A stretch of DNA of 64,000 bases, taken from the NCBI GenBank assembly GCA_031285965.1, contig JAITVD010000052.1:26410-90409 (forward strand). Direction: 5' to 3'. Under the pieces are notes generated by a model. The model did no database searches, was not told the DNA's origin, and worked only from the letters and a program-made list of their open reading frames with translations. The DNA comes from Azoarcus sp. (GTDB lineage: Bacteria; Pseudomonadota; Gammaproteobacteria; Burkholderiales; Rhodocyclaceae). Positions 1-64,000 of this stretch are shown here, in pieces. Each line of letters starts with the position of its first letter. Within the stretch, counting starts at the first letter, position 1. The position numbers were made by a program, and so were the translations under genes.

Positions 1-759
1 TCATGGAAAATCGAAGTTCTGGCGGGTTTTGCCAGCGCCATTTTCCTGCTCGGCATCGCGGCAATGATGGTGGCCGGTTCAGTGGAGCGGATTATTTCGC
101 CGCAGCCCATCCATTACCGCGAAGCCATGCTGGTGGCCGTGCTTGGGCTGGCGGTCAACCTTGTCTGCGCGTTCATCCTTGGTCACGCCCAGCACGAACA
201 CGGTCACGAACACGGACATGATCCGCATCACCACGCGCACGAACATACCGCCCATCATGACCTCAACATGAAATCGGCCTACATCCACGTCATCACGGAT
301 GCTTTCACCTCCGTGCTGGCCATTGCCGCGCTGGTGTTCGGATGGCTCTATGGATGGGACTGGTTCGACCCAGCGGCGGGCATCGTCGGCGCTGTCGTGG
401 TCGCCGTCTGGGCAAAAGGGCTTATCGTGGAAACCGGAAAAGTATTGCTGGACAGGGAAATGGATCATCCGGTCGTCCTTGAAATCATGGAATCCATCGA
501 GACGGCGGATACGCGCATTAACGACCTGCACGTCTGGCGCGTGGGCAAAAACGCCTACTCCTGCGCCATTGCCGCCATTACCCACGACACGGCGATAACG
601 CCCGCCGCGCTCCGGGCGCGGCTTGCGCCCCATACGGAAATCGTCCACTCGACCATTGAGCTTTCGTTTTGCGATCAGGGGCGCTCGAACAACGCCACCG
701 ATTCCACGTGCGAGGTCTGCGCAAACATGTTGATGACGCCCGCGCCCCGCAAAACATAG
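1..759 (+). CDS. dmeF: Cation diffusion facilitator, DmeF-like, 5' truncated by window edge
   Basis: Frame open from base 1; CDF-like TM sequence, His-rich cytoplasmic loop HAQHEHGHEHGHDPHHHAHEHTAHH, C-terminal DREMDHPV...TRINDLHVWRVG. Confidence 0.85.
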   Translation, partial: SWKIEVLAGFASAIFLLGIAAMMVAGSVERIISPQPIHYREAMLVAVLGLAVNLVCAFILGHAQHEHGHEHGHDPHHHAHEHTAHHDLNMKSAYIHVITDAFTSVLAIAALVFGWLYGWDWFDPAAGIVGAVVVAVWAKGLIVETGKVLLDREMDHPVVLEIMESIETADTRINDLHVWRVGKNAYSCAIAAITHDTAITPAALRARLAPHTEIVHSTIELSFCDQGRSNNATDSTCEVCANMLMTPAPRKT

Positions 760-1991
760 CCCTTTTCCCTCACCAGCACGGCGGCGTCCCGAGCGAGCGT
801 TGCGGGATTGCACGACACATAAACGATGCGGCGCGGGTCGCTGCCCATCTCGATGGACTTTGCCACGGCAATCGCGCCTTCACGCGGCGGGTCAAGGAGA
901 AGTTTGTCAAAAGCGCCAAGCGCGGCAAAACTGTCCTCTGTCGTCTCGAACAGGTCAGCGGCATGAAACACCGCCCGCTCGGCCAGACCGTTGGCGCGGG
1001 CATTCGCCGTCGCTCGCGCCGCCATTGCCGCGCTGCCCTCCATGCCCACCACCGACGCGCCCTGCCGCGCAATCGGCAAGGCGAAATTGCCAAGGCCGCA
1101 AAACAGGTCGCCAATGCGCTCTCCCGGCGCGGGGTCGAGCAACTGCATGGCACGGTGCACCAGCAAGCGGTTAGCGTGGACATTGACCTGCGTGAAATCG
1201 CCGGGACGGTGCGCCACGCGCACATCGAATTCAGGCAAGGAATAATAAATAAGCTCGCTATCGTCGCCCATCAATGGCCGTGCGCTCGAAGGCTGGCCGG
1301 GCTGCCCCCAGACCGACACTTCTTCCGCCTCGGCAAACGAGCGCAGGCGTTTCAAATCCGCCCCCGAAAACGGAAGAAGATGGCGAAAAACAAGCACGGT
1401 GACAGGTTCCCTGCCCTCACATTCGCCCATCACCAGTTCAACTTGCGGAACCCGGTCGGCAATCGAAAGCCCTTCCACCAGCGTCCGCAAGCGGGGCAGC
1501 ATCGCGGACACATGCGGCGGCAATACGGGGCAAACCGAAAGGTCGGCGATATAGCTCGAATTTTTTTCGTGAAATCCGACCAGCACCCCGCCTTTGCTTG
1601 GAACCTTGCGCACGCCGAGACGGGCGCGTTGGCGATACCCCCACGCCTGCCCTGCCATTGCCGGATAAATAACTTCAGGGCGAAGCCGGGCGATGTGCCA
1701 GAAGGCATCTTCCATCACCCGTTGCTTTACCGCCGCCTGCGCCGCAAAGTCGAGATGCTGGTTCGAGCAGCCGCCGCACACGCCGAAATGCGGGCAGCGC
1801 GGCTGAACCCGTAACGCGCTCTCACGGAGAATACGCACGGCGCGAGCCTGTTCATATGTCGGGCGGCTGCGCAGGGTTTCGTACTCGACCGTCTCCCCCG
1901 GCAATGCGCCTTCCACAAACACTGCCTTGCCGTCCGCCCGCGCCACGCCACGGCCTTCAGCGTCAAGGGATTCAATCATGGCAATCGGCAT
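675..1991 (-). CDS. rlmD: 23S rRNA (uracil(1939)-C(5))-methyltransferase RlmD
   Basis: MPIAMIESLDAEGRGVARADGKAVFVEGALPGE, Fe-S cluster cysteines (CPHFGVCGGCSNQHL), LLDPPREGA, VYVSCNPATLARD, C-terminus MFAQTSHVESVALF. Confidence 0.92.
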   Translation of the reverse strand: MPIAMIESLDAEGRGVARADGKAVFVEGALPGETVEYETLRSRPTYEQARAVRILRESALRVQPRCPHFGVCGGCSNQHLDFAAQAAVKQRVMEDAFWHIARLRPEVIYPAMAGQAWGYRQRARLGVRKVPSKGGVLVGFHEKNSSYIADLSVCPVLPPHVSAMLPRLRTLVEGLSIADRVPQVELVMGECEGREPVTVLVFRHLLPFSGADLKRLRSFAEAEEVSVWGQPGQPSSARPLMGDDSELIYYSLPEFDVRVAHRPGDFTQVNVHANRLLVHRAMQLLDPAPGERIGDLFCGLGNFALPIARQGASVVGMEGSAAMAARATANARANGLAERAVFHAADLFETTEDSFAALGAFDKLLLDPPREGAIAVAKSIEMGSDPRRIVYVSCNPATLARDAAVLVREKGYVLRGAGVINMFAQTSHVESVALFERP

Positions 1992-2124
1992 CTGCGTCCA
2001 TTGCCATTTTTGGCAAGCATCAATAAGGGAGCGCCGGATTGTATCTTCCGGCACGGCAAATCACCAATGCGCGTCCCGGCTCGTCAAATGGCTTGTTTTG
2101 CGCATCCGGCGGACAAGGACACCA

Positions 2125-2685
2125 TCAGGAAACAAAAAGCGCCGCTGCCCCAAGCGCGGCAAAAAGCAGCGCCGCCACGACGCGGATTGTTTTCACGGGC
2201 AGCTTCTCGCCCAAGCGCCCGCCGACGAACACCGCCGGAACATCGGCAATGAGCATCCCCAAGGTCGTGCCCGCCACGACCAGCAGCGGCGAGCCGTATT
2301 GAGCCGCCAGCGCCACAGTGGCAATCTGTGTTTTATCCGCCATTTCGGCGATGAAAAAGCTGATAAATGTTGTAACAAATACGCCATGACGCGCCACCGT
2401 ACCTAGCTCTTCCCCATCGAGGCGATCTGGCACGAGCACCCACACCGCCATAGCGAGGAAAGACAGCCCCAGCACCCAGCGCAGGATTCCAGCGTCGATG
2501 AGGCTGGCCGCCAACGCGCCGACCGCGCCCGCCAGACCATGATTCACCAACGTCGCGCACAGGATGCCCAGCACGATAGGCCACGTTTTTCTGAAACGCG
2601 CCGCCAGCACGAGCGCCAGAAGCTGGGTCTTGTCGCCGATTTCGGCTAAGGCGACGACTCCCGTGGAAACAAGGAATTCGTTCAT
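2125..2685 (-). CDS. TMEM165/GDT1 family (UPF0016) cation transporter
   Basis: Two ALAEIGDKTQLLAL / AEMADKTQIATVAL motifs; ATGA overlap with upstream SIR2 gene. Confidence 0.9.
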   Translation of the reverse strand: MNEFLVSTGVVALAEIGDKTQLLALVLAARFRKTWPIVLGILCATLVNHGLAGAVGALAASLIDAGILRWVLGLSFLAMAVWVLVPDRLDGEELGTVARHGVFVTTFISFFIAEMADKTQIATVALAAQYGSPLLVVAGTTLGMLIADVPAVFVGGRLGEKLPVKTIRVVAALLFAALGAAALFVS

Positions 2686-3467
2686 TTGCTTGGCGGCTGC
2701 GGATGCAGGCAATCCCAGAGCGCCGACAACGCCTGCGCCGCGCCCATTTTCAGGCGATAGGAAACGATGGCGCTCACTTCAGTTTCGCCGGGATTGATTT
2801 CTACCGACGCAACGCCGTTCTGACGCGCCCACCACACCGGATGGGCAATGTAAGGAAAAACGCTGGTCGTGCCGACGGAAACCACAAGGTCAGGCTCATC
2901 TTCCATGACCCGCGCCAATTGCCCAAGCGCCAGTTGGGGCAGCATTTCCCCGAAAAGCACCACGTCAGGGCGCAGCGGCTTGGCACATTCGGGACATATC
3001 GGCGGTAGCGCAAGCCCCGCGTAATCCTCCACTTCGCGCTCATAACCGCAGGCGGCGCACAGCAGCCGATGCACGGTTCCGTGGATTTCAATCAGATTTT
3101 TCGTCCCGGCTTTGCGGTGCAGACTGTCGATATTCTGGGTCAGCACCCACAGGGCGGGTTTTTCCTTTTCAAACGCAGCAATCAGGCGGTGCGCGGCATT
3201 CGGTTCGGCTCCCCGGCAGTTGCTTTCAATTTGCCCGATATAGCGCCAAGTGACTTCGGGCCGACGCGCCAGCATCCGCCCGGAAAGCGCCTCCTCGATT
3301 GGCAAGCCCTCTTCCGTTAGGCGGTCGTTATAAAGCCCGCCGATGCCCCGATAAGTCGGCAAGCCGGAATCCGCCGAAATGCCCGCGCCAGTAATGAACA
3401 GCGGTCGCCGCGCACGGTCGAGCAAAGCCGCGACCTCGCCGAACATCGCCCCGGATGGGTCAATCAT
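2682..3467 (-). CDS. SIR2 family NAD-dependent protein deacylase
   Basis: FITGAGISADSGLPTYRGIGGLY, LTQNIDSLHRKAG, IEIHGTVHRLLC, zinc cysteines CAACGYE...CPECAKPLRPDVVLFGE. Confidence 0.92.
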   Translation of the reverse strand: MIDPSGAMFGEVAALLDRARRPLFITGAGISADSGLPTYRGIGGLYNDRLTEEGLPIEEALSGRMLARRPEVTWRYIGQIESNCRGAEPNAAHRLIAAFEKEKPALWVLTQNIDSLHRKAGTKNLIEIHGTVHRLLCAACGYEREVEDYAGLALPPICPECAKPLRPDVVLFGEMLPQLALGQLARVMEDEPDLVVSVGTTSVFPYIAHPVWWARQNGVASVEINPGETEVSAIVSYRLKMGAAQALSALWDCLHPQPPSK

Positions 3468-3490
3468 TGCTGCTTCTCCAGCCGTTCCAT

Positions 3491-4150
3491 TCAGTTCTTT
3501 TTGGGGGCGGGCTTTGATGATGTGATTTCGAGATATTGGCGATGGTCTGCATCGAAACGCTGCCGCAGGCTGTCGCGCTCATTGACCTTTCTTTCAATGG
3601 CCGCCCGCGCCCGCGCCAATTCCTCGTCAGCGTAGCCGATTGCCTTTCTCAGATCAGGCGAAACGGGTTTCCCCCCCAGCGCGGCCTGCTCGTCATCAAG
3701 GCTCTTGCGGCGGGCGGAGAGCTTTTCCTCTTCGGCGCGGAGCGCCCCGATGGACTTGTCCAGTCCGGCAATTTCATGGTCACGGTGCTGGACGAGCGCC
3801 TCCAGCGAGGCATATCTTTCCAGCAGCGCCTCATCCTGACGTTTTTTCTTGAGAGCCTCTTTCCGCGCCTCTTCCTGCTGGCGAGCCAATTCCCTGCGAC
3901 GGGCGCTCTCCTCCGGCGTGGGCGGAGCGTCTTCCCGGTGGACAACGATGCCGTTTCTCTTTTCGACCCAGGCGCGGCCATAGCATTCTTTCGGCAGGGT
4001 ATCGCCGTATACCGCCCGCCCGTGAACTTCGCAACTGAACACTCTCATCACCTTGCCCGGTTGCGCGTCAGCGGCAAACGACAAAGCCGCCAGCGCGGCG
4101 GCGGCAATCGCGTTCCGAAGAAAATCACCGTACCGCATCATGTGTTCCAT
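3491..4150 (-). CDS. DUF4124-like secreted protein with coiled-coil C-terminal part
   Basis: Signal peptide-like N-terminus, [24 protein letters not shown], then charged Glu/Arg/Lys-rich helical region. Confidence 0.6.
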
Positions 4151-4775
4151 AGACATCCCGATACGCCTGAACGGCTGCGAGATGGGTTTCAAGTTCCGGC
4201 GTATCGGCCAAATAAGCAATCAGGTCTTTGAGCGTTGCGACCGGCACGACCGGAATGCCGTAATGTTCCTCGACTTCCCGCACGGCGGAAATATCCCCTT
4301 GCCCCCGCTCCATGCGGTCCAGCGCAATGAGCAGCCCAGCCGGTTCCGCCCCATGCTTGCGGATAATACCTATCGATTCCCGCACCGAAGTGCCCGCTGA
4401 AATCACATCGTCGAGCACCAGCACCCGCCCTTTGAGCGGCGCACCGACCAACGTGCCGCCTTCGCCGTGGTCTTTTGCTTCCTTGCGGTTGAAAGCGAAC
4501 GGCACGTTCACGCCCTCCCCCGCCAAGCGCATCGCTGTTCCGGCCACCAGCGGGATGCCCTTGTAGGCCGGCCCAAAAAGCATATCGAACGCCACGCCGG
4601 AACCGAGAATCGCACGGGCATAGAATCCGCACAGGTCATTGAACGAATCTCCGTCGTCAAATAGGCCCGCATTAAAAAAATAAGGCGAAGCACGTCCAGC
4701 CTTGGTCACAAACGAGCCGAAGCGTAACACGCCCTTGCGGCAGGAAAGCTCTATGAAATCACGGCTGAATGACAT
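4125..4775 (-). CDS. pyrE: Orotate phosphoribosyltransferase
   Basis: [42 protein letters not shown] loop [16 protein letters not shown]. Confidence 0.95.
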
Positions 4776-4836
4776 ATGACCCCTGTTTTTTGTGCGGTGT
4801 CGCACATTATACTGGCTTCAATTTTCAGGAAAGGGC

Positions 4837-5619
4837 ATGGCGAGAATTGTCACCGCTAATCTTAATGGCATCCGCTCGGCAGCTCGCAAAGGTTTTTTTG
4901 ACTGGCTTGCGACACTTGATGCCGACATCGTTTGCGTTCAGGAACTCAAAGCCCAAGCTGGGGACATCTCCCCTGAAATGCACAATTTCGATAGGCTGAA
5001 AGGCTGGTTCCATTGCGCCGCAAAGAAAGGATACAGCGGCGTCGGGCTTTACAGCCGACACCACCCCCTGCGCGTCATCGAAGGGCTTGGCATGCCCGAC
5101 ATCGACGAGGAAGGACGATACCTGCAACTTGATTTCGAGGCGCTGTCCGTCGTCTCGCTCTATCTCCCTTCTGGTTCCAGTTCTCCCGAACGGCAAGCGG
5201 CAAAATTCAGTTTCATGGAACGTTTTCTGCCGCATCTGGCAAAACTTGCTGCCAATGGTCGCGAATGTGTGGTCTGCGGCGACTGGAACATCGCGCACCG
5301 TGAAATCGACCTTAAGAATTGGAAAAGCAACCAGAAAAACTCCGGCTTTTTGCCCGAAGAACGCGCTTGGCTTTCAAGCGTCCTCGGCGAACTGGGCTGG
5401 GTCGATGTCTATCGGCGACTCTATCCCGAAGCAGGCGGAGAAGGCTATACATGGTGGTCGAACCGGGGACAGGCATGGATCAAAAACGTTGGCTGGCGCA
5501 TCGACTATCAGCTTGCCACCCCGATGGTCGCGGCACAGGCGCTTAAAGCGGCTGTGTACAAAACCCAACGCTTTTCGGATCACGCGCCGCTTGTCATTGA
5601 TTACGGATTTGAACTGTAA
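4837..5619 (+). CDS. xth: Exodeoxyribonuclease III / ExoA-type AP endonuclease
   Basis: RIVTANLNGIRSAARKGFFDWL, DADIVCVQELKAQ, CGDWNIAHREIDLKNWK, SDHAPLVIDY. Confidence 0.93.
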   Translation: MARIVTANLNGIRSAARKGFFDWLATLDADIVCVQELKAQAGDISPEMHNFDRLKGWFHCAAKKGYSGVGLYSRHHPLRVIEGLGMPDIDEEGRYLQLDFEALSVVSLYLPSGSSSPERQAAKFSFMERFLPHLAKLAANGRECVVCGDWNIAHREIDLKNWKSNQKNSGFLPEERAWLSSVLGELGWVDVYRRLYPEAGGEGYTWWSNRGQAWIKNVGWRIDYQLATPMVAAQALKAAVYKTQRFSDHAPLVIDYGFEL

Positions 5620-5690
5620 ATCGCAGTGAGATAAAGCGTTTCCCGCCCGCCGCGTTCGCCCCGCAGCGGCTACAATTCCACGTTTTCAGC

Positions 5691-6794
5691 ATGGAACCGT
5701 TTCCGACGGAACAAACAATGCCTGCCGTCCAAATCGAAAATCTCAATATCCGCTCCATAGACCATATGCCCTCGCCGGAGGAAATCAAAGCGCAGGTGGC
5801 GCTGGACGATGATGCGGCGGCGACGGTGGCGGCAGGGCGACAGGCGTTCATCGACATTCTCGACCGACGGGATGCGCGGCTGTTCGTCATCGTTGGCCCC
5901 TGCTCCATCCATGACCCCGTTGCGGGTCTCGATTACGCTCGGCGGTTGCGCGCGCTGGCGGATGAAGTGGCGGGCACGCTGATGCTGGCGATGCGCGTGT
6001 ATTTCGAGAAGCCGCGCACCGCCGTTGGCTGGAAAGGCTTCATCAACGACCCTTGCATGGACGATTCTTTTCGCATCGACGTGGGCATGGAAAAGGCGCG
6101 GCATTTTCTGCGCGAAATCTCGCGCATTGGGTTGCCTATCGCCACCGAGGCGCTCGACCCCATCGCGCCCCAGTATTACGGCGACCTCATTTCCTGGACG
6201 GCCATCGGGGCGCGGACTTCCGAATCGCAGACCCACCGTGAAATGGCCTCCGGCCTCTCGACGCCGGTCGGCTTCAAGAACACGACCGATGGCGATATGG
6301 CGGCGGCCATCAACGCCATTCTCTCGGCGGCGAACCCTCACAGTTTTCTGGGCTTGAACGCCAAGGGCGAGTCAGCCATCGTGCGCACGCGGGGCAACCC
6401 GCACGGCCATATCGTGCTGCGCGGCGGAGAACGCCCCAATTACGATTCCGTCTCCGTCTCCTATGCCGAACAGGCGCTTGCCAAGGCGGGGCTGCCCCGC
6501 AACATCGTCATCGACTGCTCTCACGGCAATTCATGGAAACGCCCCGAAATGCAGCCTCTGGTGATGAAAGACGTTATCAACCAGATACGTGACGGCAACC
6601 AGTCTATCGTTGGGCTAATGGTGGAGAGCAACCTCGTGGCGGGCAACCAGCCCATCCCCGCCGACCTGTCGCAGCTCAAATACGGCTGTTCCGTTACGGA
6701 TGCCTGTGTCGGATGGGAAACCACCGTCGAGATGCTCCGCTCCGCTGATGCGGTTTTGCGCGAAACGATTGGGACGCGGGGCAAGCCCGAATGA
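5691..6794 (+). CDS. aroG: 3-deoxy-7-phosphoheptulonate (DAHP) synthase, class I AroG/F type
   Basis: VIVGPCSIHDPVAGLDYA, MRVYFEKPRTAVGWKGFINDP, SGLSTPVGFKNTTDG, RGGERPNYD; start may be Met at 5718. Confidence 0.93.
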   Translation: MEPFPTEQTMPAVQIENLNIRSIDHMPSPEEIKAQVALDDDAAATVAAGRQAFIDILDRRDARLFVIVGPCSIHDPVAGLDYARRLRALADEVAGTLMLAMRVYFEKPRTAVGWKGFINDPCMDDSFRIDVGMEKARHFLREISRIGLPIATEALDPIAPQYYGDLISWTAIGARTSESQTHREMASGLSTPVGFKNTTDGDMAAAINAILSAANPHSFLGLNAKGESAIVRTRGNPHGHIVLRGGERPNYDSVSVSYAEQALAKAGLPRNIVIDCSHGNSWKRPEMQPLVMKDVINQIRDGNQSIVGLMVESNLVAGNQPIPADLSQLKYGCSVTDACVGWETTVEMLRSADAVLRETIGTRGKPE

Positions 6795-7630
6795 ACCTGC
6801 TCGTTCAGGGCAACGCGTTGGTGCCTTTCGTTCTTCGATCATTGGCTCGGCTCACCGGCACGGATGGCTACGAGCTGATCGACGGCTGCGCATGTCGGTT
6901 TGATGGAAAAAACCGTTCGCAAATCGCGGACGAAGTGGCCCGCCTCTGCGCGGACAACGCGCTTGATTGGGCTTGGATACCCAAAGAGCGACGCTTGTCC
7001 GATTTCGGGCTTTTCGTCACCGACATGGATTCCACCCTCATCAATATCGAGTGCATCGACGAAATCGCCGATATGCACGGGGTCAAGCGCGAGGTGGCCG
7101 CCATTACCGAATCGGCGATGCGCGGCGAAATCGACTTTCGCACTTCGCTAGAGCGCCGCGTCCGGCTGCTGGCCGGACTGCATGAGCAGGCGCTAGCAAA
7201 GGTCTACGCCAAGCGCCTGCGGCTCAATCCCGGCGTGGAATCTCTCATGGCAAGCCTCAAGGCTGCCAAGGTGCGAACCGCGCTCGTCTCCGGCGGTTTT
7301 GCTTATTTCACCGACCACATGCGGCGGAAACTGGGCTTTGATTATGCTTGGGCCAATGAATTGGAAGTCGTCGATGACCGCCTCACCGGAAAGCTGGTCG
7401 GCTCCATGCTCGACGCTCAAGCCAAGGCTGACCGCCTCACCGCGACCCGCGACGCTCTTGGCCTCGCTCCTGAGCAAGTTCTGTGCTGCGGGGACGGGGC
7501 GAACGATATTCCCATGTTCCGCGCTGCGGGCTTCGGCGTCGCCTACCGACCCAAACCCGCACTGCGCGAAATCGCCGACTGTTGCCTCGACCACGTCGGG
7601 CTGGAAGGCATTGCGCGGCTGTTTGCCTGA
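6791..7630 (+). CDS. serB: Phosphoserine phosphatase
   Basis: FVTDMDSTLINIECIDEIADMHG, VSGGFAYFTDHMRRKLGFDYAWANELEV, CCGDGANDIPMFRAAGFGVAY. Confidence 0.95.
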   Translation: MNLLVQGNALVPFVLRSLARLTGTDGYELIDGCACRFDGKNRSQIADEVARLCADNALDWAWIPKERRLSDFGLFVTDMDSTLINIECIDEIADMHGVKREVAAITESAMRGEIDFRTSLERRVRLLAGLHEQALAKVYAKRLRLNPGVESLMASLKAAKVRTALVSGGFAYFTDHMRRKLGFDYAWANELEVVDDRLTGKLVGSMLDAQAKADRLTATRDALGLAPEQVLCCGDGANDIPMFRAAGFGVAYRPKPALREIADCCLDHVGLEGIARLFA

Positions 7631-7640
7631 GAACCCGGCT

Positions 7641-7665
7641 CCCCCGCCCGCAAACGGGCGAGGGG
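7641..7665. terminator. Possible bidirectional hairpin between convergent serB and PKS gene
   Basis: CCCCCGCCCG-CAAA-CGGGCGAGGGG stem-loop in the short convergent intergenic region; no clear U tract. Confidence 0.35.
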
Positions 7666-7677
7666 CGCGGAATTCGG

Positions 7678-10600
7678 TTATGCCGCAGCCAAGTAGGCGC
7701 TGATTTTGTCCTTGTCCCCGGCAATGGCCAAGATGTTCGCGTCATTCCCGCGAATGACTTCGTTGGCAAAGAAGGGCGCACCGTCTTCCATCCTAAGCAG
7801 GCTGATGCCCCGCTTCATGAACTCCCGCTCCAGCGCGTCGGAGACCATGCCCGCGCCTTTCCACGGCCCCCAGCCAATCGAGATGGATTTCACCGGGGCA
7901 GCGTTTGCGCTCAGGATGTATGAGGCCGTATCAAACACGCTGTTGGCGGACGCATAGTCGCATTGCCCGCGATTGCCCACGGCGGCGGCGATGCTGCTGA
8001 ACAGGACAAGACGTTTCAGGCCGGGAAGCGGCTCGCTGAAAATCACCTCCAGCGGGTTGATTTTCGTGTAGTAGGTTCGCGCAAAAGAATCCCATGACTT
8101 ATCCCGGAACAACTTGTCTTCCAAAATTCCCGCCGCGTGGGAGATGGCATCGACCCTGCCGTATCTGGCGCTGACTTCCCGCATGAAGGCACGCAAAGCA
8201 TCTTTGTCGCTGACATCGACCGCGTGATATTCAGCCGTCCCGCCCGCTGCTTCAATCCTTTCCAGAGCTTCCTGAATGCCAAGGATTTTGAAAATCATCT
8301 GCACGAGCACTTCGGTTTCTTTAGGATTGGACGCTTCGCCGGACTGAATCAGGTGCTTGCGGATGTCGTCCTTTGTTTTCAGACCAAGGGCGGCATATTT
8401 GTCCGCGACTTCATGGTTGAAAATCGTTCTGCCCGCCAGCACGAAACGGCATCGGGACTCTTTCGCCAAGCTGGCGAGCAGGTCGGGGGAAATTCCCTGC
8501 GCGCCGCCCAGCGCCACCACGACGGCATCCTTATCCAATATGGCGGAGGTTTCTTCCGTTGCGTTTTCGCCGCCCGTGTCTTCCACGCTCACGGCAAAAC
8601 GCATGCGCCTGTCCATTTCATAGAGGATTTCGGGAACGTCCCCGCCATCGACGATTTCCGCAACAGCCAGATCGAGGATTTTTTCCCGCGCAAAGGGCGT
8701 CATGCTGGAGACGACTTTCGCGGCCATTTCTGGATATTCGATGCACAAGGTTTTGATGAAGCCGGGGAAGCCTTGCAGCGCCGACAGCCCGCTGTAATCC
8801 CCTTCTTTCAACTGTGCGCCCGCCATGCCGGGGGCGTCGTCGAGAACAATGACGCGGCGCAGCTTTTCCGGTTCGGCCTCTTTGACCATTTGGAACAAAT
8901 CCTGAATCGTACAGGCGGAAGGCGAGATGCCAAGATTCAGGACGACGATGCCGTCTGCTTCCCCAAGATTCAGGATGACGGTGCCGTCTGCTTCCGACAG
9001 CCCATAGAAACCCTCTGCGCCGCGCCGGACGATTTGCGCCTCGGCGCCCAGTTTTTCCAGCCGCGCCTTCAGTTCATCGGCGATGAGGCCATCGTCCGTG
9101 ATGGCGAAACGCATCCCCGTGAGCGATACCGTGTTGCTTTCGTCCAGCGGATATTCCTCCGTGCGCACCCTGATGCGGGCAATCCCGTAAGGCTCCTCCA
9201 GCGGTTCAGCGTCCGCCGTCCCAGACAAGGCTTGCTGCTCCTGAATCATGGCATCGTAAAAACTCAGTTCCTCTTTCTCATCCGCAGGGGCTTCCTTCGC
9301 GGGCGCGTCTTGCGTGGCAGTGTCGCCTTTCTCGCCGCGCACGGCCTGCGCCTGTTCCTCGATCCAGGCAACAAGCCCGTTCAGGCTCTTGATGGCGGCG
9401 ATTTGCTCCAGCCCCGACATATCTTCCATGCTCGGGAATACCATGCGCTCGCCAAGCGCGCTGATGATTTCCAGCCGCTTGATGGAGTCGATGCTCAGGT
9501 CGGCTTCCAAATCCATATCCATATCCAGCATATTGATCGGATAGCCGGTCTTGTCGCTGACCACGTCCAGCAGAATATTTTTGACATCCTCCGAGCTGAG
9601 GTCGGTGATATGGGGAATGGCCGCGTTTTCCGCAGATTCCGCAGGCGGCGCGGCTTCCGCCGTGCTGGGTTCTTCCTCCTCCGGTTTCCATGCTTCTTCC
9701 GGGGCGGCGGAAACATATTCGATTTGCCTGGGCGCGGCGGCCATCCTTGGATAAGCGGCATGTCCCATATAGCCCAGCATGACATCCCTCTGGTCATCTA
9801 TCATCGCTTTCATATTGTCGAGATAGGCAAGGACGATTTTTTCGCGTGACGCGGCGCTATCCGGGCCATTTGCGATTCCGTGTTTTGCCAATTGAGCCAT
9901 TTTCAGTTCCTCAAACGAGATAAGTGGTTTTGCGGGCGGGCGTTTTTCCCCGCTCTTTCGTAGCTGCTCCGGCGAAATAGCGCCCGTTCCGTCCAGCAGC
10001 CAAGCGGTTTTGCTCCGCTTCAATGTTTCTGGCGCGTCGAAATCGATTGGGCGGGCGTTTCGGCCTTCAAACAGTTTTTCCAGCCGAAGCGCCCTGCCCG
10101 TAGACAGGTAGCGGGCCAGTGCCATGAGGAAATCCCGCAGCCCTTCCGGCCCATTGCGTTCGGTCTGTATCGTGACAATGTCCTTGCCAAGCGTGGCGGT
10201 GGCAAGCCCGCTCATCGCACCGCCCGGCCCCGTCTCGATAAATATCCTCGCGCCTTTCTCGTACATGCGTTCAAGCCCTTGCCGGAACAGCACCGGGCTG
10301 CCCAATTGGCGGCAAAGCATCTCCCGTATCTGCGCGTCGGTTTCGGGATAGGGTTCCGTGGTCGTATTAGAGAGCACGGGAATGGCGGGCGCGGCAAACG
10401 CCCTGCCCGCGAGCGCCTCGCTGAACAGTTCTCCGGCTTTTGCGAGCAGCGGCGTGTGGAACGCGCAGGCGACATCGAGTTTCTTGAAAGCAATCTTTTG
10501 GCTGCGGAGCTTTTCCATGAACGCGGCCATTGCGTCTGTGGTTCCGCCAACCACCGTTTGCTCCGGCGAGTTGTAATTGACTGCCCAAACTTCGGATTCC

Positions 10601-13600
10601 GGTTCCAGCAACTCGGCAAGCTCATCGGCAGGCATCATGACGGCAGCCATTACCCCTTTGTCTTGCGGCATCGCGTTGAAAATGGATTCCGCCCGAAGTT
10701 TGGAAATTTCCGGCAAATCTTGACGAGCGAACGCGCCCGCATAGCACAGCGCCGCCAATTCGCCGTAGCTGTGTCCGGCGGCCATGTCCGGCACGACACC
10801 CAAATCGGCCAATAAATCGGCAATCGCCAAATCCACGATGCCTAAAAGCGGCTGCGCGTTGCGCGTATCCGTGATGGCGCTTCGCTGCGCGTTGATTGCC
10901 TCATCCGTAAACGCGGTTTCCGGGAAAAGACGCCGCGCATAGGCCGGGTTCCGCTCCAGCAATCCGCGCATGGACGGGAACAGCACAAAGAGTTCCCGCG
11001 CCATATTTACGCGCTGGCTGCCTTGCCCCGGAAACAGGAAAGCGACCCGGCCTTCCTTTTCTTCGCGCAGCAAGACATTGCGGCTCTGCTTGCCGGAGAG
11101 CGCGCATTCGAGGCTTTGGAGCAATTCCTCCCGCGAGGCGGCAATGATGCTTGCCTGAACGGGCTGCGAGCCGCAGTCCATCGCCAGGCTCTTCGCCACA
11201 TCTTTAAGTGATAAGCGCAGATTTGCTTCCAGAACATTTACGGTTTTCCGCATCCATTCTTTCGCTTGCTCCAGAGTGTCGCCCCGGAACACGAACATCT
11301 CGCACGGCCATGAACTCAGAACGGAGCCGATTGGCGCAGGCGCGTCATGGTTTTCCAGAACCGCGTGGAAATTGGTTCCGCCGAAACCGAAACCGCTGAT
11401 GCCCGCAATCCGTTTTGGGCTGTTCCACAGACTGGCTTGCCCGACGTTGAAAACGAAAGGGCTGTTATCCGATGAAGCGGTGATGGGTTTTTTCAGGTTC
11501 AGCGTGGGCGGCAAGATGCCATGATGAATTGCCAAAGCGGTTTTAATCAGCGACGCGACGCCCGCCGCGCATTTTGTATGCCCGATCAGCGTCTTGGCGG
11601 AACCGATGTACGTCTGCCCTGGCAACGCGCCCGCGCCAAGGAAAACGTCCGAGAGCGCCGCCAGTTCGTTTTTGTCGCCCGCCACCGTGCCTGTTCCATG
11701 CGCTTCGACCATGCCGACTTCGGACGGAAGGATGCCCGCGTCGGCGTAAGCTCGCCTCAACGCCTTTTCCTGCCCCTTCCGGTTCGGCGCGGTCAGCCCC
11801 AAGCTGCGCCCGTCGCTGCTGCCGCTCACGCCACGGATGACGGCGTAAATTCTGTTGCCGTCGCGCTCCGCGTCCTCCAAACGCTTCAGGACGACGACGC
11901 CCACCCCTTCGCCCAAAGTGATGCCGTCCGCCTCCGCGTCGAACGTCGCGCAGCGGCCTGTTTTGGAGAGCGCGTGGCAGCTTGCGAACATCATGTAATC
12001 AAAGATGCTGTTGTGCAAATCCGCCCCGCCCATGATGACCATGTCCGAGCGTTCGTTCCACAATTCCTGGCAAGCCAAATCCAGCGAGGCCAGCGACGAA
12101 GCGCAAGCGGCATCGACGGAATAGTTTCGCCCGCCGCAGTTCAGGCGGTTGGCGATGCGTCCGGCCACCACGTTTGAGAGCATTCCGGGGAAGGAATCTT
12201 CCGTCAGCTTTGGCAGGTCGCCTTCCAGAGGTTCCGGCACTTCGCCGAAAGACATTTTGAATCCCAGCCGCAAGCCATACGCCGAGGACAGGTCGCCCGC
12301 CGCCTGCGTCCCGAAAATGACGGAGGTATTATCCAGGTCGGCTTTCGCAAGATTGTCGATGCCCGCGTCCTGCAATGCGCGTCTGGCGGCAAGCAGGGAC
12401 AAAAGCTGGACGGGTTCGATGGAGGAGACGGACTGCGGGGCAATCCCGAATTCCAGCGGGTCGAATTCCGTGCCGGACAGAAAAGCCCCCCATTTTGAAA
12501 CGGTGTAATCGCCCTCTTTCGAGTTCGATCCGTAGAACAGGTCGGTGTTCCAGCGGCACTCCGGCACTTCCTGGACGCTGTTGCGCCCCATGACCATATT
12601 CCGCCAGTATTCTTCGAGGTTATCAGCGTCAGGGAAAATCCCTGCCATGCCGATAATCGCAATGCCGTCACGGTCATTGAGCGGTTTGAAATCTTCCTGC
12701 CATGCCGAATCCAGCTTGGCAATCATCGCGGCAGCGCCGTCGCACACGTCCTCGTGCAGCCCCTTCATCGTGAGCTTGCGCCGGATGATGGCAATGTTCT
12801 GCCCCGTCATGAACAGCCCTCTTTGCAACTGCTCATCGACCGGCACGGCGACAACGTCGTCGTCATCCTGCCCGTCCGCCAGCCTCTCCAGCCCCTTGGC
12901 AGCGATTCTTGCCCGACCAAGGTTCATCTCTTCCAGCGCGGCGCGCATCGCCAAGGGTTCCAAGGCTTGCGCCTTGATTTTTTCCTTTTCCCGCTGGAAA
13001 TGCGCCGTATAGGGCGTGGGTATCGCACGGGTTTCTTGGCCGGGGCTGGATTCCAGCAAGACCGTCCGGTCTGCCCTAATGGCCTGTTCCTGAAACTGTT
13101 CCGTAATCGCGCCTGTCTGAACGGCTTCTTCCGCGCACAGATAGGCCGTGCCCATGAGAACGCCTACCTTTGCCCCCGAAGCGGCCAGCGGAGCCGCCAT
13201 CACAGAAACGAACGCGGACGAGCAGGCATCATGGATGCCGCCCGCAAAAAAGACCGTCAGTTCGGGCTTGGTATCGAATCCCAGAAGGACTTCAAGCTGC
13301 TTTTCCCAAAGCAAGGTGCTCGGCAAAGGCCCGACATGCCCGCCGCTTTCCCGGCCTTCAAAAATGAAGCCCCTTGCGCCCTCTTTCAGGTAATTCTCCA
13401 GCAAGGCGGCGGAAGGCACGTGCAGAAGCGCATGAATCCCGGCTTTTTCAAACTTTTTCGCTTGGGAGGGATGCCCGCCGGCAATGACGACCGCCCGAGG
13501 CTTTGGCGAAAGGGCGGTAATTTTCTGAATCTGCTCCTCGACCAGTTGCGGATAGGCAAAGCCTAGTATCCCAACGCCCCACGGCAGCCCCGCCATTACG

Positions 13601-14634
13601 GCGGAGGCATCCGCCAAGGCTTTTTGCGCCAAATCCCCGCTCGTCAGGCCCAGCGCCAAAAAGGGCATCGCGCCTTCTTCGGAGACGCGCCGCAGAAACG
13701 CGGGCGTATCGCTGACACGCGCCATCGGCCCCTGAGCGATGGGATAGCGGATGCCCAGTTTTCCCGCCAGATCGCTTTCTGCCCGAACCGCTGGCCGATG
13801 CTTGGCTTGCCTCAAATGCCCATAAGCCGCTTCACGAACGGCAAACACCAAAGATTTCAATGTCGCGTAACGCTTGGCAAAACCCGCAGCCAGCATGACA
13901 TCCTGACCGAGAGGAATGACATGTTCCTGCCCCGTCCCGCCCAGATGCGGCAAAATTTCCGCGAAACTGGAATCTTCAGAAATTTTGCTCGCCCCCGGCG
14001 GCTGCCATGCCCGGAAATCCCCAAAAAGAACCGTTTCGTTGCCGCTCAATTTGCCCAGCCGCGCCTTGAGTTCCTTATCCGCGCCGCATTCAGGGAACAG
14101 CGCAACCTGCGAATCGAAAATAACGCCGTCGGCTCCCAAAGCAAGATAGGCGGCGGAAGAATGAACCCCCGCACCTCCTTGGATATATATCTTTACGCCG
14201 TGCTCAAAACACAATTCACGAACCCGCTGGAACAGGATGAATGACGATTCCTGCGCAACGCGCCCCGCCCCCTCGCTGCCTTTAATGACAATCGCAGCGG
14301 CTTTCGCGTTAATAGCGGCTTGCGCTTCTTCCACCGAAAGAACCTGAACTAGCCGCTCCGCGTGGCTTTCGTTTTTGAGATTCAACCCAAAAGGCAAAAT
14401 GATTTTTTTGACATTTTCGGGAAAATCCAGCCGCCCGATTTCTTCATCGCAGACACAAACGCCAAAGCCATGCGTTGTGCTTTGGGCAAAATTCTCAAGA
14501 ATTTCTTTAGCGGCATGAGCATTTCTGCCAAGATGCAGCACAGGAAACGCAGCCGCTTTGAGCGTTCCCTTCGCCAGCTGCATATCTGGCAGTTCAAATG
14601 GGGAAAGAATCAGAATTTCTTTTTGTTTGCTCAT
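7678..14634 (-). CDS. Multidomain PUFA-synthase/PKS-like megasynthase (NMO/ER-like - KS - AT - ACP - KR), 2318 aa
   Basis: FMN-type enoylreductase/nitronate monooxygenase region (YPIAQGPMARVSD, FEGRESGGHVGPLPS); KS (VDAACASSLASLD, VEAHGTGT, GSAKTLIGHTKCAAG); AT (FLFPGQGSQ, GHSYGELAAL); ACP (DLEADLSIDSIKRLEII); KR (VVALGGAQGIS, SHAAGILEDKL, YASANSVFDT). Confidence 0.92.
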   Translation of the reverse strand: MSKQKEILILSPFELPDMQLAKGTLKAAAFPVLHLGRNAHAAKEILENFAQSTTHGFGVCVCDEEIGRLDFPENVKKIILPFGLNLKNESHAERLVQVLSVEEAQAAINAKAAAIVIKGSEGAGRVAQESSFILFQRVRELCFEHGVKIYIQGGAGVHSSAAYLALGADGVIFDSQVALFPECGADKELKARLGKLSGNETVLFGDFRAWQPPGASKISEDSSFAEILPHLGGTGQEHVIPLGQDVMLAAGFAKRYATLKSLVFAVREAAYGHLRQAKHRPAVRAESDLAGKLGIRYPIAQGPMARVSDTPAFLRRVSEEGAMPFLALGLTSGDLAQKALADASAVMAGLPWGVGILGFAYPQLVEEQIQKITALSPKPRAVVIAGGHPSQAKKFEKAGIHALLHVPSAALLENYLKEGARGFIFEGRESGGHVGPLPSTLLWEKQLEVLLGFDTKPELTVFFAGGIHDACSSAFVSVMAAPLAASGAKVGVLMGTAYLCAEEAVQTGAITEQFQEQAIRADRTVLLESSPGQETRAIPTPYTAHFQREKEKIKAQALEPLAMRAALEEMNLGRARIAAKGLERLADGQDDDDVVAVPVDEQLQRGLFMTGQNIAIIRRKLTMKGLHEDVCDGAAAMIAKLDSAWQEDFKPLNDRDGIAIIGMAGIFPDADNLEEYWRNMVMGRNSVQEVPECRWNTDLFYGSNSKEGDYTVSKWGAFLSGTEFDPLEFGIAPQSVSSIEPVQLLSLLAARRALQDAGIDNLAKADLDNTSVIFGTQAAGDLSSAYGLRLGFKMSFGEVPEPLEGDLPKLTEDSFPGMLSNVVAGRIANRLNCGGRNYSVDAACASSLASLDLACQELWNERSDMVIMGGADLHNSIFDYMMFASCHALSKTGRCATFDAEADGITLGEGVGVVVLKRLEDAERDGNRIYAVIRGVSGSSDGRSLGLTAPNRKGQEKALRRAYADAGILPSEVGMVEAHGTGTVAGDKNELAALSDVFLGAGALPGQTYIGSAKTLIGHTKCAAGVASLIKTALAIHHGILPPTLNLKKPITASSDNSPFVFNVGQASLWNSPKRIAGISGFGFGGTNFHAVLENHDAPAPIGSVLSSWPCEMFVFRGDTLEQAKEWMRKTVNVLEANLRLSLKDVAKSLAMDCGSQPVQASIIAASREELLQSLECALSGKQSRNVLLREEKEGRVAFLFPGQGSQRVNMARELFVLFPSMRGLLERNPAYARRLFPETAFTDEAINAQRSAITDTRNAQPLLGIVDLAIADLLADLGVVPDMAAGHSYGELAALCYAGAFARQDLPEISKLRAESIFNAMPQDKGVMAAVMMPADELAELLEPESEVWAVNYNSPEQTVVGGTTDAMAAFMEKLRSQKIAFKKLDVACAFHTPLLAKAGELFSEALAGRAFAAPAIPVLSNTTTEPYPETDAQIREMLCRQLGSPVLFRQGLERMYEKGARIFIETGPGGAMSGLATATLGKDIVTIQTERNGPEGLRDFLMALARYLSTGRALRLEKLFEGRNARPIDFDAPETLKRSKTAWLLDGTGAISPEQLRKSGEKRPPAKPLISFEELKMAQLAKHGIANGPDSAASREKIVLAYLDNMKAMIDDQRDVMLGYMGHAAYPRMAAAPRQIEYVSAAPEEAWKPEEEEPSTAEAAPPAESAENAAIPHITDLSSEDVKNILLDVVSDKTGYPINMLDMDMDLEADLSIDSIKRLEIISALGERMVFPSMEDMSGLEQIAAIKSLNGLVAWIEEQAQAVRGEKGDTATQDAPAKEAPADEKEELSFYDAMIQEQQALSGTADAEPLEEPYGIARIRVRTEEYPLDESNTVSLTGMRFAITDDGLIADELKARLEKLGAEAQIVRRGAEGFYGLSEADGTVILNLGEADGIVVLNLGISPSACTIQDLFQMVKEAEPEKLRRVIVLDDAPGMAGAQLKEGDYSGLSALQGFPGFIKTLCIEYPEMAAKVVSSMTPFAREKILDLAVAEIVDGGDVPEILYEMDRRMRFAVSVEDTGGENATEETSAILDKDAVVVALGGAQGISPDLLASLAKESRCRFVLAGRTIFNHEVADKYAALGLKTKDDIRKHLIQSGEASNPKETEVLVQMIFKILGIQEALERIEAAGGTAEYHAVDVSDKDALRAFMREVSARYGRVDAISHAAGILEDKLFRDKSWDSFARTYYTKINPLEVIFSEPLPGLKRLVLFSSIAAAVGNRGQCDYASANSVFDTASYILSANAAPVKSISIGWGPWKGAGMVSDALEREFMKRGISLLRMEDGAPFFANEVIRGNDANILAIAGDKDKISAYLAAA
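8930..8995 (-). repeat. In-frame tandem duplication, 2 x 33 bp, inside the megasynthase gene
   Basis: ccaagattcaggaYgacgRtgccgtctgcttcc at 8930-8962 and 8963-8995, encoding EADGTVILNLG / EADGIVVLNLG. Confidence 0.9.
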
Positions 14635-14652
14635 TGTTGAAAAGCCTCCAGC

Positions 14653-17600
14653 TTAAATCGTCCACCCAAGCACATGGTTTGTTCCAAGTTTCGCCGTTTT
14701 TGCGCAAACGTCGCCCAACATGATTTCCTCGCCGCTGACATGCGTAATCTCCAGTTTGGCTTCCTTGCCAAGTACTTTCCTGCAAGCGGCTTTTGCCGCC
14801 AAAAAACGGGCAACCCATTCCAACCTGTCATCTTTCGGCAAGCAGGAGCGTTCTTTTTGCGTCAATTCGCCTTCATGAGCAGGAATATTCAACTCCTCGA
14901 CAGATAGAATTTCTATTCCAACGGGCTTATTTGAAGCCACCGCAACAGAATGTTCTTCTGTCTGAGCCAGTGACGCAAAAATGCCATCCAGATTTTCATT
15001 CCCCAAGTTCTTTAGCCGCATACTGCCTAAATCGCCTTCATCACTTTCCGCATGGATTTCCACCGGAAAACAGTAAGGCGCATCGCCATTTCTGGAATAG
15101 GTGCGTATCGCATCTTTCAAGGCTACGCGCCCTGATAAATAAGCCTGTTTTTGTTCTTTGTCATCCAAACTATCATATTTATCCTTTTCAATATGGCTCA
15201 GATATCTTTTATACAAAAAATCTATGCTATAAGATTTAGCGTAGGTATTAAAGTAATAATATGCGCCAGCGCCCAGTGAAGAAGCCAAAATGGTACTTTG
15301 AGGTTTCACAAATACATTCCATAAATCAATGCCAAGCTCAAAACGCTGATTGACCCAAGACTTTATCACTGCCCAAATTTTGCCTTCCCGCGACAAAATG
15401 GCATCCGCCACGATATAGTTCTTTGTCAAATCAGTCACAATCATGATTAGCTTGAATTTTCCGTCTTGGTCGGAAATATCTGAGTAAAAATTTAGCTCGC
15501 TCAATCGCACCGGAAAGGTTGCCCTATTTTCTTGTTCTGTCAGGTGCATATATATACCAACGGCCTGACCGAGGCTATCCAGCAGCGAACCTTTGGCTTC
15601 GCCTCTTTCTGCATCAATGCGTAAGCCTCCTTCAGAAATATAGGTAATATCTTTGATTGAGCGATATAAAGGGTCATGAAAAGAATAACGTTCATAGGCT
15701 TCCTCACCGGGCATCGGCGGTCTAGATTCCTTACCTAAATCTATTTCTTTTTTCCAAATCTCGGATGGAACAGGATATTGGTCTCCAAATGTTACTTCCA
15801 ATTTCAAATATCCGGCCAAAGTTAATTCTAGTGTATTTTCATCCTTCCACTTTCCTTTCACAACACCTTCAAACGGTTTATCCGCCTGTATAAAGCGTAT
15901 CGCAAATAAATTACTAATTTTTAGTATTTTTCTTTGTGGCGCTTGTTTTTGTGCAATCTCAGCGAACGTTTCAATGGAAAACGTCAAAGGAGCAACAGGA
16001 TGCAAATCTTTGGGGTGTTTCCAACCCTTTGGCTGCCGAACAATGGCATGGTCGAGAAGATAGGGATAGCTCTCCAAATCAATTTTAATTGTCTCTGAAA
16101 ATGTTGTTCCTGTCTTTTTAGAGTTTGAGGGTTTCTGGGGCGTTTTAGACAAAGCAGGCTTGACCGGAGCAGGAGATTTTCGTACAGCAATATGATTTTC
16201 CCCATTTTTCTTGAGAAACAAATCAATCATCTCTTTTTGGACGAGAGCCGCATCACGCAGATTGTCATTGAGGACATTTAATAGCGGGCTGGCATGTTTA
16301 TCCGCAACAGAGTCATGCAGAAAATCCAGATTTGCCGTCATTCCGCTTTTTTCGTTGTTTTTGGCGACCGCCTCCCGCAAGCTCGAAAAACTGCTGACAT
16401 CATTGACAGGCGCGCCAACAGGCAGTTTCAGTAAATTTTTGGCTTCTCTTATACACGCGGGCATTCCCATGAAAGCAAGGTCAGCAGCCTTGGAACCCTC
16501 TATATAGAGCAGCGCGTGGATGCGCCTCATCTGGTCAATCGCGGGGCGCTGCGATGTCAGCGTAGGCATCACCGCATACTCCCGATTTTTCAGATTGTCC
16601 TCTACAAATTTATCTAGGCTGCCGTCGCCCATTTGCACAAAAATTCGGGCATTTTCTTCATGATAAAGTTTTTCGATTAGTTTGCGGAAATAAACAGGCT
16701 CTCTTAGATTCAACGATAACTGTTCTACGAATGAATCTTTCGTGACTGGAGAAAAGTCTAACGCAGACCAGAGAGAGACATGGGTGGCTTGTACCTGTAG
16801 TTTTTTGAGGCTTTCGCGCAATTCTTCCACATAGGGATAGTACGGTGTATGGGCTGAAGACCCATACTCTAATTTTTGAGCATATATTTTTTCTTTTTTT
16901 AAGGCATCCAAAAACTTTTCTTTTGTTTCTTCTCCAATAGCACATACAATAATTTGACCGGGGCAATTATCCGCTATCAAGTAAAGCTCTGGTATTGTCT
17001 TAAAGATATTATCTATCTCTGGCGATTCATATTTAGCGTTAACTGAAAAATAGGCATACTCCTCAAAAGACTTTTTTTCTATTTCCTGTTTTCCCAAAAA
17101 ATCGAGACAAATCCTTCCAAAATCTTCTTCAAACATGCCTGAAGCCGTGGCAGCGTTCCATTCTCCGAGGCTGTGGCCAATATAAATGTCCGCAGAAATA
17201 TTCTGTTTTTTAAACGCAGAAACCATCAATCGAGCATCAAAAAAATGCACCAACGAGAGATCTTTCATGTTTTCTTGCAACTCATCTTCAACGCTAAGCA
17301 AATCCAAAGCATCGCTCACCGTTGTAGTATCATTATCATTACGTTCATTCAAATTAAAGCCTGAAAACATAAAAACAAGTTTTCCGCCGGACGAAAGCAG
17401 CGGTTTATTTGTAAACCATATATCGTCCCTTCCAATGCAGGGCTTTCCTTCTTGAATAATATCTATTGCTTTTTTGACTCGTTCGTAGGTGTTATTAAAA
17501 ACGACAATACGATAGTCACCGCTGGTATCGCTCAGGTTTGAGCCGGTAGACTGTTGCAGTTTTGCTATCAGTTCTTCTGCGGAGGATGCCGCGACGGCAA

Positions 17601-19119
17601 TGCAGTCATCCGCGAGCATTTCCTGTCTTGCGGCACGATAACGCTTGCGCTGTTCTGGCGTTTCTTCATAGGCGACGAGAATGGCATGCGCGTTCACCCC
17701 GCCAAATCCGAACGAATTGACCCCGGCAACGGGGGGAATTTGCTCAAAATCCCAAGGAATCAATTTTTGCGGCGGCCTAAAACGGGACTCAAGCATGGCG
17801 GGCAAGGGGTTCTCGCAATGCAGGGTTGCCGGAATCTGCCGATTGAAAAGCGACAGGGCGGTCTTAATCAGCCCAAGCATTCCCGCCGCAGGCATGGTGT
17901 GGCCGATATTGGATTTCAAGGAACCCACATAAGCCCGTGGGGAGGCATTGCCGCCGAAGAATCGGGTGAGGGCCGCAATTTCGGTTTTGTCGCCAATCGG
18001 CGTGCCTGTGCCATGCGCCTCCACATAGCCGACTCTTTCGGGATCCATCCCGGCTTTCTCCCAAACCGTCCGCAGGGTTCTTTCCTGGCCTTGGACGGAA
18101 GTCACCATGACATGAGAGCCGCCGCCATCGCTGCAAATGGCCGCTTCCTTGATGATGGCATAAATTCTGTCGTCGTCCTTCAGGGCTTTTTCAAGGGTTT
18201 TCAGGATGATGAACCCTCCCCCTTGCCCGACCAGCAGCCCATCCGCGTCTTGGCTGAAAGGCGAAATCTGCTGCTTCCGGGACATCGCGCCCATCATGTT
18301 GAACGCGCTCCAGAACGTGGCGCTTTGCGTGCAGTGCAGCCCTCCCGCCACGGCAACGTCGCACTGCCCGCTGCGGAGCAGCTTCATGCAGTGCTCGACC
18401 GCCAGCAGCCCGCTCGCGCAGGCGGCGTCTATCGTGTAGGCGGGGCCTTGCATGTCGAACTTGTTCGCCGCAAAGGAAGCCACTAGATTCGTCATCGTGC
18501 CAATCGCGGTGTCGCCCTGATAGCGCCCTTGGCGTTGTTGATATTCTTTTTTGACTTTTTGAATATCCGCCTCTGAAGCGTTCGGCAAGGCAATTCTCAG
18601 TACATCGGCAATCTCCTCCGCAAAACGGATGATCTCCAAAGCACGGAGGGTGACAAGCCCCGCAAAATTGCCTTTTCCAATAATGACACAACCATTTTTT
18701 AAAGAAATCTTTTTTTGAAAAATACCCGCATCGGTCAGCGCCTCATCAATGCCCATCAATGAAACCAATTGGTCTGGATCCAAGCCGTCTGCCGAAATAG
18801 GCAAAAATCCATACCGCAGAGGATCAACTGAAATTCCTTTTACAAAACCGCCCCGTTTGCAATAAAACCTGTCAATTGCACCCGGCTCTTTTTCAAAATA
18901 AAACGGGTCAATGATATTTTCTGGCGCTTCAGTAATGGAATCCACTCCATTCGCGAGATTTTTCCAGAATGCGCGCCTGCCGGCTGCGCCAGCGCAAGCA
19001 ACAGATATTCCAACAATCGCAATGTCCTGCTTTTCAGTTTTGATGCCAGTACTTTCCACGCTGCTCATTTTTTCCTCATCCACCGCAAAAACGCCAAAAC
19101 TAGACCCCGTACTTTTCAT
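14653..19119 (-). CDS. Second PUFA-synthase/PKS-like protein (KS - AT - double-hotdog DH-like - divergent PPTase-like), 1488 aa
   Basis: KS (YTIDAACASGLLAVEH, VEAHGTGTPIGDKTE, GSLKSNIGHTMPAAG); AT (IGHSLGEWNAATASG); DH-like (LLDHAIVRQ...HPVAPLT, GSLLDSLGQAVGIY); C-terminal AcpS/Sfp-like (VGIEILSVEEL, WVARFLAAKAACRKVLG). Confidence 0.88.
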   Translation of the reverse strand: MKSTGSSFGVFAVDEEKMSSVESTGIKTEKQDIAIVGISVACAGAAGRRAFWKNLANGVDSITEAPENIIDPFYFEKEPGAIDRFYCKRGGFVKGISVDPLRYGFLPISADGLDPDQLVSLMGIDEALTDAGIFQKKISLKNGCVIIGKGNFAGLVTLRALEIIRFAEEIADVLRIALPNASEADIQKVKKEYQQRQGRYQGDTAIGTMTNLVASFAANKFDMQGPAYTIDAACASGLLAVEHCMKLLRSGQCDVAVAGGLHCTQSATFWSAFNMMGAMSRKQQISPFSQDADGLLVGQGGGFIILKTLEKALKDDDRIYAIIKEAAICSDGGGSHVMVTSVQGQERTLRTVWEKAGMDPERVGYVEAHGTGTPIGDKTEIAALTRFFGGNASPRAYVGSLKSNIGHTMPAAGMLGLIKTALSLFNRQIPATLHCENPLPAMLESRFRPPQKLIPWDFEQIPPVAGVNSFGFGGVNAHAILVAYEETPEQRKRYRAARQEMLADDCIAVAASSAEELIAKLQQSTGSNLSDTSGDYRIVVFNNTYERVKKAIDIIQEGKPCIGRDDIWFTNKPLLSSGGKLVFMFSGFNLNERNDNDTTTVSDALDLLSVEDELQENMKDLSLVHFFDARLMVSAFKKQNISADIYIGHSLGEWNAATASGMFEEDFGRICLDFLGKQEIEKKSFEEYAYFSVNAKYESPEIDNIFKTIPELYLIADNCPGQIIVCAIGEETKEKFLDALKKEKIYAQKLEYGSSAHTPYYPYVEELRESLKKLQVQATHVSLWSALDFSPVTKDSFVEQLSLNLREPVYFRKLIEKLYHEENARIFVQMGDGSLDKFVEDNLKNREYAVMPTLTSQRPAIDQMRRIHALLYIEGSKAADLAFMGMPACIREAKNLLKLPVGAPVNDVSSFSSLREAVAKNNEKSGMTANLDFLHDSVADKHASPLLNVLNDNLRDAALVQKEMIDLFLKKNGENHIAVRKSPAPVKPALSKTPQKPSNSKKTGTTFSETIKIDLESYPYLLDHAIVRQPKGWKHPKDLHPVAPLTFSIETFAEIAQKQAPQRKILKISNLFAIRFIQADKPFEGVVKGKWKDENTLELTLAGYLKLEVTFGDQYPVPSEIWKKEIDLGKESRPPMPGEEAYERYSFHDPLYRSIKDITYISEGGLRIDAERGEAKGSLLDSLGQAVGIYMHLTEQENRATFPVRLSELNFYSDISDQDGKFKLIMIVTDLTKNYIVADAILSREGKIWAVIKSWVNQRFELGIDLWNVFVKPQSTILASSLGAGAYYYFNTYAKSYSIDFLYKRYLSHIEKDKYDSLDDKEQKQAYLSGRVALKDAIRTYSRNGDAPYCFPVEIHAESDEGDLGSMRLKNLGNENLDGIFASLAQTEEHSVAVASNKPVGIEILSVEELNIPAHEGELTQKERSCLPKDDRLEWVARFLAAKAACRKVLGKEAKLEITHVSGEEIMLGDVCAKTAKLGTNHVLGWTI

Positions 19120-19215
19120 GAACCAAGCCGAGCACGTCCGGCCTCACGCCGCCCTGTCCAGCCCTTGCCATGCGCAAGGAGAAACGGGCGAGCTACCCAA
19201 AATGCATAGCTATAT

Positions 19216-19241
19216 ATACATTAACACAACATTTAATGTAT
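19216..19241. promoter_or_regulatory. 9-bp-arm inverted repeat in AT-rich leader upstream of the PKS operon
   Basis: ATACATTAA-CACAACAT-TTAATGTAT. Confidence 0.5.
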
Positions 19242-19282
19242 TTGCGAGATTTCTTGCGATTTATTTTTATGTGGTACTCATG

Positions 19283-19315
19283 CAACATCAAATGAAATGC
19301 TTATTTCATATGTTG
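19283..19315. promoter_or_regulatory. Second dyad in the same leader
   Basis: CAACA-tca-AATGAAAT-GCTT-ATTTCATA-TGTTG; perfect 7-bp core arms ATGAAAT/ATTTCAT. Confidence 0.4.
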
Positions 19316-19334
19316 ACGAGACATCCCCAGCATT

Positions 19335-21212
19335 CTAGCGGTTGAGCACTTTGCGCAAAAGTTCCGCGCTGGCAGGGTCATGCCAGCGAAGGAACGCTTT
19401 ATGGAGCCGCCTTTGCCGCTCGCCGCGCGCGCAAGCAATGGGTTCCAGTGCGTTTTTCAGCGGATTGAAACCGCTGTGGTACATGGCCGTGGCAAGGGTG
19501 AGCGGCGTGGGCAGGAAAGTCTGCACCTGATCCGGGCGAAAACCGCGCGATTGCAGCCAGTGCATGAGCCGAAACATGTCCTCGTCCGTCGTGCCGGGGT
19601 GAGCCGCAATGAAATACGGGACGAGATGCTGCTTTTTGCCCGCGCGGCGGCTGGCGCGTTCAAAGAGCGCGGCAAAAGCGTCGAAATCTTCGATGGGCGG
19701 CTTCATCATCGCCGCCAGCGGATGAGGCTCGCTGTGCTCGGGCGCGATTTTCAGCAGCCCGGAAACATGGTGCGCCGCCAGTTCGGCAACGTATTCCGGG
19801 CTGCGCGCGGCAAGGTCGTAGCGCACGCCGGAGCCGATGGTGATTCTTTTGACGCCGCGCACGCCACGGGCAGCGCGGTAGAGCGCAATCAGCGGCGCGT
19901 GGCTGGCATCGAGCCGGGAACAGACATTCGGCCAAACGCAGGACAATCTTCGGCAGGCGGCCTCGGCGCTCTTGTCGCGGCAAGCCATCCGGTACATGTT
20001 GGCGGTGGGGCCGCCAAGGTCACTGATATGCCCTTTGAAACCGGGCGTGCGGTCGCGGATGTCCGCAATCTCGCGCAAGATGGATTCCTTCGAGCGGCTC
20101 TGGATGACGCGGCCTTCGTGCTCCGTGATGGAGCAAAACGTGCAGCCACCAAAACAGCCGCGCATGATGCTGACGGAGAAACGAATCATCTCCCAAGCGG
20201 GGATACGCGCCCGCCCATAGGCAGGATGCGGGCGGCGGGCATAGGGCAGCCCGTAGACGAAATCCATCTCATCCGTCGAGAGCGGCAGCGGCGGCGGATT
20301 GAGCCAAACATCCCGCATTCCCGTCCCTTCGCCGTGGCGCTGCGCAAGCGCGCGCGCGTTGCCAGGATTGGATTCAAGATGAAACACCCGCGAGGCGTGG
20401 GCATAGAGTAAGGAGTCAGCCTTGACTTGCTCGAAGGACGGCAGGCGGATGACGCTGCGGGCGCGGTCGGTTTTTTGCGCGGGTGCTTCGCGGGCGCGGC
20501 TCGCGTCTATTTCCGCCCAGCCTTCGGGATGCCAGCCGGGCGGAACCATGAAGGCCGTGCCGCGCAGGTTCCGAATCTCGGCAGCTTGCTCGCCCGCGTC
20601 GAGCCGCCGCGTAAAGTCGATGAGCGCCCGCTCGGCGTTCCCGTAAAGCAGAATGTCTGCCTTGGAATCCGCCAGCACGGAGCGCCGGACAGTATCGCTC
20701 CAGTAATCGTAATGGGCGATGCGCCGCAAGCTGGCCTCGATGGAGCCAATCATGACCGTCGCGCCCGGAAAGGCTTCTCGCGCCCGCTGGGCGTAAACGG
20801 TAACGGCGCGGTCGGGACGCTTTCCGGCCACGCCGTCCGGCGTGTAGGCATCGTCGGAGCGGATTTTTCTCTCGGACGTGTAGCGATTGACCATTGAATC
20901 CATGTTTCCGGCGGTCACGCCAAAGTACAGGCGCGGGCGGCCCAATGCGCGGAACGGCTCGGCGGAGCGCCAATCCGGCTGGCTGATGATGCCCACCTTC
21001 CAGCCGTGCGCTTCCAGCAGCCGCCCCACGAGCGCCATGCCGAAGCTCGGATGGTCGACATAAGCGTCGCCCGTCACGAGGATGACATCGCACTCCTGCC
21101 AGCCCAGCGCGTCCATCTCTTGCCGCGACATGGGCAGAAAAGGCGCGGGCGGCGCAGGGGGAAAAGCAGGAAGGATGGATTTCGGAAGCAGGAGCGCCCT
21201 CTCACCGGTCAT
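19335..21212 (-). CDS. YgiQ family radical SAM protein
   Basis: [41 protein letters not shown], radical [32 protein letters not shown]. Confidence 0.95.
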
Positions 21213-21700
21213 GCCGCCTGCTGTAGCAGCAAAGCTACGGCCTGCGCGGCAATGCCTTCGCCCCGCCCCGTAAAGCCAAGTTCTTCGGTCGTCTTGCCTT
21301 TGATGTTGACGGCGCTCACGGGAACATTGAGGTCATCGGCAATGTTGGCGGCCATTCTGTCCGCGTAAGGGCCTATTTTTGGAAGCTGGCAGATGATAGT
21401 GGCATCTATATTGCCCACTACCCAGCCCGCTTCCCACACTTTCGCGTACACGGTGCGGAGCAAGGCGCGGCTGTCCGCTCCCCTGTAACGCTTATCGGTA
21501 TCAGGGAAAAGCCGCCCAATATCCCCCAAGCCCGCCGCGCCGAGCAGCGCGTCGGCAATGGCATGCAGCAGCACATCGGCATCGGAATGCCCGAGCAGGC
21601 CGCGATCAAACGGAATGGTGACGCCGCCCAGAATCAAGGGGCGTTCCATCGCAAAAACGTGAACATCGAATCCCTGCCCGATACGAATCTCACCATTCAC
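21209..21700 (-). CDS. ispF: 2-C-methyl-D-erythritol 2,4-cyclodiphosphate synthase
   Basis: [57 protein letters not shown]; likely GTG start. Confidence 0.95.
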
Positions 21701-22464
21701 AGCTTTTCCTCCTTGGAGATGGTTTCTTTTTCTTCTTCCTCGCGGCGGCGCAATAGCCATTCCGCGAGAACGAGATCGAACGGCCACGTCACCTTGAGAT
21801 TAGCGGCATTGCCTTCGACGAGCCGGGGGCGCAGCCCCGCCGCCTCGATGGCTGCCGCTTCATCGGTGACATTCCGCGCCCCTTCCAGAGCGCGGCGCAG
21901 CGTCAGATAGCGAAACATTTGCGGGGTCTGCGCGCGCCACAGCCCCTCGCGCGCCACCGTGCTTGCCACGCGGAGGCGTTCGTCGGTGCGTTTGAGGGTA
22001 TCGCCCACCGGCATGGCCAGCAGCCCGCCCACGTCGTCACGCGCCAACTCGCGCATCAGTTTTTCAATCTCTCCGACCGACACGCACGGGCGGGCGGCGT
22101 CATGCACCAGTATCCAGTCTGTCGCGGCGACCTGTTCCCCAATCGCCCGAAGCCCGCCTAAAACCGAATCCGCCCGCGTCGCGCCGCCGCAGAAAAACGG
22201 CGTCAAGCGATTGCCCAGAACGCGCCAGTCGTGACGCGCCCATTCTCCGTCGTCGGGGGAGAGCACGACGAACACCCGCTCGATGGCAGGCACGGCGCAT
22301 AAAGCGGCAAGCGTGTGGTGAATCAAGGGTTTGCCGAGCAAGGGCAGATATTGCTTGGGCAGTTCGCCCCCCATGCGCGAGCCGCTGCCCGCTGCGGGAA
22401 CGAGGGCAAAATGGCGCGGGCGGGAAGGTTGGTCGTGCATTTTGTGAATTTTATAACGCTCCAT
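21697..22464 (-). CDS. ispD: 2-C-methyl-D-erythritol 4-phosphate cytidylyltransferase
   Basis: [49 protein letters not shown]; adjacent to ispF. Confidence 0.93.
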
Positions 22465-22495
22465 TTTGATGTCTGCGAGAAATCACACGCCCCGC

Positions 22496-23536
22496 TCAGT
22501 CAACCACGCTTGCCTTGACTGGCTCGGAAAATGCCAGCCGCGCCCGCAGTGCGCGGGTCACTTCCACCCGCCCGTCGCCCGCGACACGGAGCGCGTGTTC
22601 GATGCCGAAATGGCGCGTCTGTTCGCGCCAGCCCTCCCCCGCCAGATAAGCGGGTTTGCTCGCCACGTCCGACAAAACGCCGCCACGCGGGCGGTTCCCC
22701 ACCAGCACGGTCAGCGCCTGCGTGCCATGCGACGGCTCAAGGGTGCGTGGGTCGAGGAGATGCGCATAGCGAACGCCATCCAGTTCAAAGTAACGCTGGT
22801 AATCTCCCGAAGTGCCGATGGCCTCGCCATCGTAGAGCGGCATCGTGGCCAAAACGCCGGACTGGCGCGGGTGCTGGATGCCGACCCGCCAAGGCTGCCC
22901 GCCCTTGCTTCCGAGCGCCATGATGTTACCGCCCACGTTAATGAGCGCGTTCTGGATGCCCCGCCCTTTCAGCAGGGCGGCGGCGCGGTCAAGCGCGTAG
23001 CCCTTGGCATAGCCGCCCAAATCAATCTTCACCGCCGGATTGCGGCTTGAGACGCGCCCGTTCTCAATGACGACATCATTGACGCGCGGCGGCGCGGCCT
23101 TGAGCGCGGCCAGCGCCTCCGGGTCGGGCCGCGCCGGTTCAAACGCATCGGAATGGAACCCCCACAGTTCGACCGCCGCGCCGACCGAGGGGTCGAACAG
23201 CCCTGCCCCGATTTCGAACAAACGCTGCGCGTCGCGCAGCATTTCCGCCAGTTCGGGCGACGCCTCGAAGGATTGCCCGCTTGCCAGCGCCTCGTTGAGC
23301 GCGGTGAGTTCCGACGGTTTCCATGCGTGATAGGCGTTGTGCAGGCGGTCGAACTCTCGCAGCACATCGGCTATTGCCGCGTCGGCGAGCTTGGGGTCAT
23401 CCGCGTAAACAGACACATCCACCCGCGTGCCGAAAACATAGCCCTCGCGCTGAAAAACCCGTTCCCGGTCGCATCCGGCAAACAGCCACGCGCCGCAGCA
23501 GAGCAGAAGCGCGAAAGCGGCTCCTACTGCCCGCAC
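22496..23536 (-). CDS. apbE: FAD:protein FMN transferase (ApbE family lipoprotein)
   Basis: Lipobox LFAGC, GTRVDVSVYADD, VKIDLGGYAKGYALDRA, LINVGGNIMALG, GTSGDYQRYFELDGVRYAHLLDPRT. Confidence 0.92.
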   Translation of the reverse strand: MRAVGAAFALLLCCGAWLFAGCDRERVFQREGYVFGTRVDVSVYADDPKLADAAIADVLREFDRLHNAYHAWKPSELTALNEALASGQSFEASPELAEMLRDAQRLFEIGAGLFDPSVGAAVELWGFHSDAFEPARPDPEALAALKAAPPRVNDVVIENGRVSSRNPAVKIDLGGYAKGYALDRAAALLKGRGIQNALINVGGNIMALGSKGGQPWRVGIQHPRQSGVLATMPLYDGEAIGTSGDYQRYFELDGVRYAHLLDPRTLEPSHGTQALTVLVGNRPRGGVLSDVASKPAYLAGEGWREQTRHFGIEHALRVAGDGRVEVTRALRARLAFSEPVKASVVD

Positions 23537-24489
23537 AGGCGTTCCAGCGTTTCGACCACCAGCCCCGCAACGTCGAATCCTTTCTGCGCGGCAATCTCGA
23601 CCATGCAGGTCGGGCTGGTGACGTTGATTTCAGTCAGATGCCCGCCAATCATGTCCAGCCCAACAATCAGCAGCCCGCGTTCCCACAGAATCGGCGCTAA
23701 AAAATCAGCGATTTCCCGCTCTTTCGTCGTGAGCGCCATCGCCACGCCGCGCCCGCCAGCGGCAAGATTGGCGCGGGTTTCCCCTTCGCAAGGAATCCGC
23801 GCCAGCGCGTAAGGCACGACTTGCCCGCCAATGAGGAGCACGCGCTTGTCGCCCTCGCGCACCCCCGGCAGGTAACGCTGCGCCATGATTGTGCGTGTTC
23901 CCTGCTGTGTCAGGGTTTCGACGATGACATTGCGGTTGGGGTCGTGGGCGGTCACGCGGAAAATCTGGCTGCCGCCCATGCCGTCCAGCGGTTTGAGTAT
24001 CGCGTCGCCCACCTCGGCGATGAAAGCGTGGAGACGGGTCGGGTCACACGCCACCAGCGTGTCGGGAACGGGAACGCTGCCCGCGAACTCGGCAATCGAG
24101 AGCTTTTCGGAATGGTCGCGCACGGCGCGGGGATGGTTGAACACACGCGCCCCGTCCATGAGGGCGCGTTCAAGCAGCCATGTCGCCGTTAAATATTCAA
24201 AATCGAAAGGCGGGTCTTGGCGCATCAACACCGCGTCAAACGCCGTCAGCAAGCGGGTTTCCGGCTCGCCTTCCTCATACCAGCCTTCATCGCCCGCATG
24301 AAGGGCGAGCGGCACGGCGCACGCCGAGACGCCGCTTTCTCGCCAGAAAATATCCTCGCGCCGAATTGCCCATACTGAATGCCCGCGAGCGGCTGCGGCA
24401 CGCATCATGGCGATGCTGGAATCCTTGCGCGGCTTGAGGCTGGGCAAGGGGTCGACGATAAAAGCAAATTGGAGCGCCACCATTGCCAA
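23524..24489 (-). CDS. gshB: Glutathione synthetase
   Basis: FIVDPLPSLKPRKDSSIAMMRAAAARGHSVW, ILKPLDGMGGSQIFRV, GLDMIGGHLTEINVTSPTCMVEI. Confidence 0.94.
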   Translation of the reverse strand: MAMVALQFAFIVDPLPSLKPRKDSSIAMMRAAAARGHSVWAIRREDIFWRESGVSACAVPLALHAGDEGWYEEGEPETRLLTAFDAVLMRQDPPFDFEYLTATWLLERALMDGARVFNHPRAVRDHSEKLSIAEFAGSVPVPDTLVACDPTRLHAFIAEVGDAILKPLDGMGGSQIFRVTAHDPNRNVIVETLTQQGTRTIMAQRYLPGVREGDKRVLLIGGQVVPYALARIPCEGETRANLAAGGRGVAMALTTKEREIADFLAPILWERGLLIVGLDMIGGHLTEINVTSPTCMVEIAAQKGFDVAGLVVETLERLCGQ

Positions 24490-24493
24490 ACCC

Positions 24494-25825
24494 TCAGACT
24501 GCGGTTTCTTTCATGCGCGGGCATGGCTCCGGCGGAGACGCTGCCTCATCGGACTCCATTTCTTCAAGCTCGACCGAGGCGGCGAGCAGCGCCAGACGCG
24601 CCACCACGCCATAGGTATAGAGCCGATTGGGCACGGCATCTGGTTCTTGGTGGCTGTCGGGAACGCTGCCGGGGGCGTCGAAGGCCAGCGGCCTGAATTC
24701 CATGCCCGGCGCGTTGAGGTTTTCATCGCTGCCCCGCGCTGTGTGCACACGGTAAAAACCGCCGACGACGTAATGGTCCATCATGTAGACGACCGGCTCG
24801 GCAACCGCGCCATTGATGGTCTCGAACGTGCGCACGCCTTCCTGGATGATGACTTCCCCCACGACCAGCCCTTCCTTGACCACCGCCATTTTGTTGCGCT
24901 GGCGGCGGTTCAGCCCCACGACTTCGGAAGCGTCTTTCACCATCATCACGCCCATGCCGTAAGTGCCCGCGTCGGCCTTGACCGCGACGAAGGGCGCGTC
25001 CTCAATTTCCAGTTCGCGGTATTTGCGGCGAATGTCGGCCAGCAGCGCGGACACTTGGTCGGCAAGGCATTCTTCGCCCGCGCGTTCGTGGAAGTCGATG
25101 CCGCCGCACACGCGGAACGCCGGATTGATGCGCCAAGGGTCGATGCCCATTTCTTCCGAAAATTCTTTGACGACACGCTCATACGCCGCCGCGTGGCGCG
25201 ACTTGCGCCGCGCGTGCCAGCCCGCGTGAAGCGGCGGAATCAGCCATTGTTCGTCCAAGCCCTGCAAAATGGCGGGTACGCCGCCGGAAAGGTCGTTGTT
25301 GAGCAAAATCGCGCAAGGGTCGAATCCGTCCAGCCCAAGGCGGTTGCCTTCGCGCGCCAGCGGCTCCAGCATGAGGCTGTCGCCATCCGGCAGCATCAAG
25401 GGGGTCGGGGACGCAATCTCCGGCAGGAGGCTGCCCAGCCTCACTTCCAGCCCGGTCATCCGCAGGATGTTCGCCAGCCTTGAGACATTTTTCAGGTAAA
25501 ACTGGTTGCGGGTGTGGTTTTCAGGAATCAGCAGCAGCCTTCGCGCGCTGCAACACATGCGCTCCACCGCCGCTTGCGCGGCCTGCACGCACAAGGGCAG
25601 GAATTCCGCGCCCAAGTTGTTGAAGCCGCCGGGAAAAAGGTTCATGTCGACCGGCGCGAGCTTGAATCCGGCGTTGCGCAAATCAACCGAGCCATAGAAC
25701 GGCGGAACGTGTTCATGCCATTGCCTGCGGAACCATCCCTCAATTGAGGAGCTGCGTTCGAGAAATTGGCGCTCCAATTCGAGCAAGGGGCCGGAAATCG
25801 AAGGCTCTGTACGGGAATTCATCAA
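24494..25825 (-). CDS. gshA: Glutamate-cysteine ligase (proteobacterial GshA family)
   Basis: SVDLRNAGFKLAPVDMNLFPGGFNNL, ENHTRNQFYLKNV, FVAVKADAGTYGMGVMMVKD; adjacent to gshB. Confidence 0.9.
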   Translation of the reverse strand: MMNSRTEPSISGPLLELERQFLERSSSIEGWFRRQWHEHVPPFYGSVDLRNAGFKLAPVDMNLFPGGFNNLGAEFLPLCVQAAQAAVERMCCSARRLLLIPENHTRNQFYLKNVSRLANILRMTGLEVRLGSLLPEIASPTPLMLPDGDSLMLEPLAREGNRLGLDGFDPCAILLNNDLSGGVPAILQGLDEQWLIPPLHAGWHARRKSRHAAAYERVVKEFSEEMGIDPWRINPAFRVCGGIDFHERAGEECLADQVSALLADIRRKYRELEIEDAPFVAVKADAGTYGMGVMMVKDASEVVGLNRRQRNKMAVVKEGLVVGEVIIQEGVRTFETINGAVAEPVVYMMDHYVVGGFYRVHTARGSDENLNAPGMEFRPLAFDAPGSVPDSHQEPDAVPNRLYTYGVVARLALLAASVELEEMESDEAASPPEPCPRMKETAV

Positions 25826-25871
25826 AATGCTTCCTTCGGGCAGCGCCCGAAACTCCTCTGAAAAGCGGGCA

Positions 25872-26423
25872 TTATGGCATCGTTGCCGCAGGCGGCGACC
25901 CTTTCTTTTGGAGAAGCTCCCGCAGCAGCGCCGCTGCCGCCAGCCCGTTTATCAGCCCGAACAGCACCGCCGCCGCGCAAAACAGGGGCAGGAGATAAAA
26001 AACGCCGTCATGGGGAACCAGCCACAGCCGCGCCAAGGCAAGTTGCGCCCCGATATGGGCAAAAGCGGCAAAAATACTGTGGCTGACCGGGCCGAACCAT
26101 TTTTCCGGCAAGCGCGATGTCCCCGCCAGCGCCAGCAGGCTGGCCAGCGCCCCCGCCAAACTCAGGAAAAAGCCCGGCGCGAGAAATTGTCCCAGCAGGA
26201 GGCTTGCGGCAAACACCCTGAGCAGCGACACCCATGCCGCCTCGCGCCAGCCCCAACGCGCCAGCACCACCAAAATGACGATATTGGCCAGCCCCGGCTT
26301 CACGCCCGGCAGCGGCAAGGGTATCGCCGCCTCCGCCACGGACAGCACGATGGCCGCCGCCGCGCAACGCGCCACTCGTTCATCCTCGGCGCTCGGCATC
26401 AGTTCAATAATTGAGCGAGTCAT
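25872..26423 (-). CDS. Gx transporter family protein (COG4769-like)
   Basis: Polytopic; AIPLPLPGVKPGLANIVILVVLARWG. Confidence 0.8.
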   Translation of the reverse strand: MTRSIIELMPSAEDERVARCAAAAIVLSVAEAAIPLPLPGVKPGLANIVILVVLARWGWREAAWVSLLRVFAASLLLGQFLAPGFFLSLAGALASLLALAGTSRLPEKWFGPVSHSIFAAFAHIGAQLALARLWLVPHDGVFYLLPLFCAAAVLFGLINGLAAAALLRELLQKKGSPPAATMP

Positions 26424-26811
26424 AATCCGCGCCCCGCCCGGTCAGCGTAAGGCTCACTTCATTGGGCGCGCAGATTGCCACCGCGCCCGCGCGGGCAAGC
26501 CAGCCTTGGCGCACGCAATACTGGCGAGGGCCGGGGTCGGAAGCCACGCGGGCGCGTCCCGGCTCAATCTCGATCACGGTCATGCCCAGCGGGCCGGGTA
26601 CGTCGATGCGGCGCGGATGGGACAAGCTGGCCTGCGCGAAAACCTTGCCCGCCGCCCGCACAATCACGCCGTCGGCTTCGCCGCCGCGCCAAAGCCAAAG
26701 TCCCGACGCCGCGCAGACGGCCAGCCCCGCCAGCGCAACCGCCCAATCGCCGGGGCGCAGCAAAACACGCCACGCGCCCGCTGAACGCAGCCTCAGCCCT
26801 GCGCCGCGCAA
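26404..26811 (-). CDS. NusG domain II-containing protein
   Basis: Single N-terminal TM, small beta domain with SHPRRIDVPGPLGMTVIEIEPGRARVASDPGPRQYCVRQGWLARAGAVAICAPNEVSLTL. Confidence 0.75.
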   Translation of the reverse strand: MRGAGLRLRSAGAWRVLLRPGDWAVALAGLAVCAASGLWLWRGGEADGVIVRAAGKVFAQASLSHPRRIDVPGPLGMTVIEIEPGRARVASDPGPRQYCVRQGWLARAGAVAICAPNEVSLTLTGRGADYDSLNY

Positions 26812-27662
26812 TGGCTTTCCCGCCGCGCCACAGCGCGATGGCGAAGAAGAACGTGGGCGTTGTCCCGGAACGCCTCGCCCAGCCGCTCAGCGATATAGAC
26901 CGAACGATGCTGCCCGCCCGTGCAGCCGACGGCAACGGTCAGGTAGCTGCGATTGTCGCGGATGAAATCCGGCAGCCAGCCCGCCACAAAGGCGCGGATG
27001 TCCTCCACCATACGGGCAACTTCGGGCTGCGCCTCAAAATAAGTGGCAACTTCCGGGTCAAACCCGGTCAATGGGCGCAAAAGCGGGTCGTAATGCGGAT
27101 TGGGCAAGCAGCGCACATCGAACACCATGTCGGCGTCCAGCGGGATGCCGTATTTGAAACCGAAAGACTGGAACATCAAGGTCAGCCCCTCGCCCGCTTT
27201 GGCCTCAATAAAGTCCTTCACCCTGCCGCGAAGGGCGCTGGGGCGCATATCGCTGGTGTCAATGCGATGCCCGAGCGTGGAAATGTCATCGAGCATATCC
27301 CGCTCATGGCGAATCGCCTCTTCAAGCGAAATGCCCTCTCCTGCCAGCGGATGGCGGCGGCGCGTCTCGGAGAAACGGGCAATCAGCGTGTTGTCGTGCG
27401 CGTCAAGAAAAATGAACCGCAAATCTTCGATGGTTCCGCGCAGCGCCTTCAACTGTTCCGGCAGCGCCGCGATGCCGCCTCCAGAGCGCACATCGACGGC
27501 CACCGCGCACCGCCCATAGCCCGCTTTGCGCAATGCGTCCGCCAATTGCGGCAGCAGCATGGCGGGCAAGTTGTCGACGGCATAATAACCAGCATCTTCG
27601 AGCGCCTTGAGCGCAATGCTCTTGCCAGAACCGGAAAGGCCGCTAATGAGGATGAGTTGCAT
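26793..27662 (-). CDS. rapZ: RNase adapter protein RapZ
   Basis: MQLILISGLSGSGKSIALKALEDAGYYAVDNLPAMLL, FVAGWLPDFIRDNRSYLTVAVGCTGGQHRSVYIAERL. Confidence 0.94.
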   Translation of the reverse strand: MQLILISGLSGSGKSIALKALEDAGYYAVDNLPAMLLPQLADALRKAGYGRCAVAVDVRSGGGIAALPEQLKALRGTIEDLRFIFLDAHDNTLIARFSETRRRHPLAGEGISLEEAIRHERDMLDDISTLGHRIDTSDMRPSALRGRVKDFIEAKAGEGLTLMFQSFGFKYGIPLDADMVFDVRCLPNPHYDPLLRPLTGFDPEVATYFEAQPEVARMVEDIRAFVAGWLPDFIRDNRSYLTVAVGCTGGQHRSVYIAERLGEAFRDNAHVLLRHRAVARRESHCAAQG

Positions 27663-27924
27663 GGAGGCGAGCCACAAAACGCTATCGCCCGCAATATATC
27701 AAGTTATCTGATTTCCGGGCGACTTCGCCGCGATTGGGCGCGGGCTTCAACCGGGGCGGCAAAGCCGGAACGCATGGGACGCGCCCAAATTCCGCAAAGG
27801 CAGCGAAATACAGATTCGGCATAGGCTGTCCGTATGGCGGCTACCGACTGATACTGATAGAATGCGCCTCTTTTAGTTTTTGCTTTTCCTCCCCAAATTC
27901 TTACTGTTTTCGCCTTTCAGACAC

Positions 27925-29565
27925 ATGGTCGCTTTCAGGTTCAACTTCAGGAAAACTCTTTTTTGGCTGTTGCTTGTGGGCGGGTTCGTCGCGCTTGGAA
28001 GCGTCATGCTGCGCCCGCCGACATTTTCCGGCCCAATTGCCAAGCGCGCGCCCAATATTTTCCTGCCGGACGCGCTGATCCGCAGCCACAGCCTGTCAAA
28101 GCTGCCGCCCGACCTGCTACGGATGCCGCTGGCTCGCGACGTGCTCACCGAGGATTTCGTCGCCTATTACGAGCAGAACGAAAACCGCATGTCGTTCTCC
28201 GGCACGCTCAGGCGCATCGCTTTTGAGCACAAGCTCGATTTCCCTGAAAAACTGCTCGAATCCGTTTTGAACGAACCTGCGGAAGTCGCTTTGTGGCGAG
28301 ACGACGCCGGACGTTTAAAAGATTTCGTGATCGTGCTCTCGCGCAATCCCCTGACGCGGATCATCCAGGCGCTTCTGTCCCCCGCCGTGTATGCGACCGA
28401 CATGCAGTTGTTCTCCGCCGGAAAGCTCGACGGCACGGACGTGGAAATGCTGGTGCTGTCATACGGAAGCGGGCATCACCTGCTGCTGCTCTCCAAAGGC
28501 GACCGAATCGTCGCGCTTTCCAATCCGGGCATGCTGCTCTCGGAGGGAAATTCGCAGTCAGCAAAGGCGGCGGAAATCATTCGGGAACTGCTCGATGACG
28601 AGGAACCCATTTCCCCGTTCGCGCAGCACTTCCTCCTCGAAGAGCCGCTGGGCGAAAAAACGCATGATTTGACGCTCGGCACACGGGCGTTCGCGCTCAA
28701 TTACGACATTTTCATGCCGGGGCTGGCGGCGCTGAGCCTGTCTTTCGACGACCAAGGCGCGTGGCAGAGCGCGGCATTGCTCGACGGCGACCATTGGCAG
28801 GATGACGGCGAAAGCCTTTGGGCGGCATTGCCCCACGGGGCGGGGCTTTGCGCGGCCTTGCCAGCGGACTGGGAGGAAATGGCTCCGGCACTGAGAAAGC
28901 TGAACGCCCGCCAGCCGCAGCAGCAGACAACCGCGAAAGAATTCACCTCCAGCTTTGCCGGCCCCGCCGGCGTGTGCTGGTACAAAGAGGCCAAACTGTA
29001 CGCGCCGCTTTTCGCCGCGCGCCTCACCGAGGACGCTAACAAGGAAAAGGTAGAAGAGTTCTTTGATTTGGCGGCACGGGCAATCAAGGCAAAAGAAGGC
29101 GGAACCTCGACGGAGCCAGCAGAGGGCATCGCGCTCTGGCAGGGCGAAATCGACTCGCGCTTCGGCTCGCAAAACAGCAGCGGCAGCCGAACCCTCAAGC
29201 CCGCGCTGGCCATTCAGGGCGATACCGTTTTCTTCTCTCCCGACGCGGCGCTGGTGGAAAACGCGCTGGCCGTCGCGGCGAAACGCTATCCGGCGCTCTC
29301 CGACAGTTTCCCGTCCAAAAAAGGCACAACGCTCGCTTTCGTCAATCCAGACGCGATGGCGGCGCTGCTGCAAGACGAAATGTTTGCCGCCCTGCCCCGC
29401 AACGAAGAAGAACTGTTCCGCAATGCCGCCGAGGCTTACCTCGTGCCACGCCTGAAAGCATTGGCGCGTTATTCGCCGCAAGCCGTCGTTCTGCCTAAAA
29501 AGATACAGAGCAACGGACTGGCGTGGTATCCGCTGGAGTGGAAAGAAACCAAACCGGCACACTGA
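27925..29565 (+). CDS. DUF2138 family membrane-anchored protein (YfaA/MagA-like)
   Basis: N-terminal TM; first gene of the yfaATSQP-like array; family assigned mainly from operon context. Confidence 0.7.
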   Translation: MVAFRFNFRKTLFWLLLVGGFVALGSVMLRPPTFSGPIAKRAPNIFLPDALIRSHSLSKLPPDLLRMPLARDVLTEDFVAYYEQNENRMSFSGTLRRIAFEHKLDFPEKLLESVLNEPAEVALWRDDAGRLKDFVIVLSRNPLTRIIQALLSPAVYATDMQLFSAGKLDGTDVEMLVLSYGSGHHLLLLSKGDRIVALSNPGMLLSEGNSQSAKAAEIIRELLDDEEPISPFAQHFLLEEPLGEKTHDLTLGTRAFALNYDIFMPGLAALSLSFDDQGAWQSAALLDGDHWQDDGESLWAALPHGAGLCAALPADWEEMAPALRKLNARQPQQQTTAKEFTSSFAGPAGVCWYKEAKLYAPLFAARLTEDANKEKVEEFFDLAARAIKAKEGGTSTEPAEGIALWQGEIDSRFGSQNSSGSRTLKPALAIQGDTVFFSPDAALVENALAVAAKRYPALSDSFPSKKGTTLAFVNPDAMAALLQDEMFAALPRNEEELFRNAAEAYLVPRLKALARYSPQAVVLPKKIQSNGLAWYPLEWKETKPAH

Positions 29566-29576
29566 CCCAGAACCCG

Positions 29577-30266
29577 ATGCCGACCACGCAATCACGCCGC
29601 CGTTTCTGCCAAACGCTCGCCGCGCTGGGCGCGGCGGGATTTGCCACGCGGTTACGCGCCCTGCCCGTAGGTATCTCGGATGACACTCCCGCCGCGCAAA
29701 CGATTCGCCTCGACGCGGCGCAAAGCCGCGCCCTGCGGGCATGGATTGTCCGCATCGCAATGGAACAGATCCGGCGCGGGCCAACGCCGCGCTGGACGCA
29801 CCGCGACTGCGCGGGCTTCGTGCGCTTCGCCGTGGCCGAGGCGCTTGCGGAACATGACGCGCGCTGGCAGCGGGCAATGGGGCTTGGCGGACGCCTGCCG
29901 CCCGACCTCGTGCCGGAAGAGACGCGCCTTGCCCTGCGGCATCGCTGGAAGCGCCCGGACGGCAGCGAAGGCGCTTATGTGAGCGCCATCGGGCTGATTC
30001 AGGGAAATAGCGTCTGGACAGGCAGCGACGCGCGGCAAGCGCAGCCCGCCGATTTGCTGTTTTTCGACCAGGGCGCGGAACAGCACCTCATGCTGTGGAC
30101 AGGGCATGGCGTCGTCTATCACAACGGCTCGCCGCCCGCGCCCGGCGACAACGGCTTGCGGACGGCCACCTTGCCCGCCCTTCTTCGATGGAACGACACG
30201 CGCTGGCGGCCAGAACCCGGCAACCCGAATTTCGTCGGCGTGTTTTCACTGGCTTTTCTAGGCTGA
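29577..30266 (+). CDS. DUF1175 family protein (YfaT-like), twin-arginine-type signal, NlpC/P60-like motifs
   Basis: SRRRFCQTLAALGAAGFATRLRA signal; RDCAGFVRFAVAEAL and QPADLLFFDQGAEQHLMLWTGHGVVYHNG. Confidence 0.75.
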   Translation: MPTTQSRRRFCQTLAALGAAGFATRLRALPVGISDDTPAAQTIRLDAAQSRALRAWIVRIAMEQIRRGPTPRWTHRDCAGFVRFAVAEALAEHDARWQRAMGLGGRLPPDLVPEETRLALRHRWKRPDGSEGAYVSAIGLIQGNSVWTGSDARQAQPADLLFFDQGAEQHLMLWTGHGVVYHNGSPPAPGDNGLRTATLPALLRWNDTRWRPEPGNPNFVGVFSLAFLG

Positions 30267-30269
30267 ACG

Positions 30270-33200
30270 ATGGCGATGATGATTGTGCGCAACAAAAACA
30301 AACTCTCCTTCATGGCGCTTTTCACGTGCGCCCTGCTCTCCCTCGCCCTGCCCCTAAATCTGCGGGCGCAGCAGGACATGGGCGAGCGCAGCAACTATTC
30401 CCCGGAACCCGGAGAGCCATTTTTCGTCCTGACCGACACGCAATACGGCACGAACGACGAAGCCCTGCTGCGGGTCGAGATTTCAGCGTCGAACGGCAAG
30501 GAAGCGGCGGCGCGGTATGGCGGCATCGACATCGCGCTCTACCGCGTCCCCGACCCGCTCGCCTTTCTGAAAACGCAAAAAAACCCGCACCGCATCGACG
30601 TGGCGGCGCGTCCCCGCGACGAAGGCATCAGCAATACGCTTTCCTATCTGTGGAGCAACGCATGGAACAAATCGCGCCGCGCTTGGCGCGACCTGTTTTC
30701 GGACAAAACCCGCCGCTCGGTGACGGAAACCGTCCCGGCGCTGAAAACCCGCTTTGCGCGGCCCGATTACCGACCCGCCAATGTGTTCAAACCGCTGGAA
30801 GGGTTTGAACTGGTCGATCAATTCCGTTACCCGCTGATGGCCGCCAAGCCCATCGACCCGCTGGAAAAAACACAGGGCGTGCAGCTTCAGGGTTCCAGCA
30901 GCAATTTCAGGCCGAAGAACGAAGGCAATTTTTATGTGCCGCTTGGCAAGCTCCGCCCCGGCCTCTACATCGCCGAGGCCATGCTCGGCACGCGGCGGGC
31001 CATGACGCTCGTTTTCGTCTCGGACACCATTGCCGTCACCAAGCTCGCTTCCGGCTCGCTTACGGTGTGGACGGCGCACCGCTTCGATGGCCGTCCGGTT
31101 CTCGGCGCAAACCTGCAATGGACGGACGGCTTGGGCGTGCTGGCTTCGGCCATCACCGACAGTAACGGACTTGCCACCTTGTCGCGTGTCGGGCCAGAAC
31201 GCACTTACCTGCTCGGGCAGGACGCGACAGGCGGCGTTTTCGTGTCCGAGAACTTCTATTACGACAGCGAAATCTACGACACCAAGCTCTACACCGCCAC
31301 GGATCGCCCCCTCTACCGCCCCGGCGACGAGGTGCATCTGAAATTCTTTGGGCGTGAGTACCACGCCGCCAACCGTTCCTCGCCCGTTCGGGCGGGCGGG
31401 CTGGAAATCGCCATCCTCGACCCCAATGGCTCGCCGATTTGGTCGGGCGCGGCAAAGCTCATGCCAGATCGCGGCGGCGAGGCCATGTTCCATTTGCCGC
31501 TGGACGCTTCGGCGGGCGGCTACGAAATCCGCACGAAATATCAGGGCAAGACTTACGGCGCCGCTTTCCGCGTTGCCGAATATGTGAAGCCACACATGGA
31601 AATCGCCATTTCCCCCGATCGCGCCAGCTTCAAGACCGGGGAACCCGTTTCCGGCATGATTCGCCTCACCTACCCGAATGGCGACCCGGTCAAGAAAGCT
31701 GCCCTCGACCTGACCTTACGCGCACAGGTCTTGACGATGGTGCAGGGCGAACTGCGCTACGGCGGGCTTTTTCCGGTCGAGCAGGCCACCTCCAGCCTTG
31801 CCACGAACGAACAGGGCGAGGCGAAATTTTCGCTCCCTCCCGCAAAAGAGCCTTCGCGGCTCATCATTTCCGTGCTCGCCACTGACGGCGCGGCCTACCG
31901 GGTTCGGAAAACCAGCGAGCTTCTAATCGAACGGGCGGCGGCGAACTGGAAGCTCGTCAGCGCGCGCAAATTCTCGATGCCCAATGAAACCGTGCGCTTC
32001 CAACTGGAACCGGAGAACCCGGACAGCGAAAAAACCGCGCAGCCCGCGCAATGGGAAATCATCCGCCTCGAAAATCAAGAAAAAACCAGCGGCGCGTTCA
32101 CTGAAACCGCCCGCGAATGGCTGCCCGCTTTCGACAAGCCCGGTTCCTACTCCCTGTTGCTGCGCGATGCCCAAGGGCGAATCGTTGCCGCTGCCGCGCA
32201 CTGGGTCGGCGGTCAGGGCAGCGAAGCGCAGACCATCAAAACGCTGCCCGGAACCATCGAAATGGTTCCCGACAAGGAACGCTACAAACCGGGCGAGACT
32301 GCCGAAGTGCTGATGACCTTTTCCGAGCCAGTCGATGAAGCCTTGCTCACTTTGGAGCGCGACCGCGTGGAAGCCAGCGCGTTGCTGTCCGCCGCGCAAA
32401 ACAAGAACGCGGCATGGGTCAGCGCCGAGCGCATCGCCTCCAACCAGTGGCGCGCCCGCGTGCCCGTCACGGAAAACCACGCGCCGAACATGACCTTCTC
32501 GGTCGCCTACGTGAAAAAGGGCGAATACGTTTTCCAGAACGCTGGTTTGGTGGTCGAAACCCCGAGGCTCACGCTCGACATCGCCCCTAAAAAAGCGGTG
32601 GCGAAACCGGGCGAAACCGTCGAAGTCGACATCGGCGTCAGCTTGGGCGGGCAGCCGACACGAGCCGTGCTGACGGTTTCCGTTGTCGATGAAATGGTCT
32701 ATGCCCTGCAACCGGAAATCGCCCCCGACATGGTGGAATTCTTCCAGCACGTCCGGCGCAACAACGTGCGCACCGGGGCGAGCCTGAATTTCATCACCTA
32801 CGATGAGGCCGCCGATTACGCCCATGATGCCGCCCGCCAGCCGCCCGCCCGCCACCAGTACAACGAACGCGCCATCAAGGTGCTCGAACGCGCCCGCCGC
32901 GACGATACCGACACGGCGGCATGGGAGCCGACGCTCCTGACTGACGAAAAAGGACGCGCCAAATTCAGCTTCAAGATGCCGGATGCCTTGTCGCGCTGGC
33001 GCATCACCGTGCGGGCCGTGGCGCTGGACAAGGCATCGCCCAAAGAAAAATCCGCGCAGCAAAACGCCGTCTATGGGCAGCGCGTCGCTTGGATGCAATC
33101 CGACAAGCCTTTGTACGCAAAATGGACTTCCCCTGTTTGGATGCGCCAGGGCGACGCGCCGGTCGCCACGCTTGCCGTATTCAACAACACCAGCGCCACA

Positions 33201-34985
33201 CGCGAAGCCGACATTACGCTCAAACTGGCAAAAGAAACCCTCACCCAAAAAGCCTCGCTCCCGCGTGGGGTTTCTTGGCACTCATTCAAGCTGCCTTCCT
33301 TCTCCGACAAACAGCAAGCGCGGCTGGAAGTACGCGAGGCGGGCAAGAGCGAACTCGCCGACGCGCTGGAAACTGATTTGGTTGCCGAACCCGCGCGTTG
33401 GCGCGGCGTGCATGAAAAGGTCGTTCCCGTTGAGCGCGGCGCGGCCTCCTTTCGCTTGCCCGCCGATGCCCGCCGCCTGAAACTGCGCTTCGCCGCCAAT
33501 GGCAGCGAGCACTTTCTGCGCATCGCCGATTCCTTGCTCGAATATCCGTGGGGCTGCGTTGAGCAGACATCGAGCCGCCTCATTCCGCTTGCCATCATCA
33601 CGCCGCTGCTCTCCACAGACCGCGCCCAAGGCAAGGCCGCGCACCTGCGCCAGACCCTTTACAGCCAACGGCTTCGGCTAGCCGCGCTGGCAGGTCCCAA
33701 GGCCGTTTTCGGCTGGTGGGGGCAAGGCACGGACAACAGCGCCCTGATGACCGCCTACGCTTATTACGCTGACTGGCGGGCAGGACGCGCACTGGGCATC
33801 AGCTTGCCCGCCGCGCACTGGGAGCGCGTGCTGACGGTCTACCGAGACCATGCTGGAGGCGAGCCGATACTGCATCGGGCGCTTGCCCTGTGGCTCATCC
33901 AGCAAATCGGCTTGCCCGTGCGCACGCAAGCGGAAGGGTTGCTTGCCACGCTGGCGAAAACCGAAAACGGGGACGATAAAAAACAGAAAAAAGCGCCGGA
34001 CGCGGATGAGAGCAGCCCTCTCCTCACAGCGCCCAATTCGCCGCTCGGCATCGCTTACGCGCATGTGCTGGCCGCCGCCGTCGCCCAGGAATCCGGCATC
34101 GCATCCCGGATAGATGGCAAGGCGCTCGACAATGCCAGACAAGCCCTGCGGGCAAGCGGGCTGCCTTCCGCGCAAGCCCTGCTGCTCCTGTCCGCCAGAG
34201 GCGCAAAAAACAAAGAAAGCGCCGCCGCTGAAATTCTTTCTGACATCACCGAAGAGATGCCTACCCTCGACCGGGCGCTGGCGCTCGTCTGGACGCAGCA
34301 GGCGCTTGGCGGGCGTCTCGCGCCCCAGAACGCCCCCTCCGCCCTCAAGCCCGTCACCGGAAAATGGCAAGAAGCGCCCGCTTCGCTTCACGCCTTGGCG
34401 GACGGCCAGCCCGAATGGCTCTGGCCAGCCAACACGCCCCTGCCCGACATGCTGCGGGTTCTCCACGCGCCCGCACGGCTCACGGCCATCCTGCGCTACG
34501 AGAGCGAAGAAACAAGCAAGAGCGCGTTGCCTGTCAAGATTGAGCGCACGCTCTATCGGCTGGAGCAGCGCGACGCCACCCGCTACGCGCTCACCCCCGT
34601 CGACCCTGCCGCCGGACTTTCCACGCAGGAACTCTATCTTGATGAAATCAGCCTCTCGTCGAAACAAGCGCACCAGTACGGCATCGTTGAAGTGCCGTTG
34701 CCGCCGGGCGCCAGCATCGAGCGCAGCACTTGGGGCATCAACCTGATTGAAAAAGGCGGCGAGGATGCGCAGCCTATCGACCGGGGCAAGGCCGAAGAGC
34801 ATCGGGACCGTTACGGCGTTCCCGTTGAATTCCTGTCCGCGAACGGGAACATCGTCGTGCGCCACCTCCTGAGAGTCGGGCAGAGCGGGCGCTTCACCTT
34901 GCCCCCGGCGCGTTACTACCGGATGTACCAGCCTTCGATGAAAGCCTACGCCCAAGAAGAAAACGGGACATGGCTGGTGAAATGA
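30270..34985 (+). CDS. Bacterial alpha-2-macroglobulin family protein (YfaS/MagD-like) with CxEQ thioester motif
   Basis: 1571 aa; MG domains (TDRPLYRPGDEVHLKFFGREY), bait/A2M region (WEPTLLTDEKGRAKFSFKMPDALSRWRITVRAV), YPWGCVEQTSSRLIPLA at 33555-33566 (CVEQ). Confidence 0.93.
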   Translation: MAMMIVRNKNKLSFMALFTCALLSLALPLNLRAQQDMGERSNYSPEPGEPFFVLTDTQYGTNDEALLRVEISASNGKEAAARYGGIDIALYRVPDPLAFLKTQKNPHRIDVAARPRDEGISNTLSYLWSNAWNKSRRAWRDLFSDKTRRSVTETVPALKTRFARPDYRPANVFKPLEGFELVDQFRYPLMAAKPIDPLEKTQGVQLQGSSSNFRPKNEGNFYVPLGKLRPGLYIAEAMLGTRRAMTLVFVSDTIAVTKLASGSLTVWTAHRFDGRPVLGANLQWTDGLGVLASAITDSNGLATLSRVGPERTYLLGQDATGGVFVSENFYYDSEIYDTKLYTATDRPLYRPGDEVHLKFFGREYHAANRSSPVRAGGLEIAILDPNGSPIWSGAAKLMPDRGGEAMFHLPLDASAGGYEIRTKYQGKTYGAAFRVAEYVKPHMEIAISPDRASFKTGEPVSGMIRLTYPNGDPVKKAALDLTLRAQVLTMVQGELRYGGLFPVEQATSSLATNEQGEAKFSLPPAKEPSRLIISVLATDGAAYRVRKTSELLIERAAANWKLVSARKFSMPNETVRFQLEPENPDSEKTAQPAQWEIIRLENQEKTSGAFTETAREWLPAFDKPGSYSLLLRDAQGRIVAAAAHWVGGQGSEAQTIKTLPGTIEMVPDKERYKPGETAEVLMTFSEPVDEALLTLERDRVEASALLSAAQNKNAAWVSAERIASNQWRARVPVTENHAPNMTFSVAYVKKGEYVFQNAGLVVETPRLTLDIAPKKAVAKPGETVEVDIGVSLGGQPTRAVLTVSVVDEMVYALQPEIAPDMVEFFQHVRRNNVRTGASLNFITYDEAADYAHDAARQPPARHQYNERAIKVLERARRDDTDTAAWEPTLLTDEKGRAKFSFKMPDALSRWRITVRAVALDKASPKEKSAQQNAVYGQRVAWMQSDKPLYAKWTSPVWMRQGDAPVATLAVFNNTSATREADITLKLAKETLTQKASLPRGVSWHSFKLPSFSDKQQARLEVREAGKSELADALETDLVAEPARWRGVHEKVVPVERGAASFRLPADARRLKLRFAANGSEHFLRIADSLLEYPWGCVEQTSSRLIPLAIITPLLSTDRAQGKAAHLRQTLYSQRLRLAALAGPKAVFGWWGQGTDNSALMTAYAYYADWRAGRALGISLPAAHWERVLTVYRDHAGGEPILHRALALWLIQQIGLPVRTQAEGLLATLAKTENGDDKKQKKAPDADESSPLLTAPNSPLGIAYAHVLAAAVAQESGIASRIDGKALDNARQALRASGLPSAQALLLLSARGAKNKESAAAEILSDITEEMPTLDRALALVWTQQALGGRLAPQNAPSALKPVTGKWQEAPASLHALADGQPEWLWPANTPLPDMLRVLHAPARLTAILRYESEETSKSALPVKIERTLYRLEQRDATRYALTPVDPAAGLSTQELYLDEISLSSKQAHQYGIVEVPLPPGASIERSTWGINLIEKGGEDAQPIDRGKAEEHRDRYGVPVEFLSANGNIVVRHLLRVGQSGRFTLPPARYYRMYQPSMKAYAQEENGTWLVK

Positions 34986-36796
34986 CACGTGCGCGAACCC
35001 GCGCGGGCATCCTTGCCTGCTGCGGTTTCGCGCTCGCCATGATGCTTGCCCCGGCAAGCGCCGAATCCGCCCCCGCGCTGGAAATGCTCTGGCGAGCCAA
35101 AGCGGATGGGCGGCTGGAATGGCGCACATTCGACAGCGCGGGTAAACCCCTCGCCAGCAAACAAATCCCGGAATCGCCCACAAACGAAGCGGCAGAGCGC
35201 GGAATTGCCGAACCTTTCGAGCAACGCGCCCCGCTGGGCAGCCTTTGGAAACTCTTTGTCTACCTGTGGCTTGTCGAACAGCGCCATCCCGCGCCGGATT
35301 ACGTCTGCGCCGGAGCGCGGAACAATCCGCCCAATGCCCGCGAGCATCTTGAAGAAGAAGCCTATTGCTGCGATGTTGGCCAGGGCATTGGCCGGGAACT
35401 GGCGCTGGTGCGCTCATGCGGCCTGTTTTTCGAGCCGCGCCGCCTCGGCATTTCACCGGAAGCGTGGCGCACATTTTGGGAAGCGCGTCCCGGCGTGCTT
35501 GCCGCCGCCCCTTGGTTGGCCGACCTTGGCGCAATGAAGCCTGAGACGCTCGTCTCCCCCGCCTCCATCCTGCGGGCGCTCGAAGCCGCGCCCACCCGCG
35601 CGCGGCTTGAGGCGACCAACACCCTGCTCGCACGGCTGTTTGCGTTCTCGCCCGGACTGGAAGCAACGGGGCTGGTGCGCGGCATGGGCGGGCGCTTGCG
35701 AATCAAAACTTTTTCGTGGCATCGACCCGGCCAGCCGAAAAGGCGCTATGGCGGCGGCGCGGGCTGGCTCATCGATGGCCGACCCGTCTGGTTCGCGGGC
35801 GAAGGCTCAGGGCAGCAGGTCATGGCGCGTTACGGCTCGCATCTGGCAAAGGCGCTTGCGGAAACGCTGCCGCCAGACGCGGGAACGACCCTGCCGGGCT
35901 GCGTTCGGGTGAATTTCTTCGCCCGCTATCCGTTCGATGTCGAACTGCCAGGTGGAAAAGCCGCGCAAGAAGGTGTTCTGCATGGCCGTTTCATTGCCCG
36001 TTTTCGGAGCGGCGTCTCGATTCCTTTTGCCTCATCCGGGGAATTGGCGCTCTCCCAAGCGGACGGGCAGACCCGCATTGAGGGGCGCTTCGGCATCGAC
36101 GACTACGTTGCCCGCGTCATCGAGCGCGAAGCCGACCCGAGGGAGACTGAAGCCGCCCGCGCCTTGGCGGTTGTCATCCGCAGCTATCTGCTCAACGAAG
36201 CCGCAAAACAAGGCAATTGCCTCAATATCGACGACAGCAGCCGGAAACAGCGGGTCTCCATCCTTCAGCCGGGAAGCAAAGCCCGCGCCGCCGCTGGTTT
36301 CACAACCGGGCTGGCGCTGCACGGCGCACCCGTTGGCTATCACAGCACAACGCCCTCGAAAAACCGCTTGGCTTGGACAGAGGCCGTTGCCGCCAGCCAA
36401 CGCGGCGAAACATGGGATGCCATCTTGCTGAAAGCCTTTCCAAAATCGAACCTGGGCGCGATGGATGACCCGGCGGGCATTGCCTGCCAGCGTTTTGCCG
36501 AGGCGGAAAACTGGCTCGCGGCGCGAGCGCCGCAATGGCATCGCGCCCTCTACGCGCACCTGCCCGGATTTGAGCCTTCCCCCACGCTGCCGGATATTTG
36601 CCTGCTCCCCTACGGCCTGCCGTTCTCCGAGCAAGACAGGGGGCGCATCCATATACGCGGCCTCCGGTCAGCCGAAGACCGTATTACACTGGCGCACGAA
36701 TACCTGCATATTGGCTTGCGCCATCACCCCTCCGGGCACGATGAAAAGCTCATCGAGCACTGGGCACGCAAACTTGTTGATGAAGTCATGCCATGA
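34982..36796 (+). CDS. DUF2300 family secreted protein (YfaQ/MagE-like) with SxxK, SpoIID-like and HEYLH motifs
   Basis: Signal peptide; GSLWKLFVYLW; GIDDYVARVIEREADPRETEAARALAVVIRSYLL; LAHEYLHIGLRHHPSGHD; ATGA overlap with the A2M gene. Confidence 0.8.
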   Translation: MTRARTRAGILACCGFALAMMLAPASAESAPALEMLWRAKADGRLEWRTFDSAGKPLASKQIPESPTNEAAERGIAEPFEQRAPLGSLWKLFVYLWLVEQRHPAPDYVCAGARNNPPNAREHLEEEAYCCDVGQGIGRELALVRSCGLFFEPRRLGISPEAWRTFWEARPGVLAAAPWLADLGAMKPETLVSPASILRALEAAPTRARLEATNTLLARLFAFSPGLEATGLVRGMGGRLRIKTFSWHRPGQPKRRYGGGAGWLIDGRPVWFAGEGSGQQVMARYGSHLAKALAETLPPDAGTTLPGCVRVNFFARYPFDVELPGGKAAQEGVLHGRFIARFRSGVSIPFASSGELALSQADGQTRIEGRFGIDDYVARVIEREADPRETEAARALAVVIRSYLLNEAAKQGNCLNIDDSSRKQRVSILQPGSKARAAAGFTTGLALHGAPVGYHSTTPSKNRLAWTEAVAASQRGETWDAILLKAFPKSNLGAMDDPAGIACQRFAEAENWLAARAPQWHRALYAHLPGFEPSPTLPDICLLPYGLPFSEQDRGRIHIRGLRSAEDRITLAHEYLHIGLRHHPSGHDEKLIEHWARKLVDEVMP

Positions 36797-37626
36797 AATT
36801 TCCGCAGCCTTGCCCATCTGCCTTGCTTCTTGCCGCCGCAGCATACCTGCTGCCTCTGCCCGCCGCCGCACAGGAAAGCGCCCCGGTTGAATCTCCGCAC
36901 GGTGGATGGAATTTCAGCGGGCTGACCGACCGGAGCAAGGAAGAAGCCGTCGCCTATCCCTACAACCTCATCGACCGGGGGACGCAGCGCGGGCGCACCT
37001 TGATTCGCGGACAAATCGACAAGCGGCTGCGGGCAGAAAAGGCGGGCACGGTTGCGCCGCGCAAACCGCCGACAATCGTGGTCAACGGCAATCCGATGCC
37101 GCTCTACAGCAATGAAGAAGGCCATTTTGCCCGCCCTTACGCTTTCGGCCCCGGCTCGAACAGCATTGAGGTGCTCACCCCGGAAGGCCAACCCGTCCAA
37201 CGCCTGCAATTTTACGAAACTAATCCCGCCAGCCCCAAAGCCCAGCTACGCGCCATTTTGTCTTGGGACGACAATCAGGCCGAAATCGACCTCCACGTGC
37301 TCGCGCCTGACGGCCAGCACGTCACATGGTCCAGCCCGGTGCTCGTCGGCGGGGGCGGCATGGATGTCGACAGCGTCGATGGCGCGGGGCCGGAAATGTT
37401 TTCCGTCACCGCGCCCATGCGCGGCCCCTACCTGTTCTATATCAACTACTGGGGCAATTTCGGCAGTTCCGGCTACCACTTTGAGGAAACGCGGCAAAAG
37501 CCGCTCATCACCTGCCGCCTGACCCTTATCCTCCACGAAAACACGCCCAATGAGCGCCGCGAGAGCTTCGTCGTGCCGGTGCGCAAGGTTGGCGAGCTTT
37601 CGCATATCCGCACGCTGATTTTCTGA
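36793..37626 (+). CDS. DUF2135 family protein, copy 1 (YfaP-like)
   Basis: RAILSWDDNQAEIDLHVLAPDGQHVTWSS...YLFYINYWGNF; ATGA overlap with upstream gene. Confidence 0.85.
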   Translation: MKFPQPCPSALLLAAAAYLLPLPAAAQESAPVESPHGGWNFSGLTDRSKEEAVAYPYNLIDRGTQRGRTLIRGQIDKRLRAEKAGTVAPRKPPTIVVNGNPMPLYSNEEGHFARPYAFGPGSNSIEVLTPEGQPVQRLQFYETNPASPKAQLRAILSWDDNQAEIDLHVLAPDGQHVTWSSPVLVGGGGMDVDSVDGAGPEMFSVTAPMRGPYLFYINYWGNFGSSGYHFEETRQKPLITCRLTLILHENTPNERRESFVVPVRKVGELSHIRTLIF

Positions 37627-37644
37627 ACTATCGGAATGTGACAC

Positions 37645-38427
37645 ATGAATACGCGACAAAATGAAATAAATGCCTGTTTTTTCAGACGGAACGCGGCGCT
37701 CCTCATTCCGGCGCTGGCACTCGCGCTGCTGCCTGTTCCCGCGCTGGCGGAACTGGACGCGCCTATCGCGGGCTGGCGGCTGGGCAACCCCGACACGCCT
37801 TTCTCGCAGGAAGTGCACTATCCCGCCGTGCGCCCCGGCATCGACGCCGATACGCCGGAGAGCGCCCAAATACGGGGGCGCGTCCGCGCATACGCGAAAA
37901 GCGCCGATACCGCCACGCTCGTCGTCAATGGAAACGCCATGCCGGTGCGGCTTGAGGCAGGCGGCGCGTTTGCGCGTCCCTACAGTTTCGGCGCGGGCGG
38001 AAACAGCGTCGAAGTCATTTCAGGCGAGGAACGCTCCCGCGTCCAATTCCACCAAAGCGCGAACGGGCAGTCCGTCTCCCGTCTGCGCGTCCTGCTCAGT
38101 TGGGACACTGGCGGAACCGACCTCGACCTGCATGTCGTCACGCCGAACGGCCAGCATGCGTGGTACGGGCAGCGAGCCATCAATGGCGGCGCTATCGACA
38201 TCGACGTGACCGACGGCTATGGCCCGGAGATTTTCGCCTCGGCAGCCCCGGAAAAAGGGCTGTATCAGATTTACGTCAATTTCTACGGCAGCGGTCGCGA
38301 ACTCTTGACCATCGCTCGGCTGTCCATCATCACCGATGAGAGCACACCGCACGAAAAACGCCAGGAATTTACCGTGCCGATGCGCTTTCCCGGCGAACTC
38401 GTCCTGATGCGGCAATTTATGTACTGA
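37645..38427 (+). CDS. DUF2135 family protein, copy 2 (YfaP-like)
   Basis: RVLLSWDTGGTDLDLHVVTPNGQHAWYGQ...YQIYVNFYGSG; tandem paralog of copy 1. Confidence 0.85.
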   Translation: MNTRQNEINACFFRRNAALLIPALALALLPVPALAELDAPIAGWRLGNPDTPFSQEVHYPAVRPGIDADTPESAQIRGRVRAYAKSADTATLVVNGNAMPVRLEAGGAFARPYSFGAGGNSVEVISGEERSRVQFHQSANGQSVSRLRVLLSWDTGGTDLDLHVVTPNGQHAWYGQRAINGGAIDIDVTDGYGPEIFASAAPEKGLYQIYVNFYGSGRELLTIARLSIITDESTPHEKRQEFTVPMRFPGELVLMRQFMY

Positions 38428-38518
38428 TGATAATCATGGCGACACGGATGGCACAAAATAATGTATGCACATATATGCTGGCTCTATTTTTATTTTCAAA
38501 AAAGTATCCACACTAAAA

Positions 38519-38554
38519 GTGTCAGTACTTTTTACAGATTTATCCTGCTGACAC
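38519..38554. repeat. 7-bp-arm inverted repeat in AT-rich intergenic region
   Basis: GTGTCAG-N22-CTGACAC. Confidence 0.4.
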
Positions 38555-38696
38555 GAAACTACAAATATAATCAATAAGATAAAAACAGGCATACTTCCTG
38601 CTAGATAAGTTTGTTTTTCATGCTTTTATGCAAAAACAAACTAGCTTGAAAACGCTCAATATAGTGCGTTTAGCTTATTCTGATGGAGGTTTCGCC

Positions 38697-38918
38697 ATGA
38701 TGTTCGATTCTGTCGCAACGACTTTCGCCCAACCTGAAACCTGCAAGCATGCCGCTTTGCACAGATGCGCCCACGAAGAGGTTTCACCGGCGGAAAATGT
38801 TGAGTTTCCCCTGGACTCCGATGTGCTTGATGCCCTGCATGCAATGGGCGATGACTGGGAAACCCACTTCAATGCCATCCTGCGTAAATGGCTGCGCTCA
38901 AACCCCGTCCTGTCATAG
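38697..38918 (+). CDS. Small protein with BrnA/DUF4415-like C-terminus, no toxin partner visible
   Basis: GGAGGT SD upstream of ATG; C-terminus VEFPLDSDVLDALHAMGDDWETHFNAILRKWLRSN. Confidence 0.6.
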   Translation: MMFDSVATTFAQPETCKHAALHRCAHEEVSPAENVEFPLDSDVLDALHAMGDDWETHFNAILRKWLRSNPVLS

Positions 38919-38988
38919 GGTCAGCCACGGGAATTTTAATTAGCGTAAATACTGTAAAAATCAGATACAGCGAGGCACGATATGCCGG

Positions 38989-40464
38989 TCAGCTTTCAAG
39001 ATCTCTTGCGGAAATTGCTGCCAATGCTCCGACAAGAAACAACCAAGTGCGCTCGACGCTCGACACCTCGACCCGCTCCGTGGGCGCGTGTGCGTCACGA
39101 ATTGTTGGCCCGAAGGAAATCATGTCCATCTCAGGCCACAACCAGCCGAAAACGCCGCATTCCAGTCCGGCGTGAATCACTTGGATGCGGGCTTCGCTGC
39201 TGAAGGCGCGCCGATAAACGTCCCGCGCCAGCGCCAACAGCTTCGATTCGGGGTTTGGTGTCCATACGGCTCCGGCGCCTTCGACACGGATGCCCTCGAA
39301 GCCCGAATCGGCAAAACACGCGACGATTTTGTCGCTTAAGGCATGGATGAGATGGTCGTCCGAAGAGCGCACCATCATGTTGACGTGCAGCAGCCCTTGT
39401 TCCAGCCGCAGTTCCCCGATGTTGTTGGATGTTTCGACTACGCCGGGCATTTGCTCGCTCATGCGATGCACGCCATAAGGCAGCCCGTGCAGCAAATCCA
39501 GAACCTTGCGCGTCGCGCCTAAATCAAGGGCATTGCCCGCCTCCTGCGGCGGAACAGGCTCAAAGCCGATGCGGATTCCGCTGTCCTCGGCATTCAGGCA
39601 AGCCCGCAGTCCCGTCAGGAAACTTTCAGCCTCCGCCCGCAAAACAGAAGGCGCCGACATCCAGAGCACCGCTTCGGCATCCCGCGCAATGGCGTTATGC
39701 GCCGTGCCGCCCCTCATCGAGGCAAGCTGGAAATCGATGCCTTTTTCGAGCGACTCCCGCAAAAACCGCGCCAGCAGCTTAATCGCGTTGCCGCGCTGGC
39801 GGTGGATGTCGATTCCCGAATGCCCGCCCGCCAAGCCATCGAGCCGTATGCGGACAGGCTCAAGCCCCATTGGGGCCGCCGCAAAAACCAAAGGCACGTC
39901 GGCAACCACATCGACGCTTCCCGCGCAGCCGATATAAATCTCGCCCCATTCCTCGGTATCGAGATTGATGAGCAAGCGCCCTGCCACGGCATCCCGCCCA
40001 AGCGCCGCCGCGCCATGCATGCCGGATTCTTCTTCCACGGTCAGCAGCACCTCCAGCGCGGGATGTTTGAGGTCGTCCGCCTCCAGCACCGCCAACGCCA
40101 ACGCAACCCCAATCCCGTTGTCGGCCCCGAGCGTCGTGCCGTCCGCCCTCACCCAGCCGTCTTCCAGCACGGGGCGGATGGGGTCGCGCCCGAAATCATG
40201 CGCGCTGCCGCCGCGCTTCTGGCACACCATGTCCAGATGCCCTTGCAGCACAACGCCCGGACAGTTTTCATATCCCGCCGTCGCGGGCTTGGCAATGACA
40301 AGATTGCCACGGGCATCGCTCCTCGCGCTCAGCCCGCGCTTGGCGGCCCATTCCAGCAAAGCGCCGCGCACGGCGGCTTCATGCCCAGAGGCGCGGGGAA
40401 TCTGGCAAAGCCTCAAAAAATGCCGCCAGACGGCGACGGGCTGCAAGCGGGATAAATTGTTCAT
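38989..40464 (-). CDS. pepD: Aminoacyl-histidine dipeptidase (PepD, M20 family)
   Basis: RLCQIPRASGHEAAVRGALLEWA, VVLQGHLDMVCQK, TLGADNGIGVALALAVLE, LTVEEESGMHGA, LAGGHSGIDIHRQRGNAIKLLARFL. Confidence 0.94.
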   Translation of the reverse strand: MNNLSRLQPVAVWRHFLRLCQIPRASGHEAAVRGALLEWAAKRGLSARSDARGNLVIAKPATAGYENCPGVVLQGHLDMVCQKRGGSAHDFGRDPIRPVLEDGWVRADGTTLGADNGIGVALALAVLEADDLKHPALEVLLTVEEESGMHGAAALGRDAVAGRLLINLDTEEWGEIYIGCAGSVDVVADVPLVFAAAPMGLEPVRIRLDGLAGGHSGIDIHRQRGNAIKLLARFLRESLEKGIDFQLASMRGGTAHNAIARDAEAVLWMSAPSVLRAEAESFLTGLRACLNAEDSGIRIGFEPVPPQEAGNALDLGATRKVLDLLHGLPYGVHRMSEQMPGVVETSNNIGELRLEQGLLHVNMMVRSSDDHLIHALSDKIVACFADSGFEGIRVEGAGAVWTPNPESKLLALARDVYRRAFSSEARIQVIHAGLECGVFGWLWPEMDMISFGPTIRDAHAPTERVEVSSVERTWLFLVGALAAISARDLES

Positions 40465-40705
40465 GGCGGGTTCGCTTCAAAAATATCGGCGGCAGGCTGG
40501 AGGAATACAACAGAGCCGGAAGCCGTGGATGATAGCGACCCGCATGGTTCGCGCCAACCCAAAGGGTTCCGGCATCGGGGTAACATACACGCCCCGCCGC
40601 CCGCCCATCACCTTCTAACTCACCGCCTTTCCCTCAAAAATAGCGCCCCCGCCGCATCGAGATTCTGACCGGCAAAACGGCGTATCCATTTTTCCCGCTA
40701 CCGCA

Positions 40706-43700
40706 ATGCCTGCTTCATCTGCCCTCGCTTCCCTCCTGCCTTCTCTCTCAAAGCTGAATCTTCCCAAGTCCGGCACGCGGCTCACCCTGCCGGAATTGCC
40801 CGGTTCCAGCGACGCGCTGGCGATTGCCGCGCTGGCGGAGCGCGGGCAAATGCTCACGGTCATCACCGCGCAGCCCGCCGAAGCCCAGCGGCTTGCGGAC
40901 GAAATCCTCTGGTTCGCGCCGCATCTCAAAGTCCGGCTGCTGCCCGACTGGGAAACGCTTCCCTACGACAGTTTTTCGCCGCACCAAGATTTGATTTCCG
41001 AGCGCCTCTCCACGCTCCATGCCGTAAGCCGCAACGAAGCCAACGTGCTGGTCGCTCCGGCAAGCACCGCGCTTTATCGGATGGCGCCGCCCGCGTTTCT
41101 GGCGGCCTATACCTTTTTCCTCAAGCAGGGAGACGCGCTCGAAACGGAACCTCTGCGCATGCAATTGGCGCTGGGCGGATACCACTGCGTCACGCAGGTC
41201 ATCAGCCCCGGCGAATTCGCGGTGCGCGGCGGGCTGATCGACCTTTTCCCGATGGGTTCGACGCTGCCGCTGCGCATCGACCTTTTCGACGAGCGCATCG
41301 AGAGCATCAAAACGTTCGACCCCGACACCCAGCGCACCGTCTATCCGGTGAAGGAAGTCCGCTTATTGCCCGCGCATGAATTTCCGTCCGATGAAGCGGG
41401 GCGCACCCGGTTCCGGGGGCGTTTCCGCGAGGCTTTCGAGGGCGACCCCAGCCGCGCCGCCATCTATAAAGATGTCTCGAACGGCATCATTCCGGCGGGC
41501 ATCGAATACTACCTGCCGCTTTTCTTTGAAGAGACGGCAACGCTTTTCGACTACCTGCCCGCCGCCGCCCCCGTGCTCCTGCACCATGACGTGCAGCAAG
41601 CCATTGGCGGCTTTTGGCACGACACCCGCTCGCGCTACCAAATGCTGCGCGGCGACCGCGCACGGCCCGTGCTCGCGCCCGAGGCGCTTTTCCTGAAAGA
41701 AGATGAGTTTTTCGCCGCCCTCCATGACCGCCCAAGATTGGCGCTGGCGGCAGCCAAAGCAAGCCCCCCTTCCCCTTCGGGAACGGGCGCGGAAAACGGA
41801 CTCGGCGACATGCCACGGCTTTCCTCCTCTGAACCTCTTCTCCAAAAGGGAGAGGGAAAACCCCCGTTCCGCGCCCTCCCCTTGCCCCCGCTTGCCGTCG
41901 ACCGCAAGGCTGCCGAACCTCTGCATCTTTTCAAAGCGTTCCGCGCCCAATTCGCTGGCCGCGTGTTGCTGCTGGCCGAATCGCCGGGACGGCGCGAGAC
42001 CATGCTCGAATTCTTCGGGGAGCGCGGCGAAGCGCCGAGCATCTGCGCCAGTTTCGCCGCTTTCGCTGAAGCGGATGAACCCAACTTTGCCATTGCCACC
42101 TCCCCGCTGTCCGCCGGTTTCATCCTGCCGGAAGCGGGGCTGGCCATCATCACCGAAAACGAAATCTATACCGCCGCCCGCGCGCGCGGACGGCGCGATA
42201 CGCGCAGGGCCACGACGATGGAAGGCTGGCTGCGCGACCTCTCCGAATTGAAACCCGGCGACCCGGTCGTGCATGCCTCCCACGGCATTGGCCGCTACCT
42301 CGGGCTTGTCCACATGGATTTGGGCGGAAACGAGGCCGAACTGCTGCACCTTGAATACGCGGGCGGCGACAAGCTCTATGTACCGGTCTCACAGTTGCAT
42401 GTCATCACCCGCTACGCCGGCGCCGACCCCGAATCCGTCAGCCTGCACCGCCTCGGCTCCGGCCAATGGGAAAAAGCGTGCAAAAAAGCCGCCCAACAGG
42501 CACATGACACCGCAGCCGAACTGCTCGCCCTCTATGCCGCCCGCGCCGCCCGCCCCGGTGTGCGCTTCAACTTCGATGCCCACGATTTAGATGCCTTTGC
42601 CGAAGGCTTCGGCTTTGAGACTACGCCCGACCAGCAAAGCGCCATTGAAGCCGTGGTCGCCGACATGAAATCAGGCCGCCCGATGGACAGGCTCGTTTGC
42701 GGTGACGTGGGCTTTGGCAAAACCGAAGTGGCGCTTCGCGCCGCGTTCGTCGCTATCCAGGACGGCTATCAGGTCGCGGTGCTCTGCCCCACCACGCTGC
42801 TGGCCGAGCAGCACTTTCAGACCTTTTCCGACCGCTATGCCGACTGGCCCGTCAAGATTGCTGAACTCTCGCGCTTCAAATCGCAGAAAGAACAGGCTCA
42901 GGCGCTCGCCCAACTGGCCGAAGGCAAGGTTGACATCATCATCGGCACTCATCGCTTGCTGCAAAAAGATGTGCGCTTCAAGCGGCTGGGGCTTGTCGTC
43001 GTCGATGAAGAGCATCGTTTCGGCGTGCGCCAGAAAGAAATCCTCAAGCAGCTTCGCAGCGAGGTCGACATCCTCACACTTACCGCCACCCCGATTCCCC
43101 GCACCTTGGGCATGGCGATGGAGGGGCTGCGCGAATTCTCTGTCATCGCCACGCCGCCCCAGAAACGGCTGGCCGTCAAGACTTTTGTCCAGAACATGAG
43201 CAAGGGCATTGTTCGGGAAGCGGCGCTGCGCGAGTTCAAGCGCGGCGGGCAAGTCTACTTCCTGCACAACGAGGTCGATACCATCGAGAACATGCGGAGC
43301 GAACTGGAAAAGCTCCTGCCCGAAGCGCGCATCGCCGTCGGCCACGGGCAACTGCCCGAGCGCGAGCTTGAGCGCGTCATGCGCGACTTCACCCAGCAGC
43401 GGACGAATCTCCTGCTCTGCACCACTATCATCGAAACGGGCATCGACATTCCCACCGCCAACACCATCGTCATCAACCGCGCCGACCGCTTCGGCCTCGC
43501 CCAGCTTCACCAGCTTCGGGGGCGTGTCGGGCGCAGCCACCACCAAGCCTACGCTTACCTGCTCACCGACGCGGACGCGAAACCCTCCGCGCAGGCAAAA
43601 AGGCGGCTTGAGGCCATTTCCATGATGGAAGAGCTTGGCTCCGGCTTCTACCTCGCCATGCACGACCTCGAAATCCGGGGCGCGGGCGAAGTCCTCGGCG

Positions 43701-44257
43701 ACCAACAATCCGGGGAAATTGCCCAAGTCGGCTTTTCCATGTACAGCGAAATGCTCAAACGCGCCGTTCGCGCCCTGCAATCCGGTCAGGAACCCGGCAT
43801 CGAAAGCCCGCTCGACGCTATCTCCGAAATCAACCTCCACGCACCCGCGCTCCTGCCAACCGACTACTGCCCCGACGTGCAGGAGCGCCTCACGCTCTAC
43901 AAGCGGCTCGCCAGCAGCGACACCGAGGACGAACTCATCGGCCTGCGCGAGGAGCTTGTCGACCGCTTCGGCAAGCTGCCCCCGCAAACCCAAGCCCTCA
44001 TCGAAACCCACCGTCTGCGCCAATTCCTGCGCCCTTGGCACATCCTCAAGCTCGATGCCTCCCCCAAGCAAATCGCCATCCAGTTCGGGAAAAACGCTCC
44101 CATCGACCCCGTGAAAGTGATTCTCCTCGTCCAGCAAAACAAGCACACCCGCATGTCCGGGCCAGACAGGCTCGTCCGCCAGGCAGACCTGCCCGATTTG
44201 CGCCAGCGGGTGGAAGAAACAAAAAGGCTGCTGGAGGAGGTGCGGCAATCTAATTAG
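40706..44257 (+). CDS. mfd: Transcription-repair coupling factor Mfd
   Basis: RID (GDPVVHASHGIGRYLGL), helicase motifs (DRLVCGDVGFGKTEVALRAAF, VVDEEHRFGVRQKE), TRG-like C-terminus; 1183 aa. Confidence 0.97.
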   Translation: MPASSALASLLPSLSKLNLPKSGTRLTLPELPGSSDALAIAALAERGQMLTVITAQPAEAQRLADEILWFAPHLKVRLLPDWETLPYDSFSPHQDLISERLSTLHAVSRNEANVLVAPASTALYRMAPPAFLAAYTFFLKQGDALETEPLRMQLALGGYHCVTQVISPGEFAVRGGLIDLFPMGSTLPLRIDLFDERIESIKTFDPDTQRTVYPVKEVRLLPAHEFPSDEAGRTRFRGRFREAFEGDPSRAAIYKDVSNGIIPAGIEYYLPLFFEETATLFDYLPAAAPVLLHHDVQQAIGGFWHDTRSRYQMLRGDRARPVLAPEALFLKEDEFFAALHDRPRLALAAAKASPPSPSGTGAENGLGDMPRLSSSEPLLQKGEGKPPFRALPLPPLAVDRKAAEPLHLFKAFRAQFAGRVLLLAESPGRRETMLEFFGERGEAPSICASFAAFAEADEPNFAIATSPLSAGFILPEAGLAIITENEIYTAARARGRRDTRRATTMEGWLRDLSELKPGDPVVHASHGIGRYLGLVHMDLGGNEAELLHLEYAGGDKLYVPVSQLHVITRYAGADPESVSLHRLGSGQWEKACKKAAQQAHDTAAELLALYAARAARPGVRFNFDAHDLDAFAEGFGFETTPDQQSAIEAVVADMKSGRPMDRLVCGDVGFGKTEVALRAAFVAIQDGYQVAVLCPTTLLAEQHFQTFSDRYADWPVKIAELSRFKSQKEQAQALAQLAEGKVDIIIGTHRLLQKDVRFKRLGLVVVDEEHRFGVRQKEILKQLRSEVDILTLTATPIPRTLGMAMEGLREFSVIATPPQKRLAVKTFVQNMSKGIVREAALREFKRGGQVYFLHNEVDTIENMRSELEKLLPEARIAVGHGQLPERELERVMRDFTQQRTNLLLCTTIIETGIDIPTANTIVINRADRFGLAQLHQLRGRVGRSHHQAYAYLLTDADAKPSAQAKRRLEAISMMEELGSGFYLAMHDLEIRGAGEVLGDQQSGEIAQVGFSMYSEMLKRAVRALQSGQEPGIESPLDAISEINLHAPALLPTDYCPDVQERLTLYKRLASSDTEDELIGLREELVDRFGKLPPQTQALIETHRLRQFLRPWHILKLDASPKQIAIQFGKNAPIDPVKVILLVQQNKHTRMSGPDRLVRQADLPDLRQRVEETKRLLEEVRQSN

Positions 44258-44276
44258 CAGGAATGGAGCTAGGGTT

Positions 44277-45536
44277 TTATCTCAAATTCCTATCAGGCAC
44301 TACTCTCGCTTTTAGAAGATATTGCTTATAGATAATGAAAAGTATCAGCACGATAATAAAAGACACGATTCCGTTCATGAAAAAGCCGTATGGTTTTCCC
44401 GCCCAATCCATTGCCCAGCCGGTAAGCGTATTGCCGAGCGGTGTGCTGCCGGTGACGAGCAGCACGTAAATGCTCATTGTCCGGCTGCGATATATGTCGC
44501 TGATGTTAAGCTGTATCCGCGTGTTGGCGCGGTTGAGAAAGCACAGTTGCAAAAATCCAAGAACCACCAGAAGACTGGCCATCGCGGCAAAAGAATAGGT
44601 GAATATCAGCGTTATCATTTGCAACGCGGCAATAGATAAGGCGGTGATAACCAAAAAATACTTGCTGCGAATGTCTTTTCCAATGCCTCCCATAAACAAC
44701 GCGCCGAAAAGCGCCCCGATGCCAAACAGAGACATCAAAGTGCTATACGTGTGTTCGTTGCCCAGCAGCACATCTTTGGCAAGAACAGGGAGGATAACGT
44801 TGTAATTCATGGAAAAGGTACAGATGACCGCTACGATTAGGAAGGTCGGCAATATTTTTTCGTTTTCCGCCACATAAAGTACGCCCTCCTTTATCTCCGT
44901 CAATATTTTTGCTTCTACATCTTTTTTCTGTGGTTTGCCGATCACGCTAATCAGTGAAACACCGTACAGAACAGGGATAAAGCTCAATCCATTGATAAAA
45001 AAACATGTGCCTATTCCAAAGTATTTCATGATAACGCCCGCAATCAACGGGCCGACAATACGCGCCAAATTGAATGTGGTGGAATTCAAAGAAATAGCAT
45101 TCGGCAAATCTTCCTTGCCGACGAGTTCCACAAAATAAGATTGCCGGGTAGGCTGCTCAACACTCATCGCAACACCGGCTACCAATGCCAGAAAGGCAAA
45201 TACCCAATAGTTCGTTACGCCCAGCCAAACTAAAATTGCCAGAGCAAAAGATTGAATCATGAAAACAATTTGCGTGATAAGCAAAATTTTCTTTTTTGGA
45301 AAGCGTTCTATCAGTACACCGACAAAAAGCGTCAGCAATAATACGGGACCAAACTCGAAAACACCCATCAGCCCTAATAAAAAAGGCGAACCGCTAATCT
45401 GATACACATACCAACTCAGCGCCGTGACTTGAATCATCCCGCCAATTGTGGAGATTGATTGTCCTACCCAGAAATTTCGATAATCCTTATGGTATAGCGC
45501 GGAAAAAGTTTTTCTTAGAATGACTATTAGCGACAT
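44277..45536 (-). CDS. MFS transporter (MFS_3/EntS-like)
   Basis: FSALYHKDYRNFWVGQSISTIGGMIQVTALSWYVYQISGSPFLLGLMG, 12-TM pattern; visibly AT-richer than neighbours. Confidence 0.85.
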   Translation of the reverse strand: MSLIVILRKTFSALYHKDYRNFWVGQSISTIGGMIQVTALSWYVYQISGSPFLLGLMGVFEFGPVLLLTLFVGVLIERFPKKKILLITQIVFMIQSFALAILVWLGVTNYWVFAFLALVAGVAMSVEQPTRQSYFVELVGKEDLPNAISLNSTTFNLARIVGPLIAGVIMKYFGIGTCFFINGLSFIPVLYGVSLISVIGKPQKKDVEAKILTEIKEGVLYVAENEKILPTFLIVAVICTFSMNYNVILPVLAKDVLLGNEHTYSTLMSLFGIGALFGALFMGGIGKDIRSKYFLVITALSIAALQMITLIFTYSFAAMASLLVVLGFLQLCFLNRANTRIQLNISDIYRSRTMSIYVLLVTGSTPLGNTLTGWAMDWAGKPYGFFMNGIVSFIIVLILFIIYKQYLLKARVVPDRNLR

Positions 45537-46414
45537 AAGGTGGCCGCCTGATCTTCCGCCCACTTTGTCCGCGCCTGGCGCGCTTCTTCAAAAAGCTGTT
45601 CAAGGCGCGCGCCGTTGCCAGAGAGCAGCAGGGAGCGGATGAGGGCGAGTTCGCCAAGGTACTGGTCGAGTTCGCCCAGAAGCGCCTGACGGTTGGCGAG
45701 GCAGATGTCGCGCCACATTTCGGGATGGCTGGCGGCAATGCGGGTGAAGTCGCGGAAACCGCTGGCGGCGTGGGAAAACAGCAGTTCGGCGTTGGCGCGT
45801 CCCGCAAGGTCATGCACCAGCCCGAAGGCCAGCAGGTGCGGCAAGTGGCTGACGGCGGCAAAAACGCGGTCGTGGTCCAAGGGCGACATTTCGTCCACCG
45901 ACGCGCCGCATGCCCGCCAAACTTTCTTGACTAGCTCGACGGCGGCAGGGTCGTTTTCAGACAGCGGCGTCACCACCACACGCCGCCCCTTGAAAAGCGT
46001 GGCGCTGGCGGCTTGCGCGCCGCTTTTTTCCGCGCCGGCAATGGGGTGCGCGGGCACGACATGCGGCAAGTGGGCGGCGAGGCGCTGATAGACGGACAGC
46101 ATCACATCGCGCTTGGTGCTTCCGGCATCGGTAACGATGGTCTGCGCTTGCAGATGGGGTGTCATCGCTTCCATGACTTCATCGGTCTGACCGACCGGCA
46201 TCGCCAGCAGGACGAAATCCGCCCCATCGAGCGCGGATGCCCATCCATCGGCAATTTCGTCGATAACGCCGAGGGACATGGCGCGTTCGAGCGATTCCTT
46301 CGAGCGCCCGATGCCGACGACACGCCCCACTTTTTTCTTGCCGCGAAGCGCCAGCGCGAAGGAACCGCCGATCAGCCCGACGCCGCATACCACCAGTTTG
46401 CCAATCAAAGCCAT
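45527..46414 (-). CDS. tyrA: Prephenate dehydrogenase family protein
   Basis: ALIGKLVVCGVGLIGGSFALALR, LLAMPVGQTDEVMEAM, TDAGSTKRDVM, VPAHPIAGAEKSG; overlaps start of MFS gene. Confidence 0.92.
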   Translation of the reverse strand: MALIGKLVVCGVGLIGGSFALALRGKKKVGRVVGIGRSKESLERAMSLGVIDEIADGWASALDGADFVLLAMPVGQTDEVMEAMTPHLQAQTIVTDAGSTKRDVMLSVYQRLAAHLPHVVPAHPIAGAEKSGAQAASATLFKGRRVVVTPLSENDPAAVELVKKVWRACGASVDEMSPLDHDRVFAAVSHLPHLLAFGLVHDLAGRANAELLFSHAASGFRDFTRIAASHPEMWRDICLANRQALLGELDQYLGELALIRSLLLSGNGARLEQLFEEARQARTKWAEDQAATLCR

Positions 46415-46490
46415 GAGGCAGGTTTCCTTATTCCGGTTCAGGCATTGAGCGAAATCGCCAAGGGCGGCAATTTCGGTTTCATTTTTTGGC

Positions 46491-47174
46491 TTATTTTTCC
46501 AAGATGCGAGATTTTTCATGAAGCGCCCTTGCGACTATTTCACGCACTTCAGGCGTCTCGTCTTGACCAAAAAGGCGCTCGAGATCGTCGTAGGCGGCAA
46601 TGGCTGCCTCATTTTTACCTTGTTTTGCCAAAATAAAGCCTTTGCCTGAAAGTGTAATTGCAACTAGTGCACGCACTTCGGGTGTTTCATCTTGACCAAA
46701 ACGGCGCACAAAATCGTCAACGATGGCAATAGATGCTTCATATTTGTCTTGTAGTTCCAAGCAGACCACTTTGTAGAGAAATCCTACTGCGACCCATCTA
46801 CGCATTTCAGGTGTTTTATCTTGACCAAAACGACGGTCAATATCGTCGTAGACGGCAATGGCATCTTCATATTTTTCTTGGTTCCGTAAGGCATAGCCTT
46901 TGTAGTCAAGCGCCTCTGCGACCTGTTCACGCACGCCAGGCATCTTGTCTTGACCAAAACGCCGGACGACATCATCAAAGACAGCAATAGCATCTTCATA
47001 TTTTCCTTGTTTGGACAAGGTATCGCCTTTGTCGAAAAGCGCCTTTGCGGCTTGCGCACGTTCTTCAGGCGTGCCGTCTTGGGGGCGGGTTTGACAGCCC
47101 ATTGCCACGCTGACGCCCAAAAACAGGATAAACGCACGGACAAGCGCGGCCATGCTTTTTTGAGGGGTGCTCAT
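46491..47174 (-). CDS. Lipoprotein with four 43-aa TPR-like repeats (paralog A)
   Basis: Lipobox VSVAMGC; repeat unit YEDAIAVYDDIxRRFGQDKTPEVRxxVAxALxxKGxxLxxQGK. Confidence 0.85.
   Translation of the reverse strand: MSTPQKSMAALVRAFILFLGVSVAMGCQTRPQDGTPEERAQAAKALFDKGDTLSKQGKYEDAIAVFDDVVRRFGQDKMPGVREQVAEALDYKGYALRNQEKYEDAIAVYDDIDRRFGQDKTPEMRRWVAVGFLYKVVCLELQDKYEASIAIVDDFVRRFGQDETPEVRALVAITLSGKGFILAKQGKNEAAIAAYDDLERLFGQDETPEVREIVARALHEKSRILEK
46494..47000 (-). repeat. Four direct repeats of 129 bp (43 aa), last shortened
   Basis: Counted on the translation: units of 43, 43, 43 and about 40 residues. Confidence 0.8.
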
Positions 47175-47294
47175 ACGAATTCCTTATTGATATTCAGCAC
47201 GCTTTCTCTCGCGTCTTTGCCGTGGCGGGCGCGTTTAGTTCCAGCCGTTTCTGTGTCATTTGCGGGTTTGCCCAGAAGCACGGATGCGCCTGAA

Positions 47295-48389
47295 TCATCT
47301 GGGTGCGGTTTCTTCCCGCTTTTTGGAAGGCTCCAAAATGTACCAGATTTCAGGGGCGACCTCGGAAAAGGTATGTTGATAGCGCGGCGCGTCGCGGGGT
47401 TCGTGGGTCACGTCGCGGATGTGGATGGCAAGGATGCGATCCGGGTAGGCGCGGGCGATGTCAGCGTAAATTTCAGGGTCTTTTTCGCCAGAATCGCCAA
47501 TCAGGATGAATTTTCGCTGCGGCCAGCCGGTGATGAGGCGGATGAGTATGTTTTTCTTGTGCGCGACCGTTTCTTCATGGTTGGCGTACAAGGTGCGCCA
47601 CGAGGTCGATTCGCGCAGATGCAGGATGCCCGCCGAAAAGCCTTCTTCACGCAGAAATTCCGATAAGGCCGGATACATTTGCGCGGGCGCGGCGGAAAGG
47701 TAATGAAAAACAACACTCGGCCAGTAGTTTCCCGCCAGTTCTTTATACCAAGCGGCCATGCCGGGAACCGCGCGGAAGGGTTCGATAAAGGTATTGCGAA
47801 GCAGGGCTTTTCTGTCCCGCACTTCCGAAATTTTGATGGTGTCGTCAATGTCGCTGACGATGGAGACACCTTCCGCCGAAATCGCCTGCGCGGAGCCTTT
47901 TTCGCCGTGCGACGGATGCCCCGGCGCTTGCAGCGTCCAGTCAACCCTGCCGAAGCCATCCGGCCCTTTGTACCAGTGGAAGGCATCATGCCCCACTTTG
48001 AGCTGGCCGCTTGCCCGTCCCGATGAGTTCGTGTCCGGCAAAGTGAACGTCGTTTGCTTGTTCAGCCGCACCGTCAGCGTTTTGCCGCGCTCGGAATCCG
48101 TGCGGAAATAGCGCGTCCTTTCCATGAACCTTTCTTTTTGCGTGGGCGTGCAAGCATCAAGGTCGATGCCCATCCAAGAAGCGAGCGCAAAGGCGGCAAC
48201 GCGCCTAGGTTCTTCCTCGAACACCCAGGCTTCGATTGGAACCATGAAAGTGCCGTCCGCCTGCTGGACGGCAAGCCCCGGAAAGAACATGACGCGCTCG
48301 TCCGCCTTTAAGCCGCTGCCCGCAGCGGAGGCGGTCAGAGCACCAAAAACGCTGAAAAAAAACACCAATAATGTTTTGATAGAGGTCAT
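47295..48389 (-). CDS. App1/DUF2183 family phosphatase-like secreted protein
   Basis: Signal peptide; HAD-like SDIDDTIKISEVRD and FILIGDSGEKDPEIYADIARAYPDRILAIHIRDV. Confidence 0.85.
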   Translation of the reverse strand: MTSIKTLLVFFFSVFGALTASAAGSGLKADERVMFFPGLAVQQADGTFMVPIEAWVFEEEPRRVAAFALASWMGIDLDACTPTQKERFMERTRYFRTDSERGKTLTVRLNKQTTFTLPDTNSSGRASGQLKVGHDAFHWYKGPDGFGRVDWTLQAPGHPSHGEKGSAQAISAEGVSIVSDIDDTIKISEVRDRKALLRNTFIEPFRAVPGMAAWYKELAGNYWPSVVFHYLSAAPAQMYPALSEFLREEGFSAGILHLRESTSWRTLYANHEETVAHKKNILIRLITGWPQRKFILIGDSGEKDPEIYADIARAYPDRILAIHIRDVTHEPRDAPRYQHTFSEVAPEIWYILEPSKKREETAPR

Positions 48390-48457
48390 CGTCAAACGCG
48401 CTCCGCTGTGAAAACCGCAAGCATTGGCCGAGATTGGCAAGGGCGGCAGTTTCGATT

Positions 48458-49024
48458 TTATTTTTTGGCTTGTTTTTCCAAGAGGCGAGATTTGTCATCA
48501 CGCGCCCTTGCGGCTACTTTACGCGCTTCGAGCGTCTTGTCTTGCTCAAAACGCCGTGCAATATTGTCAAAGACAGCAATAGCGGCTTCATAATCGCCTT
48601 GTTCTTCCAAAGCGTAGCCTTTGCCGAAAAGCGCCCTTGCGACTCGTACACGTACTTCAAATGCCGTGTCTTGTCCAAAACGGCAGACTATATCGTCATA
48701 AACAGCAATTTCGGCTTCATACTCGCCCTGTTTTTTCAAGATGGAAGATTTATTGAAAAGCGCCTTTGTGACCAGTTCACGCACTTCGCGCGTTTCGTCT
48801 TGACTAAAACGGCGGGCTACATCGTCGTAGTCGGCAATGGCTGCTTCATATTCTTCTTGTTCTGCCAAGCGATTAGCTTTGTTTAAAAGTTCCTCTGCGG
48901 CTTGCGCACGTTCTTCGGGTACGCCGTCTTGAGGGCGGGTTTGACAGCCCATCACCACGCTAACGCCCAAAAACAGGACAAAAGCACGAATAAGCACATT
49001 CACGCTTTTCTGAGGGTGTTTCAT
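48458..49024 (-). CDS. Lipoprotein with three 43-aa TPR-like repeats (paralog B)
   Basis: Lipobox VSVVMGC; N-terminal region nearly identical to paralog A; repeats from aa 59. Confidence 0.85.
   Translation of the reverse strand: MKHPQKSVNVLIRAFVLFLGVSVVMGCQTRPQDGVPEERAQAAEELLNKANRLAEQEEYEAAIADYDDVARRFSQDETREVRELVTKALFNKSSILKKQGEYEAEIAVYDDIVCRFGQDTAFEVRVRVARALFGKGYALEEQGDYEAAIAVFDNIARRFEQDKTLEARKVAARARDDKSRLLEKQAKK
48461..48850 (-). repeat. Three direct repeats of 129 bp (43 aa)
   Basis: Same unit as in paralog A, counted on the translation. Confidence 0.75.
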
Positions 49025-49083
49025 ACAAACTCCTTATTGGGATTCACAAAATTCAGCAATGCTTCTTCCCGCGCCTTTGCCAT

Positions 49084-50193
49084 TCAACCGAGCGCGCGCC
49101 GCAGCGCCTCGATGAAACGTTCGTTTTCCTCCGGCAAGCAGATGGAGACGCGCAGCCATTCCGGCATGCCATAACCGGCGACAGGGCGCACGATGACGCC
49201 TTGCGCGAGCAGGGATTGGTTGACCTTGGCGGCATCCCCGACTTTGACGGTGACGAAGTTGCCGAAGGAAGGTATCCACTCCAGCCCAAGACTGGCGAAG
49301 GCCGCTGTCAGTTGCGCCATGCCTTGCCGATTGTTTTCGGCCACTTTTTCGATGAATGCCTCATCTTCGAGCGCGGCCACGGCAGCGGCCTGCGCCACGA
49401 CGGAAGCATTGAAGGGCTGCCGCACCCGGTTCATGAGGTCGGCGATTTCCGGGTGCGCGACACCATATCCGAGCCGCAGCCCCGCCAGCCCGTAAGCCTT
49501 GCAGAGCGTGCGGGAAACCAGCAAGTTCGGGAAACCCGCCACCCAGCCAATCGCGTCATAGCGCATTTCGGCGGGCAGGAACTCGGTATAGGCTTCGTCG
49601 AGCACCACCAGCACGTCTTCCGGCACACGGGCAAGGAAGGCTTCAATTTCGCTGCCCGTCAGGAAAGTACCCGTGGGATTGTTGGGATTGGCGATAAAGA
49701 CAATGCGGGTCGTCTCATCGATGGCGGCGCGCATCGCGTCGAGGTCATGCCCGTAGTTTTTCGCCGGAACACTCTTTCCGAGAGCGCCCCGCGCAAGCGT
49801 CGCCAGCGGATAGACCGCAAACGAGTATTGGGCAAAAACCGCCGACGCGCCGGGAGAGAGAAAAGCCTGTGTGGCAATTTCCAGCACGTCGTTGGAACCG
49901 TTGCCAATGACGAGCTGATCCGTGCCTACGCCGTATTTTCTGGCAAGCGCCGCCTTGAGCGCGAAAGCGTTGCCATCCGGGTAGCGCGCGCCCTCTTCCA
50001 GCGCGGCTATCGCTGCCGCTTTGGCTTTTTGGCTCATGCCCAAAGGGTTTTCATTGGACGCGAGCTTGACGATGTCCGTTTCGGGAATGCCGGTTTCGCG
50101 GGCCAGTTCCGAAATGGGCTTGCCGGGCTGATAGGGCGACAAGGCTTGGATATGCGCCGGGGCGCGGCTTGCGGCGCGGGCAGGGTTCGTCAT
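49084..50193 (-). CDS. hisC: Histidinol-phosphate aminotransferase
   Basis: VKLASNENPLGMSQKAKAAAIAALEEGARYPDGNAFALKAALARKYGV, NPNNPTGTFL, VLDEAYTEF, SRTLCKAYGLAGLRLGYG. Confidence 0.94.
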   Translation of the reverse strand: MTNPARAASRAPAHIQALSPYQPGKPISELARETGIPETDIVKLASNENPLGMSQKAKAAAIAALEEGARYPDGNAFALKAALARKYGVGTDQLVIGNGSNDVLEIATQAFLSPGASAVFAQYSFAVYPLATLARGALGKSVPAKNYGHDLDAMRAAIDETTRIVFIANPNNPTGTFLTGSEIEAFLARVPEDVLVVLDEAYTEFLPAEMRYDAIGWVAGFPNLLVSRTLCKAYGLAGLRLGYGVAHPEIADLMNRVRQPFNASVVAQAAAVAALEDEAFIEKVAENNRQGMAQLTAAFASLGLEWIPSFGNFVTVKVGDAAKVNQSLLAQGVIVRPVAGYGMPEWLRVSICLPEENERFIEALRRALG

Positions 50194-50262
50194 GGGCGGG
50201 TTCCTATTAGCGGATGTTTGACGGGGATTTGTGGAGGCTCAGTTTTTGGGCGGAACGAGTGT

Positions 50263-51351
50263 TTATCCGGCGACGGGATAGGAGCCAAGCACCTTGAGAA
50301 AACCGGCGCGTCCATTCAGTTCCGCCAGCGCGGCGGCGACGGGCGCGTCGTTCCGATGGCCAATGAGGTCGATGTAGAACACGTATTCCCACATGCCGCC
50401 GGGGGCGGGGCGCGATTGCAGCCGCGACATATCAACCCCATGCCGCGCAAGCGGCTCCAGCAATCCGAGTACGGCTCCCGGCTGATTGGCCGCCGAGCAG
50501 ACGAGCGAAGTTTTGTCCCGCCCGCTGGGCGCGGCGTCATGGCGGGCGATGACGAGAAAACGGGTCGAGTTGCGCGAGTTGTCCTCGATGTTCTCCGCCA
50601 GTTTGCCCAGCCCGTAAAGCGCCGCTGCCGCTTCCCCGGCAATGGCGCAAGATTGCGCGTCCTCCGATGCCATACGCGCCGCTTCGGCGTTGCTCGCCAC
50701 AGGCACTCTCGGCAGATGCGCGAGGTGGGCGTTGAGCCATTCGTGGCACTGGGCGAGCGACTGCGCGTGCGAATAAAGCCGCCGCGCCGCGCCAAGTTCC
50801 GAGGCGCGGGAGAGCAAGTGGTGGTGGATGCGCAACTGCACCTCCCCGCAGACCTGAAGCGAATGCGCGAGCAGCAAATCGAGCGTGCAGCCCACCGCGC
50901 CCTCGCTCGAATTCTCGACTGGCACAACGCCGTAATGCGCGTGTTCCGATTCCACGGCGCGGAAAACTTCGTCGATGGACACTTGCGGCTGAAGAGCCGG
51001 GGCAGCGCCAAAATGCTTGCGGCTGGCACTCTCGGAAAAGGTTCCCGCAGGCCCCAGATAAGCCACTTTGAGCGGCTGTTCCAGCGCGAGGCAGCCCGAC
51101 ATGATTTCGCGGAAAACCTGCCGCACGGCATCTTCTGGGAGCGGTCCGGAATTGAGTTCGGCAATCCGGCGCAAGACCTGCGCCTCGCGTTCGGGCCGGT
51201 ACGGAAAACCCGCCTCGCCGTGGCGCGATTTGACCTCCCCGACTTCTTGCGCACAACGCGCGCGGCGGCTCAAAAGGTCGAGCATTTGGCTATCTATGCC
51301 GTCGATTTCCGAGCGCAAGCCCGAAAGTTCAGTTTGCAAATCTGATTCCAT
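50263..51351 (-). CDS. pheA: Bifunctional chorismate mutase / prephenate dehydratase
   Basis: LRSEIDGIDSQMLDLLSRRARCAQEVGEVK; VAYLGPAGTFSESA, VVPVENSSEGAVGCTLDLL, ENIEDNSRNSTRFLVIAR. Confidence 0.95.
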   Translation of the reverse strand: MESDLQTELSGLRSEIDGIDSQMLDLLSRRARCAQEVGEVKSRHGEAGFPYRPEREAQVLRRIAELNSGPLPEDAVRQVFREIMSGCLALEQPLKVAYLGPAGTFSESASRKHFGAAPALQPQVSIDEVFRAVESEHAHYGVVPVENSSEGAVGCTLDLLLAHSLQVCGEVQLRIHHHLLSRASELGAARRLYSHAQSLAQCHEWLNAHLAHLPRVPVASNAEAARMASEDAQSCAIAGEAAAALYGLGKLAENIEDNSRNSTRFLVIARHDAAPSGRDKTSLVCSAANQPGAVLGLLEPLARHGVDMSRLQSRPAPGGMWEYVFYIDLIGHRNDAPVAAALAELNGRAGFLKVLGSYPVAG

Positions 51352-51413
51352 TGGAAATGATGCCAAAAGCGCAAGTATAATCGTCGACCGCTTTTGATTT
51401 ATAGAGACCCGCC

Positions 51414-52664
51414 ATGTTCTCCGCGCAAAACACCCTCGCCAAGGCCGATTCTGAACTGTGGGACGCCATACAGGCCGAAAACCGCCGACAAGAAGAGCAC
51501 ATTGAACTCATCGCTTCCGAAAACTACGTTTCGCCCGCCGTCATGGAAGCGCAAGGTTCGCAGCTCACCAACAAATATGCAGAAGGCTATCCCGGCAAGC
51601 GTTATTACGGCGGCTGCGAACATGTCGATGTCGTCGAGCAGATTGCCATCGACCGCCTGAAGGCGCTCTTCGGCGCGGAAGCCGCCAACGTGCAGCCCAA
51701 CTCGGGTTCACAAGCCAATCAGGCGGTGCTGATGGCCTTTGCCAAACCGGGCGACACCATCATGGGCATGAGCCTCGCCGAAGGCGGGCATCTCACGCAC
51801 GGCATGCCGCTCAATATGTCCGGGAAATGGTTCAACGTCGTCGCCTATGGGCTGGACGGCAAAGAAGCCATCGACTATGCGGCAATGGAAGCGCAAGCCC
51901 GCGAGCACAAGCCGAAAATCATCGTCGCGGGCGCGTCCGCCTATTCGCTAAAAATCGACTGGTCGCGCTTTGCGAAAGTCGCAAAAGAAATCGGCGCGAT
52001 TTTCTGGGTCGACATGGCGCATTACGCCGGACTGATTGCCGCAGGCTTCTATCCCAATCCCGTGCCGCATGCCGATGTCGTGACCACCACCACCCATAAA
52101 ACCTTGCGCGGCCCACGCGGCGGCGCGATTTTGATGCGGGCCGAGCACGAAAAAGCCATCAATTCCGCCGTGTTCCCCGGCCTACAAGGCGGGCCGCTGA
52201 TGCACGTCATCGCCGCCAAAGCCGCTTGTTTCAAGGAAGCGGCCACGCCCGCCTTCCGCCGCTACCAAGAACAAGTCATCGCCAATGCCCGCGTCATGTC
52301 CCGCGTGCTCGGCGAAGAGCGGGGGCTGCGCATCGTCTCGGGCCGGACGGAAAGCCACGTTTTTCTCGTCGACCTCCGCGCCAAGAACATCACCGGCAAG
52401 GCTGCCGAAGCGGCGCTGGGCCAGGCTCGCATCACCGTCAACAAAAACGCCATCCCGAAAGACCCGGAAAAACCTTTCGTCACCTCGGGCATCCGCATCG
52501 GCTCGCCCGCGATTACCACACGCGGCTTCACCGAAATCGAGGCGGAAAAAACCGCCCATCTGATTGCCGACGTGCTCGACGCGCCGGAGGATGCCTCGGC
52601 CATCGAAAAAGTGCGCAATGAGGTCGCGGCGCTCTGCGCCCGTTTCCCAGTGTACGGAAAGTAG
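51414..52664 (+). CDS. glyA: Serine hydroxymethyltransferase
   Basis: [67 protein letters not shown]. Confidence 0.98.
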
Positions 52665-52683
52665 GCGTACCCCCAGTCCTGCC

Positions 52684-53199
52684 GTGAAATGCCCCTTTTG
52701 CGGTGACGCTAACACCCAAGTCACTGACACCCGCGAAAACGACGACGGCGACATCGTTCGCCGCCGCCGCCGATGCGTGCATTGCGACCGCCGCTTTACC
52801 ACCTATGAGCGCATCGACCTCAAGATGCCGCGCATCGTCAAGCGCAACGGCGACCGCAGCGAATACGAGCGCGGCAAGCTCTTTGCCAGCATGCTGCTTG
52901 CCCTGCGCAAGCGCCCGGTGACGACACAGGCATTGGAAGCGGCTGTCGAACGCATTGAAACGCGCCTGCTGGCTGTTGGCGAAACCGAAATCCCCAGCGC
53001 CCAGATTGGCGACTTGGTGATGAAAGAACTTAAAAAGCTCGACAAAGTGGCCTATATCCGCTTTGCCTCCGTCTATCGCAACTTTACCGACGCGGACGAC
53101 TTCTCCAGCTTCGTCCGCGAAGTGCAGCCCTCCCCCCGTTCGCGTCCCCGCGAATCCGGCTCGCCCGAGAGCCACGGACATGACCTTTTCGACGGCTGA
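52684..53199 (+). CDS. nrdR: Transcriptional regulator NrdR
   Basis: GTG start; [44 protein letters not shown]. Confidence 0.95.
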
Positions 53200-54283
53200 C
53201 CGCGACGCGATGGCGCATGCCCTCGCGCTTGCCCGCCGGGGGCTTGAAACGGCCACGCCCAACCCCCGCGTAGGCTGCGTGATTGTGCGCGATGGCGCGA
53301 TTGTCGGCGAAGGCTGGCATCGCCGCGCGGGTGAGCCACATGCCGAAATCCTCGCGCTGGCCGCAGCCGGGGACGCGGCGCGAAACGCCACTGCCTACGT
53401 CACGCTGGAACCTTGCGCCCATTTTGGGCGAACCCCCCCTTGCGCCGACGCTCTCATTGCGGCGGGGCTTTCCCGCGTTGTTGCCGCGATAGAAGACCCC
53501 AACCCCAAAGTGAGCGGGCGCGGGCTGGATAGACTGCGCACGGCGGGCATCGCCACAGACTGCGGCCTGCTTGCCGACGAAGCGCGTGAACTCAACATTG
53601 GCTTCATCTCGCGCATGGCGCGTGGTCGCCCTTGGATTCGGCTAAAAGCGGCGGCCTCGCTAGATGGCAAAACCGCACTGGAAAACGGCATCAGCCAATG
53701 GATTACCGACACGGAAGCCCGCGCCGACGTCCACCGCTGGCGCGCCCGCGCCTGCGCCATCCTCACCGGCATCGGAACCGTCAAGGCCGATGACCCGCAG
53801 CTCACCGTCCGCGACCACTCTTGCGAGCGAGCGCCCCTGCGCATTCTTCTCGACCCCTGGCTGGAAGCCGACCCGGCATCCCGCGTCTTTCAAGGCGCGT
53901 CCGTGCTCATCGTCACCGCCTACGGCAATGACGATTTCCGCGCAAAGCCATTCGCCCAACGCGGGCATCGCCTTCTCCCCTTGCCCGCGCCAAACGGCCT
54001 CATTGACCTTTCCGCCCTGATGCGCGAACTCGCGGCGCTCGAACTCAACGAAATCCACGTTGAAGCGGGCGCGACGCTCAACGGCGCGTTGCTCGCCGCT
54101 GGCTATGTGGATGAGCTTCTTCTCTACCTCGCGCCGATGGCCATCGGAAACGCCGCCCGTGGCATTTTCAACCTCCCTGCCCTCGCCGCGCTTGATGGCG
54201 CGGCAAAGTTTGACATTCGGGAATGCGCGAAAGTAGGCAGGGATTTACGGATTTTGGCGAGAGCGGATTTTTCCGCTGGATAA
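53180..54283 (+). CDS. ribD: Riboflavin biosynthesis protein RibD (deaminase/reductase)
   Basis: [73 protein letters not shown]. Confidence 0.95.
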
Positions 54284-54348
54284 GCGAATAAGCATTAGTG
54301 CCCCATTTATGTCATGAAGAATGAGGGCGCTATTAGTCATCGAGTTAT

Positions 54349-54516
54349 TTATTTTTTCTTCGGCGGATAAGTGTCTCTATCCCCGCCAGAAGGGTTTTGT
54401 GGCTTGCCAGGAATGTCGGTTGGCCTACCTTTTTTGGGCAACCCATGTAGCTTCCCATCATCGTGGGGGATAGGTTTGCGTTCGTTGCTTTTTGTATCCG
54501 TGCCATTCGCGTTCAT
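54349..54516 (-). CDS. Small ORF, 55 aa, Lys/Pro/Gly-rich, function unknown
   Basis: MNANGTDTKSNERKPIPHDDGKLHGLPKKGRPTDIPGKPQNPSGGDRDTYPPKKK preceded by SD AGGAG (ggagtttttcATG); below the length cutoff of the supplied track. Confidence 0.55.
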   Translation of the reverse strand: MNANGTDTKSNERKPIPHDDGKLHGLPKKGRPTDIPGKPQNPSGGDRDTYPPKKK

Positions 54517-54585
54517 GAAAAACTCCTAGTTGGCGTAATTGAAAAGAAACGTTGCTGAACCTGAAACAGGTATAAGTACGGGCAT

Positions 54586-54605
54586 CATGTCATGTCATGT
54601 CATGT
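54586..54605. repeat. Pentanucleotide simple sequence repeat (CATGT)4
   Basis: catgtcatgtcatgtcatgt read directly. Confidence 0.9.
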
Positions 54606-54792
54606 CAAGCAGCAAACGCTACGGAAGCCTGTCGTGCAAGTGTTTTCGGAAAAATTTTTATGGTGGCTCGCCCCTACGACAAACATCACAGTAACGGCAA
54701 TCCTGACCAGTTCGGCAGCACTGTTTCGGTACAATGCGCGTTCGTGTAATAGCGGTAAATTTCGGCGTATCAATTTTTTAAGGGAGAGCTTC

Positions 54793-55596
54793 ATGAACGA
54801 CCAAATCAACGAACAGCCTAACAACAACCCCTATGCGGCTCCAACTGCGGAGGTGGGATTCGTGCCCGACCGGGAAGAAGCGGATTTCATCCCCGGCGGA
54901 CGTTCGGTTCCTGTAGGAAACAGCATTGCGTGGATTTCCGCCTCGTGGGAACTGTTCAAGCGGCAACCCGGCACATGGGTGGGATTTGTGGTTGCCTATT
55001 TTGTCATTGCCCTTGGTCTCTCCTTGTTGGGCAAGATTCCTCTCATTGGCATTATTGCGAATATCTGTGTTGTGTGTTTGCCCATTCTCCTTGTGGCGGG
55101 CGTCGTCTATTCCTGCGATTTGCTCCGCCGGGAAGGGAAATTTGCTTTCGGCGACCTTTTCATCGCCCTCAAGCGCCAGACGGTTCCCCTGCTGCTCGTT
55201 TGCCTGCTCGCTCTGGGCTTTTTCATTGTGATCACGATTCTCAGCGGCGTTTTTTTCGTCGGCATGATGGGCGTTCAAGCCTCTCTATCGACGGGGATCG
55301 GGATGGCGCTTGTCGGTACGCTCATCTTTATTGTCATCTCGGCTCTTTATGGCATGGCGATTTGGTTTGCGCCCGCGCTAATCATCATGCACAACGCCAC
55401 GCCGCTCGCGGCGGTCAAGGCAAGTTTTTCGGCTTGCCGCAAGAACATCCCGGCGGGCATCGTCTTTTTCATCGCGATGTGCGTGCTGATGTTCATCAGC
55501 GCAATACCGCTCGGGCTTGGCTTGCTGGTTACGATGCCGATGATGTTCATCTGCTATTACACGACCTACCGCGATGTTTTTTTCGATGTGAAATGA
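54793..55596 (+). CDS. BPSS1780-like multi-TM membrane protein
   Basis: SD agggagagctt; NPYAAPTAEV N-terminus, WISASWELFKRQPGTWVGF, several TM segments. Confidence 0.75.
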   Translation: MNDQINEQPNNNPYAAPTAEVGFVPDREEADFIPGGRSVPVGNSIAWISASWELFKRQPGTWVGFVVAYFVIALGLSLLGKIPLIGIIANICVVCLPILLVAGVVYSCDLLRREGKFAFGDLFIALKRQTVPLLLVCLLALGFFIVITILSGVFFVGMMGVQASLSTGIGMALVGTLIFIVISALYGMAIWFAPALIIMHNATPLAAVKASFSACRKNIPAGIVFFIAMCVLMFISAIPLGLGLLVTMPMMFICYYTTYRDVFFDVK

Positions 55597-55681
55597 CATA
55601 ACGTTGACACTGACCTGTCCCAAAACGCGCCATGTCTGTTCAAGCATGGCGCGTTTTTATTGGAAACAGGCATTGCAGGAA

Positions 55682-56620
55682 TCAGCGCCGAGCAAGCTCC
55701 GCCGCGGGCAACTGCAAAACACGCGGGACGCGCTCCATCTTCCAATTGCCGAGCGCCCATGCCCAGATGTCCCTGACCGACGCGCCGCCTAGCTCAGCGT
55801 CCGGGTTCTGCCCCAGAAAATCCAGCGCGGCAACTAGCATCCTTGAAGAGGACTCTTCATCAACCGCCCGCGCCTGCGTCTGTTTGGAAAGTTTTTCTCC
55901 GGCGGCGTTTGTTGCCACCGGCAAATGCGCGTAGTTCGGAACTGGCAGCCCAAGCTGTTTTTGAAGGTGAATTTGACGCGCTGTCGAGCCAAGAAGGTCC
56001 GCCCCGCGCACAACATGAGTCACGCCCTGTTCGGCATCATCGACGACCACGGCAAGCTGGTAGGCAAATACCCCGTCGGCGCGGAACACCACATAATCTC
56101 CCACGTCGCGGGCAAGCTCTTCCTCCTGCCCGCCCTGAATGGCATCTTCAAAGCGAATCGTTCCCTCAGCCCTCACCCGCCATGCCCGTGGCCTGACACC
56201 CAACGGCAAGCCGCTTCGGCATGTACCCGGATAGCGCAGGGAACCGTCGCGGGCGAGGATGGAATCTGGCACTTCCGCTTGTTCGCGGCGGGAACAGGCG
56301 CAGGGGAAAACATGTCCGCCCGCTTTGAGCCGTTCCAACGCGCTCGCGTAAATATCGGCACGGCGGCTCTGCCACAAGACTTCGCCGTCCCATTCAAAGC
56401 CGAAACGCTCCAGCGTGGCAAGCATCGCGCCGTCCATGCCGGGCATGGCGCGTGGGACATCGACATCCTCGATGCGCACAAGCCAGCGCCCTCCGTGGCG
56501 GCGAGCTTCAAGCGCGCTGCCCAGCGCGGCGACGAGAGAGCCAAAATGCAGCGGGCCGCTTGGCGTCGGGGCAAAGCGGCCCACATAAGGGGAATGAATC
56601 AGGGCTTGCTGCCCTCTCAA
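55682..56620 (-). CDS. gluQ: Glutamyl-Q tRNA(Asp) synthetase
   Basis: YVGRFAPTPSGPLHFGSLVAALGSALEARRHGGRWLVRIEDVDVPR, THVVRGADLLGSTARQIHLQKQLG, GEKLSKQTQA; ATGA overlap with rpoH. Confidence 0.94.
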   Translation of the reverse strand: MRGQQALIHSPYVGRFAPTPSGPLHFGSLVAALGSALEARRHGGRWLVRIEDVDVPRAMPGMDGAMLATLERFGFEWDGEVLWQSRRADIYASALERLKAGGHVFPCACSRREQAEVPDSILARDGSLRYPGTCRSGLPLGVRPRAWRVRAEGTIRFEDAIQGGQEEELARDVGDYVVFRADGVFAYQLAVVVDDAEQGVTHVVRGADLLGSTARQIHLQKQLGLPVPNYAHLPVATNAAGEKLSKQTQARAVDEESSSRMLVAALDFLGQNPDAELGGASVRDIWAWALGNWKMERVPRVLQLPAAELARR

Positions 56621-57471
56621 CGCGCTGGAGCCAGCAGGACGCGCATTTTCTGCATGGCTCGCGCCTCAATCTGGCGGATGCGTTCAGCGGAAACGCCGTA
56701 TTCGGAAGCCAGTTCATGCAGCGTCGCGGCATCGCCTTCGGCAAGCCAGCGCCGCGCCACAATATCGCGGCTACGCGCATCGAGGCTGCCAAGCGCCTGG
56801 TGCAAGCCATCATCCTGAAGGCGGGCGTATTGCGCCTCCTCGATGACGGCGGAAGGCTCCGCGTGCGGATCGGGCAAATAGGCGATGGGCGCGAAATGTT
56901 CGTCCTCATCGTCGCCGCTCCCTTCCAATGGAATCTCGCGCCCGCAAAGCCGGGTTTCCATCTCGGCAACCTCTTCGGGCTTCACGCCGAGGCGGGCGGC
57001 AATCGAATGAACTTCCTCGCGGTTCAGCGTGGAACTGCCCTGCTTCATGCTGCGCAGGTTGAAAAAGAGCTTGCGCTGCGCCTTGGTCGTGGCGATTTTC
57101 ACCAGCCGCCAGTTGCGCACGATGAATTCATGGATTTCGGCCTTGATCCAGTGAATCGCAAACGACACCAGCCGCACGCCACGCGTGGGGTCGAAGCGTT
57201 TGACCGCCTTCATCAGCCCGATATTGCCTTCCTGAATCAAATCGGCATGTGGCAGCCCATAGCCGAGATAACCCCGCGCAATGGACACCACCAGCCGCAG
57301 ATGCGAAACAATCAACTGCCGCGCCGCGTCAAGGTCGCCCTGCTCTTTGAGGCGCACGGCAAGCTCCGCCTCTTCCTGCTCAGTCAGCAAAGGCAGCCTG
57401 TTGACCGAGCTGATGTACTGGTCGATGCTGCCAACGGCATATGGGACAGGGAACGAAAGAGCCTGATTCAT
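56617..57471 (-). CDS. rpoH: RNA polymerase sigma factor RpoH (sigma-32)
   Basis: SIDQYISSVNRLPLLTEQEEAELA, LIQEGNIGLMKAVKRFDPTRGVRLVSFAIHWIKAEIHEFIVRNWRLVKIATTKAQRKLFFNLR. Confidence 0.96.
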   Translation of the reverse strand: MNQALSFPVPYAVGSIDQYISSVNRLPLLTEQEEAELAVRLKEQGDLDAARQLIVSHLRLVVSIARGYLGYGLPHADLIQEGNIGLMKAVKRFDPTRGVRLVSFAIHWIKAEIHEFIVRNWRLVKIATTKAQRKLFFNLRSMKQGSSTLNREEVHSIAARLGVKPEEVAEMETRLCGREIPLEGSGDDEDEHFAPIAYLPDPHAEPSAVIEEAQYARLQDDGLHQALGSLDARSRDIVARRWLAEGDAATLHELASEYGVSAERIRQIEARAMQKMRVLLAPAR

Positions 57472-57498
57472 GGATAGGAACCTCCTTGACCCGCCATG

Positions 57499-57525
57499 TT
57501 AGCACTCTATGGCTGAGAGTGCTAA
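57499..57525. promoter_or_regulatory. CIRCE element (HrcA operator) in the rpoH 5' leader
   Basis: Perfect TTAGCACTC-N9-GAGTGCTAA, 27 bp before the rpoH start codon, immediately upstream of AAGGAGG. Confidence 0.93.
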
Positions 57526-57607
57526 CACGAATTGCTCACGGGCAAAAGGCGGTCGGCGAGAGAAATTTTTGTCGAATGAAACGATCGCGAGCCAGCAAAC
57601 GGCCAGA

Positions 57608-57808
57608 TTATTCCGCCTCGTCCATCCATGCTTGCTGAATAGCCTCAAGAATCCGCTCCCCGCAGCGGGCGGGGTCATCATCAAATTCGGGCAGCGCCTT
57701 CACCCAATTCATGAGATCGACGAAATTGACGTGCGCCGGGTCGGCTTCAGGATGGGCTTCGAGAAGCTGCGCGGCAATTTCGCGGACATCCGTCCATTTC
57801 AGCTTCAT
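57608..57808 (-). CDS. iscX: Fe-S cluster assembly protein IscX
   Basis: MKLKWTDVREIAAQLLEAHPEADPAHVNFVDLMNWVKALPEFDDDP. Confidence 0.93.
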   Translation of the reverse strand: MKLKWTDVREIAAQLLEAHPEADPAHVNFVDLMNWVKALPEFDDDPARCGERILEAIQQAWMDEAE

Positions 57809-58149
57809 CCATGTTTCTCCTCGCGGACGAGGTTGACCGTGTAGCGCGGGATTTCCACCGTCAGCGCCGCCGTGCCGATGACGGTTTGGCAGGACAGGCG
57901 CGAACAGGGGTTAAGCCCCCATGCGCGGTCGAGAAGGTCTTCTTCTTCATCCGTAGCCTCTTCGAGCGCCTCGAAACCTTCGCGCACAATCACATGGCAA
58001 GTGGAACAGGCACAGGACTGTTCGCAGGCGTGTTCAATTTCGATGCCTTCGGCAAGCAGCGCGTCGCAGAGGCTCTGCCCCGCTTCGGCTTCGATGACCG
58101 CGCCTTGGGGGCAGTATTCGGCATGGGGCAAAACGATGATGCGGGTCAT
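57805..58149 (-). CDS. fdx: ISC-type 2Fe-2S ferredoxin
   Basis: EHACEQSCACSTCHVIVREGFEALEEATDEEEDLLDRAWGLNPCSRLSCQ. Confidence 0.95.
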   Translation of the reverse strand: MTRIIVLPHAEYCPQGAVIEAEAGQSLCDALLAEGIEIEHACEQSCACSTCHVIVREGFEALEEATDEEEDLLDRAWGLNPCSRLSCQTVIGTAALTVEIPRYTVNLVREEKHG

Positions 58150-58173
58150 GACAAGCGGGCGTTGTCCTGTAGT

Positions 58174-60036
58174 TCAGAGTTCATCAATGCTGCGTCCAGC
58201 AAAAGCGTCGCGCAGGCTGCGGTTCATGCGCCGTGCGGCAAAATCTTCGGTTGCGCGGGAAAGCGCGGCGATGCCATCGGATAGGGCGCTAGCATCGTGC
58301 CCGCCAATAATCTCCCGCAAGCGCGCGATGAGGGCGTTGATGGCGGACAGTTCCGTTTCATCGAGCAAATCGCCGTCAGCGGAAAGGGCTTGCGCACAGG
58401 CTTCGAGGAGGCGCTCAGCCTCAACCTGCTGTTCGCGCAAGGCGCGGGAAGCGAGGTCGCCGTCGGCATACTCCAGGCCGTCGCGCAGCATACCCGCGAT
58501 TTCGTCGTCGGTAAGTCCGTAGGAAGGCTTAACATGAATACTCGCTTCCACGCCGGTGCTGGTTTCGCGCGCGGAAACGGACAGCAGCCCGTCCGCGTCG
58601 ACCTGAAAAGTCACGCGGATACGCGCCGCGCCTGCCGCCATCGGTGGAATGCCGCGCAACTCAAACCGGGCGAGCGAACGGCAGTCCGAGACCAGTTCCC
58701 GTTCCCCTTGCACGACATGGAAGGACATGGCCGTCTGGCCATCCTTGAAAGTGGTGAATTCCTGCGCCCGCGCCACAGGCAAGGTGGCGTTGCGCGTGAT
58801 GATTTTTTCGGACAGCCCGCCCATCGTTTCCAGCCCGAGGGAAAGCGGGATGACATCGAGCAGAAGCCAGCCCTCATCCTCCCGGCGGTTGCCCGCAAGC
58901 GCGTTCGCCTGCATGGCCGCGCCCAAGGCAACGACCCGGTCAGGGTCGAGATTGGTCAAAGGCTCCTGCCCGAAGAATTCGGCAACCGCCCGCTGGATGT
59001 GCGGCATGCGCGTCGCGCCGCCGACCATGACGATGCCTTTGACATCCTTGGGAGAAAGCCCCGCGTCGCGCAGCGCCCGTTTGACCGGAATGAGAGTTTT
59101 CTGGACGAGCGGGCGTGTCATTTCAAAGAAAGCTGCACGGGTAACGGTCAGGTCGACTTCCTCACCGGAACCGAGCCGGAGATGAAATGGCGCTTCCTCG
59201 CTGATGGTGAGCAGTTCTTTGACCGCCCGAGCGGCCATGAGCAAACGGCGGGCATCCTCGACTGAAAGCGGGGCAATATGGGCGTTATCGAGCGCCCAGC
59301 AATACAGCCGATGGTCGAAATCGTCCCCGCCCAGCGCGGTATCGCCGTTCGTTGCGAGCACTTCAAACACGCCATGCGTGAGCTTGAGGATGGAAAGGTC
59401 GAACGTCCCGCCCCCCAAGTCGAAAACGGCATAGACGCCTTCAGAAGCGTTGTCCAGCCCGTAGGCCACCGCAGCGGCAGTCGGCTCGTTGAGCAGGCGC
59501 AGGACGTGAAGCCCTGCCAAGCGCGCCGCGTCCCGCGTGGCTTGGCGCTGAGCCTCGTCAAAATAGGCGGGAACCGTGACGACGGCGCCGGTCAGCTCGC
59601 CGCCTAGGCTGGCTTCGGCCCGCTGGCGCAGGACGCGCAGCAGGTCTGCGGAAATTTCAACGGGGCTTTTGCTGCCCTGCACGGTGCGCAACCGCAACAT
59701 GCCGGGCATTTCTTCAAAAATGTAAGGAATGCTTTCGGTGTGCGCCACGTCGCCCAAACCGCGCCCCATGAAGCGTTTGACGCTGACGATGGTATTCCGG
59801 GGGTCCGACACCCGCGCACCCAAAGCGTCGAATCCGAGGCTGATTCCGCCGCCATCCCGGTAATGGACAACCGAGGGCAAGAGGGCGCGGCCTTGCTCGT
59901 CGGTCAAGCAAACGGCAATGCCGTTCCTGACCGTGGCGACCAGCGAATTGGTCGTGCCGAGGTCTATCCCCACCGCCAGCCGATGCTTATGCGGCACTGC
60001 GGACTGGCCAGGTTCAGCAATCTGCAACAGCGCCAT
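58174..60036 (-). CDS. hscA: Fe-S assembly chaperone HscA (Hsp70 family)
   Basis: [54 protein letters not shown]. Confidence 0.96.
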
Positions 60037-60066
60037 GTTCTCGTTTCGCCCGTGTGGTTGTGCAGG

Positions 60067-60594
60067 TCAATTGTCGAGCGCCGCGAGGGCGCTGTCGATG
60101 CCAAGGCGGAGCTTATCGAGAAACTTCAGCCGACGCACGGTGTCGGCGGCTTTTTCAAGATCGCGAAAATCGTCGATTTGTTCCGCCATCTGTTCGATGA
60201 CGCTGCCCGCCTGTGTTTGCAAACGCGCAGCCAATCGTTCCAATGCGCCAATATCTTTGGCGGCACGCGCCTCTTCCAATGCCTCGTACCATTCCAATTG
60301 CTCGAACAAATATTCGGGAGCCACGGTATTCCCGTCGATAGCATCAACACTCACCCCACCCAACTCAAGAAGATACTGGGCGCGCGTGGCGGGTTTTTTG
60401 AGCGCGGCATAGGCTTCGTTGACGCGCAGTGCCCCTTGCATCGCGCCACGGCTGTCGGGCAGATGAGCGTGTCGATCCGGGTGGGCTTCGTTTTGCAGCG
60501 TATGCCACGCACGGCCAAGCGCCTCTTCGTCGAGCCTGAACCGACGCGGCAAGCCAAAAAGGGAAAAGAAATCGAGGGAAAGATCAACGCTCAT
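60067..60594 (-). CDS. hscB: Fe-S assembly co-chaperone HscB
   Basis: SLDFFSLFGLPRRFRLDEEALGRAWHTLQNEAHPDRHA J-domain. Confidence 0.94.
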   Translation of the reverse strand: MSVDLSLDFFSLFGLPRRFRLDEEALGRAWHTLQNEAHPDRHAHLPDSRGAMQGALRVNEAYAALKKPATRAQYLLELGGVSVDAIDGNTVAPEYLFEQLEWYEALEEARAAKDIGALERLAARLQTQAGSVIEQMAEQIDDFRDLEKAADTVRRLKFLDKLRLGIDSALAALDN

Positions 60595-60628
60595 GAACGG
60601 GGCGCGGCGACGAAAAAGCCGCTGCCTG

Positions 60629-60952
60629 CTACACGCTGAAGCTCTCGCCGCAACCACACTGGCTTCTGGCGTTGGGATTGTTGAACTTGAAACCTTCGTT
60701 CAAGCCTTCGCGCACGTAATCCAGTTCGGTTCCGTCGAGATAGACGTGGCTTTTCTGGTCGATTACAACCTTGACGCCGTGGCTGTCGAAAACGAGGTCG
60801 CCGTCGAGCGCCTGATCGACAAATTCAAGCTTGTAGGCCATGCCGGAACAGCCAGATGTCTTGATGCCCAACCGCACGCCAAACCCTTTGCCGCGCTTGT
60901 CGATGAAATGGCTGATATGTTGGGCAGCGCGTTCTGTCAGGATGACGCTCAT
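60629..60952 (-). CDS. iscA: Fe-S assembly protein IscA
   Basis: [46 protein letters not shown]...[16 protein letters not shown]. Confidence 0.96.
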
Positions 60953-61338
60953 TTTGCTTCTCCGTGCTTTTTCCTGTAATCGTCCACCGCAGCGCGGATG
61001 GCGTCTTCGGCCAGCACCGAACAATGGATTTTGACGGGCGGCAGTGCCAGTTCCTCGGCAATCTGCGCGTTTTTGATTGTCAGCGCCTCGTCGAGCGTCT
61101 TGCCCTTGACCCATTCGGTCACGAGCGAAGATGAAGCAATCGCCGAGCCGCAGCCGTAAGTCTTGAAGCGGGCGTCTTCGATGACGCCGTCCTTGCCGAC
61201 CTTGATCTGGAGCTTCATCACGTCGCCGCAGGCCGGCGCGCCCACCATGCCGGTGGCCACGCCCTCTTCGTCCTGCGCGAAAGAACCCGCGTTGCGGGGG
61301 TTTTCGTAATGATCTAGAACTTTGTTGCTGTAACCCAT
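60949..61338 (-). CDS. iscU: Fe-S assembly scaffold IscU
   Basis: [72 protein letters not shown]. Confidence 0.97.
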
Positions 61339-61372
61339 GCCGCTTTTTCTCCTGTTGCCGTTTGTCCCGCTT

Positions 61373-62590
61373 CTAGTGGGCAGCCCACTGTACCGTGCTC
61401 AAATCAATGCCCGCCTGCGCCATTTCCCAAAGCGGGGAAAGGTCGCGCAGCTTACCGACACCGCGCCGGATAATATCGACGGCATAGTCGATTTCTTCGG
61501 CGGTCGTGAAGCGCCCGAGGGAGAAACGGATGGAACTGTGAGCCAACTCGTCATCACGGCCCAGCGCCCGCAGGACATAAGACGGCTCCAAACTCGCGGA
61601 AGTGCAGGCCGAGCCGGAAGAAACCGCAACGTCCCGAATCGACATCATCAAGGATTCGCCCTCAACATAGGCAAAGGAAACGTTGAGGTTGTGGGGAACG
61701 TGCCGCCCCGGCGTCAGGTCGCCATTCATGTAAGTGGCTTCGATGCTGGACAGGCCAGCGAGCAGCCTGTCGTGCAGCGCGTGGATGCGCGGCAATTCGG
61801 CAGCCATGTTTTCTCGCGCAAGGCGGAAGGCTTCGCCCATTCCAACAATCTGGTGCGTCGGCAAGGTTCCAGAACGCAGCCCGCGCTCATGTCCGCCGCC
61901 GTGCATCTGGGCTTCAAGTCGCACACGGGGCTTGCGCCGGACATAGAGCGCCCCGATGCCTTTTGGACCGTAAGTTTTATGGGCGGAAAAGCTCATCAGG
62001 TCGACGGGCAGCTTCGCAAGGTCGATTTCCACCTTGCCCGTCGCCTGCGCCGCGTCGACGTGGAATATGATGCCTTTTTCGCGGCAAATCGCCCCGATGT
62101 CCTCAATCGGTTGAATCACGCCAATTTCGTTGTTGACCAGCATGACCGAAACGACGCTGGTATCCGGGCGCAGCGCGGCGCGGAAAGCGTCGAGGTCTAT
62201 CAGCCCGTTTTCCCGCACGCCGAGGTAAGTGGCCTCGAACCCTTCCCGTTCAAGTTCGCGCACGGTATCGAGCACCGCCTTGTGCTCGGTTTTGAGGGTG
62301 ACGACGTGACGCCCTTTTTCCTTGTAAAAATGCGCCGCCCCTTTGATGGCGAGATTGTCCGATTCCGTTGCCCCGGAAGTCCAGATGATTTCACGCGGGT
62401 CTGCGCCGACCAGCGCCGCCACATTTTCCCGCGCCTTTTCCACCGCCGCGTCCGCTTCCCATCCGAAAGCATGCGAGCGGCTGGCGGGGTTGCCGAAACG
62501 CTCGGTCAGCCAAGGAATCATCGCCTGCGCGACACCCGGATCAACTGGCGTTGTCGCCGAATAATCCAAGTAAATAGGGAGCTTCAGCAT
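61373..62590 (-). CDS. iscS: Cysteine desulfurase IscS
   Basis: [100 protein letters not shown]. Confidence 0.97.
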
Positions 62591-62721
62591 GTCTGTTTCT
62601 CGTCTCTCCGAATGGAGGAATCAATCAAGTTGGGCGAGTGGTGATATACACCAAACACGGCGGCTCCGGTACAGCAATGAGGTTTTTTGATGGAAAAAAC
62701 CGCGAAAACCCACAGGAACGT

Positions 62722-63195
62722 TTAGTTCACCAAAGCCCGTGCTTGTCCCTGCCGCGATGCCTGCATGCCGTCAGAGACGCAGGAGCCGACATAGACAGGC
62801 CGTCCGACAAACGAACCGAGCGTCACCGAATCCAGATAATCGAACATGCGCCTGTTCAAGTTGCTCCACAGGTCATGCGTCATGCACTGCGCGGCATTGT
62901 TGCAGTTCGCCCGCCCGCCGCAGCGGGTCGCGTCAAGCGGCTCATCGACCGCCAGCACGATGTCCGTCACCGTAATTTCGTCCATATCCCGCGCCAGCCG
63001 ATAGCCTCCGCCCGGCCCGCGCACGCTTTGCACTAGATTGCAGCGACGCAGCCGACCAAAAAGCTGCTCAAGATAGGAAAGCGAGATGCGCTGGCGCTCC
63101 GAAATGGCGTTCAGCGTCACTGGCCCGCAGTCTTGGCGCGTGGCCAAGTCAATCATCGCCGTCACCGCAAAGCGCCCCTTGGTTGTCAATCTCAT
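62722..63195 (-). CDS. iscR: Fe-S cluster regulator IscR
   Basis: MRLTTKGRFAVTAMIDLA, RISLSYLEQLFGRLRRCNLVQSVRGPGGGYRLARDMDEITV, CGGRANCNNAAQCMTHDLW. Confidence 0.96.
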   Translation of the reverse strand: MRLTTKGRFAVTAMIDLATRQDCGPVTLNAISERQRISLSYLEQLFGRLRRCNLVQSVRGPGGGYRLARDMDEITVTDIVLAVDEPLDATRCGGRANCNNAAQCMTHDLWSNLNRRMFDYLDSVTLGSFVGRPVYVGSCVSDGMQASRQGQARALVN

Positions 63196-63255
63196 TTGTT
63201 GTCTCCTCCATCCCCGTCATTATGGTTGTCATTGTAGATACGCCTGCCTTGGGAA

Positions 63256-63280
63256 ATACCCGAGTTAAACGCTCAACAAC
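63256..63280 (-). promoter_or_regulatory. IscR type-1-like site, proximal, weaker match
   Basis: GTTGTTGAGCGTTTAACTCGGGTAT; 19/25 by eye to ATASYYGACTRWWWYAGTCRRSTAT. Confidence 0.5.
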
Positions 63281-63292
63281 TCGACTTTAACA

Positions 63293-63317
63293 ATTTCCGC
63301 CTAAATTAGTCAACTAC
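63293..63317 (-). promoter_or_regulatory. IscR type-1-like site, distal, strong match
   Basis: GTAGTTGACTAATTTAGGCGGAAAT; about 21/25 by eye to ATASYYGACTRWWWYAGTCRRSTAT. Confidence 0.65.
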
Positions 63318-63382
63318 TTGCTTAAACTGAAACTACTACTTGCCATCGTCCGGCAGGTTCCTATATAGTGCGACCCTTCCAA

Positions 63383-63459
<77 letters not shown>

Positions 63460-63785
63460 ATGCAATCCGCAGAGCGCCGGCCAGCCCGGCGCTTTGTATT
63501 TCTGCGGTGAGCGCGCCGTTCTCCGGGGTGAGCTTGACCTCGCCGATGAGTTCGCGCAGGGCTTCGCGGGCAACGCTCACGTCCTGCACGGTTTCCAGCT
63601 TTGTGACGAGACCGCGGTAGACTTCCCGCGCGCGCGGGAGCATCTGGGATGGCTCGAAACGCTCGATCAGCCTGAGTTCTTCCTGCGCCTCAAGGACGCG
63701 GGCCTCGGCATCTTCCAGTTCCGCCTTGGTCGTCGAAGTGAAGATGCCCGCCTTGATCGCCGTCATGATGTTGGCGATGTCAGCC
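63460..63785 (-). pseudogene. C-terminal remnant of a large serine recombinase abutting tRNA-fMet
   Basis: IANIMTAIKAGIFTSTTKAELEDAEARVLEAQEELRLIERF...AREVYRGLVTKLETVQDVSVAREALRELIGEVKLTPENGALTAEIQ; catalytic N-terminus missing. Confidence 0.7.
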
Positions 63786-63886
63786 CGCGCGCGATATTTA
63801 GGGGATATAGCGGGACAAGGCGGGACGGAACGGGACGGGCTTTGCAAACAGATTGCGGGGGGCGCAAACAAAGCGCACCGACAGGA

Positions 63887-64000
63887 TCAGCCGGTCTGCC
63901 CTCTGATTTCGTGCTCGATGATATGTCCAGCACCGTCCTCTCGTCGGCGCGGGAGAGGCCGAGGAACGGCTTGGCCGGGATCGTCGCTTTGTGGCCGCGC
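63887..64000 (-). pseudogene. Frameshifted C-terminal fragment of a Mu-like phage virion morphogenesis (gpG/tail completion) protein, cut by window edge
   Basis: RGHKATIPAKPFLGLSRADERTVLD in one frame continues as IIEHEIRGQTG-stop in another, consistent with a small indel near GACATATCATCGAG. Confidence 0.55.

Follow-up and report, generated by a model that had tools for sequence, protein, structure and literature searches.

The window analyzed here, 64,000 nucleotides of an Azoarcus sp. genome, carries between serB and ygiQ two large genes that look like an iterative lipid synthase, which raises the question of what such a locus would make, how it came to lie there, and whether it still works. 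ORF calling placed both genes, A and B, on the minus strand with 18 nt between them and zero internal stops, and the two adjacent same-strand genes of the sequence-only reading (2318 and 1488 amino acids) were recovered exactly. B lies 5' of A, and this transcription order, B to A, is the reverse of that in most relatives. Since the KS matches have E values below 1e-40 and the homologues of both proteins are full length, chance origin of the domain calls is not a concern. The features are as follows.

6791 to 7630, plus strand: serB, left flank, convergent (TIGR00338; 84% identical in congeners)
7632 to 19350, no strand: segment inserted relative to congeners, 11.7 kb, ends approximate (congener comparison)
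7678 to 14634, minus strand: gene A, 2318 aa, PfaD/PfaA-like fusion ER(NMO)-KS1-AT1-ACP-KR (Pfam/NCBIfam, full-length homologues)
7861 to 8517, minus strand: KR of A, residues 2040-2258 (PF08659, E 1e-23)
9448 to 9576, minus strand: single ACP of A, LEADLSIDSIKRLE around residue 1715 (Pfam)
10189 to 11043, minus strand: AT1 of A, residues 1198-1482 (GHSYGE and AFH motifs)
11350 to 12669, minus strand: KS1 of A, residues 656-1095 (Pfam, alignment, KS tree)
12745 to 13773, minus strand: nitronate-monooxygenase-like enoyl reductase (PfaD-like) of A, residues 288-630 (PF03060, E 9e-22; alignment)
14653 to 19119, minus strand: gene B, 1488 aa, KS2-AT2-DH-pseudo-PPTase, 5' of A
14656 to 15297, minus strand: PPTase-like pseudo-domain of B, residues 1275-1488 (alignment to relatives)
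15340 to 16095, minus strand: double-hotdog PKS-type DH of B, residues 1009-1260 (alignment, Pfam in relatives, AlphaFold)
16561 to 17193, minus strand: AT2 of B, residues 643-853 (GHSLGEW intact; PfaB-like position)
17812 to 19029, minus strand: KS2 of B, residues 31-436 (Cys and both His retained; Pfam, alignment, KS tree)
19335 to 21212, minus strand: ygiQ, right flank (TIGR03904; up to 90% identical in congeners)

A Pfam/NCBIfam scan recovered the proposed NMO/ER, KS, AT, and KR domains in A and the KS and AT domains in B. The ER is indeed fused to the PfaA-like protein, with its FEGRESGGHVGP motif conserved in the alignment, and there is one ACP rather than a tandem array, the PP-binding profile scoring 17.3 bits against a cut-off of 20.8. 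The DH and the PPTase-like tail of B fell below Pfam detection in a profile search of the protein itself, and their support comes from alignment with relatives, from the relatives' own Pfam matches (PF01648 in 30 of 31 family members, PF14765 in 21 of 31), and from an AlphaFold model with a pLDDT of 89.8. The N-terminal part of that model resembles PKS DH domains (best match 5hst, TM 0.75 by target), and both Pfam in the relatives and the structure comparison identify the domain as PS-DH, not FabA-like. Its catalytic His (LLDHAIV) and Asp (LLDSLGQ) are intact, KS1 retains its active-site Cys (DAACASS) and both His residues, and motifs for catalysis are likewise intact in KS2, AT1, AT2, and KR. 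Judged by motif, AT1 would be of the malonyl type.

The domain set resembles the pfaABCDE PUFA synthase in its KS-AT-ACP-KR core, its PfaD-like ER, and a KS-AT protein like PfaB, and among the NCBIfam profiles PfaA matches A best, at 866.8 bits. It is nevertheless extremely improbable that the locus is a compacted omega-3 PUFA synthase of the ordinary Pfa A/B type, because that score lies below the PfaA family cut-off of 1010.1, and KS1 falls outside the clade of PfaA-like proteins of 2537 to 2703 aa. Moreover, the 4 to 6 tandem ACPs of canonical Pfa systems are absent, as is the KS-CLF PfaC with two FabA-like DH domains; the lack of a CLF-bearing PfaC, already proposed from the letters, was borne out by the domain scan. 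We rejected this explanation on the profile cut-off, the KS tree, and the DH type, since the window has one PKS-type DH in place of the paired FabA-like DH. Without a FabA-type isomerase DH, methylene-interrupted PUFAs (EPA/DHA) are not expected, and the expected product is a long-chain acyl group that is saturated, hydroxylated, or conjugated.

Relatives were searched in 85,000 genomes, and the locus counts below refer to the best 80. The same A/B pair was present in 77 of these 80, mostly from Bacteroidota, and the family also occurs on a Streptomyces plasmid and in other genera of the host family. In a KS tree taken without enediyne KSs, KS1 and KS2 each fell in the family's own clade (98% each), with other KSs separate. 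The Pfa/secondary-lipid type of iterative synthase is supported. The two-protein architecture is no local peculiarity but the standard form of a widespread family; what is unusual is the window copy itself. Both KS domains do belong to a family of the same architecture, but no known product came with it: the searched literature held no product, and no biochemical or lipid data, for this family, common as it is with 308 relatives in one genome set, and the original proposal of a specialized-lipid synthase without an assigned product stands. The closest A/B homologues are pairs from Chitinophaga, Chryseobacterium, Pedobacter, Dysgonomonas, and kin. The first two of these genera match the Type N lineages, the Type N secondary-lipid synthases of Chitinophaga pinensis and Chryseobacterium gleum being of uncharacterized product (Shulse and Allen 2011, PMC3098273). 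Window and relatives alike have adjacent genes for ER-KS-AT-ACP(n)-KR and KS-AT-DH-PPTase, a Type N-like layout, and the relatives' PPTases show hShxH (P1b'), a motif reported for Types M to T. The equation with Type N of PMC3098273 is a genus-level match that rests on these shared genera and the relatives' PPTase motifs.

Homologues of the family glycosyltransferases were found in 73 of the 80 best loci, nearly all with an alpha/beta-hydrolase, and PapA-type acyltransferases also occur in relatives' loci. Because the glycosyltransferases follow the A/B pair in these 73 loci, the ancestral product was probably a glycolipid. A PKS-type DH without an isomerase DH can give conjugated double bonds, as in enediyne and polyene synthases, and the window has just such a DH with intact residues, so a synthase that seldom uses its ER and yields a conjugated polyene (a pigment or antioxidant) in place of a saturated or hydroxylated lipid has to be weighed. 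We consider this improbable, given that the ER forms part of A and is conserved, GGHVGP motif included, throughout the family, and that the relatives' glycosyltransferases and PapA-type acyltransferases point to a glycolipid. Enediyne-type PKSs are also built differently, as one protein (KS-AT-ACP-KR-DH-PPTase), whereas the window has two proteins, a second KS-AT, and an ER. The glycosyltransferases of most relatives recall the hgl (Type F) systems, and antiSMASH labels such loci hglE-KS/T1PKS, for example in Sphingobacterium (PMC11446778). However, the window itself has no glycosyltransferase, and its protein layout differs from that of hgl, with nothing like the KS-CLF-AT that HglC of the heterocyst glycolipid synthase is according to PMC3098273.

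The sequence-only reading had placed the locus in a housekeeping context. The neighbors are confirmed by TIGR00338 and TIGR03904 as serB and ygiQ, and the context holds, but it is really an insertion into a housekeeping junction: in congeners serB directly adjoins ygiQ, without A or B. A mobile-element boundary was considered and rejected, since no flanking repeats were seen at the junctions; no mobility genes were seen either. The GC content of B is 0.46 against 0.60 for the genome, and the GC3 of A is 0.68, near that of the host. The aberrant GC of B, together with a draft assembly of 90 contigs in which no 16S was found, could suggest an assembly or binning artifact, with the segment foreign to the host genome. 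This is very improbable, as A and B share a single contig with long flanking stretches to either side, serB and ygiQ are 84 to 90% identical to congeners with an intact junction, and A is close to the host in GC3. Within B, GC3 is 0.64 to 0.86 in codons 200 to 450 and mostly 0.24 to 0.54 elsewhere. This jump hinted at a chimeric gene, an idea dropped because KS2 and the rest of B are placed alike in trees, giving no sign of different ancestry within B.

The trees of A and B agree in placing the window within a clade of gut bacteria (Bacteroidota, Actinomycetota, Bacillota), nested in Bacteroidota. Genera of the host's own family (G815, G876, G940) do carry A-B-glycosyltransferase loci, but the trees put these with Streptomyces and class-mates, and an AU test rejected grouping the window with the same-family Type N copies (P = 6e-82). 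Tree placement and AU test together rule out vertical inheritance from the host family and indicate horizontal transfer; the window pair was apparently acquired from an unrelated gut bacterium. The separate clade includes the plasmid of Streptomyces sp. NBC_01243 (NZ_CP108492.1), with an A-B-ACP-hydrolase-GT-methyltransferase operon. Proteins from this plasmid and from G815, G876, and G940 are 28 to 44% identical to those of the window, and these loci have helper genes and an intact PPTase. Their A proteins likewise have one ACP, so a single ACP is no trait peculiar to the window copy, although two to four are usual among the Bacteroidota copies.

The window copy differs from its Type N-like relatives in gene order (B-A versus A-B), in its PPTase, and in its neighbors. 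The stand-alone ACP, alpha/beta-hydrolase, glycosyltransferases, and acyltransferases adjacent to the pair in relatives are all missing beside it, including the downstream ACP, hydrolase, and glycosyltransferase genes that most relatives have, and no glycosyltransferase homologue was found anywhere in the host genome (G000). The tail of B, proposed as PPTase-like, has lost its active site: SLAH is changed to SLAQ, GIDxE to GIEIL, and KEA to KAA, PF01648 does not match, and the hShxH motif is absent, whereas the PPTase motifs were intact in all examined relatives whose PPTase region was present. Judging from these residues, the tail is catalytically dead. The host genome has one PF01648 match only, an AcpS-type PPTase on the contig carrying the fab genes.

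These losses could mean that a recent acquisition is already decaying and has no working pathway, its ACP not activatable and its offloading and tailoring partners absent. The PPTase region has drifted much further than that of L051/L150 (28 to 34% versus 49% over residues 1380-1488), AT2 has diverged more than KS2, and the low GC of B and the missing helpers, stand-alone ACP and hydrolase among them, point the same way. Yet no stop or frameshift interrupts the 11.4 kb of coding sequence, the active-site motifs of KS1, KS2, AT1, AT2, DH, and ACP are all intact, and domain-selective loss fits a dispensable PPTase if AcpS serves the ACP. We regard decay as unlikely, though a serious contender. 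We rather favor, with some confidence, a horizontally acquired, stripped-down, non-PUFA iterative secondary-lipid synthase of Type N-like kind.

In such a stripped-down synthase, AT1 would charge the single ACP with malonyl, condensation would fall to KS1 and KS2, and each added unit would be reduced to a selectable degree by KR together with the PKS-type DH and the PfaD-like ER fused into A. Terminal acyltransferase activity has been demonstrated for PfaB (PMC12895367), and AT2, in the PfaB position of B, is a candidate for the same role, in which it would deliver the completed long chain to an acceptor. In most relatives the hydrolase probably frees the chain, and glycosylation, often with acylation, would then give a glycolipid. 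Since the window lacks hydrolase and glycosyltransferase genes, any product made here would probably be an unglycosylated acyl chain, either passed to host lipids or released. With its own PPTase dead, the ACP would need activation from elsewhere in the cell, probably by the host AcpS. Repeated cross-phylum transfer among gut bacteria suggests a lipid role worth having there. It is possible, and we propose only tentatively, that a helper-free synthase has been exchanged as a working unit among bacteria of insect guts, across four phyla (that of the window besides Bacteroidota, Actinomycetota, and Bacillota), makes an unglycosylated specialized lipid so far not known from such hosts, and in this species now depends on AcpS, the PPTase of primary metabolism, after loss of its own PPTase. 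The gut copies, reduced to two proteins, offer a convenient minimal system for separating the core chain from the roles of the helpers.

The two genes were found as ORFs in the window at exactly the positions given by the sequence-only reading, with B 5' of A and 18 nt between them.

7678-14634, minus strand: A, 2318 aa; NMO-type ER, KS, AT, ACP and KR
14653-19119, minus strand: B, 1488 aa; KS and AT by Pfam
Neighbors on the serB side: aroG and serB, with serB convergent
Neighbors on the ygiQ side: ygiQ, ispF, ispD, apbE, gshB and gshA

Scanning 85,462 species genomes with an alignment of A gave 308 relatives, of which the best 80, nearly all from Bacteroidota, were kept. B directly follows A in 77 of these 80 loci (in L050, a gut Bacteroidota locus, B is split in two), and the two-protein architecture is therefore a standing family trait rather than a peculiarity of the window. 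In the KS tree, which the sequence-only reading had proposed as a check along with a survey of gene order, KS1 and KS2 each belong to a family clade of their own, and both clades are well supported. Membership of the pair in this family is close to certain. In L050 (63-11173), two in-frame stop codons break B between AT and DH into ORFs of 825 and 613 aa. Some gut genomes (G454, G456, and G459) carry two A-B pairs, and in G456 one pair has glycosyltransferases and the other has none.

Genera found among the A relatives, Chitinophaga and Chryseobacterium, are those of Type N, a secondary-lipid synthase type catalogued in 2011 with an uncharacterized product (Shulse and Allen, PMC3098273). The PPTases of the window's relatives bear the hShxH motif assigned to Types M to T (PMC3098273). 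In a Sphingobacterium study, antiSMASH labeled such a region hglE-KS/T1PKS, without a similar known cluster (PMC11446778).

The flanking genes bear out the housekeeping setting first described for the pair. serB and ygiQ adjoin each other in congeners G009 and G020, and the A-B pair is absent from all other sampled congeners. Congener homology ends at the serB stop codon and restarts at the ygiQ end, leaving about 11.7 kb extra; the locus is an insertion, and no repeats were found at its ends when the junctions were examined. The A and B trees are concordant, grouping the window with L051 (a Propionibacteriaceae MAG) and L054/G458 (a Bacillota MAG) and nesting this group within Bacteroidota, in a set with the gut Bacteroidota MAGs L050 and L052 and, in the A tree, L049. 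The isolate code of L054, Cu122, stands for Cubitermes ugandensis (PMC7024585), and the codes Gx, Im, and Md appear to denote termite MAGs as well. Descent within the host family is rejected by these trees and by AU tests, since constraining the window with same-family copies was 432 log-likelihood units worse (p-AU, 6e-82) and including class-mates as well gave a p-AU of 6e-80. The origin of the window copy is a cross-phylum transfer. The GC content of B is 0.46 and that of A is 0.58, close to the host value of 0.60. Within B, GC3 is 0.64 to 0.86 in codons 200 to 450, the KS2 core, and mostly 0.24 to 0.54 elsewhere; despite this contrast, KS2 and the remainder of B have identical phylogenetic placements.

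EryCIII/UDPGT-like glycosyltransferases, usually two, accompany the pair in 73 of the best 80 loci. An alpha/beta-hydrolase comes with them, and in many cases so do PapA/condensation-like acyltransferases or a PMT-like protein. In the loci examined in detail, a small stand-alone ACP separates B from the hydrolase, and the annotation of a Streptomyces plasmid gives the same order, A-B-ACP-hydrolase-GT-methyltransferase. A-B with a glycosyltransferase also occurs in class-mates G138 and G063 and in same-family genomes G815, G876, and G940. Because glycosyltransferases accompany the pair across these relatives, the ancestral product was probably a glycolipid. No glycosyltransferase homolog was found anywhere in the window's genome or in the genomes of L049, L050, and L051, and in that of L052 such homologs lie only beside a second, classical cluster. 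The Streptomyces operon (L162; Streptomyces sp. NBC_01243, NZ_CP108492.1:114850-129824) is complete and adjoins IS3 and IS6 transposases on a linear, mobilizable plasmid, a likely vehicle for spreading the family.

The C-terminal third of B had no Pfam match of its own. It aligns with the C-termini of relatives, which have a PS-DH match in 21 of 31 cases and an ACPS/PPTase match in 30 of 31, and the AlphaFold model of residues 1000 to 1488 (pLDDT, 89.8) has its structural matches among double-hotdog PKS dehydratases, including 5hst and 3kg8. The proposed DH-like double-hotdog region is thus upheld. The proposed PPTase-like tail stands as a likeness through the relatives' C-termini, but its catalytic residues are lost: in the alignment SLAH has become SLAQ, GIDxE has become GIEIL, and KEA has become KAA, all three being retained in every relative examined. 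The last 110 residues show only 23 to 34% identity to relatives, versus 49% between relatives L051 and L150. The tail is catalytically dead. The sole PF01648 protein in the window's genome is an AcpS-like gene, on a contig bearing fab genes, and most congeners likewise have one such protein. Congener G016 differs from the window's genome in having other PKS-like genes and extra PPTases together on contigs C87 and C122.

Compared with the family at large, the copy in the window is reduced: it lacks two common features, an active PPTase and the helper genes. We consider it rather unlikely that the locus is decaying, though this is a real alternative. A working synthase with an unglycosylated product is the reading that we favor, with some reserve, from the sequence. 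From family knowledge, AT1 would load malonyl, KS1 and KS2 would extend the chain, KR, DH, and ER would process it, and AT2 would transfer it. PfaB has been shown to act as a terminal acyltransferase and to determine which PUFA is made (PMC12895367); AT2 also comes after a KS, a parallel of position and motif only. FabA-like DH domains are missing, which argues against methylene-interrupted PUFAs. The catalytic residues of KS2 are intact in the window but lost in L055 and partly in L057 and L153, whose KS2 domains thereby resemble the pseudo-KS of PfaB; in L055, from Apibacter, the Cys region reads DSSYSS and HGTGT has become ASASS. Since some relatives lack these residues, KS2 may have a gatekeeping role in some family members.

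Elsewhere in the window, positions 30270-36796 encode a 1571-aa bacterial alpha-2-macroglobulin-like protein and, after it, a 608-aa secreted DUF2300 protein.
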